A stretch of DNA of 64,000 nucleotides from NCBI RefSeq assembly GCF_021390675.1, contig NZ_JAJEJV010000004.1:1798001-1862000 (forward strand), read 5' to 3'. The notes under the pieces were generated by a model. The model was given only the letters and a program-made list of their open reading frames with translations, was not told the origin of the DNA and did no database searches. Made by a program: the position numbers and the translations under genes. The stretch comes from Dyella sp. 2HG41-7. GTDB lineage: Bacteria; Pseudomonadota; Gammaproteobacteria; Xanthomonadales; Rhodanobacteraceae. This document shows positions 1 through 64,000 of the stretch, piece after piece (the stretch's first letter is position 1; each line of letters opens with the position of its first letter).

Positions 1-719
1 CCATGAGGGGAAGCCTTGCTGATACGACGAGCGAGGCGGTGCGAAATCGACATAGTGCAACGCGGCGCTCGACTCGGGTGTTGTCCGCGCTGGCTATCGT
101 TGTCAGTCATGTCTGTAAGTTTTTGCGTCGCTGTGTCTGGCTTATCTGTGTCGCGTTTTATCCGCACGACGTGCTTCGGGGCATTCGAGTCCGTTGCATT
201 TGACTGTGCGTGGGCGCGTTCCAAGTGTTGCGTTGCAACGGAAAAGGCCATGTTTTAAGCCGTTCTGTAGGGTTTTATGTGCATGCGATGTGAATGCATG
301 TCGCGCAGACATGACAATTTTTCCTTTGCGATACGAATCACGTTCTGGCGTGGGCAAATCGGCCAAATCGACTGGACAACGTTGTCATAACAGGCCGATA
401 CTCGCGCCACTTTGCAACGCCATGACAGGCGATGTTCGCGAAGGAGTGCTCGAAAAACCTCGGCAAGCCATTTCAAGTCGAGGGAGCGGGGAAATGCTGT
501 CGCGGGCCGAACGGGGTACGACGCGCGACAGATATGCAGGTGTGCTGCGCGTAGCGGTACATACGTGCGCGGCACAACTAAACGATGCAAACCATTACAC
601 GCAGTTTGGATGCATGGATGCGTAATGGCGTTCGTCCCGCCCGGCTGCCGGAATTGCAGCCTGACGAAAGCCGATGTTTCTCAACTGTTGCGGTTCAGTC
701 CAACTCTGGAGACATTCCT
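1..719. other. Non-coding stretch upstream of chitinase gene
   Basis: No convincing gene is visible: the short open frames overlap in several frames, lack ribosome binding sites and have unstructured composition. The stretch presumably carries the promoter of the chitinase gene that starts at 720. The only distinct element I see is a 12-bp perfect palindrome at 375-386, listed separately. Confidence 0.6.
375..386. promoter_or_regulatory. Candidate LacI-type operator palindrome
   Basis: The 12-bp perfect palindrome GACAACGTTGTC with a central CG step has the form of LacI-family operators. It lies about 330 bp upstream of the chitinase start codon, and no other gene is near. The assignment is inference: a 12-mer palindrome can occur by chance and no matching regulator gene is in the window. 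Confidence 0.3.
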
Positions 720-2276
720 ATGCATGTGAAGTCACTGACCTTTAGTTCGTTGAGCACGGCGATTTTTGCTGCGCTTTCCACCACGGCGCTTACGGTAGCG
801 CCCGTGCAAACCGTGCATGCGCAATCAAGCTGCGCGGCCGCGTGGGTATCGACGAACGTGTACACCGCCGGTAATGAAGTGAGCGAAAGCGGCGTCAATT
901 ACGTTGCGAATTTCTGGACGCAGGGCAACGATCCAGCCACCAGCAACGGCGGCGCCGGAAGCGGCCAACCCTGGACATCGCAAGGCGCTTGCGGCGGTTC
1001 GCCGACGCCGACACCCACACCAACGCCGACACCGTCCGGTTGCGATGCGGCTTGGAATTCGTCGACCGCATACAACGGCGGCGCGTTGGTGAGCGAAAAC
1101 AGCATCAACTACAAAGCGAATTTCTGGACGGAAGGTAACGATCCTGCGACCAATAACGGTCCTGCCGGCAGTGGTGCGCCGTGGACATCATTGGGTTCGT
1201 GCAGTGGCTCGCCCACACCAACGCCCACGCCGACTCCAACCCCAACCCCGACGCCGACGCCGACACCCACCCCGACGCCGACACCCACTCCAACCCCGAC
1301 ACCCACTCCTACGGGCTTTATCTTCAGCCCGTACAAGGACATGAGCATCAACATGAACTGGAACACGTACGCCATGTCGACGGACGTGACGGGTACGCTG
1401 ATTCCCGTGGCCGGCAGCGGCAGTCTTTATTCGACGCAAGAGCCGAATCTTCCCGCCATCACGCTGGCGTTCGCCACGGGCGAATGCGGAAGCGAAAGTT
1501 GGGCAGGCGTTACGCCGTCGGAATTCATCAGCGCCAATATCACGCCAGGCGCGGCGAATTCGCTTGCGAGTGCGGGTTTGAAATACATCGTGTCCACGGG
1601 CGGCGAGGCTGGCGTGTTCACGTGCGGATCGGCCTCCGCGTTCCAAAGCTTTATCGCGAAGTACTACACCGCGCAAATGGTGGGCGTCGACTTCGACATC
1701 GAAGGCGGGCAAACGCAAGCCGAAGTGCAGCAGCTCGTCGCCGACGTGGCTGCAGCGCAATCGCAGTATCCGAACCTGCGGTTCTCGTTCACGCTAGCGA
1801 CCTTGGGTGCGTCGGACGGCAGCTACGGCGGCATCAATCAGTTGGGTCAATGGGTGGTGCAAGCGATTAAGTCGTCCAGCCCCGCGCTCAACAACTACAC
1901 CATCAATCTGATGACGATGGACTTCGGCGGTACCAGTTCCGCCAATTGCGTAGTGGTGAACGGCGCCTGCGAGATGGGCCAGTCCGCGGTGCAAGCGGCG
2001 GTGAATCTGGAGCACAGCTACGGCATTCCCGCCAGCCACATCGAACTGACGCCGATGATTGGGCAAAACGACAGCGCCAGCGAAGTCACCACGCTGGCGG
2101 ATATCGACACGATCACCAACTATGCCACGGCCAACGGGTTGGCTGGCGTGCACTTCTGGTCGTTGGATCGCGACACGCCGTGCGCCGCGGGCGGAGCGTC
2201 GGCGACCTGCAACTCGTATCCGAGTGCGGGCGTGTTGGCCTTTACCAACGAGATCTTAAAAGACATCGGCAAGTAG
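720..2276 (+). CDS. Secreted GH18 chitinase with two chitin-binding modules
   Basis: This 518-residue secreted enzyme should hydrolyse chitin. Residues 1-34 form a signal peptide ending VHA. Two near-identical CBM5/12 (ChtBD3) modules follow at about 38-92 and 108-162, each starting with Cys-x-Ala-Ala-Trp and sharing the core NFWT(Q/E)GNDPAT. Each is followed by a Pro-Thr linker, the second about 36 residues long. The GH18 catalytic domain runs from about 199 to the end, with the active-site motif GVDFDIEGG and Glu328 as presumed acid/base. The ATG at 720 is chosen over the in-frame ATG at 585 because it has GGAG at the right distance and directly starts a signal peptide. A terminator follows. 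A second, unrelated GH18 enzyme lies at 8410-9537. Confidence 0.93.
   Translation: MHVKSLTFSSLSTAIFAALSTTALTVAPVQTVHAQSSCAAAWVSTNVYTAGNEVSESGVNYVANFWTQGNDPATSNGGAGSGQPWTSQGACGGSPTPTPTPTPTPSGCDAAWNSSTAYNGGALVSENSINYKANFWTEGNDPATNNGPAGSGAPWTSLGSCSGSPTPTPTPTPTPTPTPTPTPTPTPTPTPTPTPTPTGFIFSPYKDMSINMNWNTYAMSTDVTGTLIPVAGSGSLYSTQEPNLPAITLAFATGECGSESWAGVTPSEFISANITPGAANSLASAGLKYIVSTGGEAGVFTCGSASAFQSFIAKYYTAQMVGVDFDIEGGQTQAEVQQLVADVAAAQSQYPNLRFSFTLATLGASDGSYGGINQLGQWVVQAIKSSSPALNNYTINLMTMDFGGTSSANCVVVNGACEMGQSAVQAAVNLEHSYGIPASHIELTPMIGQNDSASEVTTLADIDTITNYATANGLAGVHFWSLDRDTPCAAGGASATCNSYPSAGVLAFTNEILKDIGK
1207..1313 (+). repeat. Pro-Thr-coding tandem repeat in chitinase linker
   Basis: The linker is encoded by alternating CCN-ACN codons in a short-period near-repeat (ccgacgccgacacc-like units). 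A shorter tract of the same kind lies at about 1003-1037. Such tracts can change length by slippage. They encode the flexible hinge between the second binding module and the catalytic domain. Confidence 0.85.
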
Positions 2277-2297
2277 CAGCGTAGGAGCAGGGGATTC

Positions 2298-2330
2298 GCA
2301 GCGGATCGGGAGGCATGCCCGATCCGCTGC
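2298..2330. other. 13-bp inverted repeat downstream of chitinase
   Basis: GCAGCGGATCGGG at 2298-2310 pairs perfectly with CCCGATCCGCTGC at 2318-2330 across a 7-base loop. No T tract follows, so it is not a standard terminator. It may protect the 3' end of the chitinase mRNA or be a repeat element. Confidence 0.6.
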
Positions 2331-2345
2331 GGATGAGAGGGGCGG

Positions 2346-2375
2346 GCCACCGGCACGACGTGCCGGTGGCTTTTT
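2346..2375 (+). terminator. Rho-independent terminator of chitinase gene
   Basis: GCCACCGGCA pairs with TGCCGGTGGC around a 5-base loop and is followed directly by TTTTT, in the orientation of the chitinase gene. Confidence 0.85.
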
Positions 2376-2694
2376 CTTGGGTTGTGTTCAGCGCTTCAGT
2401 AGATGCTTTTCGCCGTGGCCCAAGCAGACAAACAGGGGTTTGCTCTCCTGGCGCGACGCTATAGAAGTCAGTCGCTTACAGACATAAAACTGAACAGTAG
2501 TGTCGCGACGGTATGCCATTGACGAAACTACTTTCGACTTAACACTTTGCAACGAAAGAACTTTTTGTGGACAGCGTGCGGACATCTGTGTAAGTTGCGT
2601 CAACTTACGACAGGCTGACGTCGATAATTTTCTACGTCGGCCTGGCGCGATGCACAGTCAGTGGTTAATAAGAAAGCAGGGGGCGCCGCCGCTC

Positions 2695-3672
2695 ATGCAA
2701 CGTACGTTTGTTATCGGGTGTCCGCGCTCCGGCACCACCCTCGTGCAGGCCATGCTGGCCCGGCATCCTCAAGTTTTCACTCTTCCCGAAACCGGTTTTT
2801 TTCCGCGCCTCCTCGGTGGCATCGACTACCGGTACGGTGACGAAGGCGCGTCGACGCGCCGTCACAATCTGGCCCGTCGTCTTGGGTTGGCGCGTCGTTA
2901 CGGGCGCCGCGAATTCGTGGAACTGCAGCGTTCGTTGTCCGGCGCCAACGTCACGCGCGCACCTTGGTTTTTGGATACATGCATCAAGCGTTTCATTGGC
3001 ATGCTGGATGATCTGACCGAGCGCGCCGGGCGCGACACGTGGATCGAAAAGACGCCGCATCATCTTCTTTATCTGCCTGAGATCGAGCGACATCTTCCCA
3101 ATGCGCGCTTCATTCACGTGATTCGCCCGGGGATGGATGTGCTCGCTTCGATCATGGATGCGCATCTGCGTTACGACAACAACTCCTTCAACGGCGGATT
3201 GAAGTTGTGGGCGAGGCGCTGGAATCGTGCAGTGGAAATCCATCGTTCGCGCATTGGCGTGCGGCATCATCACTTCGTTTTTCTGGAAGATCTCGTCCGC
3301 GAACCGGTGGAAGAATGGCATCGGATATGCGCGTTTCTGTCTTTGCCTGCCGAAGTCGAAATGGATCGCGCGTGTCGCCAACACATCGCCGATCTCAAAG
3401 CGGAACCTTGGAAGCAAGGTGCGCTTAGCGGTTTGCCGCACCAGGCGGATAGCAAGGCGGAGGCGTTATTTGGCCCGCAGTTGCGTGAATGGCTGCGCGA
3501 GCAATTGAGCTCCTACGAGGAGCTCTACGCGGCGAGCAGCCTTGCCTATGATCGCGATGACGGCTTCGGCGCACCGACTTTTGCGCATCCCGCAAAGCGT
3601 GTGGAAGAGGGTGCCGCAACGTTTGGCGATGTCCGTGCGCAGGCCGGAAAAACGCGTTTTCGCGTTGCCTGA
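2695..3672 (+). CDS. PAPS-dependent sulfotransferase family protein
   Basis: This 325-residue cytoplasmic protein looks like a Sulfotransfer_3-type enzyme, which moves a sulfuryl group from PAPS to an unknown acceptor. The 5'-phosphosulfate-binding loop GCPRSGTT is at residues 8-15. A 3'-phosphate-binding segment (RFIHVIRPGMDVLAS) follows at about 137-151. The ATG at 2695 is preferred because a purine-rich stretch (AGGGGG) precedes it. An in-frame ATG at 2650 has no ribosome binding site, and frames further upstream have no family resemblance. The gene stands alone, so the acceptor cannot be guessed. It could instead be a non-enzymatic tetratricopeptide-less relative, but the P-loop is intact. 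Confidence 0.85.
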   Translation: MQRTFVIGCPRSGTTLVQAMLARHPQVFTLPETGFFPRLLGGIDYRYGDEGASTRRHNLARRLGLARRYGRREFVELQRSLSGANVTRAPWFLDTCIKRFIGMLDDLTERAGRDTWIEKTPHHLLYLPEIERHLPNARFIHVIRPGMDVLASIMDAHLRYDNNSFNGGLKLWARRWNRAVEIHRSRIGVRHHHFVFLEDLVREPVEEWHRICAFLSLPAEVEMDRACRQHIADLKAEPWKQGALSGLPHQADSKAEALFGPQLREWLREQLSSYEELYAASSLAYDRDDGFGAPTFAHPAKRVEEGAATFGDVRAQAGKTRFRVA

Positions 3673-3812
3673 GCGCTTTCGAGCGATGTTGCATGGCGTG
3701 CCGAAGAGCGCGCGTCGTGGAGCAAATGTGAAGAAGCGCGGCGGAGTTTTCGAACGATTGGCTATCATGCCTGTCACAATGAGTACTACTTCGTTGGGAA
3801 ACAGGCGGTATC

Positions 3813-4661
3813 GTGAGTCCATCAGTTCGTAATCCCGATCGGTCCTATGGTGGATGGCTCCTCGCCATCATCGTCGTACTGGGTGTTGTGGCAGCTGGCG
3901 TTTATTTGGTCGAAAAGGCGTTGCATCCGACGCCCGCGGCCAACGCGCCGGTGACCGCTGCCGCGCCTGCGCCATCGCCCGCGCCGGCAAGCGCCTCCAC
4001 TGTTATTCAACATCCGATTGCTCAGGCTTCTGCCGGCCCTGCGCCCGCATCCACGGCTGCGCTGCCGTCATTGTTCGACAGCGACGACAGCGTGCGCGAA
4101 GCGTTGCGTGGCATGGTGAATGGCGGCGATCTGGAGTCGTTGCTGATGACGAGTCAAATTATTTCGCGCGTCGTCGCAACGGTGGACGTGCTTCCGCGTC
4201 AAGGTTTGGGAAACACCAACATTCTTCCGCTGCGTACGCCCAGAGGAGCGATGCAGACGCAACAGTCGAACGGAAATACCGTGATCGCTGCAGCCAATGC
4301 CGATCGCTACGCGCCGTATATGGCGGTGCTCGAAAAAGTCGATCCGCACACCCTGGTGGCTTGGTACAAGCACAATTACCCGTTGTTTCAGGAGGCGTAT
4401 CGCCAGCTGGGTTATCCGCACGGCTACTTCAACGACCGCTTGATCGTCGCGATCGACGACATGCTTTCGGCGCCGGATAGTCACGATCCCGTCGCGGTGA
4501 CGAAATCGAGTTCGCACTATGTGTTTGTCGATCCGCAACTGCAGTCGTTGTCGAACGGACAAAAGCTGATGGTGCGCCTTGGCGCTGCCAACGAGGCGCA
4601 AATGAAAGCGAAGTTGCGCATGATCCGCGAACTGGTGGTTGGCGGCCAAGTTGGACATTGA
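3813..4661 (+). CDS. DUF3014 membrane-anchored protein
   Basis: This 282-residue protein has a short cytoplasmic N-terminus and one membrane segment at about 15-34. An Ala/Pro-rich stretch to about 85 is followed by a globular periplasmic domain that I recognise as DUF3014 (SLFDSDDSVREALRGMV at its start). Its function is unknown. GTG at 3813 is the start, with AGGCGG before it; there is no better ATG. A strong bidirectional terminator separates it from the convergent gene downstream. It lies alone, with no operon partner. Confidence 0.85.
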   Translation: MSPSVRNPDRSYGGWLLAIIVVLGVVAAGVYLVEKALHPTPAANAPVTAAAPAPSPAPASASTVIQHPIAQASAGPAPASTAALPSLFDSDDSVREALRGMVNGGDLESLLMTSQIISRVVATVDVLPRQGLGNTNILPLRTPRGAMQTQQSNGNTVIAAANADRYAPYMAVLEKVDPHTLVAWYKHNYPLFQEAYRQLGYPHGYFNDRLIVAIDDMLSAPDSHDPVAVTKSSSHYVFVDPQLQSLSNGQKLMVRLGAANEAQMKAKLRMIRELVVGGQVGH

Positions 4662-4687
4662 GTAAGCGTCGACATCGACGCGACAAG

Positions 4688-4714
4688 AAAAGGCCCGCTA
4701 AAAGCGGGCCTTTT
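4688..4714. terminator. Bidirectional terminator between convergent genes
   Basis: AAAAGGCCCGCT and AGCGGGCCTTTT form a stem with a 3-base loop and have A/T tracts on both sides. It therefore serves the DUF3014 gene on the plus strand and the YXWGXW gene on the minus strand. Confidence 0.9.
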
Positions 4715-4737
4715 CGTTGCTGCGCGTAGCGTGTCTG

Positions 4738-6033
4738 TCATCCGTGATGCGTATCGCGTCCACCGCTGCCACCGCCGCCGCCGTGCGGCTGACCACCACC
4801 ACCGCGCGGTTGTCCACCACCGCCGCTCACAGGACGCGGAGCCGGTGCCGCATGATAGGCCTGATACTGCGGTTGCGGCGCCGCGTGGAATTGCGGCTGA
4901 TATTGAGGTTGTTGACGGAACTGCGGCGTCGGTGCGGGTCGATACGCCGTTTGCTGCGGACGATACGCGTTCACCGGACGAGCTATGTTGTTGGTGGGGC
5001 GCGACACGGTGTTCGCCATGTTGTTCATCGGGCGTGCCGTGTTGTTTGTCGGACGCGCCATATTCGCCGCCGGAGCTGCACCTTGCGGACGATAGTTGTT
5101 GCCAAAGTTTGCCGCCGTATGCGACGCGTTGGCCGTGTTGGTCATATTTGCATGCGGCGCGAAACCGGCCGAACGCAAAGCAGTGTTGTTGGTCTGCTGC
5201 GGTGCATGGATTGTGTTTGCATTGATCCGCTGCGCATTGGCGGCGGCCGGGGAGAATTGGCTGCCGCGAGCCGCCGGGGCGCCTGCGCCTGCCAACGCAC
5301 TGACGTGCGAGGCGGCCGCCATCGACGGATTGCCGTGATTGACCGACGCGCGCATCGCAGGATCGTGGCTGGCCGTCGTCATCTGCCGCTGCTGCGCCGC
5401 AACCGGTCCCATGCGCGACTGGCGTGCAAACGCCATTTGTTGCGGCGTCGCGCGCGCCATGGTGCCGCCGCGACCGCCGTTGTAACTGACGTGGTTGCCG
5501 TTGAAGTTATTGATGACGGTGCGGTTGTAGATGTTGGTTACATGTACGTTGTCGATGCGATTGACCGAACGGTTGTAGTAAAAGCCGCCATGGCCCCAAT
5601 AACCGCCGGCGTAACCGATGCCGGTGTAGCCCCAGCCGTAGTTGATGCCGCCGTAGAAGCCGACGTGATCGCCCCAATAGCCAGCATGGAACAGGTACAC
5701 CGTACCGTCCCAGCCCCAATAGCCAGGCGTCCACAGCGCACCGTAATACGGCGCGAGAATCCAAGCACCCGGTACCCAGTAATACTCGCCGCCATCCCAT
5801 GCCCAATAGCCCGGCGTCCAGATATAACCAGGACCGGGAATCGGCGGCTGTTCGTAGACCGGCAGCGCGGGCGGCGGGAAGCCCACCGAAACACCGACGC
5901 CGATAAACACGCCGGCTTCCGCTTTTTGCGGGAGTGCGGCGAACGCAGCGATCGCGCCGAGCACGCCTGCCAAGGCACGCACGAGCAACGTGTGCTTCGC
6001 CGAAACGTGTTGCGTAACGCTGATGGCTTTCAT
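4738..6033 (-). CDS. Exported YXWGXW-repeat protein with low-complexity tail
   Basis: The 431-residue product starts with a signal peptide ending at about residue 40 (QKAEA). Residues 66-110 hold YXWGXW/WXXGXW-type repeats such as TPGYWAWDG and TPGYWGWDG. The middle is rich in Gly, Tyr and Asn. Then come Ala/Met-rich stretches, repeated (A/T)RPxNNxA units at about 320-350, Gln/Tyr/Pro repeats and a Gly-rich end. The family is found in envelope proteins of unknown function. The start is fixed by AGGAGG 6 bases before the ATG at 6033. It is transcribed toward the terminator at 4688-4714. A surface or matrix role is inference. Confidence 0.8.
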   Translation of the reverse strand: MKAISVTQHVSAKHTLLVRALAGVLGAIAAFAALPQKAEAGVFIGVGVSVGFPPPALPVYEQPPIPGPGYIWTPGYWAWDGGEYYWVPGAWILAPYYGALWTPGYWGWDGTVYLFHAGYWGDHVGFYGGINYGWGYTGIGYAGGYWGHGGFYYNRSVNRIDNVHVTNIYNRTVINNFNGNHVSYNGGRGGTMARATPQQMAFARQSRMGPVAAQQRQMTTASHDPAMRASVNHGNPSMAAASHVSALAGAGAPAARGSQFSPAAANAQRINANTIHAPQQTNNTALRSAGFAPHANMTNTANASHTAANFGNNYRPQGAAPAANMARPTNNTARPMNNMANTVSRPTNNIARPVNAYRPQQTAYRPAPTPQFRQQPQYQPQFHAAPQPQYQAYHAAPAPRPVSGGGGQPRGGGGQPHGGGGGSGGRDTHHG

Positions 6034-6307
6034 GGCGTTTCCTCCTGGGATTGCACCCTACAAGAGAAAACGCGGGAAAGTCCGTCACGTTGCCATCATG
6101 AAGCGTGATAAGTTCATCGTCGTTCAGCAGGCAAGCGACCACATGGCGCTGCGTATGTCTTGCAACACATTGTGCTGTCTGGTTTTGGCGTTTTCCAAAT
6201 AGCAGGTAAACGACTGGCTTAGTTTTACCTTAGAAAGTCACGAATTCCGATGTTTTAACGAGCGCGTTGGCCCTCCCCAAGGTTCGCGCATTCACCAAGG
6301 ACATGGC
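6034..6307. other. Divergent intergenic region
   Basis: This 274-bp region lies between the start of the YXWGXW gene on the minus strand and the DinB-like gene on the plus strand, and must hold both promoters. It is A+T-richer than its surroundings toward 6200-6260. I see no gene or clear structured element in it. Confidence 0.5.
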
Positions 6308-6808
6308 ATGTCGCAGCTTCAATCTCTCCGAACGTTTGCCCGCTATCGTGCTTGGGCGGACCGGCTGCTTTATCAGTCGCTGGCCGATGTGCCCGAGCAT
6401 GCATTGACGGCGGCGCAGCCGATTATTTTTGGCAGCGTGTTGCGTACGCTGAATCATGTGTATTGCATGGACCAGGTGTGGAAGGCGCATCTGCAAGGTG
6501 TTCCACATGGGTTTACGTCGCGCAATCCAGAGGAATGTCCTGCGTTCGAAATACTTCGTTCCGGGCAAGCGGCTATCGGCGAGTGGTATATCGCGTACGC
6601 CGAATCGCTCGACGAGCAAGCCTGCGATGAAACGGTTCGATTCACGTTTATCGGCGGTGGAGAAGGTCAAATGCGTCGCGGCGATATGCTGCTGCATGTG
6701 GTCAATCACGGCACGTATCATCGCGGACATATCGCCACGATGATGTATGGCATGTCTGTGCCTCCACCGACCACCGATTTGCCCGTGTTTTTGCGCGAGG
6801 CGGGTTGA
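6308..6808 (+). CDS. DinB-family four-helix metal-binding protein
   Basis: The 166-residue product has the DinB/YfiT-like fold. Three metal-ligand histidines are visible: His50 in LRTLNHV, and His134 and His138 in VVNHGTYHRGH near the C-terminus. Family members act as metal-dependent thiol transferases or have no known activity. DinB itself is SOS-induced in Bacillus, but that does not carry over. It reads in the same direction as the thpR gene 33 bp downstream, so the two may be co-transcribed. The reaction is unknown. Confidence 0.87.
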   Translation: MSQLQSLRTFARYRAWADRLLYQSLADVPEHALTAAQPIIFGSVLRTLNHVYCMDQVWKAHLQGVPHGFTSRNPEECPAFEILRSGQAAIGEWYIAYAESLDEQACDETVRFTFIGGGEGQMRRGDMLLHVVNHGTYHRGHIATMMYGMSVPPPTTDLPVFLREAG

Positions 6809-6841
6809 GGCTTTGGTCGGTCGCAATCCAGCGGAGTAGAA

Positions 6842-7474
6842 ATGAGGTACGCTGCCGCCATGAGCATTGGCGGGTCAGGCGCGAGACAGGGCCAAATTTT
6901 AGGCCTGCCGCCTCCCACGCCAAAAGAAATTCATCGCCTATTTTTTGCCTTGATGCCCGACTTGGCGACGCGCATCGTTTTTCGCGATGTTTCGGTATTT
7001 ATGCAACAGCAGCATCCGGAATTACGCGCGCGATGGGTGAAGCCTGAGCGGTTTCACGCCACATTGAATTTTCTGGGCGATTACCCGGTGTTTCCACAAG
7101 ATGTGGTGGATAAAGCAAGCGATGCGGCGGCGAGGGTGCACGCGGAGTCGTTTGTCTGGACGCTCGACTATGTCGCCAGCTTTCGCGGTCGTGAGCCGCC
7201 GTGCGTTCTGCGCAGCACGCACGTTCCGGATTTGCTCCTTGCGTTGTGGCGCACGATGCATGAGGCGCTCGCCAAGGCGGATCTGCATCTGCGCGTAGAA
7301 CGTCAGTTTACGCCACACGTAACGCTCGCCTATGCCCGGCGCGCGCTGCCCGATGCGACATCGTTAACGCCTATCGAATGGTCCGTGGATCGATTTGTGC
7401 TGATTCATAACATTGTGGGGAAGGGCAGTTACCGAATTCTTGGAAGCTGGCCGCTGTCCAAATCCAACGCCTGA
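6842..7474 (+). CDS. thpR: RNA 2',3'-cyclic phosphodiesterase / 2'-5' RNA ligase
   Basis: This 210-residue protein belongs to the 2H phosphoesterase superfamily. Both HxTx motifs are present, HATLNF at 72-77 and HVTLAY at 159-164, which together form the active site. ThpR/LigT hydrolyses 2',3'-cyclic phosphate RNA ends and can join 2'-5' linkages in vitro. GGAG precedes the ATG at 6842; an ATG at 6860 is an alternative that would drop six residues. It follows the DinB-like gene closely. Confidence 0.9.
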   Translation: MRYAAAMSIGGSGARQGQILGLPPPTPKEIHRLFFALMPDLATRIVFRDVSVFMQQQHPELRARWVKPERFHATLNFLGDYPVFPQDVVDKASDAAARVHAESFVWTLDYVASFRGREPPCVLRSTHVPDLLLALWRTMHEALAKADLHLRVERQFTPHVTLAYARRALPDATSLTPIEWSVDRFVLIHNIVGKGSYRILGSWPLSKSNA

Positions 7475-7557
7475 TCCAGCATGGGCCACAAGTCAGGTAG
7501 GCGCGCGTGCCGCCGGAGCGCACAATCCAGCGGCTCCCCACCTGTCAGGAGGTTGTC

Positions 7558-8343
7558 ATGCGTTCGATATCCGTCGTTCTGCTTGCTGCGTTGACGCTTC
7601 CAGGGGCAACCCTGGTAGCACAAACTTCGCAGCCGAATCATCTGCACGCGCTGCAATACATACCGCCTTACGTTCGCACCGCTGTCGCCGACCCCATTCG
7701 CGCTCAAGACGCCAGTAACGATGCGCGCCGCAAAATTACCGACGTCATGGTTTTCAGCCAGGTGAAACCTGGTCAGAAGGTGCTCGAGCTGATTCCGGGT
7801 TCTGGCTATTTCACGCGCGTCTTCAGTGCAGTGGTCGGTGCGCAGGGCCACGTTTATGCACTATGGCCGAACGAATACGTGAAAGAAGATGCCGATGAAG
7901 TGACCGGGTTTGAGAAAATTTTGTCCGATTCGCACTACGCAAACGTATCGATGCTCAAGCAGCCTGCTGCGCAGCTGAGCGTACCGGAGCCGGTAGATAT
8001 CGTATTTACGTCGCAGAATTATCACGATTATCCGGATGCCTTTATGGGCAAGGTCGATCCAGTGGCGTTCGATAAACAGGTTTTCGCGGCGTTGAAGCCG
8101 GGCGGATTGTTTATCGTGATCGATCACGTCGCGCCCGAGGGCTCGGGCATGGCCGATACGGATACCCTGCATCGCATCGATCCGGATATCGTCAAAAAAC
8201 AAGTGGAATCGGCGGGCTTCGTGTTTGCCGGCGAGAGCGGTGTGTTGCACAACCCGAACGATCCGCATACCAACAAAGTATTCGACAAATCGATCCGCGG
8301 CCACACGGATCAATTTATGTTCCGGTTCCGCAAACCCAATTGA
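7558..8343 (+). CDS. Exported SAM-methyltransferase-like protein
   Basis: This 261-residue protein has a class I methyltransferase fold with the SAM-loop-like motif VLELIPGSGYF at about 75-85. It nevertheless starts with a clear signal peptide (MRSISVVLLAALTLPG...), so it should act outside the cytoplasm, where SAM is not expected. Related exported proteins occur in many proteobacteria and have no established substrate. AGGAGG lies just upstream of the ATG at 7558; the upstream in-frame codon at 7507 would ruin the signal peptide. A convergent chitinase gene follows after a shared hairpin. Confidence 0.85.
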   Translation: MRSISVVLLAALTLPGATLVAQTSQPNHLHALQYIPPYVRTAVADPIRAQDASNDARRKITDVMVFSQVKPGQKVLELIPGSGYFTRVFSAVVGAQGHVYALWPNEYVKEDADEVTGFEKILSDSHYANVSMLKQPAAQLSVPEPVDIVFTSQNYHDYPDAFMGKVDPVAFDKQVFAALKPGGLFIVIDHVAPEGSGMADTDTLHRIDPDIVKKQVESAGFVFAGESGVLHNPNDPHTNKVFDKSIRGHTDQFMFRFRKPN

Positions 8344-8353
8344 TGCTTGCGAC

Positions 8354-8388
8354 TTTCTCCCCTTCGAACATGTTTCGAAGGGGAGAAA
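8354..8388. terminator. Bidirectional hairpin between convergent genes
   Basis: TTTCTCCCCTTCGAA (8354-8368) pairs with TTCGAAGGGGAGAAA (8374-8388), a 15-bp perfect stem between the stops of the methyltransferase-like and chitinase genes. T runs are short, so efficiency is uncertain. Confidence 0.65.
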
Positions 8389-8409
8389 TCAGCGCAATGA
8401 TTTTCGCGG

Positions 8410-9537
8410 TCAGTTGTTCAAGCCTTTCCACATATCGTTCAGCAATTCGTCGGCGGGATCGTTGGTTTGTTCCCAATACATGATTCCGCCCAGATGTTCG
8501 GCTTTGATGTAAGCCATCTTGGCCGCAATCGATTGCGGATCGTCGTACGTGATAAAGCGATGGGTGGTTGCGTTCCATAACCAGGGCGCTTGCGCGGCGT
8601 CGTCCCAATAACGCACGTAGCCCTGTTTATTGATGAAGTCCTGTTTCAGTTCCGGCCAATTGTGGCCGCTCTGAAAATGGCCGTAGGTTTGATACAGCCC
8701 GTTGTGATCGGGCTTTACATCGGCGAATTCGCGGCCGTAAAGCGCCGCGCCGATCACCAGCTTTTGCGGCGGAACGCCGGCGGCCAGAAACTCTTTTACG
8801 GCGCGATCGGTAGTGCGGCCGTCGCCCGCGATCAATGCCGAAGCATGTAGGCCTGTGTGATGTCCCGTGGTCGGCGTGTTCGCGTTGACGAAGTCGTACG
8901 TCATCAGATTGAACCAATCCAACGACGGATTGATGGCGGCGATATCGATATCGCTGACAAACGGACCGTCCGCAATCGCAATGCTCAGCGTGTAATGCTT
9001 GTGATCTTTCGCGCCGACGCGATCGAGGCTAGCGCGAACCGACTTCAATAGCAGGGTGAAATTGGCTTTGTCTTGCGGACTGGATTTAATGCCCGACTCG
9101 TGATGTCCGGGGTATTCCCAATCCACATCGAGGCCATCGGCGTGATGCGTGGAAATCATGCGTGCGGCGCTGTCGGCGAATTGCTGGCGACCCGCGGCCG
9201 TGCTGGCGGCTTCGGAAAATCCGCCGACGGTCCAGCCGCCGACCGATACTGCGACTTTCAGTTTCGGATTGACCGACTTCAGCGCAATCAGCGTCTGCAA
9301 TCCTTTCGCGTGATCGTCGTCGAGGCCGACGTTACCGTTCTTGAGCTGTGCAAACGCGAAGATCAGCGTATCGATCTTGCCGACATCTTTGGTTTGCGAC
9401 GGAATCCAGCCGGTGGCGTAACCGACGATGCGATACGGCGGCGACGATTGCGCAAAAGCAGCGCCGCTCATGGCGACGAGCAAAGGCAGGAACAATCCGG
9501 CCAGCATTCGGCCTGGACGAGAGAAAGCGTGACGCAT
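8410..9537 (-). CDS. Secreted GH18 chitinase, single domain
   Basis: This 375-residue GH18 enzyme has a signal peptide (about 1-29, ending AAFA) and no separate binding module. The catalytic motif DGLDVDWEYPG is complete, with Glu141 as acid/base. SVGGW at about 98-102 is the second GH18 signature, and the C-terminal LGGIMYWEQTND carries the conserved Trp region. The ATG at 9537 has GGAG 7 bases upstream; the longer frame to 9609 would hide the signal peptide. It differs in domain plan from the chitinase at 720-2276, so the two are not a recent duplication. Together they suggest growth on fungal or arthropod chitin. Confidence 0.93.
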   Translation of the reverse strand: MRHAFSRPGRMLAGLFLPLLVAMSGAAFAQSSPPYRIVGYATGWIPSQTKDVGKIDTLIFAFAQLKNGNVGLDDDHAKGLQTLIALKSVNPKLKVAVSVGGWTVGGFSEAASTAAGRQQFADSAARMISTHHADGLDVDWEYPGHHESGIKSSPQDKANFTLLLKSVRASLDRVGAKDHKHYTLSIAIADGPFVSDIDIAAINPSLDWFNLMTYDFVNANTPTTGHHTGLHASALIAGDGRTTDRAVKEFLAAGVPPQKLVIGAALYGREFADVKPDHNGLYQTYGHFQSGHNWPELKQDFINKQGYVRYWDDAAQAPWLWNATTHRFITYDDPQSIAAKMAYIKAEHLGGIMYWEQTNDPADELLNDMWKGLNN

Positions 9538-9651
9538 CAATGCACTCCTTAGGAAATCTGCCGATCGTGGTGATCGTATCTCGCGAGACGTTGCGCTTGA
9601 CGTCGACATGACGAATCACCATGTTGACGGCATTCGGACTTGCTATTTCTC

Positions 9652-9855
9652 ATGAACGACGCATCGACCTCTAACGATACTGTTCTGCGCGACGATCCGC
9701 CGCCGCGTAAACCGGTCGAGCCCGATCCCGGCGACTGCTGCGGAAACGGTTGCGATCCGTGCATCTTCGATCTGTACGAAGAAGCGAGGCAGCATTATCG
9801 CGAGGCCCTTGCGGCATGGCGCGAGCGTCATCCGGGCGTGGACCCCGGTTCATAA
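9652..9855 (+). CDS. Small oxidoreductase-like domain protein
   Basis: This 67-residue protein carries the compact Cys cluster CCGNGCDPCIFDLYEEA (Cys29, 30, 34 and 37) typical of the oxidoreductase-like domain family (PF09791 type). The proline-rich N-terminus PPPRKPVEPDPGD is also characteristic. The function is unknown; metal or redox chemistry by the cysteines is a guess. The ATG at 9652 is preferred to a TTG four codons earlier. It is transcribed divergently from the chitinase gene. Confidence 0.85.
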   Translation: MNDASTSNDTVLRDDPPPRKPVEPDPGDCCGNGCDPCIFDLYEEARQHYREALAAWRERHPGVDPGS

Positions 9856-9989
9856 GGCTACCCAAGCACGCTTCTCGTGCACCGTGCTCAAAGGCATGGA
9901 TGGGAACCGCATCGCATCTCAAGCCACGAGGCATTGATGCTGATGTTGCGCTGCATTAAATTGGCAGCCTTGGATAGGGGGAATTCTCG

Positions 9990-10511
9990 ATGAAACGTCT
10001 TTGGGTGATCAGCGCCACAGCGCTGCTTAGCGCGTGCGGTGGTCAAAAAGTGCATGCTCCCGCTTCGTTGGGCGATCTGGTGAAACCAGGCGCCGCGCCG
10101 TGGCTCACGGTGACGGGTGGTGGGGACACGCTCGATGTGCGCGGTCTCGATCATAAGCTCACGCTGGAGCCGTCGCCGGCGCTGGCGGCCGCCGTGCAAT
10201 CGCAGCTCGGCGCCCAGCTTCAGTCCAGTTACGTGCCGGATTTGGTGGTCACTTGCTCGTCGCTCTCCACGGATTTACGCGTGAACGAGGACAAGTCCCC
10301 CGGCAACGTCGCCATGAACCTCGCCGTGCATTGCTCGATCTGGGCGCACGGTTTCGACGCCGGTCGCGACTACAAAACGCAAGTGTCCACCGCCGTGGGC
10401 AGTGGCGCGGTCGATCAGGCCTACGCACAGGCGCTCCCGAAGCTTCTTGCCGACGGCGCTGGCGATATCGCGAACCAAATGCGCGGCGATATCCGCAAAA
10501 TCGCGCACTGA
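9990..10511 (+). CDS. Putative lipoprotein, unknown function
   Basis: The 173-residue product starts MKRLWVISATALLSAC, a lipoprotein signal with lipobox LLSAC and lipidated Cys16. The rest is a soluble periplasmic domain with two further Cys residues (in TCSS and HCSI) that could form a disulfide. I do not recognise the family. GGGGG precedes the ATG at suitable distance. It lies between the small Cys-rich gene and the OPT transporter without an obvious link to either. Confidence 0.8.
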   Translation: MKRLWVISATALLSACGGQKVHAPASLGDLVKPGAAPWLTVTGGGDTLDVRGLDHKLTLEPSPALAAAVQSQLGAQLQSSYVPDLVVTCSSLSTDLRVNEDKSPGNVAMNLAVHCSIWAHGFDAGRDYKTQVSTAVGSGAVDQAYAQALPKLLADGAGDIANQMRGDIRKIAH

Positions 10512-10617
10512 TAGCGGTCCCCGCCGCTCGTTCGAGGGGCGGGCGCCACGTCGAGGGCCAACACTCACCTGACGATCCACGCTATCTTGTTAGCTGGACA
10601 GTTTGGGGAGACCGCCC

Positions 10618-12615
10618 GTGAATGCAGTATCTGGACCCGACGCGCCACGCGCCGAATTCACCTTACGTGGCCTGATCATAGGCATCGTGATCACGCTCGT
10701 GTTCACGGCGGCCAATGTGTTCTTCGGCCTGAAGGCCGGCCTGACCTTCGCCACGTCGATTCCGGCGGCGGTGATTTCGATGGCCATCCTGCGCGCCATG
10801 AAGAACGCGACGATCCAGGAAAACAACATCGTGCAGACGGTGGCGTCGGCCGCCGGCACGCTGTCGTCGATCATTTTCGTGTTGCCGGGTCTGATCATCA
10901 TCGGGTGGTGGACGGGTTTCCCGTTCTGGATGTCGTTCGGCATCTGCGCGGCGGGCGGCATTCTCGGCGTCATGTACACCATCCCGCTGCGTCGCGCGCT
11001 GGTCACCGATTCCGATCTGCCGTATCCCGAAGGCGTCGCGTGCGCCGAAGTCCTGAAAGTGGGTTCGGGCGAAGTGGTGGAGGCATCGGATTCGGCGGCG
11101 GTGGAAGGCGGCACCAGCGGCCTGATGGCGGTGGTCGTTGGTTCCATCGTTTCGGCGGTGTTCTACATCGTGGTGCAGACCAAGATTTTCGCCAGCGATA
11201 TGGCGCAGTACTTCCGCATCGGCGATCGCGGCGCGGCGAGCGGTTATGACTTCTCGCTTTCGTTCGCGCTGTTTGCCGTGGGGCATCTGGTCGGCCTGTG
11301 GGTCGGTCTCGCGATGTTGTTCGGCGCGATCATCGGTTGGGGCTGGGCGGTACCGCATTTCACCTTGCTGCATCCGGCCACCGGCGATGTCTCCGATGTG
11401 GCGCAAGCCGCGTGGAGTCATTACGTGCGCTTTGTCGGCGCGGGCGCCATCGGCGTGGCGGCGATCTGGACGCTGGCCAAGTTAGTGAAGCCCGTTGTGA
11501 GTGGCCTTTCCTCGGCGATGGCCGCGTCGCGCGTGCGCAAAGCGGGCAAGGGCGACACCTTGCCGCGCACCGAACAAGACATTCCGATCGGCATCGTGGG
11601 TTTGATCGTGCTGATCTGCATGTTGCCTATCGCCTACCTGCTGGGGCATTTCAGCGTCGTCAGCGGCCTGGCTTCGCACACCGCGTTGCTGGTGATCGGT
11701 GGCGTGATTTTCGTGCTGATTCTCAGCTTCCTGGTGTCGACGGTGTGCGGCTACATGGCGGGCTTGATCGGTTCGTCCAACAGTCCGTTGTCGGGTATCG
11801 GCATCCTGGTGGTGATCATCGCCGCGCTGCTGTTGGTGTTGGGCGTGAAATCCGATCTGCCGGCCGATTCGGGCAAGGCGCTAGTGGCGTTTGCGCTCTT
11901 CATTACATCGGTGGTGTTCGCCGTCGCTGCGATCGCCAACAACAATCTGCAGGATTTGAAAACGGGCCAGCTCGTCGATGCGACGCCGTGGCGACAGCAG
12001 GCGGCGCTGGTGATCGGCGTGATCGCCGGTGCGATTGTGATTCCACCGGTGCTGGATCTGCTCAACAAGGCGTACGGCTTTCTCGGCGCGCCGGGCGTCG
12101 ATCCCGCGCATGCTTTGCCTGCGCCGCAGGCCGGGCTGATTTCGGCGCTCGCGCAGGGCGTGATTCAAAACAATATCGACTGGAGCCTGATCGGCATCGG
12201 TGCGCTCGTGGGCGTGGGCATCATCGTGCTCGACGCCATTTTGGCCAAGACCGCCAAGTCGGCACGTTTGCCGCCGCTCGCGGTGGGCCTGGGTATATAC
12301 CTGCCGACCTCCACGACGTTGATGATCGTGGTAGGCGCGATCGTCGGTTGGTACTTCGACAAGCGTGCAGACCGCACCCCGAAAGCGGACGCGACCAAGC
12401 AACTTGGTGTGTTGCTGGCGTCGGGCATGATCGTGGGCGAAAGCATCATCGGCGTGATCGTGGCCGCCTGCGTGGTGTTTATGGGCAAGCCGGCGCCGTT
12501 CGCCCTGGTCGGCGACAGCTTCGAGAACGCCTCTGTGTGGGTCGGCAGCGTCGCGTTTATCGCGGTGACGTTTGCGATGTATCGCTGGATCAGCCGCCTG
12601 GGTCAGAAGAGCTGA
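10618..12615 (+). CDS. OPT-family oligopeptide transporter
   Basis: This 665-residue inner-membrane protein is almost wholly hydrophobic, with roughly 15 membrane segments, and matches the OPT family (bacterial oligopeptide subfamily). Diagnostic segments are the N-terminal FFGLKAGLTFATSIPAAVIS, NNIVQTVASAAGT, and the SDLPYPEGVACAEVLK motif at about 135-150. OPT proteins import oligopeptides or metal chelates by proton symport; the bacterial substrates are mostly untested. GTG at 10618 follows GGGGAG at good distance; the TTG at 10603 overlaps that site and is rejected. A hairpin at 12634-12657 follows the stop. Confidence 0.92.
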   Translation: MNAVSGPDAPRAEFTLRGLIIGIVITLVFTAANVFFGLKAGLTFATSIPAAVISMAILRAMKNATIQENNIVQTVASAAGTLSSIIFVLPGLIIIGWWTGFPFWMSFGICAAGGILGVMYTIPLRRALVTDSDLPYPEGVACAEVLKVGSGEVVEASDSAAVEGGTSGLMAVVVGSIVSAVFYIVVQTKIFASDMAQYFRIGDRGAASGYDFSLSFALFAVGHLVGLWVGLAMLFGAIIGWGWAVPHFTLLHPATGDVSDVAQAAWSHYVRFVGAGAIGVAAIWTLAKLVKPVVSGLSSAMAASRVRKAGKGDTLPRTEQDIPIGIVGLIVLICMLPIAYLLGHFSVVSGLASHTALLVIGGVIFVLILSFLVSTVCGYMAGLIGSSNSPLSGIGILVVIIAALLLVLGVKSDLPADSGKALVAFALFITSVVFAVAAIANNNLQDLKTGQLVDATPWRQQAALVIGVIAGAIVIPPVLDLLNKAYGFLGAPGVDPAHALPAPQAGLISALAQGVIQNNIDWSLIGIGALVGVGIIVLDAILAKTAKSARLPPLAVGLGIYLPTSTTLMIVVGAIVGWYFDKRADRTPKADATKQLGVLLASGMIVGESIIGVIVAACVVFMGKPAPFALVGDSFENASVWVGSVAFIAVTFAMYRWISRLGQKS

Positions 12616-12633
12616 CGCCCTGTTGTAGGCACG

Positions 12634-12657
12634 CCCTCTCCTTTTCGGAGGAGAGGG
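12634..12657 (+). terminator. Possible terminator of OPT gene
   Basis: CCCTCTCC and GGAGAGGG form an 8-bp stem with the loop TTTTCGGA just after the OPT stop. There is no T tract after it, so it may be an mRNA-stabilising hairpin instead. Confidence 0.4.
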
Positions 12658-12708
12658 AACGTGGAACGCGGGTAAAATAATCGCTCCCTTTCCACGGAAC
12701 GCCATCGC

Positions 12709-13776
12709 TTGTCGCTCGCCGGTTTCCATGCATCCGCGTCCGAAGACGTGCTGGATGCCTTGTTTTTGCCCTTTACGGACGGCGTCTTACGATGGCCCGC
12801 CGATGGACGCGTGTTGTTTTTGCGAGCGCGCGACGGGTTTCGAATGCGTGAGGTCGCGCGTCAAGACTGGCTTTGCGAACAAAGTTTCAAGCCGTTTGCC
12901 GAAGCGCTGAAGCACAGCGGTTTGCCGGTAGGCGACGTCGCGCACGATGCGCGTTTCAAGGTGGTGCTGCTTCTGCCGCCGCGGCAACGCGACGAAGCGC
13001 GCGCGTTATTTGCCAAAGCGCTACATCATCTTGAAGACGGCGGCGTAGTGGTGGCGTGCGTGCCCAATGCCGAAGGCGCGAAGTCCGCGCAGGCCGATCT
13101 CGCTGCCTTGCTTGGATCGGTGAGTCATCTTTCCAAGCACAGGTGCCGGGTGTTTTGGGGAAGGTCATCGTCGTCGATCAATCATGCGACGTTCGAATCG
13201 TGGCTTGCGCTCGATGCACCGCAGACGAATGCAGCGGGTTATTGGAGTAGGCCCGGCTTGTTCGCGTGGGATCGCGTGGATACTGCATCGGCGCTGCTGG
13301 CGGCGCATTTGCCAGACGATTTGCACGGGCGCGTTGCGGATTTCGGCGCGAGCTACGGGTATCTTGCATCACGCATCATTGCGCGCTGTTCGCAGATTGC
13401 CGAGCTCGATTTGTACGAAGCCGAAGCGCGCGCGCTGGAACCGGCGCGCCTGAATATCGAACAAGCCATGCGCGATCATGCGCGTCAACTTGCGATCGGT
13501 TTTTACTGGCACGACGTCACAACCGGCGTCGAACGGCGATACGACGCCATCGTCAGCAATCCGCCGTTTCACCAGGGCAGGGCGGATCTGCCGGATCTAG
13601 GCCGCGCGTTTATCGCGCAAGCGGCGCGCGCTTTGCAGACACAGGGACGATTGTGGTTGGTGGCCAATCGTCATTTACCGTACGAAGCCACGCTTGCCGA
13701 TCATTTCGAGCACGTGCGCACCGTGGTCGTGCAAGACGGTTTCAAAGTCATCGAAGGAAGAGGTGTACGCGGATGA
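12709..13776 (+). CDS. rsmC: RsmC/RlmG-like rRNA guanine-N2 methyltransferase
   Basis: This 355-residue protein shows the duplicated architecture of RsmC/RlmG enzymes: a degenerate N-terminal methyltransferase-like half and a catalytic C-terminal half. The latter has the SAM region ADFGASYGYLA at about 207-217 and the N2-guanine signature SNPPFH at about 283-288. RsmC methylates G1207 of 16S rRNA and RlmG methylates G1835 of 23S rRNA; which applies here is uncertain. The TTG at 12709 is used because no ATG or GTG occurs in frame before the domain begins. The stop overlaps the next start by 4 bp (ATGA), so it is coupled with rsuA, another rRNA modification gene. Confidence 0.82.
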   Translation: MSLAGFHASASEDVLDALFLPFTDGVLRWPADGRVLFLRARDGFRMREVARQDWLCEQSFKPFAEALKHSGLPVGDVAHDARFKVVLLLPPRQRDEARALFAKALHHLEDGGVVVACVPNAEGAKSAQADLAALLGSVSHLSKHRCRVFWGRSSSSINHATFESWLALDAPQTNAAGYWSRPGLFAWDRVDTASALLAAHLPDDLHGRVADFGASYGYLASRIIARCSQIAELDLYEAEARALEPARLNIEQAMRDHARQLAIGFYWHDVTTGVERRYDAIVSNPPFHQGRADLPDLGRAFIAQAARALQTQGRLWLVANRHLPYEATLADHFEHVRTVVVQDGFKVIEGRGVRG

Positions 13777-14483
13777 GGTTGGTCAAGCTGATTGCAAACC
13801 TTGGCTACGGCAGCCGCAAAGAGGTGGCGTGGATGTTCCGTGAGGGGCGCATCACCGATCCCGACGGCGAAGTGCTTTATGCCGACGACAAAGTCGAACA
13901 CGCGCACATCCGCATTGACGGCGAACCGCTCGACCCGCCCACGGGCATTGTGCTGATGATGAATAAACCGTTGGGCGTCACGTGCTCGCGCAAAGATCCC
14001 GGCCGCGTGGTGTACGACTTGCTACCGCTGCGCTATCGCCAGCGTAGCCCTGCGCTTTCCACGGTCGGAAGATTGGATCGCGACACGTCCGGTTTGTTGT
14101 TATTGACCGACGACGGTGCGATGTTGCATCGGATCATTTCGCCGCGTGCGAACGTCACCAAGGTTTACGAAGCGACGTTGGCTCAGGATCTGCGCGGCGA
14201 CGAGCAAGCGTTGTTTGCTAGCGGAACGATGATGTTGGAATCGGAGACGACGCCGCTGCTTCCGGCCAAGCTGGATGTGTTCGCGCCGCGTCATGTTCGT
14301 TTGTCGATTACCGAAGGGCGCTATCACCAGGTGCGCCGAATGTTTGCGGCGACCGGCAACCACGTCGATACCTTGCAGCGCACGGCGCTGGGGCGTTTGT
14401 CGACGGATGGTTTGCAAGCCGGCGCGTGGCGTCAGCTTGAAACGAACGATATCGCGCAAATATTCGAATCGGCGGATAGTTAA
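13773..14483 (+). CDS. rsuA: 16S rRNA pseudouridine synthase RsuA-type
   Basis: This 236-residue enzyme has an N-terminal S4 RNA-binding domain (about 1-55) and a pseudouridine synthase domain of the RsuA/RluB/E/F family. The catalytic motif GRLDRDTSGLLLLT holds Asp102, and the C-terminal EGRYHQVRRMFAA is typical. RsuA converts U516 of 16S rRNA. The ATG at 13773 overlaps the stop of the preceding methyltransferase gene, which suggests translational coupling. A perfect inverted repeat (14469-14491) spans the stop codon. Confidence 0.88.
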   Translation: MRLVKLIANLGYGSRKEVAWMFREGRITDPDGEVLYADDKVEHAHIRIDGEPLDPPTGIVLMMNKPLGVTCSRKDPGRVVYDLLPLRYRQRSPALSTVGRLDRDTSGLLLLTDDGAMLHRIISPRANVTKVYEATLAQDLRGDEQALFASGTMMLESETTPLLPAKLDVFAPRHVRLSITEGRYHQVRRMFAATGNHVDTLQRTALGRLSTDGLQAGAWRQLETNDIAQIFESADS

Positions 14484-14491
14484 TCCGCCGA
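14469..14491. terminator. Hairpin spanning the rsuA stop codon
   Basis: TCGGCGGAT and ATCCGCCGA pair perfectly around AGTTA, which contains part of the rsuA stop. No T tract follows. It may end or stabilise the rsmC-rsuA mRNA. Confidence 0.45.
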
Positions 14492-14499
14492 CGCGTATG

Positions 14500-14700
14500 T
14501 CACGACTTGGCTTGCATCTGCTGAATCCGCGCCATTTCGTCTTCGCGGCGGGATCGAGCACTGGACGTCCATGAGACCAACTTGAGCTCCGAGAGCGTGT
14601 TGCTTTCTTTTACGGCGTCCTGCTTGATCGATACTGAGAGCATCCCTGCTACCAGCTGCATTCCGCGCACTAAGGCGGAACGAGCGAGAAGCATGTGCAT
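14500..14700 (-). CDS. Small hypothetical protein
   Basis: A 66-codon frame starting MHMLLARSALVRGMQ has GGAG 8 bases before its ATG and sits alone in a 364-bp gap between rsuA and selO, convergent to rsuA. The middle is mildly hydrophobic; the C-terminus is charged (RSRREDEMARIQQMQAKS) and probably helical. I recognise no family. The case for it being real rests on the ribosome binding site and the otherwise unexplained gap. Confidence 0.5.
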   Translation of the reverse strand: MHMLLARSALVRGMQLVAGMLSVSIKQDAVKESNTLSELKLVSWTSSARSRREDEMARIQQMQAKS

Positions 14701-14847
14701 GTTGTTTACTCCATCGACTACCCCTGCGTAGCCGCGAGCAAACTGTACCAAGCTTTAATCGTGAATGTATAGAGTGCGTGAATATGAGTTTTTCGTCGCA
14801 ATTTTGCTGTCTTGCACCACGCTGACATTGCTTGAATATCCCTCGCC

Positions 14848-16413
14848 ATGCCTTTGACGTCACTGACATTCGATAACGCATTCGTCCGCGATTTACCGGG
14901 CGACCTCGACCATGGCCGCGGTGCGCGGCAAGTTCAGGGCGCGCTGTATTCGCGCATCGATCCCAGTCCGGTTGCCGCGCCGCGCACTGTTGCATGGTCA
15001 CGTGAGATGGCGGATGAGCTCGGACTCAGCGAGGACGACATCGCAAGTCCGTTTTTCGCGCAGGTGTTCGGCGGCAATGGCGTGCTGGAAGGCATGCAGC
15101 CGTGGGCGTCCAACTACGGTGGGCATCAATTCGGCGTATGGGCCGGTCAGCTTGGCGACGGACGGGCGATTTCGCTGGGTGAAGCCCTTACACAGCGCGG
15201 AAAGCGACTGGAATTGCAGCTAAAGGGCGCTGGCGCCACACCGTATTCGCGCGGTGCGGACGGCCGCGCGGTGTTGCGCTCGTCGATCCGTGAATTCCTT
15301 TGCAGCGAAGCGATGCACCATTTGGGCGTACCGACCACGCGTGCGCTGAGTCTGGTGGTTACCGGCGAAACGGTCGAGCGCGACATGTTCTACGACGGCC
15401 ATCCGCAGGACGAAGCCGGAGCCATCGTGTGCCGCGTGGCGCCATCGTTCATTCGCTTCGGGCATTTCGAATTGCCCGCATCGCGCAACGACACCACGCT
15501 GTTGCGCCAGTTGGTCGATTTCACCATTCGTCGCGATTTTCCCGAGTTAAGCGGCAGCGACGAAAACCGCTACGGCGACTGGTTTTCGCAAGTCTGCGCG
15601 CGCACCGCCATCATGATCGCGCATTGGATGCGAGTGGGTTTCGTGCACGGCGTGATGAACACGGACAACATGTCGATACTCGGTCTCACGATCGATTACG
15701 GCCCATACGGCTGGGTCGACAACTTCGATCCCGATTGGACGCCCAACACGACCGACGCCATGCGTCGCCGCTACCGTTTTGGACAGCAGCCGAATGTGGC
15801 GTGGTGGAATCTCAGCCGGCTCGCGGCGGCGCTGGCGCCGTTGTTTGGAGACGTTGCGCCGTTGCAAGCAGGCTTGGATCGCTACGTAGCCGAATACATG
15901 TCGCAGACCCGCCGCGATGCGGCGGCCAAACTCGGTCTCTACGAGTGTCGCGACGACGACGTCGCGCGCATGGAATCGTTGCAGCGCCTGATGCATGAAG
16001 CCGACGTGGACATGACGCTGTTTTTCCGCGCGCTGAGCCAGATCGATATTCAAGCGCCGTCGTTGGGGCCGTTGCGTCACGCGTTTTACGACGATGCCAA
16101 GCGGCAAGCTGCAGAAGTCGATTTCCAGCATTGGCTCGACGATTACGCAGCCCGCGTGCGCGAGGATGCATGGACGTCGGAGCAGCGACAGCAGTGCATG
16201 CATACGGCCAATCCTTGCTACGTGCTGCGCAACTATCTCGCGCAAGAAGCCATCGACCGCGCGACGCAGGGCGATTACGAAGGCATCCATACCTTGCTCG
16301 ATGTGATGCGACGTCCCTACGACGAACAACCCGGACGGGAGCACTTCGCGCAAAAGCGGCCCGAGTGGGCGAAGACGCGCGCAGGGTGCTCGATGCTTTC
16401 CTGTAGTTCATAA
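14848..16413 (+). CDS. selO: Protein adenylyltransferase SelO (YdiU)
   Basis: The 521-residue product is a full-length SelO pseudokinase, which transfers AMP from ATP to Ser, Thr or Tyr of target proteins and is linked to redox stress. Visible marks are [18 protein letters not shown] (about 91-108), [19 protein letters not shown] in the nucleotide-binding region, [19 protein letters not shown] for the metal and catalytic site, and the C-terminal SCSS. That last motif is where mitochondrial SelO carries selenocysteine; here it is Cys. The gene stands alone. Its last 97 bp overlap, antisense, the end of the proline-rich gene on the other strand. Confidence 0.93.
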
Positions 16414-17216
16414 AACGAATCGGGGCGCGATGTCGCGCCCCGATCGTGTGATGGAAGAAACCACTTAGCCCCCGCTGTCATTTCCATTGTTGCCTGTTGC
16501 GGTGGCTGTTTAGGAGCCGGCCGCGCATTTTGCGGGGGACGATTTCCGCCGTTCTGTGGCGGCCGATTGTCGCCTGGAGGCGGTTGAGGCCGATTGCCCC
16601 CACCGGGTGGTTGCGGTCGATTTCCACCACCTGGCGGTTGGGGCCGATTGCCGCCGCCCGGCGGTTGCGGTCGATTTCCGTTCCCGGGTGGTTGCGGACG
16701 GTTACCGCCCGGAGGCTGTGGACGTTGTCCGCCAGGCGGACGATAGCCCGGTGGTCGATGGCCTCCTGGCGGTATCGGCCGAATGGGCGGCCTAGGTCCC
16801 GGGAAGGGTCGCACCGGAACAGGACGCCCATACCAGCGCGCACGATCGCGATAAAACGGCCGGTTGACGTAGTAACGCCCCCAATACGCACCGATGGTGA
16901 AGGTGACGATAGGAATGCCAATACGCGCGCCGTAGTCGGTGACGATCACCGGCTGACTGTTGTACAGATATTCGATATACGGCCCGGCGACCCAGCCGCG
17001 ATTGCCCGCGGCGATCACGTCGCACCACTCCCAGCCTTCGGTGCAACCTTGCACATCGACCGGCATGCCCGGTCCCAAAGTGAGGACAACGGGATATTGC
17101 GGATCGGGTCCTGCGAGCATATTCACGGTGGCGACGGTATAGCCGTCCGCCGCGAAAGCGGCCGCAGGAGTCAACATCATAAGAGCGGTCGCAAGCGACC
17201 ACAGCACGCGTTTCAT
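16317..17216 (-). CDS. Exported SH3-domain protein with Pro-rich repeats
   Basis: The 299-residue product has a signal peptide (1-23, ending AFAA), then a bacterial SH3-like domain (about 24-80) with [11 protein letters not shown] and [14 protein letters not shown] Tyr/Arg/Trp-rich stretch follows, then a proline tract made of GNRPQPPGG-type units (about 165-235). The last 50 or so residues run through a GC-rich hairpin and antisense to the 3' end of selO, and look unlike the rest. A one-base shift near 16470 would end the protein before selO. GGAGG precedes the ATG at 17216; the frame upstream belongs to the repeat element. A cell-wall-facing role is inference. Confidence 0.75.
16422..16445. 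terminator. GC-rich hairpin downstream of selO
   Basis: ATCGGGGCGCGA and TCGCGCCCCGAT pair perfectly around a short loop 8 bases after the selO stop. No T run follows. It lies inside the C-terminal codons of the antisense proline-rich gene. Confidence 0.55.
16590..16745 (-). repeat. Tandem repeat coding for Pro-Gly-Asn-Arg units
   Basis: Degenerate 24-27 bp units encode GNRPQPP(G)GG repeats in the exported SH3 protein on the minus strand. Several adjacent units are nearly identical in DNA, so copy number may vary between strains. Confidence 0.8.
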
Positions 17217-17252
17217 CGATCGATCCTCCGGCATGGGTGGATGTACGACGTC

Positions 17253-17521
17253 AAGGGTGCTCTGACCAATTCTACGTAGGCGGCATGATGTCCAGAGGGC
17301 GCGCAGGGTGTGTTGCGTGGCGCAGGGCAGACTGGCTGTCTGTTCAAGCCATGCGGCGCAGCCTGCGCGCCCTCTGGACATCACCCTTCGGGCCGGCTTG
17401 TCCGTTTGCATGCCTTCGGCCCATCGTCTCGACAGACGGCCAGTCTGCCTTCGCCGATGGTCATGTGGCCTGCAAACGGACAAGCCGGTGATGCCTACGT
17501 AGAATTGGTCAGAGCACCCTT
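17253..17521 (+). repeat. Large nested-palindrome element, copy A
   Basis: The 269-bp intergenic element is bounded by 29-bp perfect inverted repeats (17253-17281 and 17493-17521). Inside are two long imperfect hairpin arms. Arm 1 (about 17288-17393) is closed by GATGTCCAGAGGGCGCGCAG and its complement; arm 2 (about 17391-17490) by GGCTTGTCCGTTTGCA and its complement. Tip hairpins CAGAC-TGGCT-GTCTG (17328-17342) and CAGAC-GGCCA-GTCTG (17433-17447) have complementary loops. It lies 36 bp upstream of the SH3-protein start and 54 bp after the FKBP stop. It shares sequence and plan with the other four copies. Confidence 0.92.
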
Positions 17522-17575
17522 AATGCCAGGTCATCATGACCGTTTTTACGGCCAAATGCATCGCGGCTCGGCGGC

Positions 17576-18004
17576 TCAACGCACGTCGAGCAGCTCGATA
17601 TCGAACACCAGGGCGCTATTGGGCGGAATTTCAGGACCGGCGCCTTTGTGGCCGTAGCCAAGGGTGGAGGGAATGATCACGGTGCGCTTGCCGCCGACGC
17701 GCATGCCGCGTACGCCGCTATCCATGCCCGAAATCACCTCGTCCGCGCCCACGGTGAAGCTGAGCGGGCGACCGCTGTCGTAGGAACTGTCGAACTTCGC
17801 GCCGTGGTGATCCGGCGCCTTGGCGTCGTACAACCAGCCGGTGTACTGGATCCGCACTTCGGCATCGTCCCGCGCCACGCTGCCGGTACCCACCACCACG
17901 TCCTTGATCACCAAGCCGACGACATCGTCAGCGAGAGCGGCCAGCGGGCTGAGTGCGCACAGCGCGAACAGGGCGGTAGCGAAAAGGGCGAGCGGACGCA
18001 GCAT
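17576..18004 (-). CDS. Periplasmic FKBP-type peptidyl-prolyl isomerase
   Basis: The 142-residue product has a signal peptide (about 1-25, ending LAALA) followed by a single FKBP domain. The family core is present: VRIQYTGWLYD, FDSSYDSGRPLSFTVG, VISGMDSGVRGMRVGGKR, IPSTLGYGHKG and IPPNSALVFDIELLDV. It should catalyse proline isomerisation during folding in the periplasm. GGAG precedes the ATG at 18004; the longer frame to 18088 would add a non-signal extension. It is divergent from the DAHP synthase leader region. Confidence 0.9.
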   Translation of the reverse strand: MLRPLALFATALFALCALSPLAALADDVVGLVIKDVVVGTGSVARDDAEVRIQYTGWLYDAKAPDHHGAKFDSSYDSGRPLSFTVGADEVISGMDSGVRGMRVGGKRTVIIPSTLGYGHKGAGPEIPPNSALVFDIELLDVR

Positions 18005-18113
18005 GAAACGAACTCCGAATAGGGGTGGCGGGACGTTAACGCATCGCCGCCAGCGGTCAAGCCGTATCGTGACGGTTTGCATATCCACCCCGATGTGGTA
18101 TCACTAAACCCCT

Positions 18114-18194
18114 ATGATCCTCGCCTCCCGCCGCTATTACTTTTGGTTTTATGGCTATCCGAAGCCGGCGGCGGAGCATGGTGCGCGATCGTAA
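18114..18194 (+). CDS. Aromatic leader peptide of DAHP synthase attenuator
   Basis: A 26-codon frame begins ATG at 18114 and reads M-I-L-A-S-R-R then Y-Y-F-W-F-Y-G-Y, so six of eight codons in a row are aromatic and a Tyr follows Gly. It ends TAA at 18192-18194, 26 bases before a perfect terminator hairpin and 92 bases before the DAHP synthase start. This is the layout of a ribosome-stalling leader peptide that senses charged tRNA for Tyr, Phe and Trp. The ribosome binding site is weak or atypical. Confidence 0.87.
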   Translation: MILASRRYYFWFYGYPKPAAEHGARS

Positions 18195-18251
18195 CTAGCA
18201 AGATCACCCACTTACCTCAAAAAGCCGCCAGCCACCCTGGCGGCTTTTTTT
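18163..18251 (+). promoter_or_regulatory. Transcription attenuator of DAHP synthase
   Basis: The terminator is AAAGCCGCCAG (18221-18231) pairing with CTGGCGGCTTT (18237-18247), followed by a run of T to 18251. An alternative pairing is available: GGCGGC at about 18168-18173, inside the leader peptide codons, can pair with GCCGCC of the terminator's 5' arm and so act as antiterminator. CCCGCCGC upstream could in turn sequester it. Stalling at the Tyr/Phe/Trp codons would favour antitermination and aroG expression. The exact switching pairs are inferred. Confidence 0.8.
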
Positions 18252-18286
18252 ATGGGCTGCAGGGTACCCAACAAGGAGTTCTTAGT

Positions 18287-19363
18287 ATGACCAGCCGTAC
18301 CGACGACCTGCGCATCCGCGAAATCAAGGAGGTTCCCACCCCCGCCGAGATCATGCTGGATTGCCTGCCCACCGAAGATGCCCTCGCGACCGTGGCCGCT
18401 TCGCGCGGCGCCTTGCACCGGATTCTTCACGGCGAAGTCGACCGCCTCGCCGTGGTGATTGGTCCGTGCTCCATTCACGATCCCGATGCCGCCATGGAAT
18501 ACGCGCGACGGCTGGTCGCCGAGCGCGAACGTCATGCCGACACACTGGAGATCGTGATGCGCGTGTATTTCGAAAAACCGCGTACCACGGTGGGCTGGAA
18601 GGGATTGATCAACGACCCCGATTTGGACGAGAGCTATCACATCGACAAAGGTTTGCATCTCGCGCGTCGGCTTTTGTGCGATATCAATGCGCTCGGTCTG
18701 CCGGCAGGTTGCGAATTCCTCGATCTGATTACGCCGCAATACATCGCGGATCTGGTTGCATGGGGCGCTATCGGCGCGCGCACGACGGAAAGCCAGTCGC
18801 ATCGCGAACTTGCTTCCGGTTTGTCGTGCCCCGTGGGTTTCAAGAACGGTACCGACGGTAATATCAAGATCGCTGTAGACGCGGTGCTCGCTGCGGCGCG
18901 GCCGCACCATTTCATGGCGGTCACCAAGCGCGGACGCAACGCGATTGCCGCGACGGCCGGCAACGAGGATTGCCACGTCATTCTGCGCGGCGGCAAGTTG
19001 CCCAACTACGATGCCGCGAGCGTGACGGCCGCATGCAGTGCGCTGGCCAAAGCGGGCGTGGCCGAGCGCCTGATGATCGACGCCAGCCACGCCAACAGCG
19101 GCAAGCAGCCGGAGAATCAGCCACGCGTGGTGGCCGATATCGCCGCGCAAATCGAAGCCGGCGAAACGCGTATTCAAGGCGTAATGGTGGAAAGCCATCT
19201 GGTCGCGGGCAGGCAGGATCTGGTGCCGGGTTGCGAACTCACCTACGGGCAAAGCATTACCGATGGCTGCATTGGCTGGGACACGACGGTCGACGTGCTG
19301 GAAAGGTTGGCAAAGGCCGTGCGCGTGCGTCGCGTGCGTCTGGCCGAACAAGCCGCTGCATAG
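18287..19363 (+). CDS. aroG: 3-deoxy-7-phosphoheptulonate synthase (DAHP synthase)
   Basis: This 358-residue enzyme condenses phosphoenolpyruvate and erythrose 4-phosphate in the first step of the shikimate pathway. It is a type I, AroG/F/H-class enzyme: VVIGPCSIHDP, RVYFEKPRTTVGWKGLINDP, IGARTTESQSHRE, PVGFKNGTDG and MIDASHANSGKQ are all present. The ATG at 18287 follows AAGGAG; the frame upstream is the attenuator. Control by the aromatic leader peptide upstream is strongly indicated. The specific isoenzyme (Phe-, Tyr- or Trp-inhibited) cannot be told from sequence alone. Confidence 0.93.
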   Translation: MTSRTDDLRIREIKEVPTPAEIMLDCLPTEDALATVAASRGALHRILHGEVDRLAVVIGPCSIHDPDAAMEYARRLVAERERHADTLEIVMRVYFEKPRTTVGWKGLINDPDLDESYHIDKGLHLARRLLCDINALGLPAGCEFLDLITPQYIADLVAWGAIGARTTESQSHRELASGLSCPVGFKNGTDGNIKIAVDAVLAAARPHHFMAVTKRGRNAIAATAGNEDCHVILRGGKLPNYDAASVTAACSALAKAGVAERLMIDASHANSGKQPENQPRVVADIAAQIEAGETRIQGVMVESHLVAGRQDLVPGCELTYGQSITDGCIGWDTTVDVLERLAKAVRVRRVRLAEQAAA

Positions 19364-19419
19364 CGTCTTCGCGCCGGAGCAGGCATGCTTACGTGGTTGA
19401 TCGCTAACGGAACGACATC

Positions 19420-19695
19420 ATGGCTTTGGATATTCGTCACAACACGTCGTCGCATCGTTTCGAAACCACGGTGGACGGTTTTGTTTGCGAGCTCGATTAC
19501 AGCTTGCAAGGCAAGGTGATGAGCATCACGCACACCGGCGTGCCCGAGGAGGTCGGCGGTCGCGGCATCGCCGGCGAACTGGTGCGCACGGCGATGGAAA
19601 CCGCGCGCAGCCATGGTTGGAAAGTGGTGCCGGCGTGCAGCTATGCGCAGGCGTGGATGGAGCGCCATCCAGAATTTGCCGATCTGCGCGCGTGA
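19420..19695 (+). CDS. Small GNAT-type acetyltransferase (YjdJ-like)
   Basis: This 91-residue protein belongs to the minimal GNAT group (COG2388). It shows ITHTGVPEEVGGRGIAGELV, which includes the acetyl-CoA pyrophosphate loop (GGRGIA), and the closing VPACSYAQAWMERHPEF. The substrate is unknown. It begins 56 bp after aroG and its stop overlaps a possible GTG of the next gene, so the three may be one transcript. Confidence 0.88.
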   Translation: MALDIRHNTSSHRFETTVDGFVCELDYSLQGKVMSITHTGVPEEVGGRGIAGELVRTAMETARSHGWKVVPACSYAQAWMERHPEFADLRA

Positions 19696-19703
19696 GTCCT
19701 TCC

Positions 19704-20402
19704 ATGGATTCGCACGATGAGCAGCACGTAAATCCGGCGACGACCGGCCCGAAGCGCAGGCCTTGGGCGCCGATTCGTTATGTTCGCGCGCGACCGTTTC
19801 TGGCTGTGTCCGGCGTACTCTTTTTGGTCGCCTGCATTGCATTGTCGACATCGGGCGTCAAACCGGCCTCTGCGTTGCTGCTGAGTTTCGATCTCGGCGC
19901 GTTGCTGTATCTGTCGCTGCTCGCGCGCATGTTCACGCGTACAAACGCCGATCACATGGCGCGACTGGCGTGCACGCAAGACACCGGTCGACGCACCACG
20001 TTGTGGGTGGCGGTGGGGCTTTCTACCGTGGTGTTGGTGGCCTTATCCACGGAACTGCATGCCGCCAAGGGCGGCGGCGCCCAGGCGATGGGCATGGCGG
20101 CGCTCAGTATCGTGTTGTCGTGGCTGTTTATGAACACGATGTACGCGCTGCACTACGCGCACGGTTACTACGGCGACTTCGGCCAGCAGCATGCGGGCTT
20201 GGAATTTCCTGGTACCAAAAAGCCGGACTATTGGGATTTCGTGTATTTCGCCTTCGTCATCGGCATGTGCTTTCAGGTGTCCGATGTGCAGATCACCAGC
20301 CGCACCTTGCGCCGCACCGCGCTGCTGCACAGCGTGGTGGCGTTTTTCTTTAATGTTTTCATTATTGCGATCAGCGTGAATATTGCTGCCGGATTGGCTT
20401 AG
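19704..20402 (+). CDS. DUF1345 inner-membrane protein
   Basis: The 232-residue product has five to six hydrophobic segments and the DUF1345 marks: GVLFLVACIALSTSG, FMNTMYALHYAHGYYG, and PDYWDFVYFAFVIGMCFQVS with the following SDVQITSRTLRR. The function is unknown. The ATG at 19704 is chosen; a GTG at 19692 overlapping the previous stop is possible. It converges on yajQ with only 12 bp between stops. Confidence 0.87.
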   Translation: MDSHDEQHVNPATTGPKRRPWAPIRYVRARPFLAVSGVLFLVACIALSTSGVKPASALLLSFDLGALLYLSLLARMFTRTNADHMARLACTQDTGRRTTLWVAVGLSTVVLVALSTELHAAKGGGAQAMGMAALSIVLSWLFMNTMYALHYAHGYYGDFGQQHAGLEFPGTKKPDYWDFVYFAFVIGMCFQVSDVQITSRTLRRTALLHSVVAFFFNVFIIAISVNIAAGLA

Positions 20403-20414
20403 CGCGCCTAAACG

Positions 20415-20897
20415 TCAATCGCGGAAGTTGTCGAATTGCAACGGAAGTTCGACGTCCGCTTTGCGCAATACCGCCATGGCGAGTTGCAGATCGTCGCGCT
20501 TCTTGCCGGTCACGCGCAGCTTGTCGCCATTGATCTGCGCTTCGACTTTCAGCTTGGCTTCCTTCAGTGTCGCCACCAATTTTTTGGCGACGGGCTGTTC
20601 GATGCCTTGCTTGACGGTGATCTTTTGCCGCGCGCCGGCCAGATTCACGTCGGGATCGGCAACGTCCAGTGCGCGAAGATCGATCTTTCGCGCTGCAAGC
20701 CGCCCGCGCAGGATGTCCAGCATCTGCTGCAGCTGAAAATCGCTGGGCGCGCTCTGCGTGATCACGAACTTGTCCAGTTCGTACTTGGCGTCGGTGCCTT
20801 TGAAGTCGAAGCGATTGGTCAGCTCGCGATTGGCCTGGTCGACCGCATTGGTCAATTCGTGCTTGTCGACTTCGGAAATAACGTCGAAGGAGGGCAT
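20415..20897 (-). CDS. yajQ: YajQ-family nucleotide-binding protein
   Basis: The 160-residue protein is a full-length YajQ: MPSFDVISEVDKHELTNAVD at the start, FDFKGTDAKYELD, VKQGIEQPVAKKLV and the terminal LPLQFDNFRD. YajQ of Xanthomonas binds cyclic di-GMP and affects virulence-gene transcription; elsewhere it is reported to bind nucleic acids. AGGA lies 7 bases before the ATG at 20897. Repeat copy B begins 33 bp upstream of its start. Confidence 0.95.
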   Translation of the reverse strand: MPSFDVISEVDKHELTNAVDQANRELTNRFDFKGTDAKYELDKFVITQSAPSDFQLQQMLDILRGRLAARKIDLRALDVADPDVNLAGARQKITVKQGIEQPVAKKLVATLKEAKLKVEAQINGDKLRVTGKKRDDLQLAMAVLRKADVELPLQFDNFRD

Positions 20898-20930
20898 GGG
20901 ACGGTCCTGAGCAAGGTAGATGCCCAGTAT

Positions 20931-21244
20931 AAGGATGTTCTGATCAATGCTACGCAGGCGTCACCGGCTTGTCCGTTTGCAGGCCACAGGACCATCGGCG
21001 CACGCGGGGAGCGGCCATGGATGGCCGCTGCTTTGAGGAGCGAGGAAGGCAGACTGGCTGTCTGTCGAGACGATGGGCCGAAGGCATGTAAACGGACAAG
21101 CCGGCCCGAAGGGTGATGTCCAGATGGCGCGCAGGCTGCGCCGCGTGGCTTGGCAAGACGGCCAGTCTTCCCGGCGCCACGCAACACAGCCTGCGCGCCA
21201 TCTGGACATCATGCCGCCTACGTAGCATTGATCAGAGCATCCTT
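20931..21244 (-). repeat. Large nested-palindrome element, copy B
   Basis: This 314-bp copy runs opposite to copy A (arm 2 first on the plus strand). Its 29-bp terminal arms (20931-20959, 21216-21244) match at 27 positions. Arm 1 is closed by GATGTCCAGATGGCGCGCAG and its complement. Where copy A has AGAGGGCG/CGCCCTCT, this copy has AGATGGCG/CGCCATCT, a paired change. The arm 1 tip is AAGAC-GGCCA-GTCTT (21155-21169 on plus). An extra GC-rich stretch with its own small hairpin (AGCGGCCAT/ATGGCCGCT) lies at about 21000-21040. It sits between the divergent starts of yajQ and the BaiN-like gene. Confidence 0.92.
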
Positions 21245-21305
21245 AGGGCATGCCTGTTGGATAATGCGTGGATGTGCAACGTGGTGCTCGCATGGCGGTG
21301 ATGGC

Positions 21306-22484
21306 GTGAAAGTGGATGTCTTGGTCATCGGCGCGGGCGCCGCAGGGTTGATGTGCGCCATCACGGCGGGGCAGCGCGGGCGGCAGGTGCTGGTGCTCGA
21401 TCACGCCAACAAGCCGGGCAAAAAGATTTTAATGTCCGGTGGTGGGCGGTGTAATTTCACCAATCTGGGCGTCACGCCCGCGCAGTTCCTTTCGGCCAAT
21501 CCCCATTTCTGCAAATCGGCGCTTGCGCGCTATACGCCGTGGGACTTTATCGCGCTGGTTGAGAAGCATCGCATCGCCTATCACGAGAAAGAATTGGGGC
21601 AGCTGTTTTGCGATGAATCCTCCAAGCTGATCGTACGCATGCTGTTGGACGAATGTGCACAAGCAAACGTACGCGTCGAGACCAGTTGCGCCGTCAAGCG
21701 CGTGCGAAAAACCGAAGAAGGTTTTACGGTGCTCACTGCGCACGGCGAAGTGCACGCCGATTCGCTGGTGATTGCTTCCGGCGGTTTGTCGATTCCCACG
21801 ATGGGTGCGACGGGATTCGGTTACGAATTAGCGAAACAGTTCGGACACAACGTGTTGCCGACGCGCGCCGGTTTGGTGCCGTTGACGTTGAGCGGCAAGC
21901 ATATGGATCACTACCAGGATCTCGCGGGCGTCGCGTTGCCGATGGCGGCAACACGCGTAGGCAAGCGCAGTTTTCGCGCAGGATTGCTGTTCACGCACCG
22001 CGGCGTCAGCGGCCCATCGGTCTTGCAGATTTCGTCGTACTGGCAGCCCGGTGACGATCTGCGTATCGATCTATCGCCGGAGCAAGACATCGGCGAATGG
22101 CTCATAGAGCAGCGCATGGCGCGACCCGCGGCAGAACTGCGCAATGTGTTGGGCGATCTCTTGCCACGTCGATTGGCGCAGCGTTTGTGCGAGCTTTGGT
22201 TGCACAGCAAACCGATGCGCCAATACCGCGAGGCGGAGCTGAGCGATATCGGTGCGCAATTGCACGATTGGCCAATCGTCGCCAGCGGCACGGAGGGCTA
22301 CCGCACGGCGGAAGTCACCTTGGGCGGCGTGGATACGGATGGGCTTTCGTCCAGCACCATGCAATCCAAACATGTGCCCGGCCTCTATTTCATCGGCGAA
22401 GTCGTCGACGTAACGGGTTGGTTAGGCGGCTACAACTTTCAATGGGCCTGGGCGTCGGGCCGCGCGGCCGGCGAGGTCGCCTAG
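21306..22484 (+). CDS. BaiN/YhiN-like FAD-dependent oxidoreductase
   Basis: This 392-residue flavoprotein belongs to the HI0933/YhiN family. The dinucleotide-binding motif VLVIGAGAAGLMCAI is at residues 5-19, PGKKILMSGGGRCNFTN at about 37-53, and the C-terminal FAD contact GLYFIGEVVDVTGWLGGYNF near 360-380. The reaction is undefined in most members; BaiN reduces bile-acid intermediates in gut clostridia, which is unlikely here. GTG at 21306 fits the family N-terminus; upstream frame reads into repeat B. The gene is flanked by repeat copies on both sides, and its stop codon lies within the left end of copy D. Confidence 0.9.
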   Translation: MKVDVLVIGAGAAGLMCAITAGQRGRQVLVLDHANKPGKKILMSGGGRCNFTNLGVTPAQFLSANPHFCKSALARYTPWDFIALVEKHRIAYHEKELGQLFCDESSKLIVRMLLDECAQANVRVETSCAVKRVRKTEEGFTVLTAHGEVHADSLVIASGGLSIPTMGATGFGYELAKQFGHNVLPTRAGLVPLTLSGKHMDHYQDLAGVALPMAATRVGKRSFRAGLLFTHRGVSGPSVLQISSYWQPGDDLRIDLSPEQDIGEWLIEQRMARPAAELRNVLGDLLPRRLAQRLCELWLHSKPMRQYREAELSDIGAQLHDWPIVASGTEGYRTAEVTLGGVDTDGLSSSTMQSKHVPGLYFIGEVVDVTGWLGGYNFQWAWASGRAAGEVA

Positions 22485-22751
22485 GGTCTGCTCGCACTAT
22501 TTGCGTAGCCCGTGTTGTCGATGAGTGGCCGTCAGGTGGTAGTGCGTGGCGCCGGCTTGACTGGCTGTCAAGCCAAGCCGCGCGCTGCCGCATGGCGGCC
22601 ACTCAACGGCAACCCGAAGGGCCGGGTCTGTTTGCACGCCATCCTACGTCATCGCTCAGTCGTGTACGGACGTACACTCCCTCGCTCTTCCTTGGCTGGC
22701 GCGCAAACAGCTCCCGGCGCGGGCCACGCAAATAGTGCGAGCAGGCCCTAG
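22481..22751 (+). repeat. Large nested-palindrome element, copy D (diverged)
   Basis: This 271-bp element has 32-bp terminal arms (22481-22512, 22720-22751) that match at 30 positions but differ almost wholly from those of copies A-C apart from the GCGTAG/GCCC end. The architecture is the same. Arm 1 is closed by GAGTGGCCG/CGGCCACTC and its tip is GGCTTGAC-TGGCT-GTCAAGCC (22554-22574): the loop is conserved while the stem is new. Arm 2 keeps CTGTTTGC/GCAAACAG. The left end covers the stop codon of the BaiN-like gene, and the right end is 61 bp from the next start. Confidence 0.85.
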
Positions 22752-22812
22752 CGTTTCGCCTGGGCTGAACATGCCGCATGGTTAACTGGGCGTCTGTTGC
22801 AGGAGATGCATT

Positions 22813-23721
22813 ATGAAAGTCGGCTTTATTGGTCTCGGCGCGATGGGCGCTGCCATGGCGAGCAATCTCGTCGCTGCGGGTTATCACGTGACGGTGTGGA
22901 ACCGCTCCGAAGCGGCCACGGAAAAGCTGGCGTCGCTGGGCGCCAAAGTGGCGAGCACGCCTGACCGTGCGGCGCAAGGCGATGTGTTGCACAGCATGCT
23001 GGCGAATGATCAGGCGGTGCGTGAGGTTTTTCTCGACGGCGGTCTGCTCGACGCGATGGACCCTGATACGGTGCATGTCAATCACGCAACGATTTCGGTC
23101 GCGTTGGCGCGCCAACTGGCGGAAGAACATGCCAAGCGTGGTTTGGCGTACGTGGCGGCGCCGGTATTTGGCCGTCCAGACGTTGCTGCAGCCGGAAAGC
23201 TCAATATGCTGCTCGCAGGTCCGCATGCCGCAATCGAAAAGGTAAAGCCGCTACTCGAAAAAATGGCGGGCAAACTGTGGCCCTTGGGCGATAACCCCGA
23301 GCGGGCCAATGTGGTGAAGCTGGCCGGCAACTTCTTGATCGTGTCGGCGATCGAGAGTTTGTCCGAAGCAACGGTGCTGACGCGCGCTTATGGCGTGAAC
23401 GCTGCGGATTTCATCGAGTTGATGACCAGTACGCTGTTTGCGTCGCCGGTCTATCAGATTTACGGCAGAGCCATCGCGGAACAGCGTTTTACCCCGCCGG
23501 GTTTTGCGTTGCCGCTGGGATTGAAGGATGTGATGCTCGCTCAGGATGCTGCATTCTCTGAGCGTGTGCCGATGCCGTTGGCAGGCGTGCTGCGCGATAG
23601 TTTGCTGGAAGCGTTGGCCGACGGTGCCGAAGGTATGGATCTCTCAGCGCTCGCGCGCGCATCCGAACGCCGCGCGAATTTGAGCGGACGCGAAGAAACC
23701 AGTCGCTCAATAAAACGTTGA
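22813..23721 (+). CDS. NAD(P)-dependent beta-hydroxyacid dehydrogenase
   Basis: The 302-residue product belongs to the 3-hydroxyisobutyrate dehydrogenase/glyoxylate reductase (GLYR1-like) family. The Rossmann motif VGFIGLGAMGAAMASNL is at residues 3-19. The catalytic Lys lies in VVKLAGNFLIVSAIESLSEA (about 175-195), and GLKDVMLAQDAA follows near 237. Substrates may be 3-hydroxyisobutyrate, tartronate semialdehyde or succinic semialdehyde; sequence alone does not decide. An AGGAG site lies 8 bases before the ATG. Confidence 0.9.
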   Translation: MKVGFIGLGAMGAAMASNLVAAGYHVTVWNRSEAATEKLASLGAKVASTPDRAAQGDVLHSMLANDQAVREVFLDGGLLDAMDPDTVHVNHATISVALARQLAEEHAKRGLAYVAAPVFGRPDVAAAGKLNMLLAGPHAAIEKVKPLLEKMAGKLWPLGDNPERANVVKLAGNFLIVSAIESLSEATVLTRAYGVNAADFIELMTSTLFASPVYQIYGRAIAEQRFTPPGFALPLGLKDVMLAQDAAFSERVPMPLAGVLRDSLLEALADGAEGMDLSALARASERRANLSGREETSRSIKR

Positions 23722-23744
23722 CGTGGTGCGAGCGCTTCGCGCGC

Positions 23745-24626
23745 TCAGCCGCCGTTCCAGTGCAGGCTTCCATCGATCACGGTGTTCGTGCGCCCACCGA
23801 TCCAGATGACGCCGTCGACGATATGCGCAATCAACAACGCGTCGTGCCCCATCTCGCGCCCTTGGCTTACGGAATAGCCGCGTGCGAGTGGGCCGTTGGG
23901 TTCGGCGTGTGCGATATAAGCGGCGATCAAGCCGTTCGCCGCGCCGGAAGCGGGGTCTTCCACAATACCCACGCCGGACGGAAATGCGCGCACGACCAAC
24001 TGATAATCCGGATGTTGGCTGCGGGCAAACGCGCACAGCCCCATGCTGCCGCTGGCGACCGCAAGCGCGCCGATGGCGCTGTGATCGGGCTGCCATGCGC
24101 GCAGGCTGGCTTCGTCCGCGCATTCGGCCAACCACCAGCGACGGCCACCATCCACCAGAGCGGGCGGCAGTTTGCCCAGACCGATGCTGTCCAGCGTGGC
24201 GGCGAGCATGGGATGGGCATGCAAGCCTGTCTTGACGACGCGCGCTTCGGGCGACTGCAACATCAAAACACGCTGAGGTCCGCTGCCTTCCACGCGAATG
24301 GGCAGCACGCCCGCGCCACATTCTTGCCACAACACGCCGTCTTTGGGTTCCGCTAGTCCGCATTCGAGCACGGCGTGTGCGCTGCCGACGCTGGGATGTC
24401 CCGCAAACGCGATTTCCTTCTGCGGGGTAAAGATGCGGACGCGATAGCTGGCTTTGGGATCGGTGGGCGGCAACAAAAAGGTGGTTTCCACCAGATCGGT
24501 CCAGCGCGCGTAGCGCTGCATTTGCGCATCGGTCCAGCCGCTTGCGTCGGTCACCACGCCCAGGTGATTGCCGCCACAGGGGCTGGCGGCGAAAACGTCC
24601 AGGTGCATGTAGCGGATCGGGTTCAT
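23745..24626 (-). CDS. PhzF-family epimerase/isomerase-like protein
   Basis: The 293-residue protein is a PhzF-fold member. The N-terminal YMHLDVFAASPCGGNHLGVV, the catalytic-region motif ETTFLLPP, the typical IFTPQKEIAFAGHPSVGSAH, and EDPASGAANGLIAAY near the C-terminal half are present. PhzF isomerises dihydro-hydroxyanthranilate in phenazine synthesis, but no phenazine genes are here, so this is a general relative of unknown substrate. The ATG at 24626 matches the family start; ATGs at 24662 and further up add non-conserved residues. Confidence 0.9.
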   Translation of the reverse strand: MNPIRYMHLDVFAASPCGGNHLGVVTDASGWTDAQMQRYARWTDLVETTFLLPPTDPKASYRVRIFTPQKEIAFAGHPSVGSAHAVLECGLAEPKDGVLWQECGAGVLPIRVEGSGPQRVLMLQSPEARVVKTGLHAHPMLAATLDSIGLGKLPPALVDGGRRWWLAECADEASLRAWQPDHSAIGALAVASGSMGLCAFARSQHPDYQLVVRAFPSGVGIVEDPASGAANGLIAAYIAHAEPNGPLARGYSVSQGREMGHDALLIAHIVDGVIWIGGRTNTVIDGSLHWNGG

Positions 24627-24731
24627 ACGACTTGGGAGCGGCGCGAACGAGAAACTGTGCATTCTAGCGGTCGACAACCTGGCTCGCGAACGTCAAGATG
24701 CGCCCATTCCAGACATTGTCAGATTCGTCAT

Positions 24732-25340
24732 ATGCCAACTACGCTGCTGATCATCCTTGCCGCCACCTGCATCGTCTCGTTTATGGCGTTCAATAATCGG
24801 CGCCTTATCGACGACCTTATTCTGTGGCCGCCGGCCATCGAGCGTAAGCGCGAATACTACCGGCTGGTGACGTACGGGTTGATTCATGCCGACCCGATGC
24901 ATTTGCTCTTCAACATGATCACGCTGTTTTTCTTCGGGCGGATCATGGAGCCGATTTACAACTCCATCTTGGGCGCGTTCGGTTTCGGTTTGTTTTATCT
25001 GGGCGGGCTGATCGTCTCGATTCTGCCGACGTATCTTAAGAATCGGCACAACACGAATTACCGCAGTCTCGGCGCATCGGGCGCGGTGTCCGCGGTGTTA
25101 TTCGCCTTTATTTTGTACTCGCCATGGACGCGCATTTACGTGTTTTTTATCAAGGTGCCGGCGATTATTTACGCCGTGCTTTACGTCGGTTATTCGATCT
25201 ACATGGATCGAAGCGGCCAAGATAACGTCAACCACAGCGCGCACCTTTGGGGCGCGGCCTATGGCGTGGTGTTTACGGTGCTGGCGCAGCCGGAGGTGGT
25301 GCCCCATTTCCTGGGCGCCATGTCGCAGCCAGGTATGTAG
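24732..25340 (+). CDS. Rhomboid-family intramembrane serine protease
   Basis: This 202-residue membrane protein has about six hydrophobic segments. The catalytic dyad appears as Ser116 in SLGASGAVSA and His171 in NHSAHLWGAAYG. HADPMHLLFNM (52-62) supplies the conserved His and Asn of the oxyanion region. It should cleave membrane-anchored substrates within the bilayer. The ATG at 24732 directly precedes the first membrane segment. It diverges from the PhzF gene. Confidence 0.92.
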   Translation: MPTTLLIILAATCIVSFMAFNNRRLIDDLILWPPAIERKREYYRLVTYGLIHADPMHLLFNMITLFFFGRIMEPIYNSILGAFGFGLFYLGGLIVSILPTYLKNRHNTNYRSLGASGAVSAVLFAFILYSPWTRIYVFFIKVPAIIYAVLYVGYSIYMDRSGQDNVNHSAHLWGAAYGVVFTVLAQPEVVPHFLGAMSQPGM

Positions 25341-25419
25341 GGAGCGGGCCGACCGGCACTTGCCGAACACATTTAGTTCGCGATGATGTCATCACCGCCC
25401 ACCGCTGGAGTAGGTACGC

Positions 25420-26094
25420 ATGGCAACGACCCGCAAGTCTGCCGCGAAGAAATCCGCGGCTCGCAAGGCATCCAAACGCGCAAGCTCGACTAAAAAGAAG
25501 CCGGCAGGCAAATCGAAGCCGGTAGCAAAAAAAGCCGCTAAAAAGGCGGTTTCCACCAAGAAAGCGGTGAAGAAGGCCGCACCCAAGGCCGCGCCGAAAG
25601 CGGCCGCAAAGAAGGCGAAGGCCGCAGGCGCCGCCAAGAAAGCGGTAAAGAAGACGGTTGCACGCAAACCTGCGGCGAAACCCGCAGCAAAGAAGAGCTC
25701 GGCGGTTGGCAAGACATCCGCGGCGAAGACCAGCAAGGTCAAAAAGCCGGCTGCCCCGGCGGCAGCCAAGCCGTCTCCGTCCGCCAAGGCGAAGCCGTCG
25801 GTCGCCAAACCCAGCAAGCCCAAGGCGCCGAAGAAGGTTTCCCAACCGGTGGTGCCCACAATTCCTCCCTCTGAGGCGCCCCATATCAGCGCCGAGGAAG
25901 CGGTGGCACATATTCAAGCGTTGCTGCAGGAAAAACAGGAACGCAATAAACGCGGACCCACCTGGCCTGGCGCCGGGTCAAGCCCGAGCGGCAATAACAA
26001 CGGCAATTCGCATGGTGGCGCGGCAACCGCAAACGCCCCGGCACATCACCTGACTCACGCGCGCGGCGATCAAACCAAGAACGGCAAAGGTTGA
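25420..26094 (+). CDS. Histone-H1-like Lys/Ala/Pro-rich DNA-binding protein
   Basis: The 224-residue product is nearly all Lys, Ala, Pro and Ser for its first 145 residues, with many (K/A)KKA and KPA units like eukaryotic H1 tails, AlgP or Bordetella BpH1. The C-terminal part differs: a short helix (SAEEAVAHIQALLQEKQER) and an Asn/Gly/His-rich end. It is expected to bind DNA or RNA non-specifically and compact the nucleoid; no specific target is implied. The tract is encoded by repetitive AAG/GCC-rich DNA, which is prone to length change. A strong terminator follows. Confidence 0.88.
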   Translation: MATTRKSAAKKSAARKASKRASSTKKKPAGKSKPVAKKAAKKAVSTKKAVKKAAPKAAPKAAAKKAKAAGAAKKAVKKTVARKPAAKPAAKKSSAVGKTSAAKTSKVKKPAAPAAAKPSPSAKAKPSVAKPSKPKAPKKVSQPVVPTIPPSEAPHISAEEAVAHIQALLQEKQERNKRGPTWPGAGSSPSGNNNGNSHGGAATANAPAHHLTHARGDQTKNGKG

Positions 26095-26123
26095 TCGCGC
26101 GTTCGTAACGGTTTACTAAATTC

Positions 26124-26166
26124 ACAAGGCCAGCTTGCGCTTAAACGCAGCTGGCCTTGTCTTTTT
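26124..26166 (+). terminator. Rho-independent terminator of H1-like gene
   Basis: ACAAGGCCAGCT (26124-26135) pairs with AGCTGGCCTTGT (26149-26160), followed by CTTTTT. Confidence 0.9.
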
Positions 26167-26231
26167 CCGCTCAGGGCGCATTTATCGGAACAGGATTAAC
26201 GTAAACCCGTAGATCGCATGGAGTCCCCGCC

Positions 26232-26591
26232 ATGAATATCTCCGTTAAACGTGTGCTCGCTGGCGTCGCGCTGGTCGGTACGATCGGCTTGTTATCCGGC
26301 TGCTATATCGCGCCGGATTACGGCTACGTGCGCGCCAATGGCTACGCAGGCGATGCCTATTACGGAACCGCGCCCGCCGTCGTATACGGTGGTTACTATC
26401 CTTACGGTTATCCCTATGGTTACTGGGGCGGCGGCTATTACGGCTGTTGCTATGGTGGCTACTACGGTCGCGGTCGCTATTGGGGGCACGGTGGCGGACA
26501 CGACTGGCATGGTGGCGGCTACCATGGCGGTGGCTATAGCCATTCGGCAGGCCGTGGAAGCTATTCCGGTGGTCACTACAACGGACATTGA
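26232..26591 (+). CDS. Gly/Tyr/His-rich lipoprotein
   Basis: This 119-residue product has a lipoprotein signal with lipobox LLSGC and lipidated Cys24. After it the protein is low-complexity: Tyr-Gly repeats (GGYYPYGYPYGYWGGGYYG) and then His-Gly repeats that could bind metal. I know no function. GGAG lies just before the ATG. It is followed after 21 bp by another lipoprotein gene, so the two are probably co-transcribed. Confidence 0.82.
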   Translation: MNISVKRVLAGVALVGTIGLLSGCYIAPDYGYVRANGYAGDAYYGTAPAVVYGGYYPYGYPYGYWGGGYYGCCYGGYYGRGRYWGHGGGHDWHGGGYHGGGYSHSAGRGSYSGGHYNGH

Positions 26592-26612
26592 TACATCCGT
26601 CAGAATGCGGGG

Positions 26613-27686
26613 ATGTACCGTCCTCGCATTCACCTATTTTTCCGTCGGCTAATTTTCTGCATTGTGCTCGTCACCGTGCTCAATGCCTGCGCGCACCTCG
26701 GTTACTACGCACACGTTACGCATGGCGAGGGCGCGCTGCTATGGCAGCGACGTTCCGTGCATAAAGTCATCGCCGACCCTTCGACAGATCCAAAACTCGC
26801 TTCGCGGCTGCAGCTTTCTCAGCAGGCGCGGCAGTTTGCGTCGGATCGGCTCGATTTGCCGCGCAATCGCAGTTATACCTACTTCGTCCAGCTGCAGCGC
26901 CCTTACGTGGTGTGGAATGTTTTCACCACGAAGCGTTTTTCCGTGGATGCGGTGTTGCAATGTTTTCCATTCGCCGGTTGCGTGGCCTATCGCGGTTGGT
27001 TTGACGAGAAAAAGGCGAAGAAAAACGCGGAGCAACTGCGCGCGCAAGGCAACGATGTCTACGTCGGCGGCGTTTCCGCGTATTCCACGCTAGGTTGGTT
27101 CTCCGATCCCATTCTCAGCAGCATGATGCGTTGGGACGACGATGAATTGGCGGGCACTATTTTTCACGAACTTGCTCACCAGAAGATTTATGTGAAAGAC
27201 GACTCGGCGTTCAATGAGAGCTATGCCACGTTTGTGGAAGAAGAAGGCCTTCGCCAGTGGCATCGCTCGCGTAACGAACCGGTTGGCGACGATCGCGACC
27301 AAGTGATGTCCGACGAATTTACGCGTCTGGTGCTCGATCTTCGTGAACGTTTGAAAAAGCTTTACGCCAGCGGCGCGGACGAGCAGTCCATGGCGGCCGG
27401 CAAGCAGCGCGAGATCGAAGGCTTCCGCGCACGCTATGCCGCGTGGCGCGATAAAAACTGGCCCAACGATCACCGTTACGACAAATGGGTGGCGCAACCG
27501 ATCAACAACGCGACGTTGTTGCCGTTCGGCCTATACGATCAATGGGTGCCCGCCTTTGCGGCGATCTTCAAGCACGCCAACGGCCAATGGCCGGAATTCT
27601 TCGAGCGTGTGCGTGTGCTGGCGAAGAAACCGAAAGTCGAACGGGAACGCCAGCTGCACGATTTATTGACGAATGCAGCGGGCTAG
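26613..27686 (+). CDS. Putative zinc aminopeptidase lipoprotein
   Basis: The 357-residue protein matches the bacterial putative aminopeptidase family (PF10023 type). It has an N-terminal membrane/lipoprotein segment with VLNAC (Cys26). The zinc motif HELAH is at 185-189, with downstream FNESYATFVEEEG (about 198-210) supplying the third ligand Glu, and PINNATLLPFGLYDQWVPAF near the C-terminus. It is likely a periplasmic, membrane-anchored metallopeptidase; its substrate is unknown. It follows the Gly/Tyr-rich lipoprotein gene and converges on the cytochrome gene. Confidence 0.87.
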   Translation: MYRPRIHLFFRRLIFCIVLVTVLNACAHLGYYAHVTHGEGALLWQRRSVHKVIADPSTDPKLASRLQLSQQARQFASDRLDLPRNRSYTYFVQLQRPYVVWNVFTTKRFSVDAVLQCFPFAGCVAYRGWFDEKKAKKNAEQLRAQGNDVYVGGVSAYSTLGWFSDPILSSMMRWDDDELAGTIFHELAHQKIYVKDDSAFNESYATFVEEEGLRQWHRSRNEPVGDDRDQVMSDEFTRLVLDLRERLKKLYASGADEQSMAAGKQREIEGFRARYAAWRDKNWPNDHRYDKWVAQPINNATLLPFGLYDQWVPAFAAIFKHANGQWPEFFERVRVLAKKPKVERERQLHDLLTNAAG

Positions 27687-27694
27687 TCGCAGCG

Positions 27695-28513
27695 CTACGG
27701 CCGTACTTTGTGCTTGGCCATATATTGCAGATAAGCCAACACCGCATCGAGATCTGTATCCGATAGTGACGCCTGCGTGGGAAATCCCGTCATTTTGCCT
27801 TGCGGCCAACGCCGCAGCGATTGTGGATTGCGAATGAAGGCGCGCAGCATGGCCGTACTCAGGTATTCCGTGGGGCTATACGGAATATTGAGGTCCGGCC
27901 CCATGCGCGCATCACCTTGGCCGTTGAGCGTGTGGCAGGCAAAGCACGTGCGCTGAAATACGGCGTAGCCGTGACGAACTGGGCTATTCGCCGGCACCGA
28001 TGCGTCGGGTACCGTGGCGGGGAAGCGCGTAGCCGTGTCATGCGTGCGTTCGATGCGCGCGAGCTGATACGGCCATTGCTCACCGCCAATGTGTGCGGCG
28101 GCAGGATTGAGCCACACCACATAGAAAGGCCCTGCATCGCCCTTACCATGCGGAAGCGGCGGCCATGGCTGCTTTGGATCTTCCACGGCGAGCCAGGCTT
28201 GTGCGCCTGCTTGATTGAGTAAGGCGGCGGCATCGATATCGACAGAGAAGCCGTCGTTCGCGACGAACTTCAAGCGATCGCCGGGCGCCAAACCCGGCAG
28301 TAGGGCGCGCAACGGCACGGCGCGGTAGTCCATCGTTCGGCCGAACGCGACGTCGTCAGGGATGTTCACGGATTTGATGTCTGCACGCGCCAGCAGCTGC
28401 GTCGTTGTCCAGACGCGTACGCCACGACCCGTATCGATGCGAAGGTCGGCTGCATGCAGCGGCAGGATGAAGCACAGGGCAAAAAGAGCGAGACAGCGAC
28501 GCATCACATCCAT
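27695..28513 (-). CDS. Periplasmic cytochrome c with extra N-terminal domain
   Basis: This 272-residue product has a signal peptide (about 1-21), then a domain of about 150 residues and a C-terminal class I cytochrome c domain. The haem site is CFACH (190-194) and the probable axial Met is in GKMTGFPT near 242. The first domain (VWTTTQLLARADIKSVNIPD... LKFVANDGFSVDI) looks like a molybdopterin-oxidoreductase-type beta fold without an obvious Mo-binding Cys. The role is presumably periplasmic electron transfer. GGAG precedes the ATG at 28513 at 8 bases. Confidence 0.82.
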   Translation of the reverse strand: MDVMRRCLALFALCFILPLHAADLRIDTGRGVRVWTTTQLLARADIKSVNIPDDVAFGRTMDYRAVPLRALLPGLAPGDRLKFVANDGFSVDIDAAALLNQAGAQAWLAVEDPKQPWPPLPHGKGDAGPFYVVWLNPAAAHIGGEQWPYQLARIERTHDTATRFPATVPDASVPANSPVRHGYAVFQRTCFACHTLNGQGDARMGPDLNIPYSPTEYLSTAMLRAFIRNPQSLRRWPQGKMTGFPTQASLSDTDLDAVLAYLQYMAKHKVRP

Positions 28514-28639
28514 TCAATCCACTCCTGTCCTTGTGCTGACAAGTACTTAGCAATCGATGCAAATGAAACCATGCGGTGTTGAGGTTGTTAGCTATCGGAA
28601 AGCTGAACCGATTCGATCGTCGCCTTGAACTTCATCCGC

Positions 28640-28790
28640 ACCAACCACACTAATCCTTCGTATCGCCGTGAGGCGACGACCGGATGCCGCAACACATCGT
28701 GGCATCTAGGGGTCGGTTCCTAGTTTACCCTCCCCCCGGAACGCGACCTAACAAGCCCCGGCAGTTATTCCCCTGGCTGCCGGGGTTTTA
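28640..28790 (+). ncRNA. Candidate small RNA with C-rich loop
   Basis: In the gap between divergent genes, several hairpins follow one another on the plus strand: TCGCC-GTGA-GGCGA (28663-28676), GATGCC/GGCATC (28683-28706) and CTAGG/CCTAG (28706-28723). Then comes an unpaired C-rich run CCCTCCCCCC (28728-28737) and a strong terminator CCCCGGCAG/CTGCCGGGG with TTTT (28756-28789). No protein gene on this strand precedes the terminator, so an independent transcript is implied. C-rich loops in bacterial small RNAs often bind Shine-Dalgarno sequences. The 5' end and promoter are not clear. Confidence 0.55.
28755..28790 (+). terminator. Terminator of candidate small RNA
   Basis: CCCCGGCAG (28756-28764) and CTGCCGGGG (28777-28785) are followed by TTTTATCTTTT. 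The orientation is plus, yet the only upstream gene is on the minus strand. Confidence 0.85.
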
Positions 28791-28859
28791 TCTTTTCAGC
28801 GCACAGCGCTCACTTTTCAGAACGGCGACTTCGGCGGGATAATGTCGCACGTTGCGCTA

Positions 28860-29126
28860 GGGATGCTCTGATCCATTCTACGTAGGCGGCATGATGCCCA
28901 GAGGGCGCGCAGGGTGTGTTGCGTGGCGCAGGGCAGACTGGCCGTCTGTTCAAGCCATGCGGCGCAGCCTGCGCGCCCTCTGGACATCACCCTTCGGGCC
29001 GGCTTGTCCGTTTGTATGCCTTCGGCCCATCGTCTCGACAGACAGCCAGTCTGCCTTCGCCGATGGTCCTGTGGCCTGCAAACGGACAAGCCGGTGACGC
29101 CTGCGTAGAATGGATCAGAGCATCCC
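28860..29126 (+). repeat. Large nested-palindrome element, copy C
   Basis: This 267-bp copy has the same orientation as copy A and is its closest relative. The 28-bp terminal arms (28860-28887, 29099-29126) match at 27 positions. Relative to copy A they carry substitutions that occur on both arms (for example GATCCATTC/GAATGGATC in place of GACCAATTC/GAATTGGTC). The arm 1 tip is CAGAC-TGGCC-GTCTG (28934-28948). It ends 40 bp before the pncB start codon. Confidence 0.92.
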
Positions 29127-29166
29127 CAGTGCGCGATGTTCCTTATCCCTTCGACATGGACACTCC

Positions 29167-30366
29167 ATGATCGTCAGCTCATTGCTCGATACCGATCTCT
29201 ACAAATTTTCCATGATGCAAGTCGTACTGCATCAGTACCCAGCCGCGCACGTGGAATATCGCTTCAAGTGCCGAAACTCCGGCGTCGATCTGGTTCCGTA
29301 TATCGATGAAATTCGCGACGAATTGCACGCGCTTTGCAGCTTGCGGTTCACCGAGCAGGAACTGGATTACCTGCGCAGCTGGCGCTTTATCAAAAGCGAT
29401 TTCATCGACTTTCTCGGCCTGTTTCAGCTCAACGCCAAGTACGTGGAGATCGCGCCGTCGACGTTGAACAACGGCGAGATCGAGATACGCATTTGCGGTC
29501 CGTGGTTGCACACCATTTTGTTCGAAGTGCCGTTGTTGGCGATCGTCAACGAAGTGTATTTCCGCAACACGCATCCTGGTTTGGATCTGGCCGAAGGCCG
29601 TCGCCGACTCAAGGATAAGATCGCGTTGTTGCGCGATACGCCCGGTTACACGGAATGTCGAATTGCCGATTACGGCACGCGTCGCCGCTTTTCCCGCGAG
29701 TGGCACCGCGAAGTGGCCGCAACGCTTCACGACGGATTGGGTGCTCAGCTCGCCGGCACCAGCAATGTCTGGCTGGCGTGGCAACTGGGACTGCGTCCGC
29801 TCGGTACCTTGGCGCACGAATATCTGCAGGCGCATCAAGCCTTAGGTCCGCGCCTGCGCGATTCGCAGGTGGCAGCGTTGGAAGCCTGGGCGAAGGAGTA
29901 TCGCGGCGACCTCGGCATCGCGCTTTCCGACGTCTACGGCTTGACCGCATTCCTGCGCGATTTCGATATGTATTTCTGCAAACTGTTCGACGGCACGCGG
30001 CACGATTCGGGCGATCCCTTCGCCTGGGGCGAGCGCGTGCTGGCGCATTACCAGGCCAATCGCGTTGATCCGCGCAGCAAGGTTCTGGTTTTCAGCGACA
30101 GCCTGGACATTCCCAAGGTGATGAAGCTATTTCATCACTTTCATGGTCGCTGCCAGTTGGCGTTCGGTGTCGGCACCAATCTCACCAACGATGTGGGTCC
30201 CGCGCCGCTCAATATCGTTATCAAGATGATTCGCTGCAATGGGCAGCCCGTTGCGAAACTCAGCGATTCGCCCGGGAAAAACATGTGCGAGGACGGGGCG
30301 TATATCGCTTATCTGCGACAGGTGTTCGATATTCCCGTGTTGGTCGAAGAGGAGTCCGTCGCTTAA
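29167..30366 (+). CDS. pncB: Nicotinate phosphoribosyltransferase
   Basis: This 399-residue enzyme makes nicotinate mononucleotide from nicotinate and PRPP in NAD salvage. Family marks are [15 protein letters not shown] at the start, [20 protein letters not shown] (the catalytic-region His and Arg), [25 protein letters not shown] and [10 protein letters not shown]. The length is typical. The ATG at 29167 is used; the longer frame reads from repeat C. Notably, pncC for NAD-cycle salvage is also in the window (62949). A bidirectional terminator follows. Confidence 0.95.
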
Positions 30367-30401
30367 TGGCGGGTTGAAGCGAGACATTTTTCTAGGCATT
30401 A

Positions 30402-30432
30402 AAAAAGCCCGCATCAACGATGCGGGCTTTTT
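30402..30432. terminator. Bidirectional terminator between pncB and metQ
   Basis: AAAAAGCCCGCATC and GATGCGGGCTTTTT pair perfectly around AAC. It lies between convergent genes and has A/T tracts on both sides. Confidence 0.92.
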
Positions 30433-30448
30433 CGTACACAGGATTTGC

Positions 30449-31246
30449 TTAGAACGCGGGCAACACGGCCCCGTGGTACTTCTGTTCGATAAACGCTTTG
30501 ATCTCGGGACTGGTCAGCGCCTTGGCGAGTTTCTGCACGCGCGGATCATTCTGATTGTCCTCACGGCCCACCAGGTAATTCACATATGGTGAGTCTTTGC
30601 TCTCAAGCAGCAGCGCATCCTTGGTCGGATTGAGGCCGGCGGCCAGCGCGTAGTTGGTGTTGATCAACGCCAAATCCACCTCGTCCAGCGTGCGCGGCAA
30701 CATGGCGGCTTCCAACGGCTTGAAGACGAGGTTCTTCGGATTGACGGTTACGTCTTTCGGGGTCGCCAACTCGTTATTCGGGTCTTTCAACGTGATCACG
30801 CCGTTTCGCGCAAGCAACAGCAGGGCGCGCCCGCCGTTGGCCGGATCGTTCGGCAGGGTGACGGTGGCTCCGTTCGGAAGTTGGTCCATCGATTTGTACT
30901 TGTGCGAGTACGCACCGAACGGCTCGATGTGCACGCCGGTAATCGTCACCAGATGCGTGTTGTGTTCGCGATTGAACGTATCCAGATAAGGCTTGGTCTG
31001 GAAATAGTTCAAATCGATAGTTTTCTCCACCACCTGCGTATTGGGTTGCACGTAGTCGGCGAAAACCTTGATCTGAAGATCCACGCCTTCCTTCGCCAGA
31101 ATAGGCTTCACTTCCTTGAGAATTTCCGCATGCGGAACGGCAGTGGCGGCCACGGTAAGCGTCTGGCCGTCCGAGTTGCCGGGGCTCGATGACGAGCAGC
31201 CGGCCACGAGCAGGGTGGCGGCCAGAAAAACCATCAGCTTGTTCAT
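30449..31246 (-). CDS. metQ: Methionine ABC transporter substrate-binding lipoprotein
   Basis: The 265-residue product is a NlpA/MetQ-type binding protein for D- and L-methionine. It starts with a lipoprotein signal, lipobox VAGC and Cys17. The mature part shows TVAATAVPHAEILKEVKPIL, the ligand-region YFQTKPYLD and EPFGAYSHKY, and LALINTNYALAAGL. It is the third gene of a metN-metI-metQ unit. A TTG at 31258 is in frame but poorly spaced from its AGGA; the ATG at 31246 directly starts the signal. Confidence 0.93.
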   Translation of the reverse strand: MNKLMVFLAATLLVAGCSSSSPGNSDGQTLTVAATAVPHAEILKEVKPILAKEGVDLQIKVFADYVQPNTQVVEKTIDLNYFQTKPYLDTFNREHNTHLVTITGVHIEPFGAYSHKYKSMDQLPNGATVTLPNDPANGGRALLLLARNGVITLKDPNNELATPKDVTVNPKNLVFKPLEAAMLPRTLDEVDLALINTNYALAAGLNPTKDALLLESKDSPYVNYLVGREDNQNDPRVQKLAKALTSPEIKAFIEQKYHGAVLPAF

Positions 31247-31340
31247 GGGGGAGGGCAATCCTGATGCGGTGCACCAGAATAGCCGTCCATACGGCCGGAT
31301 GCAAAGAAGCCGGACTTATCCGATGGTTCGTTCGAGCCAA

Positions 31341-32033
31341 TCAGCGGCGGCTGTAGTGCGCCACGATGCGGTCGCCCAGCATCTGCAGCAGTTGCACCAG
31401 CACGATCAGCAGCAGCACCGTGACGACCATGTAGTCGGATTTGTAACTGAGATAGCCGTAACGATAAGCCAGATCGCCCAGTCCGCCCGCGCCAATGGCG
31501 CCGCCCATCGCTGTGTAGCCAACCAGGGCGATGGCGGTCACCGTGATACCGGCCCATAGGCTGGCGCGCGCTTCGGGCAGCAGCACATGGCGGACGATCT
31601 GCCATGTGCTGGCGCCCATCGCCTGCGACGCTTCGATAACACCTTGCTCCACCTCTCGCAGCGCCGTTTCCACCAGCCGCGCGAAGAAGGGGGCCGCGCC
31701 GATAACGAGCGGCGGAATGGCGCCGCGAATACCGAGCTTGGTTCCTACAAGCACGTACGTGAGCGGCATCAATACGATCATCAGGATGATGAAAGGAATC
31801 GAGCGCAATACGTTGACCACCAGCGACAGCACGCCATAAAGCTTGGGCGTGGCATGCAGCTGACCCTTACCCGTAAGGAACAGCAGCACGCCCAGCGGCA
31901 AACCGATGATCACCGTAAGCAACAGCGAGCCGCCCAGCATCAGCAGCGTGTCGATGCACGCACGCCCCATTTCGCCCCAATCGTCGATATTGGGGAACAA
32001 GGTCTGCAGCAGCGGTTGGTGCGTGGCCATCAT
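31341..32033 (-). CDS. metI: Methionine ABC transporter permease
   Basis: This 230-residue inner-membrane protein has five to six membrane segments. The EAA loop [20 protein letters not shown], which contacts the ATPase, and the typical [23 protein letters not shown] are both present. It overlaps metN by 4 bp, with a ribosome binding site inside metN. With MetN and MetQ it forms the methionine importer. Confidence 0.95.
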
Positions 32034-33040
32034 CGTGCAAGCTCCTCGACTTCGATGCCGGCGTCGCGCAAGGCATGCAGCGCGGCATCCACATTAGCGC
32101 CCTGCATGGCGAGCGTCAGCTGGCCGTAGGGAAGGTCTTTGATGCGGTCGATGCGACCGGCAAGAATATTGAAATCCACGCCCGTTTCGCGCGTAACGCG
32201 ACCGAGCGTCGGCGACCACGTGGCTTCGCCGCGAAACGACAAACGCAAAATGCGCCCGGGAACGTTTTGATACGGCACGCGTTCGCCGGCCGCTTCCTCC
32301 GGCAGCGCTTCTTCGACGAAGCGACGCGTGGTGGCATGTTCGGGATGCAGAAACACATCGGCCACGGTGCCGTGTTCCACGATACGCCCCGAATCGAGCA
32401 CGGCCACGCGATCGCACACGCGCCGCACGACGTCCATCTCGTGCGTGATCAGCACGATGGTCAGTTTCAACTCGCGATTGATTTCGGCGAGCAACTCCAG
32501 CACGGATGCGGTGGTTTGCGGATCGAGCGCGCTGGTGGCCTCATCGCACAACAAGATGGAAGGTCGGTTCGCCAACGCGCGCGCAATGCCCACGCGTTGT
32601 TTCTGGCCGCCGGAAAGCTGCGAGGGGTATTTGTCTGCGTGCGCGATCAACCCGACGCGTTGCAGCAGCTCATCGACGCGCGCGCGAATCGCCTTGTCGT
32701 CGTTATGGCCGGCCAGTCGCATCGGAAATGCGATGTTCTCCGCGACCGTTTGCGAAGACAGCAGATTGAAGTGCTGAAAGATCATGCCGATGCGTTGCCG
32801 CGCCGCGCGCAATTCGGCTTCGGGCAGGGCAGTCATATCCGTATCGCCGATCAGAATCCGGCCGCCACTGGGGCGCTCCAGCAGATTGATCAGGCGTATT
32901 AGCGTAGATTTGCCGGCGCCGGAGTGGCCGATAATGCCAAACACCTCGCCATCCGCAATCTCCAGGCCGAATGGCTCCAGGGCCGGAATATCCTTGCCGC
33001 CGACGCGGTAGGACTTGTGGACATCGATAAAGCGGATCAC
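32030..33040 (-). CDS. metN: Methionine ABC transporter ATP-binding protein
   Basis: This 336-residue ATPase carries Walker [10 protein letters not shown] (about 38-46), the signature LSGGQKQR, Walker [14 protein letters not shown] and the H-loop ITHEMD. The C-terminal 90 residues form the NIL regulatory domain, which in E. coli MetN binds methionine and causes trans-inhibition. It is the first gene of the metNIQ operon, starting 96 bp from the divergent glutathione peroxidase gene. That gap is too small for a SAM riboswitch and I see none. Confidence 0.95.
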
Positions 33041-33136
33041 GACGAACCCTGGCTGATGGTCGAAACCGGCATTCTAAGTCACAACGTCGATGGCCGTCTG
33101 AAGTAGACTGCCATATCGATATAACGGAGCGACGAC

Positions 33137-33613
33137 ATGACCACGGCCTACGACTTTAGCGCACGCGATATTGACGGCACCGAGCGTTCGCTCGGGGAAT
33201 GGCGCGGCAAGCAAATGTTGATCGTCAATGTGGCTTCCAAATGCGGCTTCACGCCGCAATACAAAGGTTTGGAAGAACTGTGGCGCACGCACCGCGACCA
33301 AGGTTTGATCGTGCTTGGCTTCCCGTGTGATCAATTCGGTCATCAGGAGCCGGGTGACGAGGCGGAGATCAAGCAGTTCTGTTCCACCTCTTACGACGTA
33401 ACGTTTCCGATGTTCGCCAAAATCGAGGTGAATGGCGACGGCACGCATCCGCTTTACCAATGGATGAAAAAGCAGGCCAAAGGTCTGCTGGGAAGCGAGT
33501 CGATCAAATGGAATTTCACCAAGTTCCTGATCGATGCGCAAGGCAATGTCGTGAAGCGTTATGCGCCGAACGACACGCCGGAGAAAATCGGGAAGGATTT
33601 GGGCAAGCGATAA
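33137..33613 (+). CDS. Glutathione peroxidase family protein
   Basis: This 158-residue thiol peroxidase reduces hydroperoxides with glutathione or thioredoxin. The peroxidatic Cys36 is in NVASKCGFTPQY, Gln in GFPCDQFGHQEPG, and Trp-Asn in IKWNFTKFLID, completing the catalytic set. It uses Cys, not selenocysteine. The family name in other bacteria is BtuE, GpxA or BsaA. GGAG is 7 bases before the ATG. Confidence 0.93.
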   Translation: MTTAYDFSARDIDGTERSLGEWRGKQMLIVNVASKCGFTPQYKGLEELWRTHRDQGLIVLGFPCDQFGHQEPGDEAEIKQFCSTSYDVTFPMFAKIEVNGDGTHPLYQWMKKQAKGLLGSESIKWNFTKFLIDAQGNVVKRYAPNDTPEKIGKDLGKR

Positions 33614-33626
33614 GCCGCGCGTTCGA

Positions 33627-33656
33627 TCGTCATTCCGGGTTACGCCGGAATGACGA
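33627..33656. repeat. REP-like palindrome between convergent genes
   Basis: TCGTCATTCCGG (33627-33638) and CCGGAATGACGA (33645-33656) pair perfectly around GTTACG. This resembles the widespread extragenic palindromes of proteobacteria built on the TCATTCC/GGAATGA core. It may also act as a terminator for the peroxidase and dacB genes. Confidence 0.75.
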
Positions 33657-33667
33657 GGGCTCTGCCG

Positions 33668-35221
33668 TCAGCTGTGCCCCTGGAATGACGCGAGCAATTC
33701 CACGATAGCGTCCAGATTGCGGCTTGGGCTGGGATCGTCCGCATCGCGCACGTAGTTGTTGAGCATGATGGCGAACGCCAGTCGTTCGCCTGCTGCGGTC
33801 GTGACGTAACCGACGAGACAGCGCACATTGGTCATGCTGCCGGTTTTGGCGTGAACGTTGTCCGCGGCGGCCGTATCGCGCATGCGCCATTCAAGCGTGC
33901 CGTCGACACCGGCGGACGGCAAGGCATCGCGCAACTGCGCGCCATACGGTTGATTCGAGAGATAGGTCAGCAGTTGGACCATCGCCGTGGGCGTGGATAA
34001 ATCCTGCCGCGACAAGCCGGCGCCATCTTCGATTTGCGCAGCGCCTGGAGCAACGCCGATCTGATCGAGCAACTCGCTTAGCGCACGGATGCCCCATGCT
34101 TCGCTGCTGAGAAAGCCTGGTGCCGGTTCATTGGTTTGCGTCGCGTTGGCCTGCGCTTTTACGCCAGCAATTTGCAGCAGATTTTGCAGATAGAGATTCT
34201 GCGAACGCTTCAACCCTCGCGTCAAAATTTCCATCACCGGTGGCGAAAGCACTTGCGCAAGTTCGACGGCTTTAGCGAGTTCGACGGTGTTTTGATTGGG
34301 CCAATGCTGCACGCGCAAGCTGCCGCGAACATGTATTCCGTGTCGCGTCAGCGCTTCGCGCAGTTGCATCCCGGCAAACCATGCAGGATCGACGATGGCG
34401 AGCTTGAACGTTTGCGGTTCACTATGCGCGGCGATGCTGCCGAATGCGTACAACGTGGGATCGCCAGGCGCGCGATAAAGATTGATATCGCCTCGCGTAT
34501 TGCTGACGCCGGTAATCAGCGTGTTCGATACATGCGAAATGGCGCCGGATGGATCGAGCATCAGCGACGCGGGACGCCCGGGCGAGTTCGCGGGAGTTAT
34601 GGTGAGACCGACGGTATTTTCCTGCACGCTCAGCGCAGAAGACGGTACGGCGAACCAGTTCTGCAGATCGCGGGCCTCCCAACCGGAGCCGACCGGCGAG
34701 CCGGTGAAGTAGCTATCGTCAGCGATTAGATCCCCTTGCACATCGTGGATGCCGCTGGCCGCCAATTGTTCGGCCAATTGATCGGCCCAATCCATGTTCG
34801 TATCAGGTGTGCCCAGCGTCGGGTCGCCCATGCCGCGCAGGATCAGCGGACCTTCCAGCCGGCCCTGCACGATCGGTCGCGTCGTCAGTAGCTGTGTAGG
34901 AATGCGGTAATCCGTGCCAATGGTGTTGAGCACCAACGCGGCGGTGTACAGCTTGGCAGTCGACGCCGGTTGTAAGAGACGATCGGCATCGTGCGCGTAG
35001 AGCGTGCGGCCCGTATCGAGCGACACCACGGAGATGCCCCAGCTTGCAGAAGCAAATCGAGGCTCTTCGATTTGCGTATCGATAGCCGCGGTAAGTTGCT
35101 GCGGCGTTGCCGTTGCGGAAATGCGGGAGTCGGCCGCGGCGACCGGTGTGGCAACGGCAGTCGCTACCAGCATGCACGCAGTGCATGTTCGCAACAAATA
35201 ACGCGATAAGGCGGGTGTCAT
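33668..35221 (-). CDS. dacB: D-alanyl-D-alanine carboxypeptidase/endopeptidase (PBP4)
   Basis: This 517-residue periplasmic penicillin-binding protein trims or opens peptidoglycan cross-links. The signal peptide ends near AAADS. Active-site motifs of the S13 peptidase family are visible: Ser-x-x-Lys in QPASTAKLYTA, the Ser-x-Asn region SQNLYLQNLLQ, and the KTG box in HAKTGSMTNVRCLVGYV. The large insertion typical of PBP4 separates the first two. The ATG at 35221 is preferred over that at 35242 because it directly precedes the signal. The MATE gene ends 28 bp upstream on the same strand, so co-transcription is possible. Confidence 0.93.
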   Translation of the reverse strand: MTPALSRYLLRTCTACMLVATAVATPVAAADSRISATATPQQLTAAIDTQIEEPRFASASWGISVVSLDTGRTLYAHDADRLLQPASTAKLYTAALVLNTIGTDYRIPTQLLTTRPIVQGRLEGPLILRGMGDPTLGTPDTNMDWADQLAEQLAASGIHDVQGDLIADDSYFTGSPVGSGWEARDLQNWFAVPSSALSVQENTVGLTITPANSPGRPASLMLDPSGAISHVSNTLITGVSNTRGDINLYRAPGDPTLYAFGSIAAHSEPQTFKLAIVDPAWFAGMQLREALTRHGIHVRGSLRVQHWPNQNTVELAKAVELAQVLSPPVMEILTRGLKRSQNLYLQNLLQIAGVKAQANATQTNEPAPGFLSSEAWGIRALSELLDQIGVAPGAAQIEDGAGLSRQDLSTPTAMVQLLTYLSNQPYGAQLRDALPSAGVDGTLEWRMRDTAAADNVHAKTGSMTNVRCLVGYVTTAAGERLAFAIMLNNYVRDADDPSPSRNLDAIVELLASFQGHS

Positions 35222-35248
35222 AGACCTATGAGTAGTTAGCATCGTGGT

Positions 35249-36586
35249 TCAAGCAATCCATGCGTGACGTCGGCGAATGCGCAATCCCAGCCAGGCCAAG
35301 CTTAATCCGCGTATCGCCATAAAGGCGAGGAACGTAAACCACAGTCCGTGGTTGCCAAGGCCGCGCGTCAACCAGGCCAGTAACGCAAAAAAGATGACGG
35401 ACAGAAACATGCCGTTGCGCATTTCTCGTGCGCGCGTTGCGCCGATAAACAAGCCGTCGAGCAAATAACTCCATACCGCGACCACCGGCAAAGCCGTCAA
35501 CCAGGGCAAGTCGCGATAGGCCGTGTCCCGTACCTCGGGCAAGTTGGTTTGCAGATTTACGAAAAGATGACCGGCGCCGCCGAAGAACAAGGCGTAACAC
35601 ACGCTGCCGATCAGCGACCAGCCGCCGGCCACCACCAGCGCGCGCCGCAACGCATGGTGGTCGCGAGCGCCAATGGCGTGGCCACATAGCGCCTCCACCG
35701 CGTTGGCGAGGCCGTCGAGGCCGAAGGCGGTCAGCATCAGACCATTGAGCAGCAAGGCGTTCGCGGCAACCGTGGCATCACCCAGTCGTGCCCCGAGCAG
35801 CGAAAGACTGAAAAACACGCCTTCGAGCGCCAAGGTGCGCAGAAAAATATCGCGATTCACCATCAGCAAAGGACGCCAATGCGGCCACTCGCGCATCGCT
35901 TGCCAATCGACAAAACCGTCGAGATCGCGAACCAGCTGGCGTGCTCGCCACATGCCATACAGCACACCGCACCATTCGCCAGCGACCGATGCCCATGCAA
36001 TACCCGGAACGCCCCAACCAAACACCGGCACAAACAAAAGGTTCAACGCGATGTTTACCACGTTGGTGACCAGCAACAGACCCAGCGTCGTGCGCGCACG
36101 CTGCGCACCGATAAACCAACCTGCCAGCGCGTAATTGAGCAGCGCGGCGGGCAATCCGAAAAGTCGCACGTGCAGATAACCCAATGCGCGCCAGGTCATG
36201 GCCGGCGTCGAATGCATTTGGCCGACCAGCCAAGGCAGCAGCGGCACCATCAACAAACCCACCAGCACGCCGAACACCGTTGCAAGCAGCAGCGCCTGCG
36301 CCTGCACGGTGCGCAAAGCGGAAGCGTCGTTCGCGCCTTTGGCCTGCGCGGCAAAACCGGTCGTGCCCATGCGCAGAAAACCCAGACTCCAAACCGGTAG
36401 CGCGTACACCGCGCTGCCGACCGTCACTGCGCCAAGATCCTGCGTGCTCGGCAGGTGACCGGCCACGGTGCTGTCCACAAGTGCCACCAAGGGCACGGTG
36501 AGATTGGACAGGATCATGGGCGTGGCCAGCGCCCACACTTGCCGATGAGTCGGGCGGTGGCGCCAGGCTTCGATGAACGTCGTCAT
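35249..36586 (-). CDS. MATE-family efflux transporter (DinF-like)
   Basis: This 445-residue inner-membrane protein has 12 hydrophobic segments arranged as two similar halves. It has the MATE start pattern (VWALATPMILSNLTVPLVAL, VDSTVAGHL) and the second-half counterpart (GDATVAANALLLNGLMLTAFG). It belongs with the DinF subgroup of cation-coupled drug or metabolite exporters. The substrate is unknown. The start ATG at 36586 is 125 bp from the divergent slyD. Confidence 0.92.
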   Translation of the reverse strand: MTTFIEAWRHRPTHRQVWALATPMILSNLTVPLVALVDSTVAGHLPSTQDLGAVTVGSAVYALPVWSLGFLRMGTTGFAAQAKGANDASALRTVQAQALLLATVFGVLVGLLMVPLLPWLVGQMHSTPAMTWRALGYLHVRLFGLPAALLNYALAGWFIGAQRARTTLGLLLVTNVVNIALNLLFVPVFGWGVPGIAWASVAGEWCGVLYGMWRARQLVRDLDGFVDWQAMREWPHWRPLLMVNRDIFLRTLALEGVFFSLSLLGARLGDATVAANALLLNGLMLTAFGLDGLANAVEALCGHAIGARDHHALRRALVVAGGWSLIGSVCYALFFGGAGHLFVNLQTNLPEVRDTAYRDLPWLTALPVVAVWSYLLDGLFIGATRAREMRNGMFLSVIFFALLAWLTRGLGNHGLWFTFLAFMAIRGLSLAWLGLRIRRRHAWIA

Positions 36587-36711
36587 GAGGTTTCACGGGG
36601 CAGTTGCCGGCATTCTGGCACGTTTGCGGCGGTGGGCGAGGGCGAGGTGGTACCCTTGCATTCTTTACCGTCGGCGCAGGTCGGCGCTCTTTCACGTTAA
36701 GCGAGACCATC

Positions 36712-37194
36712 ATGCAGATCGCCGAAAATTCAGTTGCCTCCTTTCACTACACGCTCACCGACGACAACGGTCAGGTGATCGACAGTTCCGAAGGTCGTGA
36801 TCCGCTCACCTATCTGCATGGCAGCGGTCAGATCGTGCCGGGCTTGGAGAAGGCCATGACCGGCCGCGTGGCCGGCGATCAGTTCAAAGTGGACGTTGCC
36901 CCCGCCGAAGGTTACGGCGTGCATCATCCGGAGCTGGTGCAAGAGCTGCCCCGCGATGCGTTCCAGGGTGTGGAAGATATTCAGCCCGGCATGCAGTTCC
37001 AGGGCCAGGGTCCGCAGGGCGTGATCCACGTGACCGTCACCAAGGTGGACGGCCAGACCGTGCATATCGACGGCAATCACCCGCTCGCCGGCCAGACGCT
37101 GCATTTCGATATCCAGGTGACCGACGTGCGCGCCGCCAGCGAAGAAGAACTTGCGCACGGACACGTGCATGGCGCCGGTGGTCATCACCACTAA
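36712..37194 (+). CDS. slyD: FKBP-type peptidyl-prolyl isomerase SlyD
   Basis: This 160-residue cytoplasmic protein combines an FKBP domain (VASFHYTLTDDNGQVIDSS, YLHGSGQIVPGLEKAM) with the inserted IF chaperone domain at about 70-130. It ends in a short His-rich tail (HGHVHGAGGHHH) able to bind nickel. SlyD assists folding and in E. coli helps nickel delivery to hydrogenase; here the tail is much shorter than in E. coli. A hairpin terminator follows. Confidence 0.93.
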   Translation: MQIAENSVASFHYTLTDDNGQVIDSSEGRDPLTYLHGSGQIVPGLEKAMTGRVAGDQFKVDVAPAEGYGVHHPELVQELPRDAFQGVEDIQPGMQFQGQGPQGVIHVTVTKVDGQTVHIDGNHPLAGQTLHFDIQVTDVRAASEEELAHGHVHGAGGHHH

Positions 37195-37203
37195 TGCTGA
37201 TCG

Positions 37204-37231
37204 AGCCCGTCGACATCGTCGGCGGGCTTTG
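37204..37231 (+). terminator. Terminator of slyD
   Basis: AGCCCG(T)CGAC and GTCG(G)CGGGCT form a stem with one mismatch around ATC. The T run is short (TTT). Confidence 0.6.
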
Positions 37232-37255
37232 CATCGCAAGTTACTCGATTGGCGC

Positions 37256-38338
37256 TCAGTACCAATCGACGAGCGAGATGCCCGCGCCTAGATACGTGGC
37301 ATTGTGGTTGTAATCCAGAATATTCTCGCCGTAACCCTTGAACAGTTCCATATAGCCGCGAAGATTTCCCACCAGCGGGAAGCTCCAGGTAAAGCGACCG
37401 GCGCCGTGTTGCTGACTGCCGCCGCGTAGCGAGTCGCGCAACATCAGGCCGAATTCCTGACCGTGCCATTCGTGGATGATTTCCACATCGGCGCGGCCGA
37501 TGTAATTGCTGATATCGGGATTATTGTCGTCTTTGGCAGGTTCGGGAATGCGCCACCAAGGGCGAAATAAAATCGTCCAGTTCTCGCGTTCGAAACCGAC
37601 CTGCGCCATCACGCGATTCCAGCTGCGCGAAAGCGGATCGGATTGCCCGTTGGATTGGTGATCCACGCCGATACTCAGCAGCCGGCCATCCCAGCCGAAC
37701 ACGTGATAGTCGGTGTTGAAGACCAGCATCGCTTCGGGCTCGTAGTCGGTCTCGCGGAACGGGCGCGAGTTCTTGGCGTTGTAGACCTGCCAGTACGAAT
37801 CCTGGGTATAGCCCACCCACAGATCGCCGGCATCGCCGAAGACACCTTGCCAGATCTTCGTTTTCAGGCTGATCTCGAATTTGCCTTCCACATCTTGCAT
37901 GCCTTGCGGTGTGTGCACCGCATTGGTGGGGTTTGGACTGTAGGGAAGGTTGTTCTGATTGGTTGTCGCGAATACCGGCATCACGTAGATCGGCTTGTAC
38001 CCGCGAATGTTGAAGGTGCCCAGCTTGCTTTCCGGCGAGAGTTCCCAGCGGCTTTCCAACAATGAAGACGGCGCGTTTTTCGCGCCTGCAGCAGCTGTTG
38101 CTTCTTGATCGTGCTTAAAAACCTTAGACGTAGGCGCTGCGCTTGATTCGGCGTGCTTCTGTGCGACTTCGGTTTGATCGCGTCCGGTTGCGCGGTCGTA
38201 GCAGGTCAAGCGCTGGGCATCGTTATTGATGCCGGCACACGCTTGAATCGTGGCGGGATCGATGTTCTGCGCATAAAGCGGCAATGCTATCAAGCCGGCG
38301 CTCGCGCCGATCAGCAGACTGCGGGGCAGAGGTTTCAT
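37256..38338 (-). CDS. pldA: Outer-membrane phospholipase A
   Basis: The 360-residue product is an OMPLA-type beta-barrel lipase. After a signal peptide (about 1-23), a Cys-containing N-terminal extension precedes the barrel. The catalytic region DHQSNGQSDPLSRSWNRV holds the His and Ser pair (H-x-S-N-G) and the Asn of SRSWNR. Alternating strands and a final aromatic residue (LVDWY) fit an outer-membrane barrel. It hydrolyses phospholipids that reach the outer leaflet. The ATG at 38338 has GAGG upstream; the frame to 38449 adds a non-signal stretch. Confidence 0.92.
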   Translation of the reverse strand: MKPLPRSLLIGASAGLIALPLYAQNIDPATIQACAGINNDAQRLTCYDRATGRDQTEVAQKHAESSAAPTSKVFKHDQEATAAAGAKNAPSSLLESRWELSPESKLGTFNIRGYKPIYVMPVFATTNQNNLPYSPNPTNAVHTPQGMQDVEGKFEISLKTKIWQGVFGDAGDLWVGYTQDSYWQVYNAKNSRPFRETDYEPEAMLVFNTDYHVFGWDGRLLSIGVDHQSNGQSDPLSRSWNRVMAQVGFERENWTILFRPWWRIPEPAKDDNNPDISNYIGRADVEIIHEWHGQEFGLMLRDSLRGGSQQHGAGRFTWSFPLVGNLRGYMELFKGYGENILDYNHNATYLGAGISLVDWY

Positions 38339-38401
38339 GGATGCATCCTCGAACGCCGTGCTCGGCGCTGTTGTGGCAAGTCTAGCGATTTGCGCGAAGG
38401 A

Positions 38402-38433
38402 TAAAAAAACCGGCCATCCTGACGATGGCCGGT
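38402..38433 (-). terminator. Terminator of EF-hand-like gene
   Basis: Read on the minus strand, ACCGGCCATC pairs with GATGGCCGGT around a 5-base loop and is followed by seven T. It lies just after the stop of the gene at 38469-39065 and upstream of pldA. Confidence 0.9.
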
Positions 38434-38468
38434 GTGAGACATCCGTCACCAGACGTCTGACTGATCGC

Positions 38469-39065
38469 TCAATTCAAATTCTTCAGCCAATGCTCGTATT
38501 GAGCTTTGGTAATGCGCGAGCCGTTGGGGCCTGCGACGTACAGAAAATCGTTGGCCAACGGCGGGTAGGCATTCGCCTGGTCTTTGGTGATGAATTTCTT
38601 CCCACCGGAAAGTTGCTCGAACGACGGGGGCGATGCGGTGGACGGACCTTGCCCGACGGTCGAGTTGACCGTGACTTGGCCTTTAGCCGTGTTGTATGTC
38701 GCGCTCTTGCCGCCTTCGGATGACGAGGACATGCTTGATGTGGTTTGTGTCGAAGGCGCTGATTGCATCGACTGCGTCGGCTGTGCAGGCGCTGCGGGCT
38801 GTGCTGGCGCCGCCGGTTGTGCCGGTGCTGTGGACTGCGCAGGTGTTGCAGGCTGCGCTGGTGTCGCAGTTTGTGCAGGCATGGCCGATTGCGTGGGCAT
38901 GGCAGGCTGCGCCGATGTTGCGGGCTGCGCAGGCGTGGCTTGTTGTGCAGGCGCAGCGGGTTGGGCAGGCGTCATCGGTTGGCTTTGCGTTTGCGCGAAT
39001 CCGGAGCCCGCGACAAACAGGCCGATACCGAGAAGAGAGATAAGAGTAGGTGTGCGATAGATCAT
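38469..39065 (-). CDS. Exported Pro/Ala/Gln-repeat protein with EF-hand-like end
   Basis: The 198-residue product starts with a signal peptide (about 1-24, ending FAQ). A long tract of [10 protein letters not shown](P/S) units follows to about residue 95, then a Ser/Thr-rich stretch. The C-terminal 50 residues ([20 protein letters not shown] and then a second similar half) resemble a pair of EF-hands. Most of the calcium-liganding Asp residues are missing, so calcium binding is doubtful. GGAG is 8 bases before the ATG at 39065. The function is unknown. Confidence 0.78.
38745..38985 (-). repeat. Tandem repeat coding for Ala-Gln-Pro units
   Basis: Imperfect 12-24 bp units encode (T/A)PAQPA repeats in the exported EF-hand-like protein. 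On the plus strand they read as variants of GTGCAGGCG and GGCTGCG. Length variation between strains is likely. Confidence 0.8.
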
Positions 39066-39217
39066 GATGGTCGCTCCATGCAAGTTAGCCTTGGATGCGG
39101 GCCGCGGTCGTACGGCTTGCGTCGTCGCCGACGAACGACCCATCGCGCTTGGCACGCTATCGATCAACCAAGCTTGATTGGCAAGTTAACAACACGCCCA
39201 TAAATACCAGCACAATA

Positions 39218-40522
39218 ATGGCGTATCCATTTTGTGAAGGCGTTGCGGCGTTGAGCAAACTTTCATCCGGCAATAAGGTTGTAACGCTTGCACAAGCACG
39301 TGCGCTCCAGCTGGCCGCACAAGGATTATTGCAAACGCCTAAACGACGCGCGCGCCGCGGCGATTTGCTCACAACGATTCAACGCATGCGCCTGTTGCAG
39401 ATCGACAGCATCCACGTCGTTGCGCGCAGTCCTTACTTGGTGTTGCATGCGCGGCTTGGCGCCTACCCACAAGCATGGTTGGAGGAGGCGCTCGAGCTGG
39501 GGAATATTGCCGAATGCTGGGCGCACGAAGCTTGTTTCGTCGCTGCCACGGATATTGGCATGCATCGCGCGTGGCGTGCGCAGATCGAAAGCCGCCATTG
39601 GGCGGACCGACATGCTGCGCGTGCGCGGGATGCCAATCTCAAAGAAATGGATGCGCTGCTCGAACGCGTGCGAATCTCCGGCCCCGTACGCGCCTCCGAT
39701 TTCGAACGCGCGGATCGCGGCGTTTCAGGATGGTGGGAATGGAAGCCGGAGAAGCGCTGGCTCGAAGCGTGGTTTGCATCCGGCGAACTAATGGTGACGC
39801 GACGCGAACGTTTTCAACGCGTGTACGACCTTGCCGAACGCGTGCTGGCTAAACTCGATCCGCCCTTCGATGCAGCGGCAGCCGCATTGTCTTCCGATGC
39901 GCTTCGACAGCGCTTTATTCTCGACAGCGTGCGTGCGCTCGGTATTGCGCAGTCGCGTTGGATCGCCGATTACTTTCGCTTGAAGCCATCTGTCGACGAT
40001 CGCGAACTTGCGCCTTTGGTCGCCTCCGGAGCGTTGATCAGCGTGCAGGTGGCCGGCTGGGACAGCGTTGCCTACGTGCATCGCGACCATGCCGATCTGC
40101 TCGATAAAGCGCGCGAGGGACGCCTGCGCGCCACGCATACAGCGCTGCTTTCGCCGTTCGATCCAATCGTGTGGGACCGCGCACGCGTGCGCGCGATGTT
40201 CGATTTCGACTACACCATCGAATGCTATGTACCCGCCGCCAAGCGTCGTTACGGCTACTACGTACTGCCGATTCTGCATCGTGGAAAATTGATCGGGCGG
40301 CTTGACGCGAAAGCGCATCGTGCGGAAGGCGTATTCGAAATCAAGGCGCTGTATTTCGAAGAAGGCGTTTCACCCAATGAACGTACCATCGCCGAATTGG
40401 CGCAGGCCGTTGCGGCGACAGCCTCATGGCATGGAACGCCGAAGGTAAAACTTGGGCGATGCAAGCCGGCGCAGGTATCGGCCGCGTTGCGGGCTCACTG
40501 GCGCAGTCTCAGTGCTGCGTGA
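39218..40522 (+). CDS. YcaQ/AlkX-like winged-helix DNA glycosylase
   Basis: This 434-residue protein belongs to the HTH_42 family, whose members AlkZ and YcaQ/AlkX unhook interstrand crosslinks or remove bulky alkylated bases. The catalytic Q-phi-D motif is visible as QID (61-63) in LLQIDSIHVVARSPYLV, which points to the YcaQ (AlkX) branch because AlkZ has QxQ. LSPFDPIVWDRAR (about 347-359) and the C-terminal RLDAKAHR are typical. The ATG at 39218 lacks a clear ribosome binding site, so the start is less sure. It overlaps the convergent lipoprotein gene by 14 bp at the 3' end. Confidence 0.87.
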   Translation: MAYPFCEGVAALSKLSSGNKVVTLAQARALQLAAQGLLQTPKRRARRGDLLTTIQRMRLLQIDSIHVVARSPYLVLHARLGAYPQAWLEEALELGNIAECWAHEACFVAATDIGMHRAWRAQIESRHWADRHAARARDANLKEMDALLERVRISGPVRASDFERADRGVSGWWEWKPEKRWLEAWFASGELMVTRRERFQRVYDLAERVLAKLDPPFDAAAAALSSDALRQRFILDSVRALGIAQSRWIADYFRLKPSVDDRELAPLVASGALISVQVAGWDSVAYVHRDHADLLDKAREGRLRATHTALLSPFDPIVWDRARVRAMFDFDYTIECYVPAAKRRYGYYVLPILHRGKLIGRLDAKAHRAEGVFEIKALYFEEGVSPNERTIAELAQAVAATASWHGTPKVKLGRCKPAQVSAALRAHWRSLSAA

Positions 40523-40880
40523 CAGGTTTAACCGTGTTCTGCGGCGTGCAGGAACGGCCCTGCAACGCATCGTTCAGCTGCCGCGTAAGCCCAGCGCAGC
40601 GATCGGCAAGATACGGACGCACGCTTGGGTCGCTGGCTTCCTGGAGCAGCGTCTCCCGCATGGTTTGGTAGTGGGTTTGCAGCAAGCCGCGGTCGTAAAT
40701 ACCCGCGGCCTCATGGCACGCCAGATAGTTGTTCAGGTACGCATCGCAGCCCGGAATACCCGTTGAAGTCTGGCCTTTTGCCACGGCGGGCGGGAGAGAT
40801 ACGGGCTTTTGCGCCACGTGGCTGCAGGCGGTTAAGAGCGACAGGGCGGTGATAGCGATAACGGCCTTTACGTCAGTCAT
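40509..40880 (-). CDS. Small Cys-containing lipoprotein
   Basis: The 123-residue product has a lipoprotein signal with lipobox LLTAC at about residue 19. The mature part is helical and has four more Cys (GCDAYLNNYLACHEAAG, DRCAG, SCTPQ), suggesting disulfides. I do not recognise the family. The ATG at 40880 gives a clean signal; an ATG at 40913 would add 11 residues. The 3' end overlaps the glycosylase gene by 14 bp. Confidence 0.72.
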   Translation of the reverse strand: MTDVKAVIAITALSLLTACSHVAQKPVSLPPAVAKGQTSTGIPGCDAYLNNYLACHEAAGIYDRGLLQTHYQTMRETLLQEASDPSVRPYLADRCAGLTRQLNDALQGRSCTPQNTVKPVTQH

Positions 40881-41184
40881 TCGAAGGAAACCTGTCGCGT
40901 TATCTAATTTCATAGGAAGCGTTGGCGGGTAACGGAGCCTAAGCATACTGCGTCGGCAAAAAGCCGCTTCCTGAACGCCTATTCGCTTTACGCCAGTATT
41001 TGCAGGTATGATGCGCGCACTGTGTTTGCCGGGGTCACCAGAGTCACGTGACCCGATGCAGCCGATTACGATCTGCCTCATCGCTCACCCCCTAGGGTTT
41101 TCCTTAGCACACCAGTAAGCCGGCCCCGCTTGCGTGCGGAGGTCGAGTCTCTTTTTTTGAAATACCTAGTTTGGAGTGAGTTAC
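40881..41184 (+). promoter_or_regulatory. Promoter and long leader of first cold-shock gene
   Basis: The region between a minus-strand lipoprotein gene and csp copy 1 contains a good -10 box TATGAT at 41007-41012, with a poor -35. This would give a leader of about 165 bases, as in cold-shock mRNAs whose structure responds to temperature. The leader's 3' part (CAGTAAGCCGG ... TGGAGTGAGTT) is shared with the leader of the third copy. Confidence 0.55.
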
Positions 41185-41394
41185 ATGTCTGATCGTCAGA
41201 TCGGTACCGTCAAGTGGTTCAACGATGCCAAAGGTTTCGGCTTCATCAGCCGCGACAATGGCCCGGATGTTTTCGTGCACTTCCGCGCGATCCAGGGCAA
41301 TGGCTTCAAGAGCCTGCAGGAAGGCCAGAAAGTGAGCTTCAAGGTTGTGCAGGGCCAGAAGGGTCTGCAGGCTGACGAAGTGCTGCCGGCCTAA
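41185..41394 (+). CDS. Cold-shock protein, copy 1
   Basis: This 69-residue OB-fold protein carries both RNA-binding motifs, KGFGFI and VFVHF, after the start [15 protein letters not shown]. It is an RNA chaperone of the CspA type. The ATG at 41185 has GGAG 9 bases upstream; the GTG at 41176 in the same frame overlaps that site. It is the first of three tandem csp genes, each with its own terminator. Confidence 0.95.
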
Positions 41395-41423
41395 TTACTG
41401 CCGTAAATCGATTTAATCGATTT

Positions 41424-41454
41424 AAAAAGCCGGGCTTAATGCCCGGCTTTTTTT
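41424..41454 (+). terminator. Terminator of csp copy 1
   Basis: AAAAAGCCGGGC pairs with GCCCGGCTTTTT around TTAAT, and the T run continues. Confidence 0.95.
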
Positions 41455-41680
41455 ATTTCCCGAACGAGGGACGTTGCGTCGAATGTGATATCGCGCGTGA
41501 ATTTCCGATCACATATCGCTTCACCAAAATCACTATGCTTCGTCCACTGCGCCTGCTTGTGCAATTGCGTGTCACAAATGATTTTGTGCGTAACGCTAAC
41601 TGGATATCGGCATGCTCAGTAACTGCCGACTCGGGTGAGTCGATGGTTTCCAAGTCAGCGTTAGAGGGGTGGGGTGCGTC
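41455..41680 (+). promoter_or_regulatory. Leader region of csp copy 2
   Basis: The 226 bp before csp 2 resemble the region before csp 3. Both have GTGAATTT...ATCACAT, TTCAC(C/G)AAA, ACTG(C/T)G(C/T)CTGCTTG, and a late CTCGGGTG(A/G)GTCGA stretch before the start. The likely -10 is TATGCT at about 41533. It is evidence that gene and leader were duplicated together. Confidence 0.55.
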
Positions 41681-41893
41681 ATGGCGGAAGAGCGTGCAAC
41701 AGGCACAGTCAAATGGTTCAACGACGCCAAAGGCTACGGATTTATCAGTAGCGATAAAGGCGGCGATTTGTTTGTGCATTTCAAATCCATCCAAGGCAAC
41801 GGTTTCCGTTCGCTGAAGGAAGGCCAGAAAGTCACCTTTCTGGTGAAGCAAGGTCCAAAAGGCTTGCAGGCGGAAGAAGTGCTTCCAGCCTAA
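41681..41893 (+). CDS. Cold-shock protein, copy 2
   Basis: This 70-residue CspA-type protein has RNA-binding motifs KGYGFI and LFVHF. It is the most diverged of the three (Lys-rich SSDKGGD loop, FLVKQGPKG). The ATG at 41681 gives the normal family start [13 protein letters not shown]; a GTG four codons earlier is possible. The Shine-Dalgarno stretch GAGGGGTGGGG is unusually G-rich compared with the GGAGTGAGTT of copies 1 and 3. Confidence 0.94.
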
Positions 41894-41914
41894 TTCGAGT
41901 ACTTGGATCGATTG

Positions 41915-41943
41915 AAAAAGCCAGGATTAATGCCTGGCTTTTT
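41915..41943 (+). terminator. Terminator of csp copy 2
   Basis: AAGCCAGG pairs with CCTGGCTT around ATTAATG, with TTTT after. Confidence 0.92.
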
Positions 41944-42168
41944 CTATTTCCGATCCCGGATCATTTGATTTTCGAGTGTGAATTTTTCATCACATTTCAA
42001 TTCACGAAAGTCATTATCCTGTGTTTACTGTGTCTGCTTGGTTAGGCGCGCGGTCCGCCCTGCGGCCCCTGTCCGCAACGCTCCCCCCATCTTGGCAAAC
42101 CCAGTAAGCCGTCGGCTCGGGTGGGTCGACTGGTCTCTAGAGACAACGCTTTGCAGATGGAGTGAGTT
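41944..42168 (+). promoter_or_regulatory. Leader region of csp copy 3
   Basis: This 225-bp region is similar in order and sequence to the leader of csp 2, and its end (GGAGTGAGTT before ATG) matches that of csp 1. It also holds a C-rich stretch CGCTCCCCCCATC near 42080. No gene is visible in it. Confidence 0.55.
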
Positions 42169-42381
42169 ATGTCGGATGAACGTGTAACTGGCACAGTCAA
42201 ATGGTTCAACGACGCCAAAGGGTTCGGTTTCATCAGTCGCACCGACGGCCCTGACGTGTTCGTGCACTTCCGCGCAATCACGGGGCAGGGTTTCAAGAGC
42301 CTCAAGGAAGGCGACAAGGTCACCTTCAAGGTCGTACAAGGCCAGAAAGGATTGCAGGCGGACGAAGTCGCCAAGGCTTGA
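42169..42381 (+). CDS. Cold-shock protein, copy 3
   Basis: This 70-residue CspA-type protein ([20 protein letters not shown]) has the motifs KGFGFI and VFVHF. It is closer to copy 1 than to copy 2 over most of its length. GGAG lies 8 bases before the ATG. Confidence 0.95.
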
Positions 42382-42403
42382 TGCTGCAAATATATCGAAT
42401 GAC

Positions 42404-42433
42404 AAAAAGGCCGGCGTAAGCCGGCCTTTTTGT
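42404..42433 (+). terminator. Terminator of csp copy 3
   Basis: AAAAAGGCCGGC pairs with GCCGGCCTTTTT around GTAA. Confidence 0.95.
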
Positions 42434-42460
42434 TTTTGCGCGATTCGATAAGCTCTGTCG

Positions 42461-43357
42461 ATGTCTGCATCCATTCAAGCTGTTTCAAACGTAATCGCTT
42501 CCACTCACGTCGTTTCCGTTGCGACGGCTGATGGTGCGCAAAGCGAATTGATCTGCACGCAACCGGCGGAGTATCCCAAACGGGTGATGTACTGGTTGCC
42601 CGCCATGGGTGTGCCGGCGAAGCACTATTTACCGTTGGCCGAGGCATTTGCAGCGCATGGCGTCGCGATGGCGTTGCACGAATGGCGTGGCATCGGTTCG
42701 AGCAATCGTCGCGCGGGAAGGCAAAGCAATTGGGGTTATCGCCAATTGTTGGAAACGGATATCGCCGCAGGTATGGCGGAAGCGAAAACGCGTTGGCCGC
42801 AAGCGGAGTTATGGATGGGCGGCCATAGCCTCGGCGGTCAGCTGTCTTGTCTTTATGCGAGTCGCCATCGCGGCGATGTGGCCGGGCTTGCGTTGGTGGC
42901 AAGCGGCTCGCCTTATTGGCGTCGGTTTAAGCGTGGTTCGCTGATTCTTGCTGCGTATGCGCTTGTTACGCCGATATCGCGCTTGATCGGTTATTTACCC
43001 GGACGACGAATCGGTTTTGGCGGCAACGAAGCGCGCGATGTGATTGCGGATTGGTCGCGCAGCGGGCGCACGGGGCGTTACGCCGCGAATGGAATCGTTG
43101 CAGACTTTGAACGTGAATTGGGTGCATTCCAGCGCCCCGTGTTGGCAATGCGCCTGCGCGACGATTGGCTGGCTCCGTTGTCATCATTGGAATGGTTGCT
43201 GGATAAAATGCCTAAAGCGCCGCGACGCGTGGATGTCGTGGCGCCCGAACAGTTGGCGGGGCAGTCGGCCGATCATTTCACGTGGATGAAAGTGCCCGAT
43301 GCGATCGCCGCGCAACTGGCGGCATGGATGGATACAAACTTCGACCACGACACTTGA
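42461..43357 (+). CDS. Alpha/beta-fold hydrolase
   Basis: The 298-residue protein is a cytoplasmic alpha/beta hydrolase with the nucleophile elbow GHSLGG (Ser123). The oxyanion-side motif EWRGIGSSNR lies near 74-83, and a late His in SADHFTWM (about 275) completes a plausible triad. It resembles the serine aminopeptidase/lysophospholipase-like group found in Xanthomonadales. The substrate is unknown. It is 57 bp upstream of an OYE gene in the same direction. Confidence 0.87.
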   Translation: MSASIQAVSNVIASTHVVSVATADGAQSELICTQPAEYPKRVMYWLPAMGVPAKHYLPLAEAFAAHGVAMALHEWRGIGSSNRRAGRQSNWGYRQLLETDIAAGMAEAKTRWPQAELWMGGHSLGGQLSCLYASRHRGDVAGLALVASGSPYWRRFKRGSLILAAYALVTPISRLIGYLPGRRIGFGGNEARDVIADWSRSGRTGRYAANGIVADFERELGAFQRPVLAMRLRDDWLAPLSSLEWLLDKMPKAPRRVDVVAPEQLAGQSADHFTWMKVPDAIAAQLAAWMDTNFDHDT

Positions 43358-43414
43358 TCGCGGCGCGATGACCGCCATCTGTCTGGTTTCGCCTTTCGCA
43401 AGACGGTGCTGCCC

Positions 43415-44473
43415 ATGAAGCTGTTCGAGCCTTACGTTCAACGAAGTCAGACGCTGCGCAATCGCATTGTCGTATCGCCCATGTGCCAGTACTCCGCGCA
43501 TGACGGCGTGCCCAATTTGTGGCACACCGTGCATCTGGGAAGCCGTGCCGTCGGTGGCGCGGGCGCGGTCGTTGCGGAAGCGACGGCCGTATCGCCGGAA
43601 GGGCGCATTTCCGCGCAGGACACGGGCATCTGGAACGATGCGCAGGTGGATGCATGGCGGCCCATCGCTGCCTTTATCGCCGAACATGGCGCCGTTCCCG
43701 GCGTGCAATTGGGGCATGCCGGACGCAAGGCCAGCGTGTGGCGCCCGTGGGAAGGCGGCGGTCCGCTGCCGGCCGACAAAGGTGCGTGGCAGACCGTCGC
43801 GCCGTCCGCGATCGCGTTCGATCACGATTGGCATGTGCCGCAGGCGTTGGATCTCGACGGCATTCGCAAGGTGGTAGCGGATTTTCATGCGGCGGCTGTT
43901 CGCGCAAAAGAAGCGGGCTTCAAGCTGATCGAACTGCACGGCGCGCATGGTTATCTGCTGCATCAGTTCATGTCGCCGTTGAGCAATCATCGCAACGACG
44001 AATACGGCGGCAGCTTCGAAAATCGTACGCGACTGGTGCGCGAAGTCATCACAGCGGTGCGCGACGTTTGGCCCGAAGACTTGCCTTTGTGGCTGCGCAT
44101 CTCCGCAACGGATTGGGCGGAAAGCGGCTGGAACATCGACGAAAGCGTGCGCCTTGCCCGTCAACTCGGCGAACTGGGCGTGGATCTGGTGGACGTATCC
44201 AGCGGTGGCCTGGTGCCGCACGTAAAGATCCCGCTCGGTCCCGGTTATCAGGTGCCGTTTGCCGCGCGTATTCGACAAGAGGCGGGCATCGCGACAGGCG
44301 CTGTCGGCTTGATTACCGAGCCGGCACAGGCGGACGGCATCATTGCGGGCGGCGCCGCCGATCTGGTGCTGATTGCGCGCGCCAGTTTGCGCGATCCGTA
44401 TTTTCCTCGTCGCGCCGCGCAAGAATTAGGTGCAACGATCGTCGCGCCGGAGCAATATCAACGGGCTTGGTGA
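43415..44473 (+). CDS. Old-yellow-enzyme family NADH:flavin oxidoreductase
   Basis: This 352-residue FMN enzyme is of the YqjM type and reduces activated C=C bonds. Visible are NRIVVSPMCQYSA with the Cys that tunes the flavin, GVQLGHAGRKAS, ELHGAHGYLLHQFMSPLSN with the substrate-binding His pair, and the phosphate-binding VLIARASLRDP at the end. The ATG at 43415 is chosen; the codon at 43406 adds only three residues. It is followed after 13 bp by a pirin gene, probably in one transcript. Confidence 0.93.
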   Translation: MKLFEPYVQRSQTLRNRIVVSPMCQYSAHDGVPNLWHTVHLGSRAVGGAGAVVAEATAVSPEGRISAQDTGIWNDAQVDAWRPIAAFIAEHGAVPGVQLGHAGRKASVWRPWEGGGPLPADKGAWQTVAPSAIAFDHDWHVPQALDLDGIRKVVADFHAAAVRAKEAGFKLIELHGAHGYLLHQFMSPLSNHRNDEYGGSFENRTRLVREVITAVRDVWPEDLPLWLRISATDWAESGWNIDESVRLARQLGELGVDLVDVSSGGLVPHVKIPLGPGYQVPFAARIRQEAGIATGAVGLITEPAQADGIIAGGAADLVLIARASLRDPYFPRRAAQELGATIVAPEQYQRAW

Positions 44474-44486
44474 TAGGAATCCGAAC

Positions 44487-45362
44487 GTGCCCTCCCAACC
44501 GACTCTGATAGAAGGCGGCCGTCTGCACGATCTTGGCGATGGCTTCGTCGTGCGGCGCATGCTGCCCGTGCTGATGGCGCGGCATATTGGGCCGTTTGTG
44601 TTCTACGACCATATGGGGCCGACCGAATTCGCGCCCGGAAAAGGCTTGGACGTGCGTCCGCATCCGCACATTGGTCTGGCGACGGTGACGTGGTTGTTCG
44701 AAGGCAGCATTCGTCATCGCGACACGGTCGGCAGCGTGGCAGACATCACACCGGGTGCGGTGAATTGGATGACCGCGGGGCGTGGCATCGCGCACTCGGA
44801 ACGCGCGCCGCCGGATGCGCGTCGCAGCGGACAGCGCATGCATGGCATCCAGGTGTGGGTGGCGCTGCCCAAAAAAGACGAGGAAGTGGCGCCGGAATTC
44901 CATCATCACGAAGCCGCAAGTTTGCCGCGTATTCGCAAGCCTGGTGCAGAGCTGGTGCTTATCGCCGGCACGGCCTACGGCAGCGAATCGCCGGTCAAAG
45001 TTTTCGCGCCGATGTTCTTTGTCGAATCGCATCTGGACGCGGGCACCGAGGTGCCGTTGCCCGACGAACACACCGAACACGGCGTGCATGTCATCGAAGG
45101 CGAAGTCACCTGGGGCGATCTCAATTTGGCCGCCACGCAGATGGCTGTGCAGACGGGCGAGGGTGCGCCGACGGTGCGAGCGAAAACGGCCAGTCGCGTG
45201 ATGCTTTTTGGTGGCGCCCCCTTGGATGGCGAGCGTCACCTTTGGTGGAATTTCGTGTCGAGTTCGCGCGAGCGCATCGAGCAGGCGAAGGCGGATTGGC
45301 AGGCTCAGCGTTTTGGCAAAGTCGCCGGCGACGAGGAAGAATTCATTCCGTTGCCGACGTGA
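44487..45362 (+). CDS. Pirin-family cupin protein
   Basis: This 291-residue bicupin has the pirin metal site in RPHPHIGLATVTWLFEG (two His) with later His and Glu in GIAHSERAP and MHGIQVWVALP. Bacterial pirins such as YhhW have quercetinase activity; others modulate metabolic enzymes. GTG at 44487 with AGGA 8 bases upstream begins the protein 13 bp after the OYE gene, a tight operon-like spacing. Confidence 0.93.
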   Translation: MPSQPTLIEGGRLHDLGDGFVVRRMLPVLMARHIGPFVFYDHMGPTEFAPGKGLDVRPHPHIGLATVTWLFEGSIRHRDTVGSVADITPGAVNWMTAGRGIAHSERAPPDARRSGQRMHGIQVWVALPKKDEEVAPEFHHHEAASLPRIRKPGAELVLIAGTAYGSESPVKVFAPMFFVESHLDAGTEVPLPDEHTEHGVHVIEGEVTWGDLNLAATQMAVQTGEGAPTVRAKTASRVMLFGGAPLDGERHLWWNFVSSSRERIEQAKADWQAQRFGKVAGDEEEFIPLPT

Positions 45363-45428
45363 TGTTTTACAGCGTGCAGCGCAATCGCTGAAGCATTAGG
45401 CTGCGAACATCAGCGTCGGAGATGAGCC

Positions 45429-45731
45429 ATGTCCGCATTCGCCAGTTTTCGCGATTTCTATCCGTATTATCTCGACGAGCATCGTGATCGACGCTGTCGC
45501 CGTCTTCATTTTGTCGGTAGTTCGCTGGTCCTTCTGATTGTCGTGTACGCGCTGGTATCGGGCAGGCTGGCGTGGTTGTGGCTTGCGCCCGTAGCGGGTT
45601 ACGGGTTCGCCTGGGTCGGTCATTTCGCATTCGAAAAGAATCGGCCGGCAACCTTTCGCCATCCGCTTTACAGCCTGATGGGCGACTGGGTGATGTATTG
45701 GGACGTGCTGCGGGGCAGAGTAAAAATTTGA
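45429..45731 (+). CDS. Mpo1-like (DUF962) membrane protein
   Basis: The 100-residue protein has FRDFYPYYLDEHRDRRCRRL and LHFVGSSLVLL at the start, then two membrane segments and GHFAFEKNRPATFRHPLYS. It matches the DUF962 family whose yeast member Mpo1 is a dioxygenase of 2-hydroxy fatty acids. His residues of the Fe site (EH, LHF, GHFxxEKN, RHP) are conserved. Bacterial function is untested. Confidence 0.9.
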   Translation: MSAFASFRDFYPYYLDEHRDRRCRRLHFVGSSLVLLIVVYALVSGRLAWLWLAPVAGYGFAWVGHFAFEKNRPATFRHPLYSLMGDWVMYWDVLRGRVKI

Positions 45732-45771
45732 CCACGTAGGGTTGGCGTAAGCCTTATCGATAACATCGATA

Positions 45772-45809
45772 AAACAAACGCGGCGCGATGCAGTCGCGTT
45801 TGTTTGTGC
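45772..45809 (+). terminator. Possible terminator downstream of DUF962 gene
   Basis: AAACAAACGCG (45772-45782) pairs with CGCGTTTGTTT (45795-45805). The T residues are within the stem, so the strength is uncertain. Confidence 0.5.
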
Positions 45810-45938
45810 CATAAGTCACGCCGCAATGTTTTTCGGCTGAATTTGCCCCAACTTGTCATAAATACAAGACAACCAATCGATGGGGCACGCGTTACATTTT
45901 GTGCCCTCTGCCGAGATCGATTGCAGGATTGTCAGCGC

Positions 45939-47555
45939 ATGAATGACTTCGTCACGCTTGCGATACGCACGGATGCATCGCGCCGCCGCCATGCGCTTGG
46001 CAGCACCGTTGCGCCGAACGCCGTGGACGACACGACGGCGCGCGTCAAGGAAGCGACATGGCGACGCGACGCAGCCTGGATACTCGCGATCGTCGTGCTC
46101 GGTCTTGTTACAAGATTGTTTCGCATCGATCATCAGCCGCTGTGGCTTGATGAAGCGCTGACGTTCCAGCGCGCGCATCTGGATTTGAACGGACTCATCG
46201 CCGACAGCTTTACCAATCGGCATATGCCTACATATTTCTTGCTGCTGCGGTTGCTGTCGCCGTTTTTCGGAGCAGGCGATGCATGGTTGAGGATTCCTTC
46301 GGCCCTGTTTGGCGCCATGACGGCGGGCATGGTGTTTGTCATCGCACGTCGCATGGCTAATCGCTACGCGGGCATCGTGGCCGGTTTGTTGATGGCGTTG
46401 TCGCCGTTGCAAGTGCAGTACGGGCAGGAGGCGCGGTCGTACACGCTTGTCACCTTGTTGATTACGGTCGCGTTGTGGGGATTGTTGCGACTTGCGCAGG
46501 AGCCTAATCGCGCGGCGGTCGACATACGCGGCGCCGACGCCGATCGATGGGGCTGGTGCGCTTATGTATTCGGCACCATCGCTGCGTTGGATGTGCTCAG
46601 TGATGCGCTGCCATGGTTGATCGCTTCCAACCTTTCCTTGTTTCTCATCGGGCGAGGGTTGGCTTCGTCGACGGAAGCACGCGCGACATTTCGTCGGAAC
46701 TGGATCTGGAGCTTCGTCGCCATCGTGTTGTGCACGGTGCCGTTTTACGGCGCGATCGTCGCATTCAGCGATGGGCACATGCTGCAGAAATTCGATTGGA
46801 TTCCCGAGCTGAGTTGGCAGCACATGTGGGTGGTGGCGGGCAGCGTCTATCTGATGCGCATGGTGGCGGTCGTCAAATTCGATTTGATGCACACGGCGGT
46901 GCCATTGTTGGGACTGCTGGTGGCGGCGGCCGGTATAGCGGGCTTGTTTCGTTTGCGCGGACGACTGGAAGGACGCGTGCTGTTGCTGAGCGTGTTGGTG
47001 TTGCCGCTGCTTATCCTGACGATTTCGCTGTTCAAGTCGATGCTCCTGCCGCGTTACGTGCTGTGGAGCGCCGCGCCGTTTTTCGTGCTGGTTGGCGTGG
47101 GGGCGAGTATGTTGCCGCGTCGCATTCTCGCGATGACGACCACGCTCTTGTTGTTGCTGGGCGTGGTGAACCTGGGCCCCGTTTATCGCATGGAAACCAA
47201 ACCGCGTTGGGATATGGCGGCAGCAACGCTGGCTGCGAATGTGCGACCCGGCGACACCGTATTCACCGCCGATCCGAACGCGCCGACTATGCTTTCGGTA
47301 TTGCAGCCCAAAGGCGAGCTACCTATCCAATCCACCGCATTGGTAACTTCGCAACTCGACGAGGCGTTGGCTCGATGGAAGCAAGGCGGCCGCGTGTGGG
47401 CGGTGAATGGTCGCTCGGCGTTGGGGCAGCGCGAGAATCTGACGGATTTCAAAAACCGCATCGCCGCGCTCGGGACCCCTGTCGTAGAGATCCCGCAAGG
47501 CAAGGAAATCACCATACTGATGTTCCAGGCGCCCGACGAAGCCGAGCCGAACTAA
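45939..47555 (+). CDS. GT39-like membrane glycosyltransferase
   Basis: The 538-residue product is an integral membrane protein with about 11 hydrophobic segments and a soluble C-terminal domain of about 110 residues. The first periplasmic loop has WLDEALTFQRA with the Asp-Glu pair of the ArnT/PMT (GT-C fold) family, and SPLQVQYGQEARSYTL is a further family mark. Such enzymes move a sugar from a polyprenyl phosphate donor to lipid A, protein or other acceptors. AGGA precedes the ATG at 45939; the longer frame is not conserved. Donor and acceptor are unknown. Confidence 0.85.
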   Translation: MNDFVTLAIRTDASRRRHALGSTVAPNAVDDTTARVKEATWRRDAAWILAIVVLGLVTRLFRIDHQPLWLDEALTFQRAHLDLNGLIADSFTNRHMPTYFLLLRLLSPFFGAGDAWLRIPSALFGAMTAGMVFVIARRMANRYAGIVAGLLMALSPLQVQYGQEARSYTLVTLLITVALWGLLRLAQEPNRAAVDIRGADADRWGWCAYVFGTIAALDVLSDALPWLIASNLSLFLIGRGLASSTEARATFRRNWIWSFVAIVLCTVPFYGAIVAFSDGHMLQKFDWIPELSWQHMWVVAGSVYLMRMVAVVKFDLMHTAVPLLGLLVAAAGIAGLFRLRGRLEGRVLLLSVLVLPLLILTISLFKSMLLPRYVLWSAAPFFVLVGVGASMLPRRILAMTTTLLLLLGVVNLGPVYRMETKPRWDMAAATLAANVRPGDTVFTADPNAPTMLSVLQPKGELPIQSTALVTSQLDEALARWKQGGRVWAVNGRSALGQRENLTDFKNRIAALGTPVVEIPQGKEITILMFQAPDEAEPN

Positions 47556-47565
47556 CGATCAGGAA

Positions 47566-47955
47566 TCAGCGATATTGCTGATGGCACTGACTGCAGTCGT
47601 GATCCACCTGCTTAAGCGTTGCGACCAGAGCCGGGCAATCGGCGGGGGATGATTGCGAGGCCGTCTGCAGCGTCGTATGCAGTTGTTTGGCGAAATCGCT
47701 GAACTGCGCCGGCGCGTCGGGGAAGGCGCCGGGGATGTCGGTCGAGATCATCTCCATATGCTGCAGCTGATTGACCGACGCGGAGGCGTCGCAATGCTGC
47801 CCTTTGACGATCTGCTGCAGCTGATGGCGGTGATACCCCATCGTCACCATCACCGCATGCGGCAGCGGGTTGCGTTCGGCCAGCGCGCGCATGGCGAACA
47901 CGGTGCCGACGATGCCGATAACCAAGCCCAACACGATCATAAGCGCTGCACGCAT
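47566..47955 (-). CDS. Small exported c-type cytochrome-like protein
   Basis: The 129-residue product has an N-terminal hydrophobic anchor or signal (about 5-25), a helical domain and a C-terminal haem-binding motif CSQCH. The placement of CxxCH at the very end of a helical bundle is the pattern of cytochrome c' and b562-like proteins. The role is unknown. It ends 10 bp from the convergent glycosyltransferase gene. Confidence 0.75.
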   Translation of the reverse strand: MRAALMIVLGLVIGIVGTVFAMRALAERNPLPHAVMVTMGYHRHQLQQIVKGQHCDASASVNQLQHMEMISTDIPGAFPDAPAQFSDFAKQLHTTLQTASQSSPADCPALVATLKQVDHDCSQCHQQYR

Positions 47956-48101
47956 TGCGATACCTATTCCCGAGGCGAAGAACGTCGAGCATACCCCAAG
48001 GCGTATGCCGTCCATGCATCGCGGCTAAAATGGCTCGATCCTTTTGAGTCGGGTGACGGCGTGAATTTTTGCGAGCTCCACGGAGCGACCGGTGGTCGCC
48101 C

Positions 48102-48887
48102 ATGATCGGTGCGAACTATCCCTCCGAGCGTTTCGACGGTGTCGAGCGGCTGTACGGCGTCGGCAGCGTGGCGCATCTGGCGCAAAAACACGTGTGCGTG
48201 ATCGGTGTCGGTGGAGTCGGTTCATGGGCCGCGGAAGCGTTGGCGCGCAGTGGCGTGGGCCGGCTCACGCTGATCGATGCGGATGAAGTTTGTGTTTCGA
48301 ATACGAATCGCCAGTTACACGCGCTCGATGGCGAATTCGGCAAGCCAAAGGTTGGCGTGATCGCCGCGCGTGCGCATGCGATCAATCCGGCGATCCGTCT
48401 GGAAGCGATCGAGCGTTTTCTCACCCCAGCCACGCTGGATGAGTTGCTCGATCGCGGCTACGACGTGGTGCTCGATGCCTGCGATGCCTTCCGCGTAAAA
48501 CTCGAGGCCATCGCCTGGTGCCGGCGACGTAAGTTGCCGATGGTGACGGTGGGTTCGGCAGGCGGTCGTACCGATCCCACGCAGATTCGCGTGCGCGATC
48601 TTTCACGCACCGAGCACGATGCGATGTTCAGCCTGATTCGCAAGAAGCTCCGCCAGGATTTTGGTTTTCCTCGCAACCCCGATCGCTATTTCGGCGTGTC
48701 GGCGGTTTATTCGTTGCAGAACGTGCAATACCCGCAACCGGATGGAACGGTATGCGGAACGCGCCCGCCGGGCGGCGATTCATTGAATCTGGCTTGCGGT
48801 GGCGGCCTTGGCGCGGCGACGCACGTGACGGGTGCGTTCGCCTTCGCCGCGGTGGGCAAGGTGATGGAGAAGTTGCTGGAGCGCTGA
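48102..48887 (+). CDS. tcdA: tRNA threonylcarbamoyladenosine dehydratase
   Basis: This 261-residue E1-like enzyme cyclises t6A at tRNA position 37 using ATP. The ATP-binding loop VCVIGVGGVGSWAAEALARSG is at about 31-50, LIDADEVCVSNTNRQ follows, then VVLDACDAFRVK, and CGTRPPGGD near 223. The ATG at 48102 is chosen to match the family start. A strong hairpin follows the stop. Confidence 0.93.
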   Translation: MIGANYPSERFDGVERLYGVGSVAHLAQKHVCVIGVGGVGSWAAEALARSGVGRLTLIDADEVCVSNTNRQLHALDGEFGKPKVGVIAARAHAINPAIRLEAIERFLTPATLDELLDRGYDVVLDACDAFRVKLEAIAWCRRRKLPMVTVGSAGGRTDPTQIRVRDLSRTEHDAMFSLIRKKLRQDFGFPRNPDRYFGVSAVYSLQNVQYPQPDGTVCGTRPPGGDSLNLACGGGLGAATHVTGAFAFAAVGKVMEKLLER

Positions 48888-48893
48888 CGACAC

Positions 48894-48925
48894 GCGCTTC
48901 CTCTCCCCCAAGGGAGAGGAAGCGC
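48894..48925. terminator. Hairpin between convergent tcdA and phaB
   Basis: GCGCTTCCTCTCCC and GGGAGAGGAAGCGC pair perfectly over 14 bp around CCAA. No T tract is present, so termination would rely on the stem or on Rho. Confidence 0.6.
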
Positions 48926-48932
48926 AAGGGTA

Positions 48933-49673
48933 TTACCAACCCATGTAATGCCCACCGTTGATGGCGAGATTAGCGCCGGTAATCCAGCTCGCCTCATTGG
49001 TGGTGAAGAACGCCACGGCGTGCGCAATTTCCTCAGGCTTACCGAGGCGGCCCACCGGGATCTGCGCCACGATCTTCTCGCGCACTTCTTCCGGCACGGC
49101 CATCACCATATCGGTGGCGACATAACCGGGCGACACCGTGTTCACGGTAATGCCGAAGCGCGCGTTTTCCTGAGCCAGCGAAATGGTGAAGCCGTGCATG
49201 CCGGCCTTCGCCGCGGCGTAGTTGGCTTGTCCGTACTGGCCCTTTTGGCCGTTGATCGAGCTGATCTGCACGATGCGGCCCCATTTTCGCGTACGCATGT
49301 CTTCGATCACCGGACGGGTGACGTTGAAGCAGGCGTTGAGGTTGGTGTTCACCACGTCCATCCACTGCTGATAGGTCATCTTGTGGAAGGTGGTGTCGCG
49401 GGTAATGCCCGCGTTGTTGACCAGAATATCCACCGGGCCCAACTTGTGGTGGACCGCGCTGATCATGTTTTCGCACGACGTCGGATCGGAGACGTCACCC
49501 GACACCAGAACCACCTCGATACCGTCTTTGACCATGGCTTGGCGCCAGGCCTCAGCCTTGGCCTCGTCGCGATAGTTGGTGGCGACGCGATGTCCCTGTT
49601 TGGCCAGATAGCGCACGATCGCAGTACCAATGCCGCCGGTGCCGCCCGTTACCAATGCCGTACGCTGAGTCAT
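48933..49673 (-). CDS. phaB: Acetoacetyl-CoA reductase
   Basis: The 246-residue short-chain dehydrogenase reduces acetoacetyl-CoA to (R)-3-hydroxybutyryl-CoA with NADPH for polyhydroxyalkanoate synthesis. Marks are the cofactor loop TGGTGGIG (9-16), NNAGITRDTTFHKM, the catalytic Ser/Tyr/Lys in ISSINGQKGQYGQANYAAAK, and the C-terminal NGGHYMGW seen in PhaB proteins. GGAG is 8 bases before the ATG. No phaC or phaA is near, so the polymer pathway is not shown by this window; FabG is the alternative name. Confidence 0.9.
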   Translation of the reverse strand: MTQRTALVTGGTGGIGTAIVRYLAKQGHRVATNYRDEAKAEAWRQAMVKDGIEVVLVSGDVSDPTSCENMISAVHHKLGPVDILVNNAGITRDTTFHKMTYQQWMDVVNTNLNACFNVTRPVIEDMRTRKWGRIVQISSINGQKGQYGQANYAAAKAGMHGFTISLAQENARFGITVNTVSPGYVATDMVMAVPEEVREKIVAQIPVGRLGKPEEIAHAVAFFTTNEASWITGANLAINGGHYMGW

Positions 49674-49812
49674 GCCTTGATCTCCTTATGGTGTGCGTGA
49701 TGCGTTCCGCGCGACGTGCGCGAATCTACGTGAGCTTATACGCAGACAACATGAAGGAATATCGGTTCTTTGTATTGCAACATGCTGAGCGGCGTCCGTT
49801 CGTTATACCGGG

Positions 49813-50679
49813 TTAAGCTGCGTGATGGTCGCTGCAACGCGTCAATTGGTTCGGATCGAAATGATCTAGGGCGCGACGCAGCAATTCGGATGGATGGACG
49901 GCCGATTCGTCCGGCATCACGCCTAAAAACGATAGGGCACGCCGCAAACTCGCCATGGGCGAGGAAGGATCGACCTCCTGCGAGCGCTCGGATTTCGACA
50001 ATTTTCGGCCCTCACTGTCGAGTACGAGCGGTAGATGCAGATATCGCGGCGTCGGCAAATTCAGGCAATGCTGCAGCCAGATCTGCCGTGGGGTGGAATC
50101 GAGCAGATCGTTGCCGCGCACCACCTGGGTGATGCCTTGCCAGGCATCGTCCACCACGCAGGCCAGCTGGTAGGAATAAAAGCCTTCGACCCGGCGGATC
50201 ACAAAATCGCCCACGACCTCGCGCAACGGCTGGGATTGCGGCCCCTGCAACTCATCAACAAAGGTGACGGTTTTATCCGGTACGCGCATACGCCAAGCAG
50301 GTGCGCGATGCGGATCCGGAGGCGCGATGCAGCGGCCATCCCGGTGAATGCCGCCCGCGATGGTCAATTCGCTACGACTGCACCAACACGGAAATATCAG
50401 ATCGGCCTTGCGAAGCTGCTCGAAAGCCGCGTCGTAGGCGGCGATGCGAGATGACTGATAGATGACAAGCTCGTCCGCTACCAAACCGAACGCCGGCAGC
50501 GCGGCGAGGATGGCTTGGGCCGAACCGGGCGCTTCGCGTGGCGGGTCGATGTCTTCCATGCGCACCAGCCATCGACCGCCGGCGTGGCGCGCGCACAGCC
50601 AGCTACCCACCGCAGCGGCCAGCGATCCCGCGTGCAGAAGTCCAGTGGGGGAGGGGGCGAAACGGCCGCGGTAGGTCAT
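49813..50679 (-). CDS. gluQ: Glutamyl-Q tRNA(Asp) synthetase
   Basis: This 288-residue protein is a GluRS-like enzyme without the anticodon-binding domain. It attaches glutamate to queuosine at the wobble base of tRNA(Asp). The HIGH-type motif FAPSPTGLLHAG is at 7-18, the zinc-binding CWCS is near 98, and the KMSKS-type motif is KLSKSERS. No dksA is adjacent, unlike in enterobacteria. Confidence 0.93.
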   Translation of the reverse strand: MTYRGRFAPSPTGLLHAGSLAAAVGSWLCARHAGGRWLVRMEDIDPPREAPGSAQAILAALPAFGLVADELVIYQSSRIAAYDAAFEQLRKADLIFPCWCSRSELTIAGGIHRDGRCIAPPDPHRAPAWRMRVPDKTVTFVDELQGPQSQPLREVVGDFVIRRVEGFYSYQLACVVDDAWQGITQVVRGNDLLDSTPRQIWLQHCLNLPTPRYLHLPLVLDSEGRKLSKSERSQEVDPSSPMASLRRALSFLGVMPDESAVHPSELLRRALDHFDPNQLTRCSDHHAA

Positions 50680-50821
50680 CGAGATATTTTACGTAAGCTG
50701 ACCGTAATGCGGGCGCTGAAGCAGGTATCTATCCTTAACGCTTGAATCGTCGATGGTTCGCCGGAATCTATGGCACGGATTACCATTGTTTTCTTCGGCC
50801 TGACCGAACATAAGGACCACT

Positions 50822-51712
50822 ATGCGCCGCATCGCGCTTTTTCTGCTGACCAACATCGCCGTCTTGCTTTTGCTGAGCATCGTCTGCCGCATCTTCGGCA
50901 TCGATCAGTGGGCGGCCATGCACGGGTACGGCGGCATGACCGGGTTACTGCTCTATGCGGCGGTCTTCGGCATGGGCGGCGCTTTCATTTCCTTGGCGAT
51001 GTCCAAGTGGATGGCGAAGATGTCCACCGGCGCGCGCGTGATCGAACAGCCGCAAAGCGAAACCGAGCGCTGGCTGCTGGATACCGTGCGCCACCATGCG
51101 CAGACCGCGGGCATCGGCATGCCCGAGGTCGCGATCTACGACGCGCCCGAAATGAATGCCTTCGCCACCGGCATGACCAAAAACAGTTCGCTGGTGGCGG
51201 TAAGCACCGGCTTGTTGTTGCAGATGGATCGCGAGCAGGTCGCGGCGGTGCTTGGTCATGAAATCGGCCACGTCGCCAACGGCGATATGGTGACGCTCAC
51301 GCTTATCCAGGGCGTGCTCAATACGCTGGTGATACTTGCCGCGCGCGTCGTCGGACGATTGGTGGATAGCTGGATTTCCGGCGGCCGCGACAATCGCGGC
51401 GGCGGCATCGGTTACTTCGTGTGCGTGATGGTGCTGCAGTTGGTATTTGGCCTGTTCGCCTCGATGATTGTGATGGCGTTTTCGCGCTGGCGCGAATTCC
51501 GCGCCGATGCGGCGGGCGCGTTGCTGGCCGGTCAAGGCTCGATGATCTCCGCTTTGCAACGGTTACAGCTCAATCACGGCGAAAGCACCTTGCCCAAGAC
51601 GATGGCTGCCTTCGGTATTTCCGGTCCGCTGGCGACTGGCCTGCAGCGCTTGCTGATGAGCCATCCGCCGCTGGAAGAACGCATTGCCGCCTTGCAGCGT
51701 GGCGGAGTCTAA
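50822..51712 (+). CDS. htpX: Membrane protease HtpX
   Basis: This 296-residue M48-family zinc metalloprotease takes part in quality control of inner-membrane proteins. Two N-terminal membrane segments precede the zinc motif HEIGH in VLGHEIGHVANGD (about 144-148). Two further segments follow, then the third ligand in SRWREFRADAAGA. The length is typical. It lies next to htpG, also a stress gene, 101 bp apart and in the same direction. Confidence 0.95.
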   Translation: MRRIALFLLTNIAVLLLLSIVCRIFGIDQWAAMHGYGGMTGLLLYAAVFGMGGAFISLAMSKWMAKMSTGARVIEQPQSETERWLLDTVRHHAQTAGIGMPEVAIYDAPEMNAFATGMTKNSSLVAVSTGLLLQMDREQVAAVLGHEIGHVANGDMVTLTLIQGVLNTLVILAARVVGRLVDSWISGGRDNRGGGIGYFVCVMVLQLVFGLFASMIVMAFSRWREFRADAAGALLAGQGSMISALQRLQLNHGESTLPKTMAAFGISGPLATGLQRLLMSHPPLEERIAALQRGGV

Positions 51713-51813
51713 ACCGATATAACGCCGTCTTGTTGTCCCCTTCGCATCGGCGGGAGCCGGTGCGTTGAGGCGTCGTCGATCACGATCACTCATCTTTTGG
51801 AACGTTTTACGTT

Positions 51814-53682
51814 ATGAGCGCAGCCGCTGAAACCCGCAAATTCGAAGCCGAAGTCGCCCAGGTCCTGCATCTGGTCACACACTCGCTGTATTCGCACAAG
51901 GAAATTTTCCTGCGCGAATTGATCTCTAACGCATCGGATGCCTGCGACAAGCTTCGTTTCGAATCCATCGCCAAGCCTGAGCTATTGGCCGGCGATGCCG
52001 AGTTGCGGATCGACGTGAGCTGGAACCCCGAGCAGCGCACCATCACCGTGCGCGATAACGGCGTGGGCATGAGTCGCGATGAGATCGTCGCCAATCTCGG
52101 CACCATCGCCAGCTCCGGCACGCGCCGTTTTCTTGAGGCGATGAGTAGCGAGCAGAAGAACGATGCTCGCCTGATCGGCCAGTTCGGCGTGGGTTTCTAT
52201 TCAGCCTTCGTGGTCGCCGATAAAGTAACGGTCTACAGCCGCCGCGCGGGTTTGCCGGTGAGCGAAGGCGTGAAATGGGAGAGCGATGGCAAGGGCGAAT
52301 ATTCGCTGGCGCAGATCGAATTGCCCGAGCGCGGCACAGCGGTGGTCTTGCACCTGAAAGCCGACGAGGACGACTTTCTCAAGCGCTGGGAATTGCGTTC
52401 GCTGATCACGCGTTACTCCGATCACGTCGCGTTTCCCATTCGCATGCCGGTGGAAAAAGACGACAAAATCACCAACGAATGGGAAACGGTCAACGCGGCT
52501 TCCGCGCTTTGGACCAAGCCCAAGAACGAAATCAGCGACGAGGATTACCAGAGCTTCTATAAGTCGCTGGGCCACGATTTCAACGATGCGCTTGCCTGGA
52601 CGCACAATCGCGTCGAAGGCAATCAAAGCTACACGACCTTGCTGTATCTCCCGTCGCAGCCGCCGTTCGAACAGATGATGGGCGGGCGCGACGAACGCAA
52701 AGGTCTGAAGCTCTACATCAAGCGCGTTTTCATCATGGATGCGGCGGAAGAGCTGCTTCCCAACTATCTGCGCTTTGTGCGCGGCGTGGTCGATGCGGAC
52801 GATCTGCCGTTGAACGTGAGCCGCGAAATACTGCAACACAACCGGCAGCTCGAACGCATCAAAGCGGCGTGCGTGAAGCGCGTGCTGGATCTGATCGAAA
52901 AGCTCGCCAAAGACGAGCCGGAGAAATTCAATACGTTCTACAAATCGTTCGGCAACACGCTCAAGGAAGGCATCGTCGAAGACCACGCCAACCGCGAACG
53001 CATCGCCAAGTTGCTGCGCTTTGCGTCCACCAAGGGCGAAGGCGGCACGCAAAACGTTTCGCTGGACGACTACATCGGCCGCATGCCGGTCGATCAGGAC
53101 ACGATTTGGTATATCACTGCCGATAGCCATGCGGCGGCAGCGGGCAGTCCGCAGTTGGAGGCGTTTAAAGCCAAGGGCATCGAAGTGTTGCTGATGTCCG
53201 ACCGCATCGACGAATGGATGCTGGGCAGTCTCAACGAATACAGCGGCAAAAAGCTGCGCAACGTCGCCAAGGGCGAATTCCCCTTGGACGAGGCGGGTAA
53301 GCAGCAGCAGGAAGAAGCGAACAAAGCCGCCGAACCGCTGCTGAAAAAGCTGAAAGACTTGCTCGGCGAGCGCGTAGCGGATGTCAAAGTCTCTGCGCGC
53401 CTCACCGATTCGCCGTCGTGTCTTGCGCTTTCCGATTTCGAGATGGCGCCGCATCTGGCGCGCTTGCTGCGCGAAGCAGGGCACGATATGCCAGAAAGCA
53501 AGCCAACGCTCGAGATCAATCCGCAGCACGCGTTGTTGAAGCGCGTGGAAGCAGAAAGCGATCAGATCAAAGCGAGCGACCTTGCCAATCTTCTGCTCGA
53601 ACAGGCAGAGATCGCGGCCGGTGCGCCATTGCTCGATCCTGCCGCCTTCGTGCAACGTATGAATCGCGTGTTGTTGGGCTGA
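51814..53682 (+). CDS. htpG: Chaperone HtpG (Hsp90)
   Basis: This 622-residue Hsp90 ATPase has the family ATP site: LISNASDACDKLRF, VRDNGVGMSRDE, LIGQFGVGFYSAFVVAD. The middle domain (RGVVDADDLPLNVSREILQ) and the C-terminal dimerisation domain are intact. It should remodel client proteins, mostly under heat stress. No sigma-32 promoter was confidently identified in the 101-bp gap from htpX. A hairpin follows the stop. Confidence 0.97.
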   Translation: MSAAAETRKFEAEVAQVLHLVTHSLYSHKEIFLRELISNASDACDKLRFESIAKPELLAGDAELRIDVSWNPEQRTITVRDNGVGMSRDEIVANLGTIASSGTRRFLEAMSSEQKNDARLIGQFGVGFYSAFVVADKVTVYSRRAGLPVSEGVKWESDGKGEYSLAQIELPERGTAVVLHLKADEDDFLKRWELRSLITRYSDHVAFPIRMPVEKDDKITNEWETVNAASALWTKPKNEISDEDYQSFYKSLGHDFNDALAWTHNRVEGNQSYTTLLYLPSQPPFEQMMGGRDERKGLKLYIKRVFIMDAAEELLPNYLRFVRGVVDADDLPLNVSREILQHNRQLERIKAACVKRVLDLIEKLAKDEPEKFNTFYKSFGNTLKEGIVEDHANRERIAKLLRFASTKGEGGTQNVSLDDYIGRMPVDQDTIWYITADSHAAAAGSPQLEAFKAKGIEVLLMSDRIDEWMLGSLNEYSGKKLRNVAKGEFPLDEAGKQQQEEANKAAEPLLKKLKDLLGERVADVKVSARLTDSPSCLALSDFEMAPHLARLLREAGHDMPESKPTLEINPQHALLKRVEAESDQIKASDLANLLLEQAEIAAGAPLLDPAAFVQRMNRVLLG

Positions 53683-53704
53683 GCGTTCGCGCTTTGGTCG
53701 AAAT

Positions 53705-53736
53705 GTACGGCCGCTATACTGCGGCCGTACTTGTTT
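53705..53736 (+). terminator. Terminator of htpG
   Basis: GTACGGCCGC pairs with GCGGCCGTAC around TATACT, followed by TTGTTT. It is close to the next start and may be partial. Confidence 0.6.
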
Positions 53737-53749
53737 ATATGGGAACTCC

Positions 53750-54655
53750 ATGAGCGCCTTGGTGTTGCTATTCGCTTGCCTGGTGTTGGGCATCGTGGTG
53801 GCGCGCCGCGTAAATACGCCGGCCGGCATGGTGCAGGGGATCAATTGGTGGGTCATCAACGTGGCGTTGCCGGCGTTGGTGCTCGATCTCATTCCGCGCG
53901 TAAAGGTTGATGCGCAATTGTGGTTTCCTGTCACCGCGATGCTTATCGTGTTTGGCGGCGCGTGGCTGTTGTTCGCTTGGCTGGGCAAGCGTCTTGGTTG
54001 GTCGCGTGGTCGCGTCGGCGCTTTGATTCTTGTATGCGGATTGGGGAATACATCGTTCATGGGCTATCCCATGATGCAAGCCTTGCACGGCCAGGCGGGG
54101 CTTTCATTGGCAGTCGTCGCGGATCAACTCGGAACGTTTCCACTGCTGTCTTCCGCTGGCGTGATCGTCGGCTCCATCTACGCGGGGCGCGACTCGAATG
54201 CCGGATCGATCCTGCGTCGCATCCTTACTTTCCCGTCCTTTGTCGCATTGATTCTCGGCATCGTCGTGGGGGCGCTTGGTGGTTGGCCCCAAACGGTGAG
54301 TGATGTGTTGGCGCCGATTGGCGCAACGCTGACGCCGCTCGCGCTGTTTTCGGTAGGCATGCAAATTCGATTCAAGCGCGAAGAAGGCCAATCGTCAGCG
54401 CTGGCGTGGGGTCTGGGCTGGAAGCTACTGCTGGCGCCGCTGGTGTGTTGGATGTTGGCGAGCGTCACCCATGTGAGCGGTTTGGTGCTGACCGTCGGCG
54501 TTTTGCAGGCTGCCATGGCGCCGATGATTTCCGCCGCGATTCTTGCGGATGAATACGGACTCGATCCGCCGCTTGCCAACGCGCTGTTGGGTGCAGGCAT
54601 TGTGTTGTCGCTTTTGACGGTTCCGCTGGGCAATCTTTTGCTACCAGCCGGTTGA
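53750..54655 (+). CDS. AEC-family transporter
   Basis: This 301-residue membrane protein has about ten hydrophobic segments in two halves and matches the auxin efflux carrier (AEC/PIN-like) family. Marks are WWVINVALPALVLDLIP, LGNTSFMGYPM (about 100-110), and the second-half PLALFSVGMQIRF and APMISAAILADEYGLDP. Bacterial members move malate, malonate or similar acids; the substrate is unknown here. It converges on the TRIC gene with 12 bp between. Confidence 0.9.
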   Translation: MSALVLLFACLVLGIVVARRVNTPAGMVQGINWWVINVALPALVLDLIPRVKVDAQLWFPVTAMLIVFGGAWLLFAWLGKRLGWSRGRVGALILVCGLGNTSFMGYPMMQALHGQAGLSLAVVADQLGTFPLLSSAGVIVGSIYAGRDSNAGSILRRILTFPSFVALILGIVVGALGGWPQTVSDVLAPIGATLTPLALFSVGMQIRFKREEGQSSALAWGLGWKLLLAPLVCWMLASVTHVSGLVLTVGVLQAAMAPMISAAILADEYGLDPPLANALLGAGIVLSLLTVPLGNLLLPAG

Positions 54656-54667
54656 TGGCGAATCGAC

Positions 54668-55276
54668 TCAGGTTATCGCGTGCAATCTGGGTAAATGCGC
54701 GCCCCACACGACCGCCAGCAAGCGCATCAGAAGGATAACCGCGACGCCGGTAACAACCGCCAAGCTGCGCGGCGCACCAAGCTTTTGCAAAACCAGATAC
54801 GCCACGATACCCGCAATCGCAGCCGTCGCATAGAGATCCTGCTGAAAGATCAACGGCACGCGTGCGCTCATCACATCGCGCAGCATGCCGCCTGCCGTGC
54901 CGGTCATCGTGCCCATCATAATCACGACCAACGACGGGAACCCTTCTGCTTCGGCAATCTGTGCGCCGCTGATCGCAAACAACGCCAAACCCAAGGCATC
55001 GGCGATCAGAAATCCATAGCCCGGCGGTGGAAGAAATGCGACATAGACCATCGCCAGCGCGGCGGCCACCAAAATCACCAACAGGTAACGCGCATCGCGC
55101 ACCCAGAAGATGGGGTGACGATTGAGCAGCACGTCGCGCAAGGTGCCGCCACCGATAGCTGTGAGCGCGGCGAGCGCCAAGCCGCCGAGCAGATCCAGGT
55201 TCGAATGCGCGGCGACAAACACGCCGCTGATCGCAAAGACGGCAACCCCGATCAAATCCAGCCAATAAAGCAACAT
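54668..55276 (-). CDS. TRIC-type cation channel (UPF0126/YadS-like)
   Basis: The 202-residue product has seven hydrophobic segments in two repeated halves of the UPF0126 type. The first half has DLIGVAVFAISGVFVAAH then GGGTLRDVLLNRHPIFWV. The second half has DALGLALFAISGAQIAEA then GTAGGMLRDVMSARVPLIF. Structures of relatives show trimeric cation or glycine channels. GGGGA precedes the ATG at 55276; the longer frame overlaps the divergent hslR. Physiological role is unknown. Confidence 0.92.
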   Translation of the reverse strand: MLLYWLDLIGVAVFAISGVFVAAHSNLDLLGGLALAALTAIGGGTLRDVLLNRHPIFWVRDARYLLVILVAAALAMVYVAFLPPPGYGFLIADALGLALFAISGAQIAEAEGFPSLVVIMMGTMTGTAGGMLRDVMSARVPLIFQQDLYATAAIAGIVAYLVLQKLGAPRSLAVVTGVAVILLMRLLAVVWGAHLPRLHAIT

Positions 55277-55322
55277 GCGGATTCCCCATGCATCCCCGTC
55301 GCGAAGCGCCGATAATGCCACG

Positions 55323-55727
55323 ATGAAACAAGCAAGCCACGAAGCCGCACTGGAAGTACGCGCCGATATTTGGCTGTGGGCGGCGCGTATGTATAAAACG
55401 CGCAGTCTGTGCAAGCAGGCCATCGACGGCGGTAAGGTCGATGTGAATGGCGCAGGGTGCAAGCCATCCAAGGCTTTGCACGTGGGCGATCGGGTGCGAT
55501 TGACCCGCGGCGAGGAGCGGCTGGAGCTGGAAATTCTCGCCCTTTCCGAGCTACGAGGGCCGGCTAGCGTCGCGCAAATGCTCTATCGGGAAACCGAGGA
55601 AAGCCGTCTTGCGCGCGAGCAGATACGCGAGGAGCGCCGCCTCAGCGGGGCAGGGCTAAACCGTCCGCCGACACGTCCAAACAAGCAGGAACGTCGAGAA
55701 CTGCGACGGCTTAAAGATTTTCCATGA
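55323..55727 (+). CDS. hslR: Heat-shock protein 15 (HslR), S4 domain
   Basis: This 134-residue protein has an S4 RNA-binding domain (RADIWLWAARMYKTRSLCKQ then GGKVDVNGAGCKPSKALHVGD) and a basic C-terminal tail. HslR rescues stalled 50S subunits carrying nascent chains. The ATG at 55323 is chosen by family length; the start codon is 46 bp from the divergent TRIC gene, so promoters overlap. Confidence 0.92.
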   Translation: MKQASHEAALEVRADIWLWAARMYKTRSLCKQAIDGGKVDVNGAGCKPSKALHVGDRVRLTRGEERLELEILALSELRGPASVAQMLYRETEESRLAREQIREERRLSGAGLNRPPTRPNKQERRELRRLKDFP

Positions 55728-55827
55728 GTAGCACATCTCAGAAATCCGTCTAGATCTGCGTGATTATCTCCACAAAAGCAGGCAGCACACGAAGTTGCCT
55801 GCCCATGACGGATCACTGGGGACTACC

Positions 55828-56385
55828 ATGACTGGGATCGGATTCTTCAAACGGCTGCTGAGCAACCACGCCGCGACGGGCGAACCGCAAGGGACCCTGG
55901 CGCAGGCAGCCTTGGGCATGCGGACGCTCGTGGTAGACGATTCGCCGACCATTCGCGCGGTGCTCGGCAAGATGCTCGGGCAAGAAGGCTACGCGGTGCA
56001 GAAAGCCGTCGATGGCGAGACCGCGATCGAGCTGGCCAAGGCCGAGCAGCCGGAGCTGATTTTTCTCGATATCGTGCTGCCGGGCGTCAACGGTTTTTCG
56101 GTGCTGCGCACCTTGCGCCACGATCCGCTGACGCAGCACATTCCGATTGTGATGATCAGCGGCAATCAACAGGCCACCGAGCAGTTTTACGTGCAACGCT
56201 TCGGCGCAGACGACTTTATCAAGAAGCCCTTCGGGCAGCGCGAAGTGCAGCTGGCCATCGATCAATTGGTGCGTGCAGGGCGCTTGACTGCGCGCGTCGC
56301 GACGCCGGTTGTCACCGCGACTGTGGTGACGCCGGAGTCACCCTACGAGGAAATTCGAAGCACGCTCTCTGGCATGGCCGCCTAA
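55828..56385 (+). CDS. Single-domain response regulator (PilH/PilG-like)
   Basis: This 185-residue protein has a receiver domain at about 43-165. The acidic pocket and phospho-acceptor are visible as VVDDSP and LIFLDIVLPGVNG, with Ser in VMISGN and Lys in FIKKPFG. There is no output domain; a 40-residue N-terminal and a short C-terminal extension flank it. Such regulators serve chemotaxis-like systems, including twitching motility. No kinase is nearby. The ATG at 55828 follows a GGGGA site. Confidence 0.87.
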   Translation: MTGIGFFKRLLSNHAATGEPQGTLAQAALGMRTLVVDDSPTIRAVLGKMLGQEGYAVQKAVDGETAIELAKAEQPELIFLDIVLPGVNGFSVLRTLRHDPLTQHIPIVMISGNQQATEQFYVQRFGADDFIKKPFGQREVQLAIDQLVRAGRLTARVATPVVTATVVTPESPYEEIRSTLSGMAA

Positions 56386-56420
56386 ACACCCGCAGCAAGC
56401 CGTTTGATTTCAGACGGAAA

Positions 56421-56454
56421 CGCCGCAGCGTGGGGACACTGCGGCGCTTTTTTT
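56421..56454 (+). terminator. Terminator of response-regulator gene
   Basis: CGCCGCAG and CTGCGGCG pair around a 10-base loop, followed by C and seven T. It lies between this gene and convergent katG. Confidence 0.92.
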
Positions 56455-56474
56455 CTGCGTTTCGTTAATGACAA

Positions 56475-58763
<2,289 letters not shown>

Positions 58764-58842
58764 CTACGCGCGCGTGTGTGGCAGGTGAATTGAATTGTTC
58801 CAATCGATTCCATAGGCAAGAGCTATTGAGACGACCATCATT

Positions 58843-59421
58843 TCATTCGATCAGATCCAGCGCGGTTCGACGCGCCGCTTCGCGGACCTCATTGCGCAAA
58901 CGGTCATCGTCGAATGAGCGCGCCAACACCATGCCGCCGACGCAAAGCGCCGCGAGCGCCAAGCCGCGTTCGCGTTTGTCGGGGGTCGAAACGCTGTCCG
59001 AAAACATGGCGACCATGTGCTCGAGCAACTCGCAGTAGGCATCTTTAACGCGTTTGCTGGCGCGCGATACGTCGGATGGCAGCGCGATCATTGGGCATTG
59101 TCCTGCGACATCGTCCAGATGCGTGCGAGACAGATACGTATCGATCATTTGCCGTGCGCGCTCTTTGCCGCAACGCGAGGGGTCGAATTCGATGTCAGGC
59201 CAGCGCTCGGCAGGATTGAAGGTCAGGCGGGACCTGATCGCCTCGGTAAAAAGTTCTTCCTTGCTAGTGAAATGATTGTAGAAACCGCCGCGCGTGAGGC
59301 CGGCGCGCGTCATGATTTCATCGATGGAAACTTCGACAAAGCCGCGCTGATTGAAGAGCTCGCGGGCGCATTGAACGATGTGCTCGCGGGTGCGTTGCTT
59401 GTGTTCGTGGGTGTACGGCAT
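58843..59421 (-). CDS. TetR-family transcriptional regulator
   Basis: The 192-residue protein has a TetR N-terminal helix-turn-helix (FNQRGFVEVSIDEIMTRAGL and then TRGGFYNHFTSKEELF) and a ligand-binding C-terminal domain. It belongs to the group related to AcrR/NemR-type repressors. It is divergent from a glutathione-transferase gene, and a perfect 20-bp palindrome (59465-59484) in the shared 115-bp gap is the likely operator. Two Cys (GQCPMIALPSD, ALCVGG) could sense electrophiles; that is inference. Confidence 0.92.
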   Translation of the reverse strand: MPYTHEHKQRTREHIVQCARELFNQRGFVEVSIDEIMTRAGLTRGGFYNHFTSKEELFTEAIRSRLTFNPAERWPDIEFDPSRCGKERARQMIDTYLSRTHLDDVAGQCPMIALPSDVSRASKRVKDAYCELLEHMVAMFSDSVSTPDKRERGLALAALCVGGMVLARSFDDDRLRNEVREAARRTALDLIE

Positions 59422-59464
59422 GGCGCGATCTCCAAGGAACGCGGAGAGCCTGCCATAGTTTCAA

Positions 59465-59484
59465 AATATGTTCTTGAACATATT
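59465..59484. promoter_or_regulatory. Perfect palindrome, likely TetR operator
   Basis: AATATGTTC-TT-GAACATATT, an inverted repeat of 9-bp arms about a TT/AA centre, lies between the divergent tetR and gst starts. Size, symmetry and A+T content stand out from the surrounding GC-rich DNA and fit a TetR dimer site controlling both genes. Confidence 0.8.
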
Positions 59485-59536
59485 AAATTTCAGTCCAAAC
59501 TCGCCTCGTTCCGCCCCCCACAAGGAGTCATGTGAC

Positions 59537-60166
59537 ATGAAGTTGTATTACGCAGAAACGATGAATCCGCGCAAAGCCTGCGCCGTGGCGAAGTACCTGA
59601 ACCTGCCCATGGAATACGTCCGCGTCGACCTTCGCAAAGGCGAGCACCTTAAACCCGAATTCCTGAGTTTGAACCCGAACGGCAAGGTGCCGTTGCTGGT
59701 GGATGGCGATCTGCTGCTATGGGAAAGCGCCGCGATCATGGTGCATTTGGCCGTCAAAGCCGGGTCCGATTTGTGGCCGAGCGAACCGACCCAGCAGGTG
59801 GAAGTGTTGCGTTGGTTGTCGTGGGATTTGACGCATTTTTCCCGTCATGGCGGCACGTTGTATTTCGAAAATCTGATCAAGCAGGCGGTCGGTATGGGTG
59901 AGCCGAGTGCCGCCGCGGTGGAAGAGGCGACCAAGTTCTACAAGCGTTTCGCTGGTGTGCTCGATGCGCATCTTGCCGGACGCAAATATCTTCTGGGCGA
60001 TCGGCTGACCATTGCAGATTTCGGTGCGGGCACGTTGCTGCCCTGGACGAAAGAAGCGAAGTTGCCGTTGGAAGAGTTCGCCAATATTGCGCGTTGGCAT
60101 GAACGGTTGATGGAAATTCCCGCGTGGCGGGAGCCGTTCCCGGCGCCGATGTCGGAAGCTGCGTGA
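59537..60166 (+). CDS. Glutathione S-transferase
   Basis: The 209-residue protein has an N-terminal thioredoxin-like domain (MKLYYAETMNPRKACAVAKY, NPNGKVPLLVDGDLLLWESA with the cis-Pro and glutathione Ser) and a helical C-terminal domain (YLLGDRLTIADFGAG). It should conjugate or remove electrophiles with glutathione. AAGGAG precedes the ATG at 59537. Divergence from a TetR gene with a shared operator suggests induction by its substrates. Confidence 0.92.
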   Translation: MKLYYAETMNPRKACAVAKYLNLPMEYVRVDLRKGEHLKPEFLSLNPNGKVPLLVDGDLLLWESAAIMVHLAVKAGSDLWPSEPTQQVEVLRWLSWDLTHFSRHGGTLYFENLIKQAVGMGEPSAAAVEEATKFYKRFAGVLDAHLAGRKYLLGDRLTIADFGAGTLLPWTKEAKLPLEEFANIARWHERLMEIPAWREPFPAPMSEAA

Positions 60167-60197
60167 AACTTGTCCGTTTTCGAAATGTATGAAAGTT

Positions 60198-60274
60198 CGT
60201 CGTCCCGGCGAAGGCCGGGACCCAGCGACTTTGGTTGCGAACGTCACTGGGCCCCGGCCTTCGCCGGGGCGACG
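60198..60274. repeat. REP-like inverted repeat pair
   Basis: Two 28-bp arms (60198-60225 and 60247-60274) are inverted copies with two differences, around a 21-base loop. Each arm is itself nearly palindromic around GGCGAAGGCC. This is the arrangement of BIME-type paired REP elements. It lies between gst and mutS (convergent) and may act as their terminator. Confidence 0.82.
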
Positions 60275-60306
60275 AGCTCTAGCGATATCGCGCGACGCGG
60301 AATTTT

Positions 60307-62880
60307 TCAGAGCAACGCTTTAAGCCGATAAAGCACTTCAAGCGCCTCGCGCGGCGCCAACGAATCTGGATCGACATCCAGCAACGCACGCTCAGCCGCC
60401 GACGGCTGAGCAGCGAACAATCCCATTTGCGGCGACGACTCGTGTTGTGGCGAGGGTTGCGCAGCGTGCGCATGCATGCCGCGTTCCAACTCGGCCAACG
60501 TTTTGCGTGCATCGGCAATCACCGATTTCGGCAAACCGGCCAACGCGGCAACTTGCAAACCGAAGCTGCGATTGGCGGGGCCTTCTTTCACCGAATGCAT
60601 GAAGACGAGTTGGTCGCCATATTCGACAGCGTCCAGATGCACGTTGGCGATGCTCGGATATTCGGATGCCAATTCCGTGAGTTCGAAATAGTGCGTGGCG
60701 AACAGCGTATACGCCTTGCTGCTTGCCGCCAGATGCACCGCTGCCGCGCGGGCGAGGGCGAGTCCGTCGTAGGTGCTGGTGCCGCGGCCTACTTCGTCCA
60801 TCAACACCAGACTTTGCGGGGTGGCGTTATGCAGGATATTGGCCGTTTCGCTCATTTCCACCATAAAGGTGGATTGGCCGCGCGATAGATCGTCGCCCGC
60901 GCCGATGCGCGTAAAAATGCGATCGATCGGCCCGACCGCTGCGCGCGATGCCGGCACATAGCTGCCGATATGCGCCAACAAAACGATCAGCGCGTTCTGG
61001 CGCATATACGTGGATTTACCGCCCATATTGGGACCGGTGATCACCAGCATGCGGCGGTTGTCGTCGAGTGCAAGATCGTTCGGCTCGAAGGGTTCTTCGC
61101 GCACTTTTTCGACGACCGGATGACGGCCGCGTTCGATCAGAATGCCAGGAACATCGGTGAGTTCCGGTGCGTTCCAGTCCAGCGCTTCGGCGCGTTCGGC
61201 CAGCGTGGAAAGCACATCGAGTTCCGCCATGGATGCGGCGGCGTGTTTCAGTGGTTCCAGCTGTTCGATCAGCGTGTCGAGCAAGGCTTCGTACAAGGCG
61301 CGCTCGCGCATCAGCGAACGCTCCTTGGCGGAGAGCACTTTGTCTTCGAAGGTTTTCAGTTCTTCGGTGATGTAGCGTTCGGCGTTCTTGGTGGTTTGGC
61401 GGCGCGTGTAATGCGTGGGGGCCTTGTCCGCCTGCGACTTGGTGATCTCGATGTAATAACCGTGTACGCGGTTGTAGCCGACCTTGAGCGTGGGAATGCC
61501 GCTGGCGGCTTTTTCACGCTCTTCGAGTTCGACCAAGTATTGATCCGCGTGCGTGGCGAGGCGGCGCAATTCGTCGAGTTCGGCGTCGTAACCATCGGCG
61601 ATGATGCCGCCGTCGCGCAGCAGCACAGGCGGTTGTTCGATGATGCAGCGCTTCAGCAATTGGGCCATCGTGGCGTGATCGCCGATTCCTTCGACTAGCG
61701 CGTGCAAAAGCGGGCTGTCGAGCGCGGCGATGGTTTCGCGCAAAGCGGGTGCAGCGGCGAGTCCATCGCGTAAGGTGGACAGGTCGCGCGGACGCGCCGA
61801 ACGCAATGCAACGCGCGCAAGAATGCGTTCCAGATCGCCGATGCCGCGCAGTTGTTCGCGCAAGGTTTCGTAACGACGCGTTTCGATCATCGCGCCGATG
61901 GCCTGATGCCGATGCCGCAACGTGTCGCGCGAACGCAACGGACGATTCAACCAGCGGCGCATCAGACGAGCGCCCATCGGCGTCACGGTTTCATCGAGCA
62001 CGCCAAGCAAGGTGTGCTCGACGCGTCCGCTCGGGTGCGTATCCAATTCGAGATTGCGGCGCGTTGCGGAATCTAGCGCAATGGTTTCGCTCGCACTTTC
62101 CACGGACATGCCTGAAAGATGCGGCAATGCGCTTTTCTGCGTTTCTTCCACATAGCCGAGCAAGCACCCTGCGGCGGCGATGGCGAGCGGCAGGTTATCG
62201 ACGCCGAACCCGGAAAGATCGCGCGTACCAAAAAAGCGGTTGAGCTCACGTCGCGCCGCATCGCCGTCGAAATGCCACGGCGGCCGCTTGCGCAGACCGG
62301 GCAGGGCGCTTACCAATTTCGGCCACGCCACATCTTCGCCGACCAACGTTTCCGCCGGCTGTAAGCGCGCCAATTCCGCAGCGAGCGATTCCGCATTCGA
62401 CACTTCGCTCAGCAGAAAGCGGCCGCTAGAAAGATCGACCCACGCCAATCCGTAACTGCCGTGCGCGCCGGCCGCAATGGCCAGCAGCAGATTGTCGCGA
62501 CGTTCTTCCAGCAAGGCTGCGTCGGTCACCGTGCCCGGCGTGACGATGCGCACTACTTTGCGTTCCACCGGCCCCTTCGCCAACGCCGGATCGCCGATCT
62601 GTTCGCAAATCGCAACCGATTCGCCCAGGCGCACCAGCTTGGCCAGATAATTTTCCACCGCGTGATACGGCACGCCCGCCATTGGAATCGGTTGTCCCGC
62701 CGACTGCCCGCGCTGCGTCAGCGTGATGTCGAGCAAACGCGCCGCCTTGCGTGCGTCGTCGTAGAACAACTCGTAGAAATCGCCCATCCGGAAGAACAAC
62801 AGCACGTCCGGATGCGCGGCCTTCGCCGCGAGGTATTGACGCATCAAAGGGGTGTGCAGCGAGAGGTCGTCCTGATTCAT
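60307..62880 (-). CDS. mutS: DNA mismatch repair protein MutS
   Basis: This 857-residue ATPase recognises mismatches. The mismatch-reading motif [11 protein letters not shown] has the Phe-x-Glu wedge at about residues 31-41. Walker A is GPNMGGKST, followed by [14 protein letters not shown] (Walker B region) and [12 protein letters not shown]. The C-terminal tetramerisation region is present. The ATG at 62880 gives the usual start; 13 codons upstream in frame are not conserved. It is divergent from pncC. Confidence 0.97.
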
Positions 62881-62948
62881 GCGGTCTTGTCTTGGCGTCG
62901 TAGGGCTGAGCGAGTACAACGGAAAATTCGCAAGTCGCGGAGTGTCGC

Positions 62949-63458
62949 ATGGAGAAGTCGTTCGTTCCTACTGATGCCGAGCTGGCGGCGTTGGCGGTGT
63001 GCACCGCCGCGGCGATGCAGCGGCATTCGTCGATGCTGGCATCGGCCGAATCGTGCACCGGCGGGTGGATCGCCAAGACGCTGACCGATCTGTCCGGCAG
63101 TTCCGCCTGGTTCGAAGCGGGCGTCGTCAGCTACAGCAACGCCGCCAAGATGTCGCTGCTCGGCGTGCGACGGGAGACGTTGGAGCGTTTCGGCGCCGTG
63201 AGCAAAGAAACGGCTTTGGAAATGGCCTCCGGCGCGGTGGATCGCCTGAATGCGGATGTGGCCGTGGCCGTCACGGGGATTGCCGGGCCGACGGGCGGCA
63301 CGCCGGATAAGCCGGTCGGCACGGTGTGGATCGGCTGGGCGCGTCGCAGCGGCGCAGCGCACGCCAGGCTTTTTCATTTCGAGGGCGACCGTGAAGCCGT
63401 ACGACGCCAGACCGTGGCCGAGGCCCTCGAGGGCGTGCTGGCAATCCTGACGAATTGA
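62949..63458 (+). CDS. pncC: Nicotinamide-nucleotide amidohydrolase PncC
   Basis: This 169-residue CinA C-domain protein deamidates NMN to nicotinate mononucleotide in the NAD cycle. The catalytic Ser is in [20 protein letters not shown] (about 33-52), followed by [14 protein letters not shown] and the typical [19 protein letters not shown]. It has no N-terminal COG1058 domain. It sits between mutS and recA, the common order in this lineage. Confidence 0.95.
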
Positions 63459-63503
63459 ACAGAAATTGACCAGCGGCTCGGCTTGACCGTTGTGGGATAC
63501 TCA

Positions 63504-63666
63504 GGGTTGGTCTAATCCATTTTGCGTAGGCGTCACCGTTCCTGTCTGTCTGCAGACCGCAGGACCATCGGCGAGGACAGACGGCCAGTCTGCCCTACGC
63601 CACGCAACACACTCTGCGGGCCTTCTGGACATCATGCCACCCACGCAAAATGGATTAGACCAACCC
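63504..63666 (-). repeat. Nested-palindrome element, shortened copy E
   Basis: This 163-bp copy is upstream of recA. Its terminal arms (about 63504-63532 and 63639-63666) share CTAATCCATTTTGCGT and differ from copy C at five positions, each changed on both arms. It keeps the tip hairpin CAGAC-GGCCA-GTCTG (63578-63592) and one side of arm 1 (GATGTCCAGAAGG... read on minus), plus a remnant of arm 2 (AGGACCATCGGCGA). The rest is missing, so the internal folding is simpler. It ends 77 bp before the recA start. Confidence 0.85.
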
Positions 63667-63743
63667 CGCCAGCATCCCAGTCCGTGAGACGAACACGCGG
63701 CATGATGCTCGCCACGACCACAACGAACAGCGGAATCACGACG

Positions 63744-64000
63744 ATGGAAGACAACAAGCGCAAAGCGCTCGCTTCGGCCCTCGGCCAGATCGAGAAGCAA
63801 TTTGGCAAGGGCGCGGTGATGCGCCTGGGCGATCGTACCAACGACAACATCGAAACCGTCTCCACCGGTTCGTTGGGCCTGGACATCGCGCTGGGCGTCG
63901 GCGGTTTGCCGCGCGGACGCGTGGTGGAGATCTACGGTCCGGAATCCTCGGGTAAAACCACGCTCACTCTGCAAGTGATCGCCAATTGCCAGAAGAACGG
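63744..64000 (+). CDS. recA: Recombinase RecA, 5' part (cut by window end)
   Basis: The first 85 codons are present: [20 protein letters not shown], then [20 protein letters not shown] and Walker [10 protein letters not shown] at about 66-74. RecA drives homologous recombination and SOS induction. The ATG at 63744 matches the family start; in-frame ATGs at 63702 and 63705 would add 13-14 residues. I find no LexA-type box in the 77 bp between repeat copy E and the start. Confidence 0.95.

What the first reader, a model, noticed from the sequence alone, without database searches (positions are those of the whole stretch)
17253..29126. A dispersed family of large nested-palindrome intergenic elements
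Four long copies (17253-17521, 20931-21244, 22481-22751, 28860-29126) and a shortened fifth (63504-63666) share one plan. An outer inverted repeat of about 28-32 bp encloses two long hairpin arms, one closed by GATGTCCAGA...CGCGCAG and its complement, the other by TTGTCCGTTTGC and its complement. Each arm carries a small tip hairpin. All are intergenic and none encodes a transposase or a convincing protein. At 160-310 bp they are far larger than ordinary REP units. I recognise no named family. Whether they act as RNA, as DNA cruciforms or as non-autonomous mobile elements is open.
Basis: partly seen in the sequence, partly recalled or inferred. Interest (0 to 1): 0.88.

Follow-up and report, generated by a model that had tools for sequence, protein, structure and literature searches.

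The report
Nested-palindrome hitchhikers of IS5 transposons
These five stretches belong to a family of mobile DNA elements of about 270 bases that make no protein, fold as two long hairpins on a common stem, appear to borrow the ends of ordinary IS5-type jumping genes to spread between bacterial genes, and keep their hairpins matched while their sequence drifts.

Summary
The host is a Dyella; BLAST lists at least 47 loci of the family in its genome. The A-type query matches 15 of 16 Dyella genomes, 11 of 21 other genera of the family and 0 of 24 genomes from other families of the order. A B-like Azotobacter copy matches 73 of 369 genomes across the class, many of them only in part.

They are best read as non-autonomous transposons (MITEs). 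Relatives show empty sites and a TA duplication; stem pairing stops at that TA. The outer 32-bp stem resembles one end of IS5-family insertion sequences; a second subtype has the ends of another IS5 subfamily. The own genome has no such transposase by the searches used.

The unusual part is the core: two long inverted arms and a mini-hairpin, shared by subtypes with different ends. In three insertions shared by two species, 24 compensated double changes were seen where about 3 are expected, so pairing is maintained in place. Template switching between arms is my preferred cause, selection the rival. What the core does is unproven.

The parts
17254..17520 (+). c1, complete A-type element, 267 bp, arm A then arm B; flanks CA (17252-17253) and TA (17521-17522) read as decayed/intact TA duplication; between an SH3-domain gene and an FKBP gene, both on the minus strand
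   Evidence: ends read from the sequence
20932..21243 (-). c2, A-type element, 312 bp, opposite orientation, about 45 extra bp in arm B; TA at 20930-20931 and 21244-21245; between a DUF520 gene (20415-20897, -) and an HI0933-like gene (21306-22484, +)
   Evidence: empty sites in relatives
22484..22748 (+). c3, B-type element, 265 bp; TA at 22482-22483 and 22749-22750; the left TA is part of the TAG stop codon of the HI0933-like gene
   Evidence: empty sites in relatives; profile hit E 2.7e-85
28860..29126 (+). c4, complete A-type element, 267 bp, 94-95% identical to c1; flanks TA (28858-28859) and CA (29127-29128); upstream of a NAPRTase gene
63504..63666 (-). c5, A-type element, 163 bp, deleted from arm tip to arm tip; flanks CA and CG, TA decayed on both sides; upstream of a gene whose start reads like RecA (recalled, no call)
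17254..17285 (+). left half of the outer stem of c1 (32 bp); its outer ~14 bases equal the end of IS5_4-type ISs
17489..17520 (-). right half of the outer stem of c1, inverted copy
17286..17383 (+). arm A of c1 with tip AGACTGGCTGTCT
   Evidence: profile match 17287-17483 for the whole core
17385..17393 (+). mini-hairpin between the arms, approximate limits
17394..17488 (+). arm B of c1 with tip AGACGGCCAGTCT, the reverse complement of the arm A tip but for one base, approximate limits

Best explanation
Each element is a non-autonomous DNA transposon (MITE type). SHOWN: the outer inverted repeat of 31-32 bp ends sharply next to TA in a YTAR target; two sites have empty counterparts that fit a TA duplication; the outer repeat of subtype A carries the end of IS5_4-type ISs and that of subtype B the end of IS5_3-type ISs; in the four ISs read at both ends, the stem resembles only one IS end beyond the common 12 bases, so both ends of the element look like inverted copies of one IS end, not like an IS with its middle deleted. 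INFERRED: an IS5-family transposase acting in trans cuts at these ends and inserts the element at TA; this genome has since lost the enzyme. SHOWN: inside lies a palindromic core (two inverted arms and a mini-hairpin) that is homologous between subtypes with different ends. SHOWN: in insertions shared by two species the stems stay paired through compensated double changes. INFERRED: pairing is restored mainly by template switching between the arms during replication, which now and then also inverts the interior of an arm. INFERRED and weakest: the core helps the element itself, for instance by bringing its two ends together for the transposase; it is tolerated because it sits between genes, often right at stop codons.
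For: Two gaps compared in congeners: c2 site AGTA[TA]-element-[TA]GGGCATG against AGTT[TA]AGGCATG, read in 13 congeners; c3 site in 14. In 113 copies, pairing is 96-99% for the last bases inside, 65, 50 and 48% at TA and the next base, random (about 26%) beyond; first and last bases complementary in 111 of 113. IS ends: Rhodanobacter plasmid IS, five Dyella copies in four genomes, Paraburkholderia and Dyella G009 ISs for B. One-end match: 13-15 of 20 bases at one end, 7-8 at the other, chance reached 13 or more in 4 of 400. Core homology: 19 of 19 B/C-type loci found by the A-core profile at E 2e-5 to 1e-15. Maintenance: 24 compensated doubles, 32 one-sided changes and 3 other doubles among 359 pairs against 3 and 97 expected for the first two; matching one-base insertions on both sides of one stem; interior of an arm inverted in 2 of 89 copies.
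Against: No transposition was observed, and the own genome has no PF01609, PF13358 or PF01797 match. Only 36 of 113 copies have TA on both sides and 43 have it on neither, so decay has to be assumed, and about seven rows are off register by one base. Two of the ISs (L208, L220) show TTAG on both sides, which fits a 4-bp duplication as well. The C-type match to an IS is only about 10 bases, and the TAGTGTCCTG/TAGTGTACTG ends of class-wide copies have no partner yet. The single IS ends L216 and L219 matched the stem at chance level beyond base 12. Against template switching alone: selection for pairing also gives compensated doubles. Against a purely selfish DNA element: A-type copies in tandem gaps run with transcription 45 to 16, and arm A holds many more G.T than A.C mispairs (proximal 37 to 13, distal 242 to 7).
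Confidence: 0.78

Rival explanations
1. Domesticated RNA elements: after insertion they are transcribed with neighbouring genes and their hairpins are kept by selection, as mRNA processing or stability elements, as argued for ERIC and the Neisseria elements.
For: Orientation bias in tandem gaps, 51 with and 24 against transcription, p = 0.002; G.T over A.C excess in arm A; 35 of 85 copies with a neighbouring gene end lie within 6 nt of its stop codon, so many would be in transcripts; precedent for ERIC in PMC2229807 (passages).
Against: No overall G.T/A.C bias (197 to 168, p = 0.14); none in outer stem (37 to 47) or arm B (19 to 23); no difference between copies lying with and against transcription (48:39 and 16:16, p = 0.68); 34 of 119 copies lie between divergent genes; transversion-type doubles, a paired indel and inverted arm interiors. 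The stop-codon position also follows from a YTAR target.
Confidence: 0.25
2. A structure-recognised single-strand element of the REPIN/IS200-IS605 or attC kind, moved by a HUH or tyrosine enzyme that reads the hairpins.
For: Two inverted hairpin arms with conserved tips and variable stems; constant stem length with free sequence.
Against: TA duplication, DDE-transposon ends, no Y1_Tnp match in the own genome. Orientation to replication was looked at only by eye from positions and a coarse skew, no clear bias.
Confidence: 0.06
3. Ordinary internal-deletion MITEs of IS5 elements in which the hairpins are leftover or chance sequence.
For: IS-derived ends and TA duplication; MITEs sharing ends with a resident IS are known, e.g. 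R0 and R2 of P. fluorescens (PMC2718517, passages).
Against: Only one IS end is represented; one core is shared by subtypes with different ends; stems are 96-99% paired although the TA outside has decayed; pairing is maintained in shared insertions.
Confidence: 0.1

Closest known systems
MITEs with ends of a resident IS (R0/R2 of P. fluorescens SBW25; RUP with IS630-Spn1)
   Same: Short, no protein, intergenic, ends shared with an IS, TA-containing target; passages read in PMC2718517 and PMC2229807
   Different: Ends of IS5 type; a second level of two long inverted arms and a mini-hairpin; one core carried by several kinds of ends
Correia/NEMIS and ERIC elements
   Same: Inverted repeats, TA at the ends, about 100-160 bp, highly paired; passages of PMC2229807
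   Different: A single stem-loop plan and smaller; no sequence test was made against them here apart from Rfam
CIR of Caulobacter and Brucella
   Same: Two long arms joined by a linker (PMC2229807, passages)
   Different: CIR lacks the outer stem formed by the two ends, which is the transposon end here
REP/REPIN/BIME with RAYT
   Same: Two hairpins in inverted orientation, dispersed between genes
   Different: REP units are 20-40 bp (PMC3733652, abstract in listing); no Y1_Tnp in the own genome; TA duplication here
IS5-family insertion sequences (NCBIfam IS5_4 and IS5_3)
   Same: Terminal 14-20 bases, and at one end about 32 bases; TA/YTAR target
   Different: The elements have no transposase and an unrelated palindromic interior

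Membership tests
MITE | Terminal inverted repeats | tested here: met
   Outer stem of 31-32 bp, last bases 96-99% paired in 113 copies
MITE | Target site duplication | tested here: met
   TA at two sites with empty counterparts; in 113 copies TA left 51, right 55, both 36, neither 43
MITE | No transposase, short | tested here: met
   163-316 bp; no gene overlapping by more than 60 nt in 119 of 119 copies by my own simple gene caller
MITE | Ends shared with an autonomous element | tested here: met
   A-type and B-type ends in IS5-family ISs; none in the own genome
MITE | Movement by that transposase | not testable with these tools
   needs an assay
IS5-family derivative by internal deletion | Both IS ends, left and right, represented | tested here: not met
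   Stem matches one end only in 4 of 4 ISs read at both ends
IS630/Tc1-type MITE | IS630-type transposase in the genus | tested here: not met
   PF13358 in 1 of 16 Dyella genomes, the one without A-type matches
REP/REPIN with RAYT | RAYT (Y1_Tnp) in the genome | tested here: not met
   PF01797: 0 in the own genome
Known Rfam family | Match above the gathering score | tested here: not met
   below-threshold matches only
Functional structured RNA | G.U tolerated over A.C on the transcribed strand | tested here: inconclusive
   No bias overall or by context, but bias in arm A
ISfinder catalogue entry | Listed sequence | not testable with these tools
   catalogue not on hand

The most novel reading that the evidence does not exclude
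One palindromic core, spread through the Gammaproteobacteria, is a portable parasite of IS transposases: it exchanges its ends for copies of one end of whatever IS5-type element is at hand, while its geometry stays fixed (about 270 bp, an end stem of 31-32 bp, two inverted arms). Fixed shape under free sequence would mean that the folded DNA itself, kept perfect by template switching, is what the machinery uses, for example to bring the two ends together.
Probability: 0.3. Interest if true: 0.85.

Novelty: new variant of a known kind. Interest (0 to 1): 0.62.

Why it matters
It adds to the MITEs a large variant with two levels of palindromes, found across a bacterial class and carrying ends of more than one transposon family, which bears on how such parasites outlive any single transposase. 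Its shared insertions also give a natural record of compensated changes without an overall RNA strand signal. That makes it testable whether template switching alone can keep long palindromes perfect and so mimic the covariation that is usually taken as proof of a functional RNA.

Tried and rejected
IS630/Tc1 as the mover, suggested by TA: PF13358 is absent from 15 of 16 Dyella genomes. RAYT: PF01797 absent from the own genome. A 4-bp YTAR duplication for the MITEs: 11 of the 36 copies with both TAs read TTAG|CTAA, CTAG|CTAA or CTAG|CTAC, and first and last element bases are complementary in 111 of 113; it cannot be fully excluded if arm correction reaches the last base, and two ISs fit it. 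An autonomous copy in the own genome by paired A ends: the 19 pattern matches are ends of elements already listed. The whole A element in plasmids: no match; in phages only 24-base matches at E 0.9. Pairing reaching into flanking DNA: random from the fourth base outside. Difference of mispairs by transcription direction: none. The A-core profile does not reach the class-wide copies (30 of 30 loci without a hit; Halomonas copy E 0.006); the class-wide profile finds B-type copies at E 1e-4 to 1e-11 (part of that score is the similar ends) but no A-type copy below 0.4, so kinship of A with the class-wide copies rests on B as a link. Nine searches of the held library (with sequence words of the elements, 0 papers) showed no description of this family; subscription papers and ISfinder are not covered. 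Papers: passages only of PMC2267715, PMC10969869, PMC2718517, PMC4853749, PMC2229807 and PMC8604942; outline and abstract of PMC8794818; all others as search listings. Structure prediction of proteins and covariance models were not used.
Full report
OBSERVATION. The five places hold long nested inverted repeats. As single DNA strands the four long ones fold at -122, -131, -107 and -115 kcal/mol (z -20.6, -14.4, -14.1, -16.3), the short one at -47 (z -8.4), and no shuffle did as well. The layout is an outer stem of 31-32 bp, a long arm A, a mini-hairpin and a long arm B, that is a four-helix junction if extruded. c2 is the same element on the other strand. c3 is of a second subtype, B. c5 is deleted from arm tip to arm tip. 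Profiles found no sixth copy in the window.

HOST AND SPREAD. By my count of the listed places, the A query gives 25 and the B query a further 22 distinct loci: at least 47 in 4.26 Mb, several of them partial. A-type matches occur in 26 of 61 genomes: 15 of 16 of the genus, 11 of 21 other genera of the family (some weak), 0 of 24 in other families of the order. An Azotobacter plasmid copy found with the B query (E 0.8, then confirmed by its fold) matched 73 of 369 genomes drawn across the class, the own included (at most two candidates were scored per genome and many matches cover about 50 bases). Of 33 sequences examined next (30 of those loci, and Azotobacter, Halomonas and Pseudomonas aeruginosa plasmid copies), 25 gave an element of 262-290 bp with a clear end stem. 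Their ends differ: TAGGGCCTGTTAACACTA, TAAGAGCCTGTC, TAGTGTACTGCGCC and others.

INSERTION. Gaps beside the HI0933-like gene were read in congeners with a strong match to that gene (14 of 15; the yajQ side could be read in 13 because one contig ends). At the c2 site own AGTA[TA]-element-[TA]GGGCATG faces AGTT[TA]AGGCATG. 11 of the 13 have no element there; G015 has another element of the family at the same TA, G006 a short stem-only one nearby. At the c3 site the TA lies in the stop codon TAG; 8 of 14 congeners have TAG or TAA there and 6 TGA; G012 has a truncated element nearby and G009 an unrelated longer gap. For statistics, 133 loci were parsed; 14 with weak outer stems (partial or repeated) were dropped, leaving 119; 113 of these had the junction needed to set the ends (L001, which is c1, L025, L040, L047, L071 and L145 lacked it). 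In the 113, pairing is 96-99% over the last four bases inside, 65, 50 and 48% at TA and the next base, and random beyond. TA stands on the left in 51, right in 55, both 36, neither 43; about seven rows are off register by one base.

PARTNER. A-type stems begin like the ends of IS5-family ISs: a Rhodanobacter denitrificans plasmid IS (DDE_Tnp_1 and DUF772; NCBIfam IS5_4) and five Dyella copies in G003, G005, G011 and G015, out of seven Dyella genomes with a match to that transposase. B-type ends match a Paraburkholderia IS (its fragment is NCBIfam IS5_3) and a G009 IS flanked by TA. C-type ends share about ten bases with a G003 IS of over 20 copies. In the four ISs read at both ends, one end matches the best stem at 13-15 of bases 13-32, the other at 7-8; random stretches reached 13 or more in 4 of 400. 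The own genome shows no match for PF01609, PF13358, PF01797 or either transposase. Its closest two copies are 97.4% identical, so the last burst is not recent.

CORE. The A-core profile, built without D-type rows and L020, finds the four D-type copies (E below 1e-50) and 19 of 19 B/C-type loci (2e-5 to 1e-15; L031 not counted, its best hit being the neighbouring c2). Of 26 control loci three hit strongly because they contain real copies; the other control and shuffle hits are two at E 0.66 and 0.94. The class-wide profile finds B-type copies, not A-type. In the class-wide alignment arm A carries CAAGGCG and CAACGC and arm B their reverse complement, while the stems between them vary but pair.

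MAINTENANCE. In 89 A-type copies RNAalifold predicts 95 pairs, 78 with at least one double change. In the outer stem 335 double-change cells stand against 131 mispaired ones, but such cells count inherited changes many times. The cleaner test uses three insertions shared by two species each: of 359 pairs 300 are unchanged, 24 are compensated doubles, 32 one-sided and 3 other doubles, with 7 pairs at indels set aside; at the flank divergence of 16% (400 bp each side, largely coding, hence a low estimate) 97 one-sided and 3 compensated are expected. Doubles are 18 of transition and 6 of transversion type; 62% of flank changes are transitions. One shared insertion has matching one-base insertions on both sides of the outer stem. 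The interior of an arm is inverted in 2 of 89 copies, L017 and L169. Homogenised arms and inverted spacers are the known marks of template switching (PMC8604942, passages; PMC8794818, abstract).

RNA OR DNA. G.T and A.C mispairs are 197 and 168 over 119 copies (p = 0.14) and do not differ between copies lying with or against transcription (48:39 and 16:16). Arm A is the exception, with an excess of G.T. In tandem gaps 51 copies run with transcription and 24 against (p = 0.002; A-type 45 and 16; three shared pairs counted twice). This is unexplained and is the best hint of an RNA-level effect.

CONTEXT. By my own codon-usage gene caller, no copy of 119 overlaps a gene by more than 60 nt: 75 lie in tandem, 34 in divergent and 10 in convergent gaps, against 60, 25 and 27 in 112 sampled gaps, not corrected for gap length. 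35 of 85 copies with a neighbouring gene end lie within 6 nt of its stop codon.

VERDICT. Well supported: a dispersed MITE-type family with IS5-type ends and a shared nested-palindrome core. Likely: pairing kept by template switching. Open: what the core does, and how it comes to carry different ends.

Noticed in passing
window 22482-22484: The duplicated TA of c3 forms the stop codon TAG of the HI0933-like gene, so the element begins with the last base of the gene.
   Followed up: yes
window 29110-29167: The longest ORF of the NAPRTase gene starts inside the right stem of c4; an in-frame ATG at 29167 is the likelier start, but the element could add 19 residues.
   Followed up: no
window 41171-42368: Three copies of a 211-nt repeat (65-73% identity), one overlapping an Rfam cspA thermoregulator match at 41093-41455.
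   Followed up: no
window 16529-16709: Five overlapping copies of a 27-bp tandem repeat in the SH3-domain gene.
   Followed up: no
window 879-1303: Low-complexity direct repeats with units of 12-18 bp, probably coding.
   Followed up: no
L103 (G006), yajQ/HI0933 gap: A stem-only element of about 60 bp with C-type ends near the site of c2.
   Followed up: partly
L259 and 23 further G003 places: An IS5_3-like IS in over 20 near-identical copies in one small Dyella genome, with ends TAGAGCCTGTCGTC.
   Followed up: partly
L001/L179, L062/L172, L168/L184: Different species carry elements in opposite orientation in the same gap, so some intergenic sites were hit independently.
   Followed up: partly
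L212, Azotobacter chroococcum plasmid: A class-wide copy lies next to a gene annotated as IS630 family transposase.
   Followed up: no
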